DNA of 40,351 nt from Ruminobacter sp. GTDB lineage: Bacteria; Pseudomonadota; Gammaproteobacteria; Enterobacterales; Succinivibrionaceae. Under the pieces are notes generated by a model that searched no databases, was not told the origin of the DNA, and saw only the letters and a list, made by a program, of their open reading frames with translations. Positions 1 to 40,351 of the stretch are shown piece after piece. Every line of letters starts with the position of its first letter. Position 1 is the stretch's first letter. The stretch covers positions 1 to 40,351 of the forward strand of contig JAGAYS010000010.1 in the NCBI GenBank assembly GCA_017940385.1, read 5' to 3'. A program made the position numbers and the translations under genes.

Positions 1-1
1 A

Positions 2-67
2 GACGAAGACGACAACATACAGTCATTGGACGAACTGGATATTATCCTAAGTGAAATCGAGAAATAG
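2..67 (+). CDS. 3' end of an unidentified gene (truncated by window edge)
   Basis: The first bases read in one open frame to TAG at 65-67 and give 21 residues of a very acidic C-terminus (starting DEDDN, ending EIEK). Only the tail is present, so no family can be named. A 9-bp hairpin begins two bases after the stop codon, which fits a real gene end. The strand and frame rest on this short stretch and could be wrong. Confidence 0.5.
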   Translation, partial: DEDDNIQSLDELDIILSEIEK

Positions 68-68
68 A

Positions 69-103
69 AAGACCGAACCTCACGTTATTTGAAATTCGGT
101 CTT
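69..103. terminator. Hairpin between convergent gene ends
   Basis: AAGACCGAA (69-77) pairs with TTCGGTCTT (95-103) around a 17-base loop. It lies directly after the truncated rightward gene and downstream of the leftward gene that ends at 202. The T-tract is poor on both strands, so it may be a weak or factor-assisted bidirectional terminator. Confidence 0.5.
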
Positions 104-201
104 ATGTGTCCTAAACATATGAATTACAACAAAGTTTAGGCTGTTAACGTTTCTGCTAACCCTGCCGGTTTCTGTCAGCCCTGCTGCAGGTAACCGGATG
201 C

Positions 202-648
202 TTATTTTGAATTGTAGTACCTGATACCGTTATTCGGATTGAAATAGGTTCTGATATAACCGTCGCGTGAAACAATGACGATTTCATTCGTGGCCTCAAG
301 ATAGTAGACGTCGTCACCGTCTTCCTTCTCGTACTTGTGAAGTGCACGGGGATTATTCACAACTCTCGCTGCGGCAGCCTGATATGATTCAGCCCCGGAA
401 AATCCCATGTATTTTCCGTGCTTTTCATAATGATCTCTGAGAAGTCTGGCATTTCTGAATGTCTGTCCGCGACCTGAACGTTCTTCACTCTGCTCATACC
501 CGTAACCGCTCTCAGGCTGAAGTATCCTGCCGTCATCGGAATTTTTCTGGGTTACGAAATATGAAACGCCCAGGATAACCAGCAGCAGAACAAAGCGCAT
601 GGTACCGCCCGCTCTGCCCATCAGTGCGCGCAGCAATAGTTTAAGCAT
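202..648 (-). CDS. Small membrane-anchored protein with a BECR/CdiA-CT-like domain
   Basis: 148 residues. The N-terminus has a basic stretch, then a hydrophobic segment (about residues 17-33, MRFVLLLVILGVSYFV), so the protein is probably anchored in the inner membrane or exported. After a low-complexity linker (about 36-62), residues 63-148 form a compact domain with motifs HYEKHGKYMGF, DGDDVYYLEATNE and SRDGYIRTYFNP. This pattern resembles, from memory, the BECR-fold RNase domains at the C-termini of CdiA/RHS-type polymorphic toxins and short stand-alone secreted proteins of gut Firmicutes. Whether it is a nuclease is not shown. No immunity-like gene is adjacent; bcp lies upstream on the same strand. 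The start at 648 is supported by AAAAGGAG at 656-663, 7 bases upstream. An internal ATG at 600 is possible but has no better ribosome site. Confidence 0.75.
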   Translation of the reverse strand: MLKLLLRALMGRAGGTMRFVLLLVILGVSYFVTQKNSDDGRILQPESGYGYEQSEERSGRGQTFRNARLLRDHYEKHGKYMGFSGAESYQAAAARVVNNPRALHKYEKEDGDDVYYLEATNEIVIVSRDGYIRTYFNPNNGIRYYNSK

Positions 649-665
649 TACAGTACTCCTTTTGA

Positions 666-706
666 AACCGGCAGACTGTCACGGATACCGATGCATTCTG
701 CCGGTT
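666..706 (-). terminator. Hairpin downstream of bcp
   Basis: AACCGGCAGA (666-675) pairs with TCTGCCGGTT (697-706), a 10-bp stem with a 21-base loop, ten bases past the bcp stop. No U-tract follows on the minus strand. The structure ends just before the ribosome site of the next gene, so it could modulate read-through or translation rather than terminate fully. Confidence 0.45.
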
Positions 707-715
707 GTTTACCGG

Positions 716-1171
716 TTATTTGATTAGTTCGAGCATTTTAGCATAATCATCAGCAGCCTTCACTTTATCATTGGCCATGATGATTATTCCGGATTCATCT
801 ATAAGATAAGTGGTTCTCACCACCCCCATATAGCTTCTTCCGTACTGTTTCTTCTCTTTCCACACATCATAGCCGCTTATTGCCGAAAGTTCAGGATCGG
901 AAAGAATCGTAAAATTCAGCCCGAACTTTTCCGCAAATTTCAGATGTGAATTGACCGAATCCCTGCTTATTCCCAGAACAGTAACGTTCTTATCCGTAAA
1001 AAGTCCGATATTATCCGAATAGCCGCAGGCCTGTTTACTGCATCCGGGGGTATTGTCCTTCGGATAAAAATAAAGAATCACCTTCTTTCCCCTGTAATCG
1101 CTTAGTCTGTGAATATTTCCCTGCTGATCGGGAAGGGCAAAATCAGGTGCCGGCGTACCTACTTCCAACAT
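716..1171 (-). CDS. bcp: Thiol peroxidase, peroxiredoxin of the BCP/PrxQ family
   Basis: A thioredoxin-fold peroxidase that reduces H2O2 and organic hydroperoxides in the cytoplasm, normally recharged by thioredoxin. The BCP signature TPGCSKQAC carries the peroxidatic Cys (residue 44) and the resolving Cys five residues later (49), typical of atypical 2-Cys PrxQ. The preceding YFYPKDNTPGC and the later GVVRTTYLID are also diagnostic. The chosen start at 1171 gives 151 residues, close to the family size. GGAG (1178-1181) lies 6 bases upstream of it, whereas the frame extends to an ATG at 1195 without such a site. The gene is single, between tRNA-Met and the small membrane protein gene, all leftward. 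Confidence 0.93.
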   Translation of the reverse strand: MLEVGTPAPDFALPDQQGNIHRLSDYRGKKVILYFYPKDNTPGCSKQACGYSDNIGLFTDKNVTVLGISRDSVNSHLKFAEKFGLNFTILSDPELSAISGYDVWKEKKQYGRSYMGVVRTTYLIDESGIIIMANDKVKAADDYAKMLELIK

Positions 1172-1329
1172 AAAAAACTCCAATAACCAAAACATAATAC
1201 ATAACTGTTCACATTACATATGGTATATCAGGAAAACCTTACGGAAAACAGGGTAAAAACCAAAGTGCTAACGGAATCAGAACACTGAAAGGAATTTGAG
1301 GGAGAAATAAAGAAAATACGGGAAAAAAG

Positions 1330-1406
1330 TGGTGGCCCATTCCTGACTTGAACAGGAGACCAAACGATTATGAGTCGTCTGCTCTAACCGACTGAGCTAA
1401 TGGGCC
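1330..1406 (-). tRNA. tRNA-Met(CAT), elongator type
   Basis: A 77-base cloverleaf with encoded CCA on the minus strand. The acceptor is GGCCCAT/ATGGGCC, the D arm is GCTC...GAGC, the anticodon loop is CTCATAA (anticodon CAT), and the T arm is TCCTG-TTCAAGT-CAGGA. The acceptor begins with a paired G1-C72, and the anticodon stem lacks the three G-C pairs of initiator tRNA, so this is elongator methionine (or, less likely, a lysidine-modified tRNA-Ile2, which also carries a CAT anticodon in DNA). Confidence 0.93.
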
Positions 1407-1425
1407 TCTGAATAAAGACACGTGC

Positions 1426-1454
1426 ATTATACACATGAGATGATTGTTTGTCGA
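1426..1454 (-). promoter_or_regulatory. Sigma70 promoter of tRNA-Met
   Basis: On the minus strand TCGACA (1449-1454), a 17-base spacer, then TATAAT (1426-1431), followed by the GC-rich discriminator GCACG. The expected transcription start is about 12 bases before the mature tRNA. The same TATAATGCACG sequence occurs at the rplU promoter. Confidence 0.75.
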
Positions 1455-1535
1455 GATTAAAGTCAAGGTTTTGTGTTAAATCACAATTATGGACAATCAT
1501 TTGACTAATCTTTAAACACATTGACTCCATCACGC

Positions 1536-1577
1536 AAAAAAAATACCGGAGCCCCTGCTCAGCGGCGGCATCCGGTA
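1536..1577 (-). terminator. rpoD terminator
   Basis: On the minus strand TACCGGA (1571-1577) pairs with TCCGGTA (1544-1550) and is followed by eight Ts (1536-1543). It sits 30 bases past the rpoD stop and is a standard intrinsic terminator. Confidence 0.85.
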
Positions 1578-1608
1578 CCTGGTTTCCTGTCAGCGGAAGC
1601 TGAAGGTT

Positions 1609-3531
1609 TTAATCATCAAGGAAGCTCTTGAGAGGTTCGGATCTGCTTGGGTGACGTAACTTACGCAGCGCCTTGGCTTCAATCTGACGGATACGTTCTC
1701 TGGTAACGTCAAACTGTCTGCCTACTTCCTCAAGAGTATGGTCGGTGTTCATACCGATACCGAAGCGCATTCTCAGAACCTTTGCCTCTCTCGGGGACAG
1801 AGCTGAAAGAACCTGTTCGGTAACAGCCTTTAAGCTTTCTGAGGTTGCAACGTCTGAAGGTAACGGCAGTGATTCGTCCTCGATAAAATCTCCTAAATGC
1901 GAATCGTCATCATCACCGATAGGAGTTTCCATTGACATAGGCTCCTTGGAAATCTTCATAACCTTACGAATCTTATCCTCCGGAATGCCCATTTTCTTGG
2001 AAAGTTCCTCAGGTGTTGCCTCCCTGCCGTTTTCCTGAAGCATCTGACGTGAAACCCTGTTGAGCTTGTTGATGGTTTCAATCATGTGAACAGGAATACG
2101 GATGGTTCTGGCCTGGTCCGCAATTGAACGGGTGATGGCCTGTCTGATCCACCAGGTCGCATAGGTTGAGAACTTATAACCCCTGCGGTATTCAAACTTA
2201 TCCACAGCCTTCATAAGACCGATGTTGCCTTCCTGAATCAGATCCAGGAACTGCAGACCTCTGTTGGTATATTTCTTGGCAATGGAAATAACCAGACGGA
2301 GGTTCGCTTCAATCATTTCTGATTTTGCGTTTCTTGCATGAGCATTGTTAACCTTAACGGTTGTGTTGATCTCACGGATCTTGAAAATAGGCAGCCCCGT
2401 TTCATTTTCAATCTCACGAAGACGTTCAACAATGCCGGTAATTTCATTTTCATAAGCCTTCATCTTTTCGGCAAAAGGCTTTTTCAGCTTAACGATCTTC
2501 TCGAACCATTCCATTGACGCCTCTTTATGGGAATCAATGAATCTGCCGCGGAAATCCTCAGGCTTCATGCCGCATCTGAGCATGATTTCACGAATTCTTC
2601 TGTCCTGAACCTTAACCTTGTCCATAACGTCGTTCATGTTCTTGATCAGCTGATCAAAAACCTTAGGCACAAGACGGAACTGTTTGAATACTTCAGCCAG
2701 TTCCTTGATTGAATTCTGGGTTCTCTTGGAATCACGTCCGTACTTCTTAAGACATTCGGTAGTTGTATTGTACTTATCCTTAAGAAGTTCAAACATCTGA
2801 GCGGCATATACCGGATCAGGACCTGATTCCTCGTCGTCCATCATCTTTGAGGACTTTTCTTCATCACCGTCCTCGTCATCATCATCGTCGTCATCATCAA
2901 CGACAACCTTTTCCTCGGAATCAGACTCTTCAGCGTCGTCATCCATAGGTTCATCGCCCTGATTGTCAATTGAACCGTCTATGTCCAGGTTAACGTCAAT
3001 TACCTCATCGTTACCGTCGTCCTTTACCGGAACATCCTCATCGGATTCGGAGGTTTCGGCGAAACCGGTAATGATGTCGCTGAGTCTTATCTGTTCATCA
3101 ACATACTGATCATACAGCTTAAGCACAAAATCAATAGCACTCGGATATTCAGCCACACAGCTCTGAACCTTGTTTATGCCGTTTTCAATTCTCTTGGCGA
3201 TGTCAACTTCGGCCCTTCTGTCGAGAAGGCCCACGCTGCCCATTTCACGCATGTACATTCTTACCGGGTCGGTAGTCTTACCGATGTCGGAAATAATGTT
3301 TTCAATTTCAGCCACATTCTGCGGCAGCATCAAATCGTCAGTTGATTCAGGAGCCTTTTCACAGATCTGAATATCCATGTCGGCGCAACGCTGAAAAAAC
3401 TCCTCAAGCTTTTCGGAATCAAGATATTCCGCAGGGAAAAATTCCTTAATTTCTTCTGTTGTTAAGTAACCTTTGGATTTACCATCTCTTAGAAGCTGCT
3501 TCAAAGAAAAACTAACCGGTTTACTATCCAT
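1609..3531 (-). CDS. rpoD: RNA polymerase primary sigma factor (sigma70)
   Basis: 640 residues, the housekeeping sigma that directs RNA polymerase to -35/-10 promoters. Region 1.1 is at the N-terminus (GYLTTEEI, about 20-28) and region 1.2 at about 88-116 ([11 protein letters not shown]). The non-conserved region holds a long acidic run (about 160-237) with eight consecutive Asp at 212-219. Region 2 carries [20 protein letters not shown] and the -10-binding WWIRQAITR. Region 4.2 is at about 599-630 ([20 protein letters not shown]). Length and layout match gammaproteobacterial RpoD. The start at 3531 matches the family N-terminus; the ribosome site (AGGA) is about 11 bases away. It is normally in an operon with dnaG, but here a terminator and an AT-rich gap separate them, so rpoD must have its own promoter. 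Confidence 0.98.
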
Positions 3532-4021
3532 TGCTTAAATTTTCCTAGTTCAAATATAGAAACACCGCAGCCTTCACCGGTACACGATGAAAACTGAAGT
3601 CCTTTGGTGTATTTCCTGTTTTTGCACTTTTTCAATAACGTATAGCTGTCTCTAATCTACTTTCCGACCAGTCTATCTAAATCACAAACAGAAAAAATAT
3701 AACATAACACACTATGCAGACACGTAATTATAAATACTTCATCCGTATTTTTCAAAGACACACCCACTCTTTCGTGAATAATCTCAATCATTTTATTGAT
3801 TATCATTTCAATTATTGGACACGGATCGAAATTTATTTTGAATTGTCTGATATCCACACACATACATGGGTGCAAAAAATAATATTTCAAATGATTTTAT
3901 AAAAAATAAGGGGAAAACGCCCCCGCGTTTTCCCCGGTATGTCAGGCAGCCTTCCTGCGGAAAGAGACGACACGGCAGGTCTGAACCGGCCCCATCCGGC
4001 CGACGGTGCGGCTCCGCCGCA
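3532..4021. other. 490-base gap between rpoD and dnaG
   Basis: No convincing gene. The short frames on both strands (for example 3657-3890 minus) have no ribosome site and no protein-like composition. Bases 3590-3900 are strongly AT-rich and must hold the rpoD promoter, although no clear -35/-10 pair could be fixed. The dnaG terminator lies at 3901-3935. A GC-rich stretch at about 3950-4020 follows the dnaG stop. Confidence 0.6.
3901..3935 (-). terminator. dnaG terminator
   Basis: A perfect 11-bp stem: GGGGAAAACGC (3910-3920) pairs with GCGTTTTCCCC (3925-3935) around a 4-base loop. On the minus strand TTATTTTTT follows. It lies about 90 bases past the dnaG stop and uncouples dnaG from rpoD. 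Confidence 0.85.
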
Positions 4022-5812
4022 CTACTTCAGATTTCTGAGCTTCTGTTCCAGAAGGGTTGAGAGGGCAAGTTCCTCGTCCGTAAGGTTCCTTCTGGTTGCC
4101 TCACGGCGCAGCCAGGCTATCTTTGCCTCAACCACCTCGGAGAGATAGAGCTTTATGAAACTCAGCATGCTTGAAATTTTAACGTTTTCCAGACTGTCAT
4201 CCATCTGAACGGCCGCCAGCAGATTCATAATCCTTTCGTATACGGTACCCCGGTACTGTTCCAGCAGTGCACCTGTGGTGATGTCCGGTTTGGCACTGAT
4301 TCTACTCAGTACGTCCAAAACTATACCGGCCTTTTCATCGGCATATTCGTTCAGCAGCTTATTGAGTCTTTCCTGCTCCGGTATGCAGTTTACCAGATAC
4401 GGGTTCTGAATAATTCTGGCGACAAGTCCGCGAATCGGCGTAAGTTCCAGCTGAGCGGCTCCTGTGGCTCCCGTTTTCTGAACCTGAGGCTCACGGTTAT
4501 GGTCTGCACTCTTTTTGTTCTGCAGACACATCTCTATGCGTATTTCCTCCCAGCCCACAAGCTTCGCCATGGCAACAATCAGGGACTGAACCATTACCGG
4601 AGCGTCGGTTATCTGATTTACCAGACCGCAGAATTCATCCACGGCCTTTATCTGTCCCTCATCGGTCCCCAGATTAAATCTTCTGCTGAGCTCAGACAGC
4701 AGATAATCCTTGAAATAGAGGGAATGCTCCAGATATTTTCTGAAGCCCTCCGCCCCCTGTTCGCGCACCAGCGAATCAGGATCGTGTTCCTTCGGCAGGA
4801 AGCAGAAGGAAAGGGTCTTGTCGTCCCTTACGGCCGAAAGCGTCAGGCCGAAGGCTCTCCATGCGGCATGTCTGCCCGCATCGTCACCGTCGTAGCAGAA
4901 AACAATCCTGTCGGTCTGCTTGAACAGAAGCTCCAGCTGCATCGGCGTGGTTGCGGTACCGAGAGATGCCACCGCATTATGGACGCCATACTGGTCAAGG
5001 GCTATTACGTCCATATATCCCTCGGTGATGATAATGCAGTCCAGCTCCTCACGGGGAAGCTTTCTGACATAATCCAGATTAAATAACTCGTAGCCCTTTT
5101 TGTAGATTTCACTCTCTTTTGAATTTATGTACTTAGGCTTTGAGTTGTCCAGCACGCGTCCGCCGAAGGCGATGACGTTGCCTTTCTTGTCCCTTATCGG
5201 AATAATTACACGGTTACGGAACATGTCATAATGACGCCCGGTCTCATTAACCTTTATCAGACCGATGTCAAGAAGCCTTGAGGTTCTGTCGGTATCCCCG
5301 TGATTATCCGTACACAGGGTCTTGTATATGAAATCCCAGGAATTCGGCGCAAAACCTATCTGATACTTTTCAATGGTTTCCTGAGTAATTCCCCTGTTCT
5401 GCAGATAACTGCGGGCTTCAGGATGCTTGAAGAGCTCCTGGTGATAAAAACCTGCAGCCGCCTTGGTGAGTTCATAGATTCCGAGGGACTTCTCATGATT
5501 GTATTTCGCATGTTCATCATACTCAACGGAAACCCCCGCTATTCCCGCCACGGTTTCCACGGCCTCAGCAAAGGACACGTTGTCATATTTCATGATGAAG
5601 TGATAGGCATTCCCCGCCTCATGGCAACCGAAACAGTTAAAAAACTGCTTCTGCTGGCTTACGCTGAAGCTTGGAGTTTTCTCGGAATGAAAAGGACAGC
5701 AGGCCATGTAGCCTGATCCCGTTTTCTTCAGTTTGATGCGTGAGCTGATGACGTCAACAATGTCGACCCTGTTCAGCAGCTCATTGATAAAGCTTTCCTT
5801 AATTCTTGGCAT
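4022..5812 (-). CDS. dnaG: DNA primase
   Basis: 596 residues. It synthesises RNA primers at the replication fork, working with the DnaB helicase. The N-terminal CHC2 zinc finger has C39-H42 and C60-C63 (CCPFH and NCFGC). The RNA polymerase domain with the TOPRIM motif follows: EGYMDVI (264-270) and the metal-binding DGDDAG (308-313). The C-terminal roughly 150 residues correspond to the helicase-interaction domain and are poorly conserved, as usual. The start at 5812 matches the family N-terminus and has AAGG about 8 bases upstream. It is divergent from apaH across 275 bases. No rpsU lies upstream, unlike the common rpsU-dnaG-rpoD arrangement. Confidence 0.98.
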   Translation of the reverse strand: MPRIKESFINELLNRVDIVDVISSRIKLKKTGSGYMACCPFHSEKTPSFSVSQQKQFFNCFGCHEAGNAYHFIMKYDNVSFAEAVETVAGIAGVSVEYDEHAKYNHEKSLGIYELTKAAAGFYHQELFKHPEARSYLQNRGITQETIEKYQIGFAPNSWDFIYKTLCTDNHGDTDRTSRLLDIGLIKVNETGRHYDMFRNRVIIPIRDKKGNVIAFGGRVLDNSKPKYINSKESEIYKKGYELFNLDYVRKLPREELDCIIITEGYMDVIALDQYGVHNAVASLGTATTPMQLELLFKQTDRIVFCYDGDDAGRHAAWRAFGLTLSAVRDDKTLSFCFLPKEHDPDSLVREQGAEGFRKYLEHSLYFKDYLLSELSRRFNLGTDEGQIKAVDEFCGLVNQITDAPVMVQSLIVAMAKLVGWEEIRIEMCLQNKKSADHNREPQVQKTGATGAAQLELTPIRGLVARIIQNPYLVNCIPEQERLNKLLNEYADEKAGIVLDVLSRISAKPDITTGALLEQYRGTVYERIMNLLAAVQMDDSLENVKISSMLSFIKLYLSEVVEAKIAWLRREATRRNLTDEELALSTLLEQKLRNLK

Positions 5813-6087
5813 ATTACGACCTTAACACAATATATTCAGACTTATTTCCTAAATTACTTTCTTCTAAAACTACTTACTTTCTGCTTTATCCTTAAAGCGG
5901 ACATATGTGACTTTACCACAAAAGCCCGGTCATACCAATATATTTTTTGTACGAGACAATCGTATCCGTATACGGCTCAAATTAATCCCGGATTCCGTTA
6001 ATGATGCCTTAAGGATGCCGTGAGAACATAAAACCTCATACGCAAATATGATATGATATGACACAACACATTGGAGGTATCAATATA

Positions 6088-6936
6088 ATGGCTGTTTACT
6101 GCATCGGTGACGTACATGCCTGCCACGATGAACTGAGGGCACTGCTTGAGGTAATGGATTTCAATCCTGAAAACGACGAACTTATATTCACCGGAGACCT
6201 TATAGGGCGCGGACCTCAGCCTCTTCAGACATTAAGATTCATAAAAAATCTCGGAGAACGCGCACATACCGTTCTCGGCAACCACGACCTTAATCTTCTG
6301 GCTGTGATATACGGTCACAACCAGCCCAGAAAAAAAGATAATCTTGATGAAATACTCAAGTCAAAGGAACTGAATAAAATAACGGACTGGCTGCGTACCA
6401 AACCTCTTCTCTACCTGCACCCGCAGCATCCAATCTGCACGGTTCATGCCGGGATCTCCCCGCAGTGGAACATTGCCGATGCCATCAGGTGTGCCGATGA
6501 AATGAACGCGGTTATCCGTGATGATTCCGTCTTTGACTCATTCCTTGCCGGGATGTACAGTGACGAGCCTGATTCATGGTCCGAAGATCTTACCGGCATC
6601 GACAGATGGCGATACATAACCAACGTATTTACCAGAATAAGATTATGCAGAAGTGACCGGACCCTTGATCTCAAAAACAAGAACTCACCGGAGGAGGCCA
6701 GGGATGAAGGCCTGTTACCATGGTTCGACATGCTTGGTCACAATGCTCTGACCTCAGACAGAAACTACACGCTGGTTTTCGGACACTGGGCGGCTCTCAC
6801 GGGCAAATGTCTCCATCCGAAAATAAAGTCACTGGACACCGGCTGCGTATGGGGAAACAGACTGACCAGATGGTGCTATGACACCGACACTCTTTACAGT
6901 GTACCGAGCCTTCTGCCAAACAAATTCAAAAAGTAA
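6088..6936 (+). CDS. apaH: Symmetrical bis(5'-nucleosyl)-tetraphosphatase
   Basis: 282 residues (E. coli ApaH has 280). It hydrolyses Ap4A to two ADP and can decap Np4-capped RNA. It is a calcineurin-type metallophosphoesterase with motifs GDVH (7-10), GDLIGRGP (36-43) and GNHDLNLLA (64-72), then HAG and FGHWAALTG towards the C-terminus. The start at 6088 is chosen because GGAGG (6073-6077) precedes it and the homologous N-terminus begins there; an in-frame ATG at 6058 lies before the ribosome site. folA follows closely on the same strand, the same pair as in enterics but in the order apaH then folA. Confidence 0.96.
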   Translation: MAVYCIGDVHACHDELRALLEVMDFNPENDELIFTGDLIGRGPQPLQTLRFIKNLGERAHTVLGNHDLNLLAVIYGHNQPRKKDNLDEILKSKELNKITDWLRTKPLLYLHPQHPICTVHAGISPQWNIADAIRCADEMNAVIRDDSVFDSFLAGMYSDEPDSWSEDLTGIDRWRYITNVFTRIRLCRSDRTLDLKNKNSPEEARDEGLLPWFDMLGHNALTSDRNYTLVFGHWAALTGKCLHPKIKSLDTGCVWGNRLTRWCYDTDTLYSVPSLLPNKFKK

Positions 6937-6951
6937 AGGATGCAAAACGAC

Positions 6952-7452
6952 ATGATTCTATCTCTAATAGTTGCACATACCAGAAATTTCACCATCGGCA
7001 GGGACGGAGGAATGCCGTGGCATCTGCCTGCCGACCTGGCCCATTTTAAAAAAACAACCATGGGCTCACCGGTTCTTATGGGCAGAAAAACATATGAAAG
7101 CATCGGCAGACCGCTTCCCGGCAGACTGAACATCATCATCACCGGTAATCCGAAGCCTTCAGACAATGTAAATCTCCGTTACGTAAAAACCGCGGAAGAG
7201 GCTCTTAAAGCCGCTGAGGACACAGGTGCGGAAGAGATGTTCGTAATCGGCGGAGGCTCAGTATACAGACAGTTCATTGACAGAGCAGATCGTCTCTACA
7301 TTACTCTGATTGATGCGGATATCGAAGGCGATACCACATTCCCGGAATATGACACACGTGATTACGAAATCATTGCGTCAGAACACTTCAGTGCTGATGA
7401 AAAAAATGCCTGTGACATGGATTTCATCACTTATGAAAAAATCAAAAAATAA
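6952..7452 (+). CDS. folA: Dihydrofolate reductase
   Basis: It reduces dihydrofolate to tetrahydrofolate with NADPH and is the trimethoprim target. About 166 residues with the family motifs: MPWHLPADL (substrate pocket with the catalytic Asp), GRKTYESIGRPLPGR (cofactor binding) and FVIGGGSVYR. An ATG at 6940 is also in frame, but AAAGGA (6935-6940) overlaps it, so the ATG at 6952 (MILSLIV, matching the E. coli N-terminus) is preferred with an 11-base spacing. It is translationally close to apaH (stop at 6936) and almost certainly co-transcribed. A hairpin at 7469-7512 follows. Confidence 0.95.
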   Translation: MILSLIVAHTRNFTIGRDGGMPWHLPADLAHFKKTTMGSPVLMGRKTYESIGRPLPGRLNIIITGNPKPSDNVNLRYVKTAEEALKAAEDTGAEEMFVIGGGSVYRQFIDRADRLYITLIDADIEGDTTFPEYDTRDYEIIASEHFSADEKNACDMDFITYEKIKK

Positions 7453-7468
7453 ATTCCGATAAATGCCG

Positions 7469-7512
7469 TTACGGCAGGGTTTACCCGGGACTTCCGGCTC
7501 AGCCTGCCGTAA
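7469..7512. terminator. Hairpin between convergent folA and small gene
   Basis: TTACGGCAGG (7469-7478) pairs with CCTGCCGTAA (7503-7512) around a 24-base loop. It follows folA by 16 bases and overlaps the last codons of the leftward gene ending at 7499. TTTCCC follows on the plus strand, so it is at best a modest intrinsic terminator. Confidence 0.5.
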
Positions 7513-7741
7513 TTTCCCTTATTCTGCTTCTCTCAACGGCATAACGGCGGCAGAACTCATCCATATCGTTGTCAGAGGTTATAAGCATCACCTCCCGAAA
7601 CCTGCCGTTTCTCAGACTGGAAAAACCCGCCACCTTTTCCCCGGTACAGATTCCGATGCGCAGCACCGGCTCCTCCTCTTCGGGATTATACGGTGTCACG
7701 CGCTTTTCTTTTCCGAAAAGAAAACCTGTCAGAAAACTCAT
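7499..7741 (-). CDS. Small conserved protein of unknown function
   Basis: 80 residues. A short hydrophobic start (MSFLTGFLFGKEKR) is followed by a conserved-looking core with motifs EPVLRIGICTGEKVAGF, GRFREVMLI and DEFCRRYAV. From memory this resembles small (about 70-80 residue) proteins widespread in gut Clostridia that are sometimes mislabelled aspartate dehydrogenase. No function is established and the length excludes a dehydrogenase. The start at 7741 is supported by GGAG (7749-7752) 7 bases upstream. The gene converges on folA and is separated from the antiporter gene by two hairpins, so it is probably its own transcript. Confidence 0.75.
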   Translation of the reverse strand: MSFLTGFLFGKEKRVTPYNPEEEEPVLRIGICTGEKVAGFSSLRNGRFREVMLITSDNDMDEFCRRYAVERSRIREITAG

Positions 7742-7779
7742 ACCCAAACTCCAAACCGGAAAACTCAGACGTCGGCATA

Positions 7780-7827
7780 AAAAATTATCCGCCCTCCTGC
7801 AGAATAGCAGATACGGAGGACGGATAA
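7780..7827 (-). terminator. Second terminator downstream of antiporter gene
   Basis: TTATCCGCCCTCC (7785-7797) and GGAGGACGGATAA (7815-7827) form a 13-bp stem with one mismatch. On the minus strand it runs into TTTTTT. It is tandem with the hairpin at 7841-7891. Confidence 0.8.
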
Positions 7828-7840
7828 ACAGGCATAAGTC

Positions 7841-7891
7841 AAAAAATTCACGCCGTCGTGAATAACGGTTCAGACACCTTACTCACGACGG
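7841..7891 (-). terminator. First terminator downstream of antiporter gene
   Basis: CCGTCGTGA (7853-7861) pairs with TCACGACGG (7883-7891). On the minus strand a run of six Ts (7841-7846) follows shortly after. It lies 24 bases past the antiporter stop. Confidence 0.7.
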
Positions 7892-7914
7892 GAACGGAGA
7901 GAAAGAGACGGCTC

Positions 7915-9282
7915 TCAGGAGTTTAATGCCTCACTGCCGTTCTTTCCCGCACGCCAGATGGTAACCGTAACAAACACGGCAAGCACGTATGAATAAAACA
8001 GATACGGAAGTATCGACATACTGCTTATCTGCATGATGCTGGCCGCAACAAGAAGCTGGGCACCGTACGGAATAATCCCCTGAACAATACAGGAGCTGGT
8101 ATCCAGCAGCGAGGCTGTTATTTTGCCTGATATGCCGTATTCCCTGCTGATGTCCCTGGCCAGAGGCGCAGCCGTAACGATGGCAACGGTATTGTTGGCG
8201 GTTGAAATGTCCATCAGTGAGGTCAGCAGGGCAATTCCCGCCATACCGCCTCTCCTTTCATTGAAATTCCTTCTGATGTAGTTAAGTATGGCCGCAAAAC
8301 CGCCGTTAACCTTAATAAGTGAGGAAATTGATGCCACCAGGACCGTTACAATCATGGTTTCAAACATTGAATTGGTTCCTGTACCCATCGCCTCAAATGA
8401 TGATGCGTATGACAGTCCGCCCAATCCCATTCCCGTAAACAGAAACAGGATAATGCCGACAAGAAGAACGATGAACACGTTTATCCCCATAAGTGCCAGA
8501 ATAAACACCAGAAAGTACGGGAAGGCCAGGAAAAAGCTGAAGTCATATTTATGCACCACGCTGATTTCGCTGTTCAGCGACACGAAAAGCATAATGATGA
8601 AGGTTACTGCAGCAGCCGGAAGCACTATCTTCAGGTTGGTAAGAAACTTATCCTTCATCTCCACGCCCTGGGTCTTGGTGGCGGCAATTGTGGTGTCGGA
8701 AATAAAAGACAGATTATCACCGAACATTGCACCTCCGATGACCGCACCTGCACACAGCGGTACCGAAATACCGCCGTTCTGCGCCACGGTAAGGGCTATC
8801 GGCGACAGGACACTGATGGTTCCGACGCTTGTCCCCATGGCCATGGAAATCAGGCAGGCAATAAGAAACAGTCCCGGCACGGAAAAATTGGCAGGAATGA
8901 CGTTAAGCATCATGTTTGCGACGCTGACGGCGCCGCCGGTTGCGGACGCCAGTCCGCTGAAAGCTCCAGCAAGCAGAAAAATCAGAAGCATGATGGTGAT
9001 GTTACTGTCGCCGATCCCTTTGGCACAGACCGCTATTTTCTCGTCAAAGGAAAGACGGCGGTTCTGCATGAACGCCACCGTCAGTGCAATTCCGAATGAA
9101 ACGACCACGGACGTTATGTAGAAGCCCATTTTGCCTTCAATGGGACTCACATACTCAAAATACAGTCCGTTTCCGAGATATATGATAAGAAATACCAGTA
9201 TTGGAAATATCGCCGCGAAGTTCGGCTTTACTTTTGTGTTTATTTTATCTTCATTGTTTAATGTGTTTTCATTGTTGGACAT
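7915..9282 (-). CDS. Na+/H+ antiporter, NhaC family
   Basis: 455 residues of polytopic inner-membrane protein with about 11-12 hydrophobic segments after a polar N-terminus (1-20). The fold motifs are those of the ion-transporter (IT) superfamily NhaC group: duplicated halves and a conserved core with GTSVGTISVLSPIAL and GGAMFGDNLSFISDTTIAA (metal- and proton-binding acidic residues). It probably exports Na+ in exchange for protons, but some members carry organic acids with Na+ or H+, so the substrate is not certain. The start at 9282 is ATG with AGAGGAA about 10 bases upstream. A candidate promoter lies at 9323-9352. It is monocistronic, with tandem terminators downstream. Confidence 0.85.
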   Translation of the reverse strand: MSNNENTLNNEDKINTKVKPNFAAIFPILVFLIIYLGNGLYFEYVSPIEGKMGFYITSVVVSFGIALTVAFMQNRRLSFDEKIAVCAKGIGDSNITIMLLIFLLAGAFSGLASATGGAVSVANMMLNVIPANFSVPGLFLIACLISMAMGTSVGTISVLSPIALTVAQNGGISVPLCAGAVIGGAMFGDNLSFISDTTIAATKTQGVEMKDKFLTNLKIVLPAAAVTFIIMLFVSLNSEISVVHKYDFSFFLAFPYFLVFILALMGINVFIVLLVGIILFLFTGMGLGGLSYASSFEAMGTGTNSMFETMIVTVLVASISSLIKVNGGFAAILNYIRRNFNERRGGMAGIALLTSLMDISTANNTVAIVTAAPLARDISREYGISGKITASLLDTSSCIVQGIIPYGAQLLVAASIMQISSMSILPYLFYSYVLAVFVTVTIWRAGKNGSEALNS

Positions 9283-9322
9283 TTTATTATAATTCCTCTT
9301 CTTTTGTGCCCATGACAGGGCA

Positions 9323-9352
9323 ATTTTACAGCAGAAAAAAATTGACTATCAA
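9323..9352 (-). promoter_or_regulatory. Candidate promoter of antiporter gene
   Basis: On the minus strand TTGATA (9347-9352), an 18-base spacer and TAAAAT (9323-9328) preceded by TG, about 40 bases before the start codon. It is a reasonable sigma70 site by sequence only. Confidence 0.5.
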
Positions 9353-9435
9353 CAATAATTTCATTTCACGGGAATAAAGATACGTGACGGAATCAGAGCC
9401 TGCCACAGGCTGAGTAAGATCGAAGGTTACGCATA

Positions 9436-9477
9436 AAAACGAAAACGGATGACTGCGGCGCGGCACAGTCATCCGTT
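9436..9477 (-). terminator. obgE terminator
   Basis: AACGGATGACTG (9444-9455) pairs with CAGTCATCCGTT (9466-9477), a 12-bp stem with a 10-base loop. TTCGTTTTT follows on the minus strand. It lies about 37 bases past the obgE stop. Confidence 0.9.
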
Positions 9478-9513
9478 CCAAAAAGAGTCTGAGGACAGAC
9501 GGAAGTTTCCGTT

Positions 9514-10827
<1,314 letters not shown>

Positions 10828-10858
10828 TCAGTAAATCCGTTAAACATGATAAATCAAC

Positions 10859-10897
10859 AAAAAAAAAGACTCCACCTTAACACATAGGGTAGAGTCT
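10859..10897 (-). terminator. rplU-rpmA terminator
   Basis: AGACTC-type arms (10867-10876 and 10887-10897) form a stem, with a run of Ts on the minus strand (10859-10867). It lies just past rpmA and before obgE. Confidence 0.85.
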
Positions 10898-10917
10898 CTT
10901 TGTCAATTCCTTAGATA

Positions 10918-11175
10918 TTAATCAGCGATAACGCTTACATATCTACGATGCTTAGGACCGCCAACGGTGTACTTAACCTTACCGTTGCTGGTTGCAAATA
11001 AAGTGTAATCCTTTGCAACACCTACATTGCTGCCTGCATGGAACTGAGTACCACGCTGACGAACAAGAATACTACCAGCTGAAACAGCCTGACCATCGAA
11101 AATCTTAACACCTAAACGCTGACCTTGGGAGTCACGACCGTTATGTGTACTACCACCAGCTTTCTTATGAGCCAT
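10918..11175 (-). CDS. rpmA: 50S ribosomal protein L27
   Basis: 85 residues, the standard length. The N-terminus [20 protein letters not shown] is the L27 signature whose tail reaches the peptidyl-transferase centre and contacts tRNA. The processed N-terminal extension seen in Firmicutes is absent, as expected for a proteobacterium. AAGGAG lies 6 bases upstream and overlaps the rplU stop, which indicates co-translation with L21. Confidence 0.98.
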
Positions 11176-11185
11176 TGTCTACTCC

Positions 11186-11500
11186 TTATGCATTAATACC
11201 GGTAATCTTAACCTGAGTGTACCACTGACGGTGACCGGTAACCTTCTGATGATGCTTACGACGACGGAACTTGGTAATACTTACCTTTTCGCCACCAACA
11301 GACTTAATTACTTCAGCAACTACCTTACCACCTTCTACATATGGAGCACCAACCTTTACGTTGTCTCCATCGGCAACCATGAGTACCTTATCGAAATCTA
11401 CAGAATCGCCAACGTTCTTAGAAGCGTCTAAATCAACTTCTAATACATCGTCAACAGCTACCTGGTACTGCTTGCCGCTAGTTGAAATAACTGCGTACAT
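11186..11500 (-). CDS. rplU: 50S ribosomal protein L21
   Basis: 104 residues (E. coli has 103). The N-terminus [14 protein letters not shown] and the C-terminal [16 protein letters not shown], an rRNA-binding basic region, are diagnostic. It is the first gene of rplU-rpmA, with a near-consensus promoter at 11569-11597 and AGAGGAA upstream of the ATG. The gap to rpmA is 10 bases. Confidence 0.98.
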
Positions 11501-11860
11501 TATATATTCCTCTTAAAAGTATCCAGCTGAGCCGGATACATAAAAATCTTAAAATGATAATGGCGTGCATTATACAGATTACTCACTTCTTATGCAAGGT
11601 AAAATTTGAATATAATCAAAAAAAATTTAAAGTCGCCTGTCTGAAATTTACACACCAGGGTATTCAGGTACACCTCACCTTCTTACCGCTTCAGTCCGCT
11701 CCCTCATAATGCCGGCGCCGGCGGAAAAACACCTTTCACGCCGACAAAATCATTCACTTCGTAAATTTAAATTATAGGCCAAATGTAATATAATATCTCA
11801 GCGCAGGTCTTTTCACTAGGACCGGCGTTACGTGGAAACTGAAGTAATTAGGTGATTGAT
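11501..11860. other. 360-base divergent region between rplU and ispB
   Basis: It holds the rplU promoter (11569-11597, minus). Near the other end is a likely ispB -10 element, TATAAT at 11789-11794, with no good -35. Between them is an AT-rich part (11600-11640) and a GC-richer stretch (11690-11750). No gene is visible. Confidence 0.6.
11569..11597 (-). promoter_or_regulatory. Strong promoter of rplU-rpmA
   Basis: On the minus strand TTGCAT (11592-11597), exactly 17 bases, then TATAAT (11569-11574). The discriminator is GC-rich (GCACGCC), the kind associated with stringent control of ribosomal genes. The leader to the rplU ATG is about 62 bases. Confidence 0.85.
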
Positions 11861-12829
11861 ATGTCTGAATCTTTGTTTATGAAACTGACTGATGAACCCG
11901 TCAAGGAAATAGACAGACTGATAATGGAACAGATCAAGTCACCTGTTGAGCTTCTGAATCAGGCATGCTTCCACCTAATCACTGCCGGAGGCAAGCGCAT
12001 CCGTCCGCGACTCATGGCACTGATAACCGGACTGATATCACCGGATGCGGTATACAACGAAAACATTCTTTCCATGGCCGCAGCCGTGGAAATTCTGCAC
12101 ACTGCCACCCTGATGCATGACGACGTAATCGACGAGGGTCTGATGAGACGCGGCATTCCCAGCGCCAACAGCGCCTACGGCAATAAGGTAGCTGTACTTG
12201 GCGGCGATTACCTGTTTACCAAAGCCTACAATGCCACCATCAAAGCAACCGATGCCCGCATCAGCAGAGTTTTTTCGGATGCACTGACAACCCTGGTACA
12301 GGGAGAACTCACCCAGATGACCAACACAGCCAATCTGGAGATTACCGAAGCCAGCTATTTCAAGACCATATATTCCAAAACGGCGGTTCTGTTTGAAATC
12401 ACCACCAAAATTCCGGGACTCATTCTTAACCGCACGGACGCAGAGATTGAAGCCCTGGCAAAATACGGACGCAACATCGGCTACGCCTTCCAGATAGCTG
12501 ATGACATTCTGGACTATACCTCAGACAGCGAAGTCCTCGGCAAGGTTGTGGGTAAGGACATGGATGAAAAGAAAATAACCCTGCCGCTAATCTATGCGCT
12601 GAACAATGACAGGGGTATAAGTCGCGAAACCATTTATGAAGCCATTAACGGCGGATGCGTGGAACGGATTCTGCAGATCATTTCCGATACCGATGCAATC
12701 GCCTCCTGCGACAAAGTCGCCGAAAGACTCATCGGCGAAGCAATAGACGCCATAGCCGTATTCAGTGAATCAGACTACATGCAGGCTCTGAGGGAACTGG
12801 CATACGCCTCATACAGACGCAAGTACTGA
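11861..12829 (+). CDS. ispB: Octaprenyl-type polyprenyl diphosphate synthase
   Basis: 322 residues, trans-isoprenyl diphosphate synthase family. It extends farnesyl diphosphate with isopentenyl diphosphate to make the side chain of respiratory quinones. The first Asp-rich motif is HDDVIDEG, followed by MRRG, and the second is ADDILDYTSD; GGKRIRP is the substrate-binding GKR motif. The start at 11861 has AGGTGA 5 bases upstream; a GTG three codons earlier is in frame but overlaps that site. It lies divergent from rplU, as ispB does in E. coli, which supports the octaprenyl assignment. The exact chain length cannot be read from sequence. Confidence 0.93.
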   Translation: MSESLFMKLTDEPVKEIDRLIMEQIKSPVELLNQACFHLITAGGKRIRPRLMALITGLISPDAVYNENILSMAAAVEILHTATLMHDDVIDEGLMRRGIPSANSAYGNKVAVLGGDYLFTKAYNATIKATDARISRVFSDALTTLVQGELTQMTNTANLEITEASYFKTIYSKTAVLFEITTKIPGLILNRTDAEIEALAKYGRNIGYAFQIADDILDYTSDSEVLGKVVGKDMDEKKITLPLIYALNNDRGISRETIYEAINGGCVERILQIISDTDAIASCDKVAERLIGEAIDAIAVFSESDYMQALRELAYASYRRKY

Positions 12830-12846
12830 TATTTAACGGAAATAAA

Positions 12847-13905
12847 TCAGGCAGCCTCTGCCACCAGATTTTCGGATGCGCTGATTATCTCATTCTTAAG
12901 GTTCATGAAAACCTCAACAATCTTAGGGTCAAAATGTCTTCCTGCCTCATCCCTGATGATTTCAAAGGCAGTACGGTAACTCATGGCATCCTTGTAGCAT
13001 CTCTTTGACACAAGCGCATCAAACACGTCTGCTATTGCCATAATTCTGGCACAGAGAGGGATTTCCTCTTCCCTGAGGTTATACGGATACCCGGTACCGT
13101 TCCACTTTTCGTGGTGATACGTAGCCATGTCGACGGCAGTTGAAAGAATCAGGGTACTCTCCATTCCGGAAAGAGTTTCCGCTATCATCTTACCGCCAAC
13201 CTGAGCATGGGTCTGCATAATCACAAATTCATCCAGGGTAAGCCTGCCCGGTTTGCACAGGATGGTATCGGACACGGTAATTTTACCGATATCATGAAGC
13301 GGAGCAGCGGTTACGCATGCCTGACAGAAGTCATCGGTAAGCTCGTCAAGATAATATCCGGCATCAAGAAGACCTCTGATGACGATTTCAACATAGGATG
13401 CCGTTCTCTTGATATGACTGCCGGTAGAATAGTCACGACCTTCGATAATTGATGCAAATGACTCAATTATTTTCTTCTGCATCTGCTCGATTTTTTCTTC
13501 AGCCATCTCATCCTTGAGAGCAATCTCCCTGAGACAGCGCTGATAGTCAACGACTCTGAGTATTCTGGAACTGATGGTGGAAACTGATGACTTCAGGTTT
13601 ATGAAATCATCCACTCCAAGTTCAAACGCACGGTCTTCAAGTGCGGAATTAACACCGTCACTGAGAACCACCACCGGAATGGACTTGGTTAAAGGTAATC
13701 TTTTAAGGGATTCTATAAGATATATTGTATCGAGACCTTTGGTCTGCATGTTTATGATAATCAGCTCAAACAGACACAGGGATGCGACCTGCATGGTCTC
13801 CCTCATGGTTGTGGCTTCCATCAGTCTGAAGCCTTTTAAAAAATCCGCCAGAACCAGCACATTATTCTTGTCGTCATCGACAATCAGTATATTCTTAGGA
13901 TGCAT
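12847..13905 (-). CDS. HD-GYP domain phosphodiesterase with degenerate receiver
   Basis: 352 residues in two parts. An N-terminal CheY-like receiver (about 1-120) keeps the acidic pocket (VDDD), but the phospho-acceptor position reads IIINMQ, giving Asn52 instead of Asp, and the usual conserved Lys is not in its normal place (FINLK). A C-terminal HD-GYP domain follows, with PLHDIGK, HAQVGG, HHEKWNGTGYP and ADVFDALVSKRCY, so the c-di-GMP hydrolase residues appear intact. It is probably a c-di-GMP phosphodiesterase that is regulated other than by phosphorylation. The start at 13905 is preferred because GAGGGG lies about 5 bases upstream; an ATG at 13926 is in frame without a site. No histidine kinase is adjacent. 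It converges on ispB with 17 bases between stops. Confidence 0.9.
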   Translation of the reverse strand: MHPKNILIVDDDKNNVLVLADFLKGFRLMEATTMRETMQVASLCLFELIIINMQTKGLDTIYLIESLKRLPLTKSIPVVVLSDGVNSALEDRAFELGVDDFINLKSSVSTISSRILRVVDYQRCLREIALKDEMAEEKIEQMQKKIIESFASIIEGRDYSTGSHIKRTASYVEIVIRGLLDAGYYLDELTDDFCQACVTAAPLHDIGKITVSDTILCKPGRLTLDEFVIMQTHAQVGGKMIAETLSGMESTLILSTAVDMATYHHEKWNGTGYPYNLREEEIPLCARIMAIADVFDALVSKRCYKDAMSYRTAFEIIRDEAGRHFDPKIVEVFMNLKNEIISASENLVAEAA

Positions 13906-14288
13906 AAAAACCCCTCGTCTGTACACTCGTAATCTTCTGATAATTCAGAACATCCTGTCAGACTTAGGATTTGCATGCTTTGAGCTTAGGCAGGATAAAA
14001 ATACAGACCAGATACTTATTTTTTTATTTATTATCGGTATTTCTTTTTTATTATTATCTAAACGCTCCGACACCGGAGCATTATCAAAAATTATACAAAA
14101 AGGTATTTTTGATTTTATTACATAATTGTAATAATATATTTAAAATTTTGCAAATTATGTAAATACATCACATTTTTATTACACAACGATAACAAAAATG
14201 TGAACACCACCCAAACATAAAAAAAGAGTCTGACGCTCACGCATCAGACTCTCAGTACTCAGAATTTTATATCTGAACCGAACCGCTA
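13906..14288. other. 383-base AT-rich gap upstream of the HD-GYP gene
   Basis: It contains the purA terminator (14216-14252) and a small hairpin GCTCCG-ACAC-CGGAGC (14064-14079). The rest is nearly pure A/T (13990-14210), presumably promoter and upstream region of the HD-GYP gene. Short frames here have no ribosome sites and no protein character. Confidence 0.6.
14216..14252 (-). terminator. purA terminator
   Basis: AGAGTCTGA (14225-14233) pairs with TCAGACTCT (14244-14252) around a 10-base loop, with a T-run on the minus strand. Confidence 0.9.
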
Positions 14289-15593
<1,305 letters not shown>

Positions 15594-15812
15594 TTATAAC
15601 ACTTCTATCTGGTTAACAAAAGATTCCGAATCAGCCGTTACGGCCCGCACGAAGCCGGCGGTGACGTCAGATTCACAATCATGATTAAAAACAAACAATG
15701 AATTCTATCATAAATCAGTCACAAATTAAACCCGGTAAAAGATCGCATCAGCATAAATTTTAAATTACACCGTTCAGGATCCTTTACCGTTTCCCGTCCC
15801 GCTTCCTTTTCA

Positions 15813-15851
15813 CAAAAAAGAAAAGGCCCGTCATGATTTATGACGGGCCTT
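15813..15851 (-). terminator. Terminator of the hfq-hflXKC operon
   Basis: AAGGCCCGTCAT (15823-15834) pairs perfectly with ATGACGGGCCTT (15840-15851) around a 5-base loop. TTCTTTTTT follows on the minus strand. It ends the long leftward superoperon after hflC. Confidence 0.92.
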
Positions 15852-15877
15852 CTTAGGTTACGCTCTGAATCAGCGGA

Positions 15878-16795
15878 TTACCTGAAATACTTCAGGAACT
15901 CATTCTTACTGTCGGTGACGATTACGTTACCGCCGTTTGTCATGCTGTTGCTGTACGCATCCATGCTTCTCAGGAAATCAAAGAATTCAGGATTTCTTGA
16001 GTATGCATCGGCGTAGATTTTGGTGGCTGAGGCATCACCGGTACCGCGAATGATTTCTGCCTGACGTTCGGCTTCGGCAATCTTAACCACCGCAAGTCTG
16101 TCAGCCTTTGCCCTGATGGCTTCAGCTTCCTGACGTCCCTGGGATCTGTGCAGTCTGGCCACGGCCTCACGTTCGGCACGCATACGCTGATATATTGAAC
16201 TGGAAACCTCGCTTGGAAGTTCAATCTTCATTATGCGCACGTCCACGATCTTGATACCGAGATCCTTTTCAGCGCCCGGACCGGTTATGGTCAGGGTGTT
16301 CTGCATAATCTGTTCGCGCTTGGAAGATCCGCCGGTCTCAGTCTGTTCCTCTTCATTACTGCTTTTTCCGGCAACAATCTCCCTGATGTTCAGAAGAGCG
16401 ATCTGGCTTCTCAGACTGGTGGTGATTTTATCCCTCAGTCTGTCTTCGGCCATCAGGAAACTGCCCTGGTTTGCGGTGTAGAACTTTTCAAAATCAATAA
16501 TCTTCCATTTTACGTAGGAATCAATGATGAGGTCCTTCTTTTCGGATGTTACGAATCTGTCCGCCGTTGAGTTCAGGGTCTGAACCCTGGCATCAAGGTA
16601 CATAACCTTGTCCACGAAAGGAATCTTAAATCCGGCACCGGGTTCATAGAGACTTACCGCACCGTCACCGTTTCTCACGACTTTGGCAAAACGGGTAAGC
16701 AGAGCCTTCTGTCCTTCCGGAACCACGAAAACGGACTGATATGCAACAACGGCCAGCACAAGAAGACCAATGATTATCACGTTAAGGTTTTTCAT
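15878..16795 (-). CDS. hflC: HflC, subunit of the HflKC modulator of FtsH
   Basis: 305 residues, SPFH/prohibitin family. An N-terminal signal anchor spans about 6-22 (VIIIGLLVLAVVAYQSV), followed by VVPEGQKALLTRFAKV and the periplasmic SPFH domain. A long helical Glu/Arg/Ala-rich stretch (RQEAEAIRAKADR) builds the cage with HflK around the FtsH protease. It starts immediately after the hflK stop (TAA then ATG), with GGAGGAAAG as ribosome site inside the end of hflK, a sign of tight translational coupling. Confidence 0.95.
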   Translation of the reverse strand: MKNLNVIIIGLLVLAVVAYQSVFVVPEGQKALLTRFAKVVRNGDGAVSLYEPGAGFKIPFVDKVMYLDARVQTLNSTADRFVTSEKKDLIIDSYVKWKIIDFEKFYTANQGSFLMAEDRLRDKITTSLRSQIALLNIREIVAGKSSNEEEQTETGGSSKREQIMQNTLTITGPGAEKDLGIKIVDVRIMKIELPSEVSSSIYQRMRAEREAVARLHRSQGRQEAEAIRAKADRLAVVKIAEAERQAEIIRGTGDASATKIYADAYSRNPEFFDFLRSMDAYSNSMTNGGNVIVTDSKNEFLKYFR

Positions 16796-17800
16796 TTACT
16801 TCTTTCCTCCGCTGTTCTTCTGTTCACCCGCTGAATCAATAAGCCTGTCCAGAGGCATGTACATCAGAGGACCGCCCTGGTTCTTATCAGCCCCGATAAT
16901 CACCTTGGCACTGCTGCCGTACACCTTTTCCATGGTTTCCAGGAAAATTCTGCGTTTGGTAATCTGCGGAGCGGCCTGATATTCAGGAAGAATCTTTTCA
17001 AAACGTGCCACGTTACCCTCGGCCTCCGCAACAACCTTGCGGCTGTAACCTTCAGCCTCCTCAAGAATTCTCTTTGCCTGACCTTCAGCCTTCGGAACAA
17101 CCTCGTTCTTATAGGCTTCAGCCTCTCTCTTGAAGCGCTGCTCGTCTTCCTGAGCGGCAATCGCGTCGTCAAAAGCTGCCTTAACCTCCTCCGGAGCACG
17201 TGCCGGCAGGAAGTTCACATCCACTATGGTTATGCCCATGTCGTACTGGGAAATAATGGACTCCAGCAGCTCACGGGTGGACTGACGGACCTTTTCACGG
17301 CCGTTTGTCAGCACGTCATCCATTTTGGTATGACCGATTACGTAGCGCAGGGCACTGTCGGTAGCCTGGGCAAGACTCAGATCAGGATCCACCATGTTGT
17401 AGAGATACGCCTTCGGATCACTGATTCTGTACTGAACCTTCATTTCAACGTTAACCACATTCTCGTCCTCAGTCAGCATTGAACCGGAGGACTGGGTTGA
17501 CTGAACGATTTTCACGTCCACGTTCGTAACCCTGTCTATTCCCGGTATTTTCCAGTGCAGTCCGGGCATTTCGATGTGGCTGAATTTTCCGAGACGCAGA
17601 ACAACAGCCTGTTCGGCTTCCTTTACGGTATAGAAGTTATTTAACAGAATAACTACCAGAACGGCAGCCGCAAAAACAATCCAGGTCAGTGATGAACCTT
17701 TTTCAAAAAATTCATTGACCTTCTTTGCCAGATCGTTGGAATTGTTACGTTTCTGCTGTTGCTTCCAAGGATCATTATTATTAGGCTCATTCCAGGCCAT
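16796..17800 (-). CDS. hflK: HflK, subunit of the HflKC modulator of FtsH
   Basis: 334 residues, SPFH family. It has a cytoplasmic Asn/Gln/Lys-rich N-terminus (1-35), one membrane segment at about 38-55 (WIVFAAAVLVVILLNNF) and the periplasmic SPFH domain (EQAVVLRLGKF). Helical coiled stretches with the IVDVNFLPARAPEEV motif come next, then a Gly/Lys-rich tail. It partners with HflC to restrain FtsH proteolysis of membrane proteins. The start at 17800 has GGAGG 6-7 bases upstream. The gap to hflX is 35 bases, so it is in the same operon. Confidence 0.95.
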   Translation of the reverse strand: MAWNEPNNNDPWKQQQKRNNSNDLAKKVNEFFEKGSSLTWIVFAAAVLVVILLNNFYTVKEAEQAVVLRLGKFSHIEMPGLHWKIPGIDRVTNVDVKIVQSTQSSGSMLTEDENVVNVEMKVQYRISDPKAYLYNMVDPDLSLAQATDSALRYVIGHTKMDDVLTNGREKVRQSTRELLESIISQYDMGITIVDVNFLPARAPEEVKAAFDDAIAAQEDEQRFKREAEAYKNEVVPKAEGQAKRILEEAEGYSRKVVAEAEGNVARFEKILPEYQAAPQITKRRIFLETMEKVYGSSAKVIIGADKNQGGPLMYMPLDRLIDSAGEQKNSGGKK

Positions 17801-17835
17801 TTATTCCTCCAAATCAACAAATTAAAAATCTAAGA

Positions 17836-19167
17836 TTAGAATTCCGGCACCTTGAAGGTAAAATTCTTAGGCTTAACGCAGTACCTTTCCAGAGCTCCGT
17901 TACTGCGACTGTTGAGCTGAGCCAGTTCAACACGCTGATGTTTTACCGTCAGTATCATCTCTCCGGTCTGCGAATAGGTCTCACCGCTGACTGCTCCCAT
18001 CTGGTACAGTCTGTTACGCAAACCGCCTTCGGTTCCGGGCAATTTTACCACAATTTCAATAAGGTCATTACCCAGTAATTCGGCTATGGCCCTGTAGAGA
18101 AAATCAATACCGACATTTCTGGCCGCACTTATGTAAACGGCCTCAGGCCTGCCGTGCTCGTTGTATACGATACCCGGCTTAACCTTGTCGAGTCGGTCAA
18201 TCTTATTGTAGACCCGCAGCTGCGGCACGTCGTCCGCCTCTATCTGTTCAAGAACGCTGTGCACCGATTCGATATTGTCCTTGACTCTTTCGTCGCTGAA
18301 ATCTATGACATGAAGCTGCAGATCGGCATCCCTGGTCTCACTCAGCGTGGACTTGAAGGCCGCGACAAGATCATGAGGCAGATGTCTTATGAATCCCACG
18401 GTGTCGGCCAGAATAATCTTTCCTATGTGAGGCATCTCAACGGATCTCAGCGTAGGATCAAGAGTGGCAAACAGCTGATCGGCCGCATACACTTCGGAAT
18501 CAGTCAGAAGATTAAAGAGAGTGGACTTGCCGGCATTGGTATATCCGACAAAGGAAACCACGGGAACATTGTTGTGAACTCTGGCCCTGCCGCTCTGTGT
18601 ACGGCGGCGCTCCACCAGATCGAGATCAGCCTTTAAGGCCGTAATTCTCTCGCGAAGCAGACGGCGGTCACTTTCAAGCTGGGTTTCACCCGGACCTCCG
18701 CGCATGCCTATACCGCCCTTTTGGCGTTCCAGATGGGTCCACCCGCGGACAAGTCTTGTCTGAAGATATCTGAGCTGAGCCAGCTCCACCTGCAGCTTAC
18801 CTTCCCTGGTGCGCGCCCTCTGGGCAAAAATGTCAAGGATAAGTGCAGTTCTGGTGATAACCTTGCACTTTAATTCCTTTTCCAGATTACGTTCCTGTGA
18901 CGGGGAAAGTTCATGATTGAAGATTACGGTTTCGGCTTCGGATTCGGAAACCAGCGTGAGCAGTTCCTCCACCTTGCCGCTGCCTATAAAGAAACGCGGA
19001 TCGGGGATCTTGCGGTTGCATGATAAAATTCCGACAACCACAGCCCCTGCCGATTTTGCAAGAAGCTTCAGCTCATTGAGATCCTCACAGCTGTTTTCCT
19101 GGACAAAATCAACATTAACAAGGACGGCGCGTTCACCGCCCTTATATCTTTCATCAAAATCAAACAA
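17836..19167 (-). CDS. hflX: Ribosome-associated GTPase HflX (TTG start)
   Basis: 443 residues. A GTPase that splits stalled or heat-damaged 70S ribosomes. The N-terminal HflX domain contains LSPSQERNLE and ILDIFAQRARTREGKLQVEL; GGIGMRGGPGETQLE is the family signature. The G domain has G1 GYTNAGKST, then FATLDPT, G3 DTVGF and G4 NKID. The C-terminal domain is of typical size. The reading frame has no ATG at the homologous start. The E. coli-like N-terminus (MFD...GERAVLVNVDF) begins at a TTG codon (19165-19167) with AGG about 9 bases upstream, so TTG is taken as the start. It follows hfq by 36 bases in the conserved hfq-hflX order. Confidence 0.95.
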   Translation of the reverse strand: MFDFDERYKGGERAVLVNVDFVQENSCEDLNELKLLAKSAGAVVVGILSCNRKIPDPRFFIGSGKVEELLTLVSESEAETVIFNHELSPSQERNLEKELKCKVITRTALILDIFAQRARTREGKLQVELAQLRYLQTRLVRGWTHLERQKGGIGMRGGPGETQLESDRRLLRERITALKADLDLVERRRTQSGRARVHNNVPVVSFVGYTNAGKSTLFNLLTDSEVYAADQLFATLDPTLRSVEMPHIGKIILADTVGFIRHLPHDLVAAFKSTLSETRDADLQLHVIDFSDERVKDNIESVHSVLEQIEADDVPQLRVYNKIDRLDKVKPGIVYNEHGRPEAVYISAARNVGIDFLYRAIAELLGNDLIEIVVKLPGTEGGLRNRLYQMGAVSGETYSQTGEMILTVKHQRVELAQLNSRSNGALERYCVKPKNFTFKVPEF

Positions 19168-19203
19168 ATCCGATACCTATCGTATATAACTTGAGGTTAT
19201 ATC

Positions 19204-19446
19204 CTACTCCGCCTTTTCAGACTCTGTGGTATTAAGATTTGCAATGGCTCTTGCGGGAACAATTGTTGAGACGGCGTGCTTGTACACCATCTGACACACA
19301 TTGTTTTTAAGTAAAATCACAAACTGGTCAAATGATTCAACCTGACCCTGAAGCTTTATTCCGTTAACTAAATAGATTGAAACAGGGATTCTTTCCTTGC
19401 GTAAGGCATTTAAAAACGGATCCTGTAAAGATTGTCCTTTGGACAT
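19204..19446 (-). CDS. hfq: RNA chaperone Hfq
   Basis: 80 residues. A hexameric Sm-like protein that pairs small RNAs with mRNAs. The Sm1 and Sm2 motifs are near-identical to E. coli: [29 protein letters not shown] and the Sm2 [10 protein letters not shown]. The C-terminal tail is only about 12 residues, much shorter than in enterics, so the acidic tail that speeds RNA release is minimal, although EKAE is acidic. AAGGAA lies 7 bases before the ATG at 19446. Confidence 0.98.
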
Positions 19447-19799
19447 AATGCATTCCTTATATTATTGTTATTATATATTTGTTATTATTTTTTTAGATTA
19501 TTTGTAGTAATGGTTATAATGTATATAATCCAGCATGCAAAAAAAACTAAACGCGATATCGCGATATATAGAAATATCATAATAAATTTATCATGTGAAA
19601 CGCAGTTTTGCAAATATTGATACACGTCACTATTTTTTTAATAAATATTTGAGGTTCCATTAAAATTTCAGTAGGTATATCCGGTATTAACACTATAAAA
19701 AATCAGAAAAAATCAAAATTTTAAATAAGATTTCTTTATTGCATTTATATAAGCATGTAATAACATATTTACTTACTATACGTTTCTTTACACTTGATA
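19447..19799. other. 353-base AT-rich gap between miaA and hfq
   Basis: No gene visible. On the minus strand a possible hfq promoter is TTGCAT-16-TATAAC at about 19515-19542. Just upstream of it is the 12-base perfect palindrome CGCGATATCGCG (19552-19563), followed on the minus strand by TTTAGTTTTTTTT, which could be a miaA-end terminator or a protein-binding site. The rest is featureless A/T. Confidence 0.55.
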
Positions 19800-20732
19800 T
19801 CAGAACCGGTCCCCGAGTACCGACAAAATACGGCTCAGATTGTCGGGAGCCAGAGGATCCAGAAATTCAACCGGGCTTTTCCAACCCCGGAGCCATGTCA
19901 TCTGTCGCTTAGCCAGCTGACAGGTGGCTATTACCGACAGCTCACGCATTTTTTCATAATCAACCTCACCTTCAAGGTACATCCACATCTGTCTGTAACC
20001 CACGGAACGTATTGAAGGGAGTTCCGGACTCAGGTCACCGCGTTCATAAAGAGCCCTGACCTCCGACTCGAATCCTTGTTCGAGCATCATGTCAAAACGC
20101 TTTGCTATCAGCGGCTTCAGATATTTTCTTTCCCGATCCGGCAGCAGCGCAAACTCCTGCAGATTAACCGGACACTCGTACTGACCGTGTTCCCTGTTTA
20201 TTTCCGTCATGCTGCGCCCGCACAGGAGATACACCTCATAGGCCCTGCCGAGTCTCTGGGCGTCGTTTTCATTTATTCTCATCCAGGATTCCGGATCCAC
20301 CTGATGCACCAGTTCCCTGAGTGCGGGAAGTCCCTCACCGGCAATGATGGCGTTAACCTTTGCCCTGACCTCGGAATTACTGTTCGGAAGCGGAGACAGG
20401 CCTTCGGTTATGGCCTTAAAATAAAGCATGGTTCCGCCGGCAAGTATCGGCATCTTTCCCCTTGAGGTTATATCGTCTATAAGTCTCAGGGCATCATTTC
20501 TGAAAGCCGCCACGCTGTAGCTTTCGGACGGATCGATAATGTCTATGAGGTGATGTACAATCCCATCCCTTTCATCCATTGTCGGCTTGGCGGTACCTAT
20601 GTCCATTCCCCTGTATATGAGAGCAGAATCGACACTTATTATTTCACCGTCGAGTTCCCGGGCAAGTTTAATGGCCAGGCTGGTTTTTCCGGAGGCGGTA
20701 GGCCCCATTAGAGAGATTGCGTTGGGCTTCAT
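19800..20732 (-). CDS. miaA: tRNA dimethylallyltransferase
   Basis: 310 residues. It adds the dimethylallyl group to A37 of tRNAs reading UNN codons. The P-loop is GPTASGKT (10-17), with DSALIYRGMDIGTAKP at the catalytic Asp and DPESW, NDAQRLGRAYEVY and SVGYRQMW in the tRNA-binding part. The length matches E. coli (316). The start codon overlaps the mutL stop (ATGA, bases 20729-20732), so translation is coupled. The next gene, hfq, is 353 bases downstream with its own likely promoter. Confidence 0.97.
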   Translation of the reverse strand: MKPNAISLMGPTASGKTSLAIKLARELDGEIISVDSALIYRGMDIGTAKPTMDERDGIVHHLIDIIDPSESYSVAAFRNDALRLIDDITSRGKMPILAGGTMLYFKAITEGLSPLPNSNSEVRAKVNAIIAGEGLPALRELVHQVDPESWMRINENDAQRLGRAYEVYLLCGRSMTEINREHGQYECPVNLQEFALLPDRERKYLKPLIAKRFDMMLEQGFESEVRALYERGDLSPELPSIRSVGYRQMWMYLEGEVDYEKMRELSVIATCQLAKRQMTWLRGWKSPVEFLDPLAPDNLSRILSVLGDRF

Positions 20733-22972
20733 TTCTTTAACAAACTACTGATATGTTCCGATAAATCTATATTTTCAAAACCGGCACTTAATTTTTCTTC
20801 AAAATACTTTTCATAGGTAATGCTCTGCACCAGTCTTGCCGTCATTTTGGAGCTGAATGACGCCGGAACCCTGGCCCTGAAAAGAATTCCCGCAAGAATC
20901 CTTACGGCTTCCCGGACTCCGGTGTCCTCATCAATTCCGGCGACGATTTCACCCATGACACCGGCAAGATTCATGCTTCTTACGACGGCGGGAACCGCAA
21001 GAACGGTAAATCCCGACTGGAATGTTCTCAGAACAAATCCCAGCTCATGCAGAACCGATGCCTTTGCCTGAGTTATGCCGCAGTCCCTGAAATCAAAGGG
21101 GACCAGGAGATTGACGGGTTTCAGGAGCCTGTCTCCGTCAGTCTCAAAGGCATCCGTAAAAAGAGCTTCCGCAAGTACCTGCAGTCTGACAATCTTCAGG
21201 GACGAACCGTTTGAAATGACCGCACACTGCCCGTCATCGGTAATCATGACGGTTCTGTACAGCGAATATTCACTGATTTCGTCCTTCATCCAGGGATCCG
21301 GAAGATCCGGTACGGAGGCATCATAAGCTTCCGCCGTTTCGGCAGGACCTCGGTAATCTGAAACGGCGGAGGCACCGGTTCCGGCGTCCCCCGTCAGTGA
21401 AGATGCGGAAAGTCCGCTTACTTCGGTGCTTTCCCCGCGGGCCAATGGCTTTTCCCCTGAAGAACCGCCGGTACCGAACATTTTGCTCATGGCGTCTTCT
21501 GACCACTTAACCTTTCCCTGACGGCCGGCAGGGGCAGACGAACGCCCCGCCCCTGAAAACGTTCCGCGGTTAAGATTGAACAGACGGCCGTAGCCGCTGT
21601 CACTTCCACGGACTGCCGACGGTTCGGTGCCGTGTTTTTCAAAGGCCGCGTCAGAATTTTCTGAACGGAAACCTTCAGAGGAATCCTGTCCCGCATCCAT
21701 GTCCGCGGCGGTCTGAGACATGACCTGATTTTTATCATTATCCGCAGCGGCCGTCTCGTCATCTTCAGATGACAGAAGTTCCGAAACATCCTTCCTTTCA
21801 ATATCCGGGAAGATGTTTTTCGGAACAGCCGTAACGCCGGTTTCCTGATTATTCTCCGAAGAAGCCCCGTATCCTGCCCACAGGCCGGCAACGTCCCTGC
21901 TGTCAAAGGACAGCGGTTTTATACCTGCATAATGATGATTCTGCTGTGATGATGCGGTCTCGCTCATGGTTTCCGGTAGAACCATGCCGGCGTTTCGGAA
22001 AACATTCATGACGGAAGTCTGTATGAAATCATGAACCCTTCTTGATTCCTGAAATCTGACTTCAAACTTCTGGGGATGCACGTTGATGTCAACGTCTTCG
22101 GGATTCATCTCGAGAAAGCAGATATATGAAACATCACCCTTCATCCCGAACACGGCCTCATAGGCTTCCCTGACGGCATGAATTACAACCTTGTCCCTGA
22201 CAATGCGCCTGTTTACGAAAAAATACTGTACCGGCCTGTTCTGCGCCCTGACAGATACGTAACCGCGTATTGACAGCGAGGAATCGGACCATTCAAAAAA
22301 GCTCATGTCGGATGTCACGCTCCTGCCGAGGAGCCCCTCAAGCCTTCTGATTTCGTTCTGTCCGGATACCGGTTTAAGATCGTATACCACCCTGCCGTTG
22401 TTTTTCAGCACAAAGGCCACGTCAGGCCGGCTTACCGCTATCCGCCTGAAGACTTCCTCTATCTGCATGAACTCGGTTTTCTCGCTTTTTAGGAAACGGC
22501 GGCGTGCCGGGGTATTGAAAAACAGATCCAGGGCCTCGATGGTCGTTCCGTCGGGATGGGACGCCGGAGAAATTTTCGGCTCCTGACACAGGCCTTCCAC
22601 CTCAACGGAGTACGCCATGTCCTGATCCCTGGTTTTTGAAGTAAGGGTTAGTCTTGTCACCGCGGCAATGGAAGCCAGCGCCTCACCGCGGAATCCCATG
22701 CTGGTAAGACGGTTAAGATCCTGTATTGATGACAGCTTCGAGGTTGCATGACGTCTGAGTGCCAGTGCCAGTTCATCACGGGGTATGCCGCAGCCGTCAT
22801 CCCTTATGAGTATTTTTTTGGCTCCGCCGTTTACGATTTCCACCAGAATTCTGGAAGCACCGGCGTCAAGGCAGTTCTCCACGAGTTCCTTGACGACGGC
22901 GGCAGGTCTTTCAACAACTTCACCGGCCGCAATCTGATTTGCGACCTGAGGCGGTAATACCTTGATTGTCAT
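20729..22972 (-). CDS. mutL: DNA mismatch repair protein MutL
   Basis: 747 residues, longer than E. coli MutL (615). The N-terminal GHKL ATPase has IAAGEVVERP, ELVENCLDAGA, DDGCGIP and GFRGEALASI, then FNTPARRRFLK and DVDINVHPQK. Between about 340 and 560 lies a long Ser/Asp/Glu/Ala-rich linker that accounts for the extra length. The C-terminal dimerisation domain (about 565-747) lacks the DQHA(X)2E(X)4E endonuclease motif, so this is the MutH-dependent type; mutH is not in the window. Start and stop overlap the neighbours (TAATG with amiB, ATGA with miaA). Confidence 0.97.
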   Translation of the reverse strand: MTIKVLPPQVANQIAAGEVVERPAAVVKELVENCLDAGASRILVEIVNGGAKKILIRDDGCGIPRDELALALRRHATSKLSSIQDLNRLTSMGFRGEALASIAAVTRLTLTSKTRDQDMAYSVEVEGLCQEPKISPASHPDGTTIEALDLFFNTPARRRFLKSEKTEFMQIEEVFRRIAVSRPDVAFVLKNNGRVVYDLKPVSGQNEIRRLEGLLGRSVTSDMSFFEWSDSSLSIRGYVSVRAQNRPVQYFFVNRRIVRDKVVIHAVREAYEAVFGMKGDVSYICFLEMNPEDVDINVHPQKFEVRFQESRRVHDFIQTSVMNVFRNAGMVLPETMSETASSQQNHHYAGIKPLSFDSRDVAGLWAGYGASSENNQETGVTAVPKNIFPDIERKDVSELLSSEDDETAAADNDKNQVMSQTAADMDAGQDSSEGFRSENSDAAFEKHGTEPSAVRGSDSGYGRLFNLNRGTFSGAGRSSAPAGRQGKVKWSEDAMSKMFGTGGSSGEKPLARGESTEVSGLSASSLTGDAGTGASAVSDYRGPAETAEAYDASVPDLPDPWMKDEISEYSLYRTVMITDDGQCAVISNGSSLKIVRLQVLAEALFTDAFETDGDRLLKPVNLLVPFDFRDCGITQAKASVLHELGFVLRTFQSGFTVLAVPAVVRSMNLAGVMGEIVAGIDEDTGVREAVRILAGILFRARVPASFSSKMTARLVQSITYEKYFEEKLSAGFENIDLSEHISSLLKK

Positions 22973-24588
22973 TATCTGATCCTGAGTTTCTGCCCGGCAT
23001 TTACCCGGCCTGACTTCATACCGTTCAGCTTCATGATGGACGATACGCTTACACCGTACTTCTTGGCGATTAGCGAAAGATTTTCGCCCTTTTTCACCAC
23101 GTGTACGGTTCCTTTGCCGGAAACGGTACCGCCTGAAACGTGTCCGGAACCGCCTGATGAAACTGAAGCGGCATTGTTAAGACATACGCTTGGATTTGCT
23201 TCGACAAAATCCTTGATGCCGAGATAAATACCGTAGGCAAGTCTGCGTCTGTACTTATCGGTTGCAAGGAGACGCTCCTCGTCCGCATTGGAAAGATATC
23301 CGGTTTCAATGAGAAGTGACGGAATGTCCGGAGCCTTAAGTACCGCAAGCGATCTGCTTATCGGAGTCTTCTTGTGCAGACGCGTAATCATCTTCAGACG
23401 GTCAAGCAGCTTATTTGCCAGTTCGAAACCGTAATTCATGGATGAGCTGGAGGCAAGATCCACGACAAAGGAGCAGTCCTTGAGATACTTGTTCTCTCCG
23501 CACATGTGATTTATGGCATCACCGGCGCCGCCGATGAGTTTCGTCTGATCCTTGGCCGTAATCTTGTCATTCTCGCGGTCGGCACGATCCTTTGAAAGCA
23601 CCAGCACGGATGCACCGTTGGCCTCGCTGTTGGCGGCACTGTCTGCATGAATCGAAATCAGCATGTCCGCCTTTCTGGTACGGGCAATCTTGGATCTGTC
23701 ACCGAGGGCGATGAACTTATCCGTTGATCTCGTAAGATATCCGGTCAGGGTCTTGTCACCGTTCAGGTATTCAAGCAGATATTTTGAAACGCCCAGCGTC
23801 ACGTTCTTTTCATAGGTTCCCCTTTTACCGATGGCACCGGGATCCTTGCCTCCGTGGCCCGGGTCAATCACCACCACGCAGGTATTCTGATTCTTTCTGA
23901 TGTTTGCGGAAGGCTTCGGCGGTTCCGGATTTGACAGACGTTTTTCAACACTTTCCGTCGGATCATCGTTATCGCTTGCCTCGTTCAGGGTATCAAAAAG
24001 AGCTGCTTCAAGTTCCTCGGAGTCCGTCTTTTTGCCTGGTTTCACGCCTGTGGCGACAACAATGGAGGACTGGCCTGAAACGGGCTTTGCCGCGGTTCCG
24101 GTCTTCCTGACGTCAGTCACGGCAGGAGTAACGGTGATGACCTTCTTCCGATCCGTCACCGTCTGATTATGCGGGAACTCCATGATAAGCTTGGCACCGG
24201 AACTTCCGGTGTTTCTGTATGAATTAAATGAGGGAACCACCGGTTTCTTCAGTCCGAAGACATAAAAAACCTCCTGATTTCCCGAACCTCTCTTCACCGA
24301 CTGCAGCACGCTGCTGCTGGTAATCGTGGCCATGCCGTATTTCTTCTTCGGATTGGCGATGTTCATTATTCTTACGGTATATTCGGTACCGTTGGGAGAA
24401 ACGCTGTAGCTGTACTTCGGTACATCTTCGGTTTCAATGATTATTCTGGTATAGTCCTTCGTCTGCGAAGCCTTGATTCCGATTATGTCATTAGCCTCCG
24501 CACATGTCACGGACAGAGCGAACAGGATGCACAAAGCCTTAATTAAAGACTTTCTGCCGATAAGAAATTTTAGACAAGCACACATCAT
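22972..24588 (-). CDS. amiB: N-acetylmuramoyl-L-alanine amidase AmiB-like
   Basis: 538 residues, periplasmic cell-division amidase that cuts the peptide stem from peptidoglycan and separates daughter cells. It has an N-terminal signal sequence (hydrophobic SLIKALCILFALSVTC, cleavage near AEA). An AMIN domain for septal targeting follows (about 30-130), then a Ser/Thr-rich linker. The Amidase_3 domain has the zinc ligands in DPGHGGKDPGA, YEKN, SIHAD and the catalytic LIETGYLSN. A C-terminal LysM repeat is present (HVVKKGENLSLIAKKYGV...AGQKLRI). The order nnr-tsaE-amiB-mutL points to AmiB rather than AmiC. The start is taken at 24588 (two adjacent ATGs); no good ribosome site is seen. Confidence 0.94.
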   Translation of the reverse strand: MMCACLKFLIGRKSLIKALCILFALSVTCAEANDIIGIKASQTKDYTRIIIETEDVPKYSYSVSPNGTEYTVRIMNIANPKKKYGMATITSSSVLQSVKRGSGNQEVFYVFGLKKPVVPSFNSYRNTGSSGAKLIMEFPHNQTVTDRKKVITVTPAVTDVRKTGTAAKPVSGQSSIVVATGVKPGKKTDSEELEAALFDTLNEASDNDDPTESVEKRLSNPEPPKPSANIRKNQNTCVVVIDPGHGGKDPGAIGKRGTYEKNVTLGVSKYLLEYLNGDKTLTGYLTRSTDKFIALGDRSKIARTRKADMLISIHADSAANSEANGASVLVLSKDRADRENDKITAKDQTKLIGGAGDAINHMCGENKYLKDCSFVVDLASSSSMNYGFELANKLLDRLKMITRLHKKTPISRSLAVLKAPDIPSLLIETGYLSNADEERLLATDKYRRRLAYGIYLGIKDFVEANPSVCLNNAASVSSGGSGHVSGGTVSGKGTVHVVKKGENLSLIAKKYGVSVSSIMKLNGMKSGRVNAGQKLRIR

Positions 24589-24618
24589 AAGCAATTGTAA
24601 GAATTATTATTCAAAGGC

Positions 24619-24639
24619 CGGGAGGAGCAGTTCCTCCCG
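24619..24639. other. Perfect 8-bp hairpin between tsaE and amiB
   Basis: CGGGAGGA (24619-24626) pairs with TCCTCCCG (24632-24639) around a 5-base loop, in the 155-base gap upstream of amiB. On the minus strand only GGCCTTTG follows, so termination is doubtful. A TATAAT at 24673-24678 (minus) upstream of it suggests an amiB promoter whose leader would include this hairpin. Confidence 0.5.
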
Positions 24640-24743
24640 AAAACCCGCGCTAAAAACAACATTTTCCCATTCATTATACATCAAAAAAGCGACAAAAAAG
24701 AAACGGGCCAGGCACTTAACGAAAACGTTTTATCAAAACTGCA

Positions 24744-25223
24744 CTACTGTTCCGCAGGTCTCGGGAAAACCATCTTTTCAAGAATGGCCCCGCCCTTCTC
24801 ATTCAGGGCATGGATAACCGCATTTCTCGAGTTCCCGACAATCTCAAGATTTACCTCAAGATCAGCCTCAGGCAGAATTCCTTCACCCTTTGACGGCCAC
24901 TCCACGATTCTTACCGATGAAGGAGAGAAATAGTCCCTTATGCCCATCATCTCAAGTTCCTCGGGATCATTAAGTCTGTACAGATCAAAGTGATAAACGT
25001 AAATGCCGTCGGTCAGATACTCCTCAACAAGGGTATAGGTAGGACTCTTGACCACGCCTTTATAGCCTCTTGACCTGACAAAACCTCGGGTCATAGTCGT
25101 CTTGCCGGCACCGAGATCGCCTGTTAGGTAGATTGTCGTGTCGGCGGGACAGACACTGCTGAGCACCGCGCCCAAAAGTTCGGTCTTTGTTTCATCTTGT
25201 AACGGAAAAACTTTAGTCTGCAT
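24744..25223 (-). CDS. tsaE: tRNA t6A37 synthesis ATPase TsaE
   Basis: 159 residues. A P-loop protein needed with TsaB and TsaD for N6-threonylcarbamoyl-adenosine in ANN-decoding tRNAs. The Walker A is GDLGAGKT (35-42), with SPTYTLVEEY and VYHFDLYRL as family motifs and VEWPSKG near the C-terminus. The start at 25223 has AAGGAA about 9 bases upstream. It is 29 bases downstream of nnr, in the standard order. Confidence 0.96.
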   Translation of the reverse strand: MQTKVFPLQDETKTELLGAVLSSVCPADTTIYLTGDLGAGKTTMTRGFVRSRGYKGVVKSPTYTLVEEYLTDGIYVYHFDLYRLNDPEELEMMGIRDYFSPSSVRIVEWPSKGEGILPEADLEVNLEIVGNSRNAVIHALNEKGGAILEKMVFPRPAEQ

Positions 25224-25252
25224 CTATTGATTCCTTTAATAATCCTGTCATC

Positions 25253-26836
25253 TCAGTTCCGGGGACTGATGCCGTTTACCAGCAGTCGCACGTGCGGCAG
25301 AAGATCGGCAGCGCACATGCCTATGTTACCGTTTGCCGCAGCCTCGGCCCTTCCCGCCTCCCCGTGAATCAGCACGCCTGCCACGGCTGCCTCAACCGGA
25401 GACAGTCCCTGCCCGAGCAGGGCCGTAATGATGCCTGACAGCAGGTCTCCCATGCCTCCGCCGGCCATTCCCGAGCATCCGGTTGACGTCAGATACGTCT
25501 TCCCGTCCGGTGTCGCAATGACGGTGGAAGCTGATTTAAGAACGCATACGGCTCCGTATTTTCGGGCTATCTCAAGTGCCGCACCCACACTGTCTGCCTC
25601 TATATCCGAGGCATGTACGTCACACAGCATTGCGGCCTCGCCAACATGAGGAGTCAGAACCGACCTGACCAGCCCCTCATCGGCCACGGCTTTCAATGCA
25701 TGCAGGTGATACAGTCCGTCAGCGTCTATAACCTTCGGAGAGGTACTCATTATACATTTTTTAAAGATTGTTTCAGCCTGAGCCGTGCGTCCCATGCCTG
25801 GACCGGTCAGTACGGCTCCCGCAGATTTAAGCTTCTCATCAAGATCATCCGTCCCCGCCGTCATGATGCACGGATTCACGGCATTGAAAGCCGTCATGTC
25901 GCCTGAAAGGGCAAGAGACGTGATAAGTCCGGCACCGCTCCGCAGTGCGGCAAGAGAAGCCAGAATCAGCGCTCCGGTCATGCCCTTTGAACCGCCCACA
26001 AGCAGAACCCTGCCGGCGGTTCCCTTATGCGCGCAGTTGTTTCTCTTCGGGAGCAGCGGCAGTATGTCCCCATAGGAAACAAAATGTCTTAAAACACCGC
26101 CATCACGGATTCTTATAAGATTATCCTCAAAATCCGGCAGGGTATTTCCCACAACCTTCACGGTCCCGCAGTAATCCTTTGCCCGTCCCGTCAGTGTTCC
26201 GGTCTTTGCCGTAAAGACGGTATAGGTATAATCCGCCATAACCGCTTCCCCGCCCACCGGCATGCCGTTGTCCGCATTAAGCAGTGAAGGAATGTCCACG
26301 CTTAGAACCAGAAGATTTTTCTCAGCCTTAAGGCTGTTCAGAAGATGTACGGTATTCCTGATTTTCAGGGCATTGGGACTGTCCCCGCAGGAGGTAATGC
26401 CTATGCCGAGAACGGCATCAACGACGACCGCACCGTCACTGATGCGGAAACCGGACTCAGAGGAATTATCAAAAGGGATTTCCCTGCCGTCGTTATCAAG
26501 ATAATGCCTGCGGGCAAGATTGGCGTCTATGCCCTCCTTCTGCGGAACCACCTGAACAACCGTTACATCCGCGTAACCGTCATCCATGAAGGCGGATGCT
26601 ATTTCATAGCCGTCGCCCCCGTTGTTTCCGCTCCCCGCAAAAACCAGAATCTGCCTTTTTCTGTCAAGATTCAGTTCCTTAATCTTACGGTATATGGCTC
26701 CGGCGGCATACCGCATCAGATCGTAACCGGTATCGGGAAGGTATATTCTCTCCAGCTCCCTAATTTGTGAACAATCCAAAACCGTTTGTGTTAAAGTATC
26801 CGTATAGGGTATCTGTGAAATGGAATAATCTGTCAT
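25253..26836 (-). CDS. nnr: Bifunctional NAD(P)HX epimerase / ADP-dependent dehydratase
   Basis: 527 residues from the chosen start. It repairs hydrated NADH and NADPH: the N-terminal YjeF_N half epimerises NAD(P)HX (FAGSGNNGGDGYEIA, about 67-80), and the C-terminal YjeF_C half dehydrates it (GRVLLVGGSKGMTGA, TGPGMGR, DADGLYHL, LTPHVGEAAML, GCSGMAGGGMGDLLSGI). The frame stays open to an ATG at 26920. Yet a TGGTATAAT extended -10 (26931-26939, minus) would start RNA at about 26924, almost on that ATG, so the ATG at 26836 is preferred. That start shares two bases with the divergent queG start, and the promoter then lies inside queG coding sequence. Confidence 0.93.
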   Translation of the reverse strand: MTDYSISQIPYTDTLTQTVLDCSQIRELERIYLPDTGYDLMRYAAGAIYRKIKELNLDRKRQILVFAGSGNNGGDGYEIASAFMDDGYADVTVVQVVPQKEGIDANLARRHYLDNDGREIPFDNSSESGFRISDGAVVVDAVLGIGITSCGDSPNALKIRNTVHLLNSLKAEKNLLVLSVDIPSLLNADNGMPVGGEAVMADYTYTVFTAKTGTLTGRAKDYCGTVKVVGNTLPDFEDNLIRIRDGGVLRHFVSYGDILPLLPKRNNCAHKGTAGRVLLVGGSKGMTGALILASLAALRSGAGLITSLALSGDMTAFNAVNPCIMTAGTDDLDEKLKSAGAVLTGPGMGRTAQAETIFKKCIMSTSPKVIDADGLYHLHALKAVADEGLVRSVLTPHVGEAAMLCDVHASDIEADSVGAALEIARKYGAVCVLKSASTVIATPDGKTYLTSTGCSGMAGGGMGDLLSGIITALLGQGLSPVEAAVAGVLIHGEAGRAEAAANGNIGMCAADLLPHVRLLVNGISPRN

Positions 26837-28127
26837 GCATGCACTCTCTGATGAACTGCCGGAACTGTCTGCCGATTTCTGGTTAAAACTGAAACATAAA
26901 TGTAATGAACTGCAAATCATTTCCCTTCATATTATACCAACTGGTTACGCCATTGGCGGCAAAAAGTCTTTTGATGAAAAGTTTGGCACGGACATTCCCG
27001 CGGATTTGGAGTATCTGTCACGCAATCGTGAGGTGAGGGACAATCCCTCCCTCATACTTGAGGGGGCCAGATCAGTCATCAGCATCTCCCTGAGTTACCG
27101 TAATCTTGATTATAACGCCGATCCCCACTACGGCTGCATCAGTGCATATGCCAGGGGACGCGACTATCACAAGGTTATGAAGCAGCGTCTGGAACGGCTC
27201 GGCGAATGGCTCAGGGATATTTTTCCGGACATCCGTTACCGGGCAATAACCGACAGTGCCCCGTTTTACGAACAGCATTTTGCGGCCGCATCATCCTTTA
27301 TGGTCAAAGGCAGAAACAACCTCATAAGACACCGGGACGCCGGCAGCATGATATTTCTCGGGGAACTGCTGGTTGACATGAATCTTAACGCCGACGGCAG
27401 AATCATTACCCTGAACCTGACTCCGGAATCATCTGACGGGAACCTTCTCACCTTTACCGGAATCAATCCCGTGACGGGTGAGACGGAAGAAGCCGATAAT
27501 CCGCCGTCTCCGGCCATTGCCTGTCCCGATAAATGTCACAGGTGTCTTGACGCCTGTCCCACCGGAGCCCTGAATCCGCAGAAATTCATCGTATCGAAAT
27601 GCATATCATATCTTACGATAGAATACGGCGGATACATACCTGACGAACTATGGGAAAAAATCGGCAACCGCATATACGGCTGTGACACCTGTCAGCTGAC
27701 CTGTCCCTTTAACAGGAAGGTCTCCGTCGCGGCCGACCGCGAGTTTGCCGACAGATTCGGAAAGGATTTTCTTAAACTTACCGGACTGCTTTCACTCACT
27801 CCGGAAAAATTCAGGGAGAGTTTTGCGGGAACGCCGATTCTGCGCATCGGCTTCTGCAAAATGATGCGCAACTGCGTAATAGCGGCAGCCAACACAGGCT
27901 CAAAAATCTATCTGCCTTATCTTATCATTCAGAGAAACTCCGTCATGAAGAAGCTTAATCTTCTGCGGAGTCAAGTTGCGCTTTCAGCGGAATCTCCTGA
28001 CGGCGGTTCCCAGGACCTATCCGCAGATTCAGCCGAAGAACGCAGAACCCTTCGGGAAATCAGAGAGTGCGAAATGGTCATTCAGCATATTACCCGGGCC
28101 GTAAAACTTCTGTCCGGCAGTTTCTGA
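26835..28127 (+). CDS. queG: Epoxyqueuosine reductase
   Basis: 430 residues (E. coli 379). It reduces epoxyqueuosine to queuosine in tRNA using cobalamin and two [4Fe-4S] clusters. The cluster ligands are CHRCLDACPTGAL plus CISYLTIEY, and CDTCQLTCPFN. The N-terminal cobalamin-binding region contains SVISISLSYRN and RDYHKVMKQRL; the acid AITDSAPFYEQHFA segment carries the catalytic Asp. A C-terminal HEAT-like part is short and followed by about 60 extra residues. The start at 26835 has GGAA about 10 bases upstream. It is divergent from nnr as in E. coli. Confidence 0.95.
   Translation: MHALSDELPELSADFWLKLKHKCNELQIISLHIIPTGYAIGGKKSFDEKFGTDIPADLEYLSRNREVRDNPSLILEGARSVISISLSYRNLDYNADPHYGCISAYARGRDYHKVMKQRLERLGEWLRDIFPDIRYRAITDSAPFYEQHFAAASSFMVKGRNNLIRHRDAGSMIFLGELLVDMNLNADGRIITLNLTPESSDGNLLTFTGINPVTGETEEADNPPSPAIACPDKCHRCLDACPTGALNPQKFIVSKCISYLTIEYGGYIPDELWEKIGNRIYGCDTCQLTCPFNRKVSVAADREFADRFGKDFLKLTGLLSLTPEKFRESFAGTPILRIGFCKMMRNCVIAAANTGSKIYLPYLIIQRNSVMKKLNLLRSQVALSAESPDGGSQDLSADSAEERRTLREIRECEMVIQHITRAVKLLSGSF
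26931..26939 (-). promoter_or_regulatory. Extended -10 promoter of nnr inside queG
   Basis: On the minus strand TGGTATAAT, an extended -10 with a perfect TATAAT at 26931-26936. It lies within the queG coding sequence, about 95 bases before the nnr start codon at 26836. No good -35 accompanies it, which an extended -10 can tolerate. Confidence 0.5.
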
Positions 28128-28289
28128 AATAAAGCCCCCGACGCTTAATATCTTTCAAAATTTGTACAAACTCACATCAAATTGCATATTTTGAACGGAT
28201 TTCTGATTATGAAGGACCGTGGTGTATTATGATGATAGGCATGGTTTGTGTGTCTTCCGACACGTTGCATTGGCATAAAGGAGTCAGAT

Positions 28290-29087
28290 ATGATTGTTCT
28301 GGGTGTTGATATCGGCGGTTCAGGCATAAAAGGTGCACTGGTTGATACCGAAAAAGGTGAGCTTGTCAGTGAGAGAATTCGTATTGAAACCCCTCAGCCC
28401 GCGACTCCGGAAGCAGTGGCAAAGACACTGAAGGATCTGGTATCCAGATTTGACTACAGCGGTCCCGTGGGATGCGGTTTTCCCGCCACCGTTCATCACG
28501 GAACGGCTTTTACCGCAGCCAACATTGACAGTACCTGGATAAACACCCCGGCCGAAAGGCTGTTTACCGAAACCACCGGACTGGACTGCTACGTCCTGAA
28601 CGATGCCGATGCCGCAGGCATTGCGGAAGTTGAATTCGGTGCCGGCAGAAACGTTCCCGGCGTGGTCATGATGATTACCATTGGAACCGGTCTCGGTTCC
28701 GCAATATTCGTTGACGGTAAGCTCTTCCCCAACACCGAACTCGGACACCTGATTCTCAATGATGACATTGCCGAGCATTACTGTTCGGATTCGGCAAGAC
28801 AGAGACACGATCTCTCATGGAAGAAATGGGGCAAGCGTTTCAACAAATACCTCCATCGTCTGGAATTTCTCTTCAATCCGGATCTCATCATTCTTGGCGG
28901 CGGAGCCTCAAAGAGCTTTGAAAAGTTTTCTGAAAAGATCGACGTCAGAACAAAGGTTGTTACCGCGGAAACCCTGAATACCGCAGGCATCATAGGCGCC
29001 GCGCTCCATGCCGGCAGATGCTCCGACGCCGGTATCAAACCGAACATGGCTCCGTGTGTCAGCGCAGAGCCGGAAGAAAAAGCATAA
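28290..29087 (+). CDS. ppgK: ROK-family sugar kinase, polyphosphate glucokinase-like
   Basis: 265 residues. An actin-like ATPase fold with the phosphate motif DIGGSGIKGALV, the catalytic LNDADAAG and the adenosine or phosphate motif TIGTGLGSA. ELGHLIL follows, but the zinc-binding CxCGxxGC of ordinary ROK glucokinases is missing. The C-terminal part (LSWKKWG, YLHRLEFLFNPDLIILGGGASK) closely follows actinobacterial polyphosphate/ATP glucokinases, so it probably makes glucose 6-phosphate from polyphosphate or ATP. Donor use cannot be read from sequence. The start at 28290 has AAGGAG 6 bases upstream; an upstream in-frame GTG or ATG extension has none. It ends at a perfect terminator shared with recJ. 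Confidence 0.88.
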   Translation: MIVLGVDIGGSGIKGALVDTEKGELVSERIRIETPQPATPEAVAKTLKDLVSRFDYSGPVGCGFPATVHHGTAFTAANIDSTWINTPAERLFTETTGLDCYVLNDADAAGIAEVEFGAGRNVPGVVMMITIGTGLGSAIFVDGKLFPNTELGHLILNDDIAEHYCSDSARQRHDLSWKKWGKRFNKYLHRLEFLFNPDLIILGGGASKSFEKFSEKIDVRTKVVTAETLNTAGIIGAALHAGRCSDAGIKPNMAPCVSAEPEEKA

Positions 29088-29130
29088 CCTGCCTTCCGCG
29101 GCAGTGCGGAATCAAATAAGAACGTACAAA

Positions 29131-29169
29131 AAGGAAGAAGAGGCATCCGCCTCTTCTTCCTTCTTTATT
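29131..29169. terminator. Bidirectional terminator between ppgK and recJ
   Basis: AAGGAAGAAGAGGC (29131-29144) and GCCTCTTCTTCCTT (29149-29162) form a perfect 14-bp stem with a 4-base loop. CTTTATTT follows on the plus strand and TTTTTG on the minus strand. Confidence 0.93.
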
Positions 29170-29212
29170 TACGGCCAAAGTCCGGCATCACCGCGGCATA
29201 AACGTTACCGAC

Positions 29213-30922
29213 TCAAACCTGTTCCATGTTGCGGATTATCAGCCTTAATCCTGCGTCACTGCTGTTTTTCTGAATGTCAAAACCGAACACGACCCTGACA
29301 TTGCGTACGGCGTAGTTAGGCCATACCTTAACGTCGTGATTGTAGTACATGCCGGACAACACCGTGCCGTCCTCCATCCGCAGTCTGACATTGAGATGTT
29401 TTCCGCCGACCACATACTGGTTTACCAGCTGGAAGACACCGTCAAATACCGGTGACGCAAATTCCGCGCCCCACGGCTGATCAAAAACCAGCACCCTGGC
29501 GAAATCCGACACGAAATAACCGCTTGGAAGTTCCCCGTCGGTTACAATTACCTCATCGGTTCTTTCACTGCTGTAGCGGCAGGAATCAAGAATAAACAGT
29601 TCCTTGAAGGAGGCCAGATGCTCCCTTCTTATGGTCAGACCGCCGGCGCCCTTGTGGCCGCCGAAGGCCTTGAAGATTTCAGGATGATCCTGATTGATTC
29701 TCTTCAGGGCGTCACACACGTGATAACCATCAACACCGCGAACGGATCCCACCAGATAATCCCTGTCAGGAGAATCCGCCATCACCACGGTGGTAAGCCC
29801 GGTAAGATCCTTTATCTTGGCGGCAACTATTCCCATGACACCGATATTAAAGGATGAATTGTATAAAACAAGCGCTTCGGGGAGTTCGGTATCGTATTCC
29901 AGACGAATTTGGGTCAGTGCCGTATTCATCATGTTTGATTCAATGCTGCGGCGATCCGCGTTAAAGCTCTGAAGAAGCCCCGCTCCCACCTTGGCGTCGT
30001 CCTCGTTTTCCGCCAGAAGACATCTGACGCCGTAACTCATTTCCGCCATGCGGCCCGCGGCATTAATGCGCGGACACAGGGAAAACACAATATCGGTGGC
30101 CTTAAAATTCTGACTGCTCAGCCCGCATATTCTGATGAGCTCCGTCATGCCCCTTGTGGTTTTTCCCGCTCTTATCAGTCTGATGCCGTAGTCTGCCATA
30201 AGGCGGTTGTTATAATCCATCGGCACCATGTCGGCAATGGTTCCCAGAGCCACGAAGTCCAGATAGTTGCTGACAACGGGCACCTGTCTGTCCTTAAAGT
30301 AACCGCGTCTGTTGAGTTCCGTTCTGAGGGATGCCACCACATAGAATATAACCCCCACTCCGGCCAGATTCTTTGACGGGAAGGTACAGTGAGGCAGATG
30401 AGGATTCACGATGGCCTGAGCATCGGGAAGCTCGTCACCCGGAATGTGATGATCCGTTATGACCACCTTGATGCCCATGCTTACCGCAAGAGCCACGGCC
30501 TCATTGGCGGAAATGCCGTTGTCCACGGTCACAATCACGTCAACTCTGTTTTCCGCGGCGCGGAGCACGATTGATTCGTTAAGTCCGTATCCGTCATCCT
30601 GTCTGTTTGGTATGTCAAAACTGACGTCGGCGTATCCGATGTCCCGGAAAAAACGCATGGCAAGAGCGGTACTGGTGGCACCGTCGGCGTCATAATCACC
30701 GACAATAAGGATTTTTCTGTTACTTATGACGGCCTCGGCCAGAATGTCAACGGCGCCGGACAGGCCGTGGAGGGATGGACTCAGAATTCTGTTAAGATCA
30801 TAGACGGCCTCGGCCGGGCTGTTTACTCCGCGGCTCCACAGAATTCTTGTCAGGACCGGATCCAGATTCCAGTGGGGCAGATTCTTTAGTTCGGAGTCAG
30901 GGATCCTATGTACAATCTTCAT
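29213..30922 (-). CDS. recJ: Single-stranded-DNA exonuclease RecJ
   Basis: 569 residues (E. coli 577). A 5'-3' ssDNA exonuclease of recombination and mismatch repair. The DHH phosphoesterase motifs are GDYDADGATST (75-85), VTVDNGIS, ITDHHIPG and VNPH. DHHA1 follows with GGHKGAGGLTI, and a C-terminal OB-fold DNA-binding region ends near NMEQV. The start at 30922 fits the family N-terminus, but no clear ribosome site is visible. It is a stand-alone gene here, without the xerD-dsbC-recJ-prfB neighbours of E. coli. Confidence 0.96.
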   Translation of the reverse strand: MKIVHRIPDSELKNLPHWNLDPVLTRILWSRGVNSPAEAVYDLNRILSPSLHGLSGAVDILAEAVISNRKILIVGDYDADGATSTALAMRFFRDIGYADVSFDIPNRQDDGYGLNESIVLRAAENRVDVIVTVDNGISANEAVALAVSMGIKVVITDHHIPGDELPDAQAIVNPHLPHCTFPSKNLAGVGVIFYVVASLRTELNRRGYFKDRQVPVVSNYLDFVALGTIADMVPMDYNNRLMADYGIRLIRAGKTTRGMTELIRICGLSSQNFKATDIVFSLCPRINAAGRMAEMSYGVRCLLAENEDDAKVGAGLLQSFNADRRSIESNMMNTALTQIRLEYDTELPEALVLYNSSFNIGVMGIVAAKIKDLTGLTTVVMADSPDRDYLVGSVRGVDGYHVCDALKRINQDHPEIFKAFGGHKGAGGLTIRREHLASFKELFILDSCRYSSERTDEVIVTDGELPSGYFVSDFARVLVFDQPWGAEFASPVFDGVFQLVNQYVVGGKHLNVRLRMEDGTVLSGMYYNHDVKVWPNYAVRNVRVVFGFDIQKNSSDAGLRLIIRNMEQV

Positions 30923-31178
30923 AATCTAAAAGCGACTCATATCAGGGACGGTAAATCAATGTCAGACCTGCGGGAATTTCAGAAAATATAAGAAAAGCAT
31001 CTTTTTACATTATTTGAACATAAAATGTACGACAAGGATCACAAGTAAGTTATCATATAAATAGATAATATTATTGATATTATATAATTTCAACATCCCA
31101 ATTTATATAATAACTAAAATAATTCTTCAAATTTTTCGTTTATTCTCGCTTTTTTAGGTATTATATATGATATAGGTC

Positions 31179-32627
31179 ATGTTTTTCAGATTTTTATCAA
31201 TGCAAGTTGAAATAAATAATCGTTCCCTTTTTATAATTCTGCCGATACTCTTCTGCACTGTGGCTCAGCTCACCGGTGTCGGTTTTCTTCTGCCTGACGG
31301 AAACGGTCATTTTCTCACTGCGGCAGTTCCGTGCCTTTTTGCCCTCGGACTTGCGCTGGTTATCCCGTCAAGCAACCGTTCATGGCTTGTAATCGGTACG
31401 TGTGCCTCCTTTTTTCTGATATACAAACTGCTGCATCTGCTTCAGCCCGATTATGCCTACTCATCACTTGTGGCGGCATTTCTGGGACCGCTGACCACGG
31501 CGCTCCTGCATCCGCACAGCCATAAAAAAATCACGCTGACTGCAAAAATACTCAACAGAACAATCACCTTCATCATACTGATGATACTTAGCTGCGTTCT
31601 GTGCTTTCTGTCGTCCTCACTGTATGAGAACATTCAGACATCCATAAACAACCTGTACATGAGTCACATCTATAACGACAGTTACTCATTCATATACGGG
31701 ATTATCTATCAGTTCTGCGAAACGTTCGGGTTCGGTAACTTCATTCTGGAAATCAGACACCTTATCGTGGATACCGGCGTGTCTCAGAGTTTCTACAGCA
31801 CCACGACGGCCATTTTCACCACCGGTCTTCCGGGAATTTTCCTGGCGCTTACCGTGGCACAGAACAAGCGAAAGAAGCTCCATTACCTGATTCTTACGCT
31901 GCTGGCGGTGGCAAGTTCCACCACCGGCTACAGCATCAGCATGCTTCTCATCTGTCTGCTGTGGATGCAGCCGTCCCTTTTCGGGCTGTACCTCATCAAC
32001 TGCGTTTTCTATTACATCATCGGCTACCAGATAGCCTTTGAGCCGCAGAACATAAGCAGGGCTTTCTATAACCCTAATCTCGATCTCGGACAGATAAACC
32101 TCGGAGACATGAAATTCATTCTGTACGCCCTGTTTATCTTCCTGTGCAACTTCATGACCTCAACGGCAGTGCTTAAGGAAAAGCAGCGCTATACCCAGAA
32201 TACCGGTCAGATTATCCGCGTAAAACCGCTCATCATTGACATACTGTCCGATCTGGGTACACAGGACTACAGTCTGAAATCAATTACCATACTCAAGGCA
32301 CTCGGCGGTTTTGACAACATCATTCATGCCACCAGACACGATGCCACGATTACTTTTACGGTACGGGATCTTTATGTCATAGACATGGACACGCTTAACA
32401 GCAACGGTTCCGCAACCAGGTACACGGACGGTCTCAACAAGTGTGTCTCATACACCATGCGTGACAATACCAATGACATCTACGACAACATATTAAGCAT
32501 TGCCACGCACAATCTGACCGACATTACCAGCGAATACCACATGATTGAACCGTACTCAATTGAAAGAAGCAGATTCAAGAATCTGTATACCTGTAAGGAA
32601 GAAATAAATGCCATGGATTCAAATTAA
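31179..32627 (+). CDS. Degenerate PTS EIICB-like membrane protein
   Basis: 482 residues. The N-terminal about 350 residues are hydrophobic with some 9-10 membrane segments and resemble the EIIC domain of glucose/GlcNAc-type phosphotransferase permeases ([13 protein letters not shown] near the start, [20 protein letters not shown] in the position of the EIIC GLPA..A segment). The conserved TGITEPIEF motif is only TTGYSISML, so the sugar-binding Glu is missing. Residues about 370-440 look like EIIB ([10 protein letters not shown]...TFTVRD), but the phospho-Cys position holds His387. It is probably not an active transporter and may be a sensor or regulator. The start is uncertain: ATG at 31179 or 31200, both with weak ribosome sites. 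The end overlaps prmA by 20 bases, which suggests coupling. Confidence 0.7.
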
Positions 32628-33483
32628 ACTGGGAACTACCGATAAGAAGGCGGAAAAAATCGCCGGTATGTTATCCGGTTTCGGAGCTGCGAGCGTTACC
32701 TATATGGATACCATAGATAATCCAGTATACGAGCCTCTTCCGGGAGAAACCAAGCTGTGGACAAACACCACCGTAATCGGCCTTTTTGACGCCGATACGG
32801 ATACCCGTCGCATTATCGACTTTTTCTACGAACACTTCGGGGACAAGATAACCTACAAGGTTGAACAGCTTGAAGACAAGGACTGGGTACGTGAGTGGAT
32901 GGATAACTTCCATCCGATTAAATGCGGTGAACGTCTGTGGATCTGCCCGAGCTGGTGCGATATTCCGGATCCTTCCGCTGTCAACGTCATGCTTGATCCG
33001 GGACTGGCATTCGGTACCGGTACCCACCCTACCACCTTCCTGTGCCTGTCATGGCTCGACAGTCTGGATCTTAACGGCAGAAACATCATCGACTTCGGCT
33101 GCGGTTCGGGAATTCTGGCAGTGAGCGCCCTTAAGCTCGGTGCCGCCTGCGCCACCGGCATAGACATAGATCCTCAGGCAATCGAAGCCAGCACCGAAAA
33201 CGCCTCAAGAAACGGCGTAAGCGACAGACTTAAGCTGTACCTGCCTCAGGAACAGCCTGAAAATCTGAAGGCTGATTTTCTGGTAGCCAACATTCTTGCC
33301 GGCCCGTTAAGAGAACTTGCCCCTGCCATAGCGTCAATGGTAAATCCTGGCGGTCTGTTTGCCATCAGCGGCATTATTGAAAACCAGTGTCAGGAACTGA
33401 TGGAGATCTACAGTCAGTGGTTTGATCTTGACGAACCGGTATTTAAGGATGAATGGTGCCGCATCACCGGCAGAAAAAAATAA
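32608..33483 (+). CDS. prmA: Ribosomal protein L11 methyltransferase
   Basis: 291 residues (E. coli 293). It trimethylates several amino groups of L11 with S-adenosylmethionine. The N-terminal substrate-binding domain starts [16 protein letters not shown], and [20 protein letters not shown] follows the linker. The methyltransferase core has [25 protein letters not shown] (SAM-binding) and NILAGPL (catalytic region). The start has AAGGAAG 6 bases upstream and lies inside the end of the EIICB-like gene. fis follows, but dusB, usually between prmA and fis, is missing. Confidence 0.97.
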
Positions 33484-33601
33484 TTTTAAATTTCAAGTTA
33501 TTTTTTTTATAAATTTACGTTCGTAATCAAAAATTACACTTTAAAATTTGTTTAAAAAATAATAATATATGCCCTCGTCAGTTTATATTGTTTAACCAGT
33601 G

Positions 33602-33644
33602 CTGCAGATACACCCTTATGCGTGCGTAATTTCTTTGTCTGCAG
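33602..33644 (+). promoter_or_regulatory. Hairpin in the fis leader
   Basis: CTGCAGA (33602-33608) pairs with TCTGCAG (33638-33644). Inside it TTATG-CGTG-CGTAA can form a second short stem. The outer stem is followed by TATTTTTAT, so the structure could act as an attenuator about 30 bases before the fis start. This is visible in sequence; its role is inferred. Confidence 0.45.
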
Positions 33645-33674
33645 TATTTTTATATTATCGTTGCAAGGTTTGAA

Positions 33675-33971
33675 ATGTTAAATATCAATAATAAAATGAA
33701 TCCTCAGAGAACCATGACTTCAGAAGAAGTTCAGGCTGTACCACAGAAACCTTTATATGAATCAGTTTTAACTTCAGTGAACAACTTCCTTAACAATCCT
33801 GCCAATGCAGACACCACTGACCTTTATGAAATCGTGTTAAGTGAAGTTGAACGTCCGCTTCTTGACAGAGTGATGCAGTTCGTTCACGGCAATCAGACCA
33901 AGGCTGCAAAGATGATGGGCATCAACCGCGGTACCCTTCGCAAGAAGCTCAAGAAGTACAGCTTAAGCTAA
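33675..33971 (+). CDS. fis: Nucleoid protein and regulator Fis
   Basis: 98 residues, same length as E. coli Fis. It bends DNA, activates rRNA and tRNA promoters and stimulates site-specific inversion. The C-terminal helix-turn-helix is essentially identical to E. coli ([20 protein letters not shown]), preceded by [16 protein letters not shown]. The N-terminal arm is less alike, as is usual outside enterics. It has its own 190-base AT-rich upstream region with a leader hairpin, is not preceded by dusB, and is followed by a very strong terminator. Confidence 0.97.
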
Positions 33972-33996
33972 TACGCAGGCTTAGACGTTAACATAC

Positions 33997-34043
33997 AGGA
34001 AGACCCGTTATCGCGGAGACGATAACGGGTCTTCCTTTCTTTT
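33997..34043 (+). terminator. fis terminator
   Basis: A 17-bp perfect stem, 33997-34013 with 34020-34036 (core GACCCGTTATC), with a 6-base loop, followed by TTCTTTT. Confidence 0.95.
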
Positions 34044-34120
34044 ACGGCAAAAAGACGGGAGAGGCCATACGTAAACCGCCGTCAGGCCTAATTTTTAATG
34101 CAGAAACACTACGCCTGGGC

Positions 34121-34126
34121 TATAAT
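34121..34126 (+). promoter_or_regulatory. -10 element of the ATPase-helicase pair
   Basis: A perfect TATAAT 40 bases before the ATPase start. The -35 at 17 bases upstream (ATGCAG) is poor. CAGGC (34083-34087) and GCCTG (34113-34117) form an interrupted inverted repeat around the -35 region, which might be an operator. Confidence 0.5.
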
Positions 34127-34165
34127 GAAATGATCGATTGGGAAATATAACAGGACAATACATAA

Positions 34166-35515
34166 ATGGCAGTAAAACTGAGACCTCGCGAAAGAGAATC
34201 CATTATTCAGTCATTACGTTCAGGCGTAACTCCCCGTACCGGCCTGCAGTTCATTCAGGTAGGCAGAGTCAAAGAAATTGAATCAATGATTCATGATCTG
34301 GATCTGGTTGCCAACGAAGGCAGCACATTCAAACTCGTTATCGGCGACTTCGGTGCCGGTAAAAGCTTCTTTCTTCAGCTCGTACGCAGTATTGCTCATG
34401 AAAAAGGCCTGGTGACCATGAATGCCGATCTGTCTCCCGACAGACGTCTCCAGTCGTCCAAAGGTCAGGCTCTCAATCTCTATCAGGAATTAAGCAGAAA
34501 CATGTCAACCAGAGCCAAGCCTGACGGCAACGCCCTTAATTCCGTCGTTGAAAAATTCATAACCCTGGCCAGAACCAGGGCTGAGGAAACCGGCACGGAA
34601 TGTACCGAGGTCATCAAAAAACTTTTAAAACCTCTTAACGACATGGTCGGCGGTTTTGACTTTACGCTGGTAATCATGTCCTACTGGAAAGGCTTCAATG
34701 AAGGAAGCAACTACCTCATCGACTGCGCCAACAAATGGCTCCGCGGTGAATACCACAGCCGTCTTGAAGCCCGTCAGGATCTCGGAGTAAGAACCATAAT
34801 TGATGATTCCTCCGTTTATGATTTCTACAAATTATTAAGCACCTTTGTTCAGATTGCCGGATACCGCGGACTGCTCATTCTTATGGATGAGATGGTAAAC
34901 CTCTATAAAATCCACAACCTCCGTTCCCGTGAAGCCAATTACGAACAGATTCTGCGCATCATCAACGACTGTCTGCAGGGTAACGTACGCGGCCTCGGTT
35001 TTGTCATGGGCGGAACCGTGGACTTTCTCGAAGACCCGCGCAAGGGACTATACAGTTACGAGGCACTGCATTCAAGACTTGCCGCTAACGTATTTGCCAA
35101 GGCTGCCGGAGTCAATGATCTCAGCGGTCCGGTAATGAGACTGAACAATCTAACCCCGGAAGAGCTCTATGTTCTTCTGCACAACATCCGCAACATCTTT
35201 GCCTACTACAACGAAGACAGCTATCTGGTGCCTGACGAGGCCCTGTCAAAATTCCTGAGCCACTGTTCTTCCCGTATCGGCGAAGCTTATTTCAAAACTC
35301 CAAGAAACACCATAAAGGCATTTGTGGATCTGCTGTCCATTCTGGAACAGAATCCGGAACTCAAATGGGCTGATCTTCTGAAGGACATTAACATTAACCG
35401 CGAAGAGGAAGACACGTTTCTGAGTTTCGATGATGATGCGGGCTCCGCTGACGGCAGTACCGACGGCGGCGTTTCCGGTAACGATGAAGACGAACTGGTA
35501 AGTTTCAAACTCTGA
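34166..35515 (+). CDS. P-loop ATPase, DUF2791/BrxD-like
   Basis: 449 residues. Walker A is GDFGAGKS (60-67) and Walker B LLILMDE (about 236-242). The N-terminus has LRSGVTP, TGLQFIQVGR and the FKLVIGDFGAGKSFFL core typical of the DUF2791 (BREX BrxD-like) family, and the region after Walker B (NDCLQGNVRGLGFVMGGTVDFLED) also matches. The last 35 residues form an acidic Asp/Gly-rich tail. Known relatives work next to an Lhr-like helicase in BREX type 2, in Shango-type (TerB-ATPase-helicase) and related loci; here the helicase is next, 81 bases away. The start at 34166 has AGGA 10 bases upstream. GC and codon use look like the neighbours, so there is no sign of recent transfer. Confidence 0.85.
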   Translation: MAVKLRPRERESIIQSLRSGVTPRTGLQFIQVGRVKEIESMIHDLDLVANEGSTFKLVIGDFGAGKSFFLQLVRSIAHEKGLVTMNADLSPDRRLQSSKGQALNLYQELSRNMSTRAKPDGNALNSVVEKFITLARTRAEETGTECTEVIKKLLKPLNDMVGGFDFTLVIMSYWKGFNEGSNYLIDCANKWLRGEYHSRLEARQDLGVRTIIDDSSVYDFYKLLSTFVQIAGYRGLLILMDEMVNLYKIHNLRSREANYEQILRIINDCLQGNVRGLGFVMGGTVDFLEDPRKGLYSYEALHSRLAANVFAKAAGVNDLSGPVMRLNNLTPEELYVLLHNIRNIFAYYNEDSYLVPDEALSKFLSHCSSRIGEAYFKTPRNTIKAFVDLLSILEQNPELKWADLLKDININREEEDTFLSFDDDAGSADGSTDGGVSGNDEDELVSFKL

Positions 35516-35596
35516 TAACACAAAGGGAAGCGGTTGCCGTCTCCGACGGTGACGCCTTCCCCTCTCACAAATGAAACGGCAAAGGGCATTGACGTT

Positions 35597-37870
35597 ATGA
35601 CTCAGAAATCAAATTCAGAGATGCTTCACCCCCTCATAATAAGGTATCTGCATCATCTGGGATGGAAACAGCTTAATGAAATACAGGAACAGTCCATTCC
35701 GCTGATTCTTGAAAACAAATCTGACGTGATCATCAGCGCGGCCACGGCAAGCGGCAAAACGGAAGCCGCCTTTCTGCCGGTATGCACCTCTATTCTCAAC
35801 GACAGTCCTTCCGGAATAGCCGCCATATACATCAGTCCGCTGAAGGCCCTTATCAACGACCAATTTAAACGCATAGAGGCCATGGGTGATTTTGTGGGCA
35901 TCAAGGTAACCCCGTGGCACGGAGACATAAACACCCACGTTAAGGCCAAAACCATTCAGGAACCGTCAGGCATTCTGCTCATAACGCCTGAATCACTTGA
36001 ATCCCTGCTGATAAACTACTCCACATGGTACCGTAAATATCTTAAGGATTTAAGATACATCATCATTGATGAGTTTCATGCCTTCATCGGTGTGGAGAGA
36101 GGTTATCAGCTGCTGAGTCAGATGCACAGACTTGAGGTGGTCCTTAAAAAACGAATAACCCGCATAGCACTGAGCGCCACCCTGAACGACATTGAATCAG
36201 CCGGCCGCTGGCTGCGTTCAGCCCCGAACTCCAGACCGCACATAGTTGAAAGCGGAACAGGCAATAAAAAGCTTCTTCTGCAGCTGCGCGGCTACGATCG
36301 CATGACTGACGCTTCGGACCGCGGGGGCTCCGGCAGGCCTTTCCGCTACGATGCCGTAGCCGCCGACCTTTTCAGGCTGCTCCGCGGAACCACAAATCTG
36401 ATTTTTGCAAACAGTCGCGGAAAGACCGAATATCTGGCAACAATCATGGACAGGATATCCACGGACAACAATCTGCCCGTTGAATTCTTCCCTCACCACA
36501 GTTCACTGTCCAAAGATCTGAGGGAAAGACTTGAAAACCGCCTTAAATCCGCGAACCTGCCAACCACGGCAATATGCACCCAGACACTGGAACTGGGCAT
36601 TGACATAGGTGACGTGGTTTCGATAGCGCAGGTTGATGCCCCGTCTTCAGTTGCGGGACTCAGACAGAGAATCGGACGTTCCGGACGAAGGGACAGAGCC
36701 GCGGTGCTGCGTCTTTTCATAAGCGAACTCAGCCCGTATACAGACACCTCTCACACGCTTGAAACCAGACTGAGGGATGAAACATTTCTGTCAACGGCCC
36801 TGCTGGAACTCATGCTTAACAACTGGTATGAACCGCCGGCAACACACGAATACGCCATGTCAACGCTGATTCAGCAGATTCTGAGCGTAATCTCCGAAAC
36901 CGGAAGCATCAAGGCACTCAGCCTGTGGAAGCTGCTGTGCCAGACCGGACCGTTCTCACTGATCACCCCGAAGATATTTGCCCTGATCCTGAAATCTCTC
37001 GGTGAAAACGACCTCATTACCCAGATGCGGGACGGAAACCTTATTCTTGGTCTTACCGGTGAGAAGGTTGTTTCAAAGTTCAGCTTCTACAGTTCATTTA
37101 AGGTTCAGGAAGAATATACCATCGATTTTAACGGCTCCAACATAGGCACAGTTCCCCTGAATCAGCCTTTAAGTCTCGGGGATTCATTCCTTTTTGCCGG
37201 AAAAGGCTGGCAGGTTATCTTCTTCAACAGTGAAAAACGGCAGATATCGGTCAAGCCTTATAAGGACAAGGCCAACCCGATAGTAATGGACGGCAGGCCG
37301 AGCAGGATACATGACGGCATACGTGAAAAGATGTATGAACTGTACTGCGGTAACGGCATTCCTGCCTATCTCAACAAAACGGCAGCCAGACATTTTCTCG
37401 AAGGCAGGGAACTGTTCAGGGAACTGGGGCTTAAAGACAATAAATACATAATGGGGATGGACGGACTTTACATCTTCCCGTGGAAGGGAGATAAAATCAT
37501 GAACACCATAGTGCAGATCCTTAAGCACTACAGAATTCAGGCCAAAAAGATCAGCAGCTACATTCTGCTCCCAGGACTGTCAACCATTACTTACAAACAG
37601 GTGGTCAAAACCATACTGGAGTCCCCAAGACTCAGCGAGGAAGAGCTTGCTGCCAAAATCAGCAACCTGGAATACGACAAGTATGACAAATACCTCAGCA
37701 AGGATCTTAAGTGTCTGCAGTACGGCTACCGTAACTTTGACATAGACGGGGCAATGAGTTTCTTCGAAAGTGCCCTTACGTCCAAAACTCCGTTTAATCC
37801 GGCAAATAACGCCGCCTACAATATCTGCAGTGACACGTCACAATCCTTTGAACACCTGACCACGGCGTGA
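35597..37870 (+). CDS. Lhr/BrxHI-like superfamily 2 helicase
   Basis: 757 residues from the chosen start. The helicase core has the Q motif (LNEIQEQSIP), motif I ATASGKT (49-55), Ib TPESLE, motif II DEFH (158-161), III SAT (193-195), V TLELGIDIGDV and VI QRIGRSGRRD (about 357-366). The remaining 390 residues resemble the Lhr-type winged-helix and C-terminal region. Cysteine clusters of DUF1998 are not seen. It is the usual partner of DUF2791 ATPases. The start is taken at ATG 35597 (AAAGGG upstream); a TTG at 35534 is in frame and would add 21 low-complexity residues. It is co-transcribed with the ATPase and followed by a strong terminator. Confidence 0.87.
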   Translation: MTQKSNSEMLHPLIIRYLHHLGWKQLNEIQEQSIPLILENKSDVIISAATASGKTEAAFLPVCTSILNDSPSGIAAIYISPLKALINDQFKRIEAMGDFVGIKVTPWHGDINTHVKAKTIQEPSGILLITPESLESLLINYSTWYRKYLKDLRYIIIDEFHAFIGVERGYQLLSQMHRLEVVLKKRITRIALSATLNDIESAGRWLRSAPNSRPHIVESGTGNKKLLLQLRGYDRMTDASDRGGSGRPFRYDAVAADLFRLLRGTTNLIFANSRGKTEYLATIMDRISTDNNLPVEFFPHHSSLSKDLRERLENRLKSANLPTTAICTQTLELGIDIGDVVSIAQVDAPSSVAGLRQRIGRSGRRDRAAVLRLFISELSPYTDTSHTLETRLRDETFLSTALLELMLNNWYEPPATHEYAMSTLIQQILSVISETGSIKALSLWKLLCQTGPFSLITPKIFALILKSLGENDLITQMRDGNLILGLTGEKVVSKFSFYSSFKVQEEYTIDFNGSNIGTVPLNQPLSLGDSFLFAGKGWQVIFFNSEKRQISVKPYKDKANPIVMDGRPSRIHDGIREKMYELYCGNGIPAYLNKTAARHFLEGRELFRELGLKDNKYIMGMDGLYIFPWKGDKIMNTIVQILKHYRIQAKKISSYILLPGLSTITYKQVVKTILESPRLSEEELAAKISNLEYDKYDKYLSKDLKCLQYGYRNFDIDGAMSFFESALTSKTPFNPANNAAYNICSDTSQSFEHLTTA

Positions 37871-37940
37871 TACGCGACGGTTATCCCCCCCGGAAAAAAA
37901 CTCAGACTGTTTCAGGAACATGACAGTAAACTGACATAAA

Positions 37941-37982
37941 TAAAGGACAAAAGTCCTCACGACTTTTGTCCTTTATTCTTTC
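37941..37982. terminator. Terminator between helicase and pgpA
   Basis: TAAAGGACAAAAGTC (37941-37955) and GACTTTTGTCCTTTA (37961-37975) form a 15-bp stem with a 5-base loop, then TTCTTTCC. The minus side also continues with TTTATG, so it may serve pgpA as well. Confidence 0.88.
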
Positions 37983-38032
37983 CGATGCCGGATACCGGCA
38001 CCGCAACCTTAACTGCGGGTTATAAAACGCGA

Positions 38033-38578
38033 CTATGGCGTAATCATCATCGGCATGAATACCACATACTGCAAAGCCATGATAACCAGCATGGAGTATA
38101 TGCCGGTTACGACGTCATCCAGGGCAACGCACACGCCTGCAGGCAGATACTTGAACATCAGGGAAATGGGCCACGGCTTCAGCATGTCAATAAACCTGAA
38201 GGTAAAAAAGGCTATGATGACGTAATACCACTGAGTCAGACAGAAACACGTAACCAGCATGCCAACTATGTCATCAAACACGATTCTGTGCTTGTTTGAC
38301 ATGCCTATGAGATTAAGCATGGAGGTACAGATGTAAACTGATGCGGGTATCAGGAGCATCAGCAGCGCAAGCTTCAGATACCACGGGCAGAAGCTTACAA
38401 AAACGATGCAGAGCGGAATGGATGCCAGACAGGTAAAGGTTCCGGGACGAAGAGTCTTTAAACTGATCCCGAAAGCGGTTCCCAGCAGGTGAATCGGATT
38501 GGATAAATTTATGTAGCTAAGCTTTTCAGGATCAGACCTATACTCTTTATCTGAAGGCTGATTAGATCTGTCAGTCAT
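38033..38578 (-). CDS. pgpA: Phosphatidylglycerophosphatase A
   Basis: 181 residues, integral inner-membrane enzyme that dephosphorylates phosphatidylglycerol phosphate to phosphatidylglycerol. Family marks are SNPIHLLGTAFGISL, the PGT turn, VFDDIVGM (catalytic acidic pair) and a late LDDVVTGIYS. About 3-4 hydrophobic segments. The start at 38578 has GGAG 5 bases upstream; an upstream in-frame ATG at 38617 has none. It converges on the helicase and lies between the helicase and the WYL regulator, so the putative defence genes flank a core gene. Confidence 0.93.
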   Translation of the reverse strand: MTDRSNQPSDKEYRSDPEKLSYINLSNPIHLLGTAFGISLKTLRPGTFTCLASIPLCIVFVSFCPWYLKLALLMLLIPASVYICTSMLNLIGMSNKHRIVFDDIVGMLVTCFCLTQWYYVIIAFFTFRFIDMLKPWPISLMFKYLPAGVCVALDDVVTGIYSMLVIMALQYVVFMPMMITP

Positions 38579-38599
38579 ATCTGCTCCATAAAAATGCAC

Positions 38600-38628
38600 A
38601 AAACAAAAACCGCACAAACGTGCGGTTT
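38600..38628 (-). terminator. Terminator of the WYL regulator gene
   Basis: AAACCGCAC (38607-38615) pairs with GTGCGGTTT (38620-38628). On the minus strand TTTTTGTTTT follows. Confidence 0.88.
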
Positions 38629-38681
38629 ATTGTATCATAAATATTGACTTACATACTAAATATGTAAATTACGGTCGGGTA

Positions 38682-39611
38682 TTACATATTCAACAGAACA
38701 AATATCTCATTCTTGTTCTTAAGCACAATCTGATTATTATCGGCTTCATTGTCATCAGGGCTCAGACGAAGTGTTCTTAAAGTATAGAACAGCAGGGCCT
38801 GACGGCACTTGTACACAACCTCACCGTTTTCCATACCGTAGTCGAGCTCAATTGCCTTTCTCTGACTTTCTGAAAGATTAGGATTAGGAATGATATGGAG
38901 AGATACCACAAAATTCCATCTCATGTCTTCATTAGGGTCTATGTTGGAAACATCAATCTTGCCTACTGAAAGAATACGGGAAAGAACGAAGTCCCTGAAA
39001 TCATGCTTCTCATGACAATATGCGCGGACATGCCATCTTATACCGTCAAAACCGAGTGCGTGAGGTGAAATGATTCTGCTTGCAGGATCGATTCTGCTCA
39101 TTGACTGGTACGTGATGCGGAGAGAGCATTTATTTAAAATACAGTAAACGATGGTTGAAAGGATTTCAAAATCAACACTGCGCTTTGGCGGTACAAAGCA
39201 GGCGACGTTAGGAGTCTGAAGCAGGTAGTTACTGGTATCATGAATAATGCCCTGAGCATTCATATACAGGTCATTAAGATATGATGTAGCACTGCAGATA
39301 GAATATAAAGGTCTGTACTTTGCAGTCTTTACGTAAACCTTCTGATGCCGGTCATACTCAAGATTATGAGGGGCCATTTCAGTATACTTGGCAAGGTCCA
39401 GAGAAGACTGAGGAATTGAGATGCCGAAAAATTCAACCAGGTCAGATCTGTTTATGTGGCCACTCCAGCATAAACGGTAATCAATGAATTCCAATCGGCG
39501 TTCCTGATTCCATTTATTGTTTCCCGGCTTAGCAATTGGGGGCTTCTTCAGAGCTGCTGTCAGCCCCTTGGAAGCTCGGGCAGATCTGCCATTAGCATTA
39601 ACTGTGTTCAT
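38682..39611 (-). CDS. WYL-domain transcription regulator, BrxR/CapW-like
   Basis: 309 residues. After a basic, disordered N-terminus (1-35) comes a winged helix-turn-helix (about 36-95; EFIDYRLCWSGHINRSDL, FGISIPQSSLDL). A WYL domain follows at about 150-225 (LRITYQSMS, ISPHALGFDGIRWHVRAYC, FRDFVLSRI), then a C-terminal extension (WCX-like). This layout and the motifs match the BrxR/CapW regulators that repress BREX, CBASS and other defence loci and respond to a ligand in the WYL pocket. The start is taken at ATG 39611 (GGAAAATACT upstream); a GTG seven codons earlier is also in frame. Repeats just upstream may be its operator. Which genes it controls is unknown; the ATPase-helicase pair is 0.8 kb beyond its 3' end. 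Confidence 0.88.
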   Translation of the reverse strand: MNTVNANGRSARASKGLTAALKKPPIAKPGNNKWNQERRLEFIDYRLCWSGHINRSDLVEFFGISIPQSSLDLAKYTEMAPHNLEYDRHQKVYVKTAKYRPLYSICSATSYLNDLYMNAQGIIHDTSNYLLQTPNVACFVPPKRSVDFEILSTIVYCILNKCSLRITYQSMSRIDPASRIISPHALGFDGIRWHVRAYCHEKHDFRDFVLSRILSVGKIDVSNIDPNEDMRWNFVVSLHIIPNPNLSESQRKAIELDYGMENGEVVYKCRQALLFYTLRTLRLSPDDNEADNNQIVLKNKNEIFVLLNM

Positions 39612-39631
39612 AGTATTTTCCGTTATATTCA

Positions 39632-39669
39632 CTGAGCGTAATTAATGGCTACCTGAGTAGCGTAATTAA
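39632..39669. repeat. Direct and inverted repeats upstream of the WYL regulator
   Basis: GCGTAATTAA occurs at 39636-39645 and 39660-39669 (24 bases apart), each preceded by CTGAG. Between them GCTAC-CTGA-GTAGC (39648-39661) is a perfect inverted repeat. The cluster ends about 20 bases from the start codon, the position expected for an autoregulatory operator. Confidence 0.6.
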
Positions 39670-40233
39670 CTAAAAATAATAAATAATAATTAGTAAAATA
39701 AAATTTATTAATATAAATATAGTTCCTGCTATTATTGATCATTTAACAAGATATTTGCAAACAAAAAAAACAATTTGTGCGGATTAAAAACAAAAACAGA
39801 GTTATTACACACCGTCACAATAAATCATAAATCAGTTTATAAAACATTCTGTCACCAAATAAATGATATATCATCATCAAACAATTTTATCCTTATGTAT
39901 CATTCCTACGATAATTATTTATAAATTTATAAAGTATATTGTCACGATCTTTTATTAAGTTTGATCCGTGAAAATTTTTAAGAGGTCATTATTGGTGCGT
40001 CTTCATCCGTATATAATTATTTTATAGGCCAAAGATTTCAGAGGAAAAATCATAGACATAAGGCCGAATCGGGGCCAAAACGCGTGATTACGCGCATGCA
40101 GAGCGGATACGGTTCAAATATCCCGGCTGCTCTTAAAAGACAACGTGAACAGGTTACGGCGTAAATATGGTTGAGTCATGACAGGAAACGGTAATGACCG
40201 GGAAATGAATAAAACTCATCCCCCCAGAAACGC

Positions 40234-40257
40234 AAAAACCGACCATAAGGTCGGTTT
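40234..40257 (-). terminator. tRNA-Asp terminator
   Basis: AAACCGACC (40236-40244) pairs with GGTCGGTTT (40249-40257) around a 4-base loop, with five Ts on the minus strand. Confidence 0.9.
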
Positions 40258-40266
40258 CTAAGATAG

Positions 40267-40344
40267 TGGCGGAACGGACGGGGCTCGAACCCGCGACCTC
40301 CTGCGTGACAGGCAGGCATTCTAACCAAGCTGAACTACCGCTCC
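40267..40344 (-). tRNA. tRNA-Asp(GTC)
   Basis: A cloverleaf on the minus strand with encoded CCA. The acceptor is GGAGCGG/CCGTTCC, discriminator G, anticodon loop CTGTCAC (anticodon GTC) in stem CCTGC/GCAGG, and T arm GCGGG-TTCGAGC-CCCGT. The D-loop is one base longer than in E. coli, giving 78 bases. Its promoter lies beyond the window. Confidence 0.96.
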
Positions 40345-40351
40345 GCATAAA

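Follow-up and report, generated by a model that had tools for sequence, protein, structure and literature searches.

An inherited chromosomal SngB-SngC pair in the Succinivibrionaceae and a remote candidate for its third Shango partner

A contig of Ruminobacter sp. carries two neighbouring genes for a P-loop ATPase and an SF2 helicase, and the question is to which system they belong and whether they act as a pair alone. The window, by which we mean the whole stretch of 40,351 nucleotides that was analysed, is described in Table 1. A sequence-only reading had taken the pair for a DUF2791/BrxD-like ATPase with an Lhr-like helicase: a minimal two-gene system for defence or genome maintenance, or a domesticated remnant. 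Our analysis confirms both open reading frames and both protein families, and a search against defence-system profiles assigns the two proteins to families of Shango, not to unrelated ones. What emerges is an inherited chromosomal pair that has been kept across most of the Succinivibrionaceae of rumen and gut, unlike most defences, which come and go.

Table 1. Features of the pair and its flanks (positions in the window).
Feature	Positions	Strand	Description	Basis
prmA	32608..33483	+	conserved upstream neighbour marking the landing site	Pfam PrmA 6.3e-100
fis	33675..33971	+	separates prmA from sngB in certain genera only (synteny)	Pfam HTH_8 8.8e-14
prmA-fis terminator	33997..34036	+	separates prmA-fis from sngBC	17-pair stem
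TATAAT box, probable sngBC promoter	34121..34126	+	place approximate	by eye
sngB	34166..35515	+	AAA+ ATPase, 449 aa, BrxC/BrxD superfamily	PADLOC, Pfam, SngB alignment
sngC	35594..37870	+	Lhr-like SF2 helicase of 758 aa (start ATG 35594)	PADLOC, structure model, SngC alignment
hairpin with T-rich tail, probable terminator after sngC	~37944..37975	+	symmetrical	by eye
CapW/BrxR-like WYL-domain transcription factor	38682..39632	-	two genes downstream of sngBC	PDB matches

The PADLOC profile of SngB matches residues 3-428 of the first product (8.2e-166) and that of SngC residues 8-724 of the second (2e-227), each ranking well above BrxD and BrxHI for the respective protein. Pfam reports BrxC_BrxD (3.3e-143) in SngB and DEAD together with Helicase_C in SngC. 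Because the ATPase reaches 152.6 bits against the NCBIfam BrxD cut-off of 350, the profiles identify the pair as SngB and SngC of Shango, not BrxD and BrxHI; the earlier BrxD-like label holds for the BrxC/BrxD superfamily and fails for BrxD itself. The Walker A (GDFGAGKS) and Walker B (LLILMDE) motifs of SngB and the DEFH and QRIGRSGRR motifs of SngC fall mostly in alignment columns showing no variation among 14 SngB and 13 SngC relatives, and a C-terminal tail ending in F-x-L is invariant in the 14 SngB sequences. We place the likely start of sngC at ATG 35594 rather than at TTG 35534, which opens the longest frame, because the alignment with close relatives begins only at residue 22; the TTG may still serve as an alternative start. 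When SngC was modelled (mean pLDDT 83.4), its top fold match was Mycobacterium Lhr (5v9x; E 3.6e-29, TM 0.70 on the query), followed by MrfA and Hel308-type helicases. Lhr is a DNA-repair-associated helicase. For SngB no relative of solved structure was found at E 0.01. The genome holds one copy of SngB, and in a scan of genome contigs the closest SngB loci come from Ruminobacter (97 and 92% identical) and then from other Succinivibrionaceae.

Downstream of the fis terminator and ahead of sngB there is a TATAAT box, so the pair probably forms a transcript of its own, as the earlier reading had proposed; the hairpin stands behind sngC. All six other stretches inspected show a similar box before sngB. 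The consensus promoter scan does not list the box, and at the hairpin the terminator scan lists only a shorter stem on the opposite strand. The neighbours had been described as core genes, but the WYL gene is more than a plain core neighbour: its product resembles CapW over its full length (7tb6; E 7e-71, residues 39-309) and also BrxR (7t8k; E 1e-44). This gene occurs in 7/8 stretches of genera g1, g7, g10 and g14 (the numbering is ours) and in none of the stretches fetched from the other subclade, and its product is a possible regulator of sngBC. A 10-base direct repeat found twice upstream of the WYL gene was considered as a shared CapW-type operator and dropped, as relatives do not keep it and neither sngB nor sngA is preceded by it; no shared operator was seen.

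Where, then, is SngA? Outside the family its gene lies directly upstream of sngB, in the order A-B-C, in 2/2 order and 6/6 class genomes and in seven of eight IMG/VR contigs, the eighth being cut at its end. The nine upstream proteins that were tested (from seven of 14 named non-family loci and from the two order genomes) all match SngA by PADLOC, and all nine retain TerB_C, down to a protein of 182 aa (five were scanned by Pfam). The usual partners had been reported missing, and beside the pair they are: PADLOC finds no SngA, PglZ or PglX among the 15 window proteins between 20732 and 39632. Genome-wide they are not all missing, for the same genome has a single SngA-profile match, with TerB_C, on another contig (contig 68). 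The candidate is about 1,097 aa long from a TTG start, although comparison with R. amylophilus makes an ATG a few residues further in the likelier one. Pfam places TerB_C at its C-terminus (1.8e-19), and the PADLOC SngA profile (1.7e-22) covers its last quarter only.

In the Succinivibrionaceae the SngA candidate is a large protein of about 1,070-2,200 aa with TerB_C at the C-terminus. TerB_N and TerB are undetected in it (Pfam to E 1 gives TerB_C and one unrelated match below the cut-off), and the idea of a hidden TerB or TerB_N was dropped after a profile comparison in which no second match rose above chance. In that comparison family and canonical SngA share TerB_C only, some 120 aligned columns (E 3.2e-18). 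When the two subclades of the family are compared with each other, 989 columns align (E 4.8e-33), indicating that family SngA is one lineage from end to end. A profile of its N-terminal 320 residues matches none of 368 other class genomes, and no credible relative of solved structure was found for SngA. The presence of TerB_C without TerB_N or TerB is also seen by Pfam in locus L140, so it is not unique to the Succinivibrionaceae.

With one genome sampled per species, sngB is found in 48 of 56 Succinivibrionaceae genomes and sngC in 49, spread over 12 genera. The PADLOC profile detects sngA in 43, with exactly one match per genome in 42 of these, and a family-SngA profile adds three (G019, G022 and G028) whose matches are partial, two of them near a contig end. 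The pair was rightly guessed to be conserved, but with an SngA-like gene accompanying sngC in 46 of 49 genomes the system is probably not the two-gene one that had been suggested; in G037, G038 and G040 (69-89% complete) neither profile finds SngA. The same seven genomes, of genera g12 and g13, lack all three genes. One genome (G009) shows sngA and sngC, the latter about 200 bases from the contig start. We excluded from the family counts a second SngB in G055 (L174), which is 45% identical, sits on a very long tree branch and has no sngA or sngC nearby. In the order sample SngB occurs in 22/295 genomes, that is in 20 of 23 listed family genomes and 2 of 272 others, assuming that the 253 unlisted negatives include no Succinivibrionaceae. 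In the class sample it occurs in 7/369 including our own genome, or 6/368 others; within that sample Shango is rare outside the family.

The two halves occupy different chromosomal sites. No sngA was found by tblastn (1e-3) in 50 family stretches of 3.9 to 40 kb that carry sngB or sngC. Among 42 genomes positive for both the sngA and sngB profiles the genes lie on different contigs in 40, which in draft genomes proves little alone; in the remaining two they share a contig, 0.93 and 1.41 Mb apart. The earlier reading had named partners displaced nearby as an outcome that would refute it, and a form of this is seen: the probable partner is displaced, but it is remote and rebuilt. Going by best BLAST hits, prmA precedes sngBC on the same strand in 37/49 stretches, no more than 1 kb away in 24. 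Of the other 12, seven have less than 4 kb of upstream sequence and five longer ones are clearly moved or rearranged. Recurrence of an isolated pair beside fis or pgpA had been set as a sign of a distinct conserved system; the pair does recur behind prmA, which is the steadier neighbour, fis being present in some genera only. Of 40 sngA stretches fetched (from the 43 profile-positive genomes), 27 also contain xseA. Among the 13 that do not, nine come from one part of g11; these have a permease gene beside sngA instead, accompanied in eight by a glycosidase gene. G032 shows both the xseA-type and the permease-type arrangement. Genes for ssDNA exonucleases thus lie near both halves, recJ near sngBC and xseA near sngA. 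A prmA query of nine genomes, seven of them from the sister genera g12 and g13, matched 6 of those 7; sngBC is absent there, and no sngA was found in five xseA stretches. In three of the six prmA stretches of g12 and g13 the gene is followed by an ORF of 1,737-1,825 aa. One of these was tested and proved to be a PDC-S37/Hhe-like defence protein, encoded at the prmA-fis position that sngBC takes elsewhere.

We compared this distribution with a species tree from RecJ and XseA covering 28 genomes, of which 10 have Shango (8 of the 12 genera), six lack it and 12 are outgroup. In this tree, built from two genes only and flagged for uneven amino-acid make-up, g13 and then g12 branch lowest (support 81/88 and 82/87), lending moderate support to a position of the lacking genera below the 12. 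In the SngB tree, where 29 family sequences represent all 12 genera, the family groups as a single clade (SH-aLRT 97). Its deepest division sets g1/g7/g10/g14 apart from the rest, in agreement with the species tree; g11 does not come out as a single clade in it, and several internal branches are weak. Shango would thus have been acquired once by the ancestor of the 12 genera and then kept by descent. All three genes are under purifying selection. With dS saturated in most pairs and only G000-G024 unsaturated throughout, dN/dS over four within-genus pairs is 0.036-0.067 for sngB, against 0.036-0.042 for prmA and 0.033-0.093 for recJ; sngC gives 0.051 in its single unsaturated pair, and sngA gives 0.095-0.165 (three pairs) beside 0.120 and 0.163 for xseA (two pairs). 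SngA is therefore unexceptional, and an arms-race signal in it was dropped, its dN/dS not exceeding that of xseA.

How could these observations fit together? The explanation that we consider reasonably probable is a split and rebuilt Shango, in which the gene for SngA was uncoupled from the operon and moved to another site of the core chromosome, close to xseA, and the anti-phage function was retained in what is now core genome. SngA would have been rebuilt while retaining TerB_C at its C-terminus. By analogy with the BrxD kind of ATPase, SngB may load SngC on DNA or switch it, and SngC may be an Lhr-like ssDNA translocase acting on foreign or damaged replicating DNA. SngA would dock onto SngBC through TerB_C, its large lineage-specific N-terminal part sensing or executing the response. 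We infer that SngA cooperates with SngBC, and does so against phages. Besides the identities, distribution, synteny, trees and dN/dS described above, the CapW/BrxR homologue near sngBC and the different defence gene that a sister genus has at the prmA-fis site speak for this explanation. Against it, the co-occurrence of sngA and sngBC reflects one clade and one evolutionary event, not 46 independent ones, and since TerB_N and TerB are undetected in the family protein, it might serve a different pathway as a TerB_C protein. The three of 49 species with no detected SngA, the missing sign of an arms race, the mostly saturated dS, the moderate support for the low branching of the lacking genera and the break-up of g11 in the SngB tree also count against it.

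It is also conceivable, but unlikely, that the three proteins are a domesticated housekeeping complex for ssDNA or fork repair in which the ATPase loads the helicase on chromosomal lesions. The retention of sngC in 49/49 genomes across 12 genera, incomplete ones included, would fit such a role, as would the resemblance of sngB to prmA and recJ in dN/dS, the two exonuclease neighbours and the Lhr fold match. However, recJ lies near prmA in sister-genus stretches without sngBC as well, and therefore this neighbour predates the pair; moreover, one subclade has the CapW/BrxR homologue close by, and elsewhere the same proteins are anti-phage, according to PMC10250203. Somewhat less likely still is that sngBC works as a system of two proteins, the remote TerB_C protein being part of another process. 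The lack of linkage, the roughly 120 columns shared with canonical SngA and the three of 49 species with no detected sngA all point that way, but they must be set against the absence of all three genes from the same seven genomes, the single SngA-profile match in 42 of 43 genomes, and the retention of TerB_C in all nine upstream SngA-like proteins, as expected for a docking module. That the locus is a decaying remnant of a lost Shango operon, as the absence of SngA from the operon might suggest, is very improbable given intact frames and motifs, family-wide retention and the low dN/dS of strong purifying selection.

More tentatively, we propose that a defence system may here have become a core machine, through one acquisition, a split over two sites and replacement of the TerB sensor part by a module found nowhere else in the class sample, and that it is kept in 12 genera as fixed innate immunity or for genome maintenance. 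Defence systems are usually patchy, mobile and compact loci, and the tools for finding them depend on these traits. Should a system of three parts be able to disperse and become fixed in a family, such tools will miss cases of this kind, and core genomes may hide more. In such a case nature would also have dissected Shango, keeping SngBC and TerB_C and replacing the remainder of SngA, which points to TerB_C as the coupling module. In the open-licence papers searched we found nothing on Shango in the Succinivibrionaceae or Ruminobacter and no anti-phage assay for any member of the family; the cultured Ruminobacter amylophilus DSM 1361 and Succinimonas amylolytica DSM 2873 make the choice between immunity and genome maintenance testable.

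Among known systems the closest is Shango itself, which according to PMC10250203 modestly protects P. aeruginosa against several phages. SngB and SngC match it over their full length, and the genome that carries them also codes for a TerB_C protein. In the Succinivibrionaceae, unlike canonical Shango, the SngA candidate lies outside the operon, so the three genes are not contiguous, and it has no detectable TerB_N or TerB and some 900 other residues; and whereas Shango is usually sporadic or on mobile elements, the genes here are core and vertically kept. The Shango-like loci of Bacteroidales, Clostridia and others, with a short TerB_C-only SngA, are similar in that some (L140) share only TerB_C with canonical SngA, but their short gene directly precedes and overlaps sngB. 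BREX type 2, as described in PMC12839542, likewise pairs a BrxC/BrxD-family ATPase with a neighbouring helicase whose C-terminal part is Lhr-like, and BrxD is proposed there as the loader of BrxHI; it differs in that the window's SngB falls short of the BrxD cut-off and that PADLOC finds no PglW, PglX or PglZ among the 15 window proteins. PMC12278908 assigns SngC to a clade of defence helicases that also contains BrxHI, DruE and DpdJ. With Lhr and the ligase-associated DEXH helicases SngC shares the SF2 core and the overall fold; unlike them it stays well below the NCBIfam equivalog cut-offs (205 of 850 bits) and has a partner ATPase adjoining it.

Behind prmA-fis at locus L167, from genus g12 of the Succinivibrionaceae, we find a PDC-S37/Hhe-like protein (DUF4011-helicase-nuclease) where sngB and sngC stand in the window, and therefore the prmA-fis site may be a family-level defence spot. 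The probable membrane protein of 482 aa that adjoins prmA throughout the family, g12 included, has no Pfam match above cut-off and a weak match to PTS EIIB. In genus g2 a protein of 763-1,152 aa, with weak methyltransferase similarity, lies between prmA and sngB. On the other side of the pair, two genes from sngC, is a WYL protein homologous to CapW/BrxR (PDB 7tb6, E 7e-71).

Features around the Shango genes and related loci
Feature	Location	Coordinates	Strand
Probable membrane protein	window	31179-32627	+
SngB tail (sngB end)	window	35501-35512	+
CapW/BrxR homologue	window	38682-39632	-
PDC-S37/Hhe-like protein	L167 (g12)	366-5576	-
Protein between prmA and sngB	L087 (g2)	9558-11882	-
Second SngB	L174 (genome G055)	8584-9909	

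At the C-terminus of SngB proteins an acidic linker is followed by an F-x-L tail, a possible docking motif; its F and L do not vary among 14 sequences. One family genome, G055, carries a divergent second SngB with neither sngA nor sngC close by.

Outside the family, the SngA-like genes of Bacteroidales loci L141 and L143 are just 228 and 182 aa long, overlap sngB and match the SngA profile at its TerB_C end; this arrangement is a minimal form of Shango.
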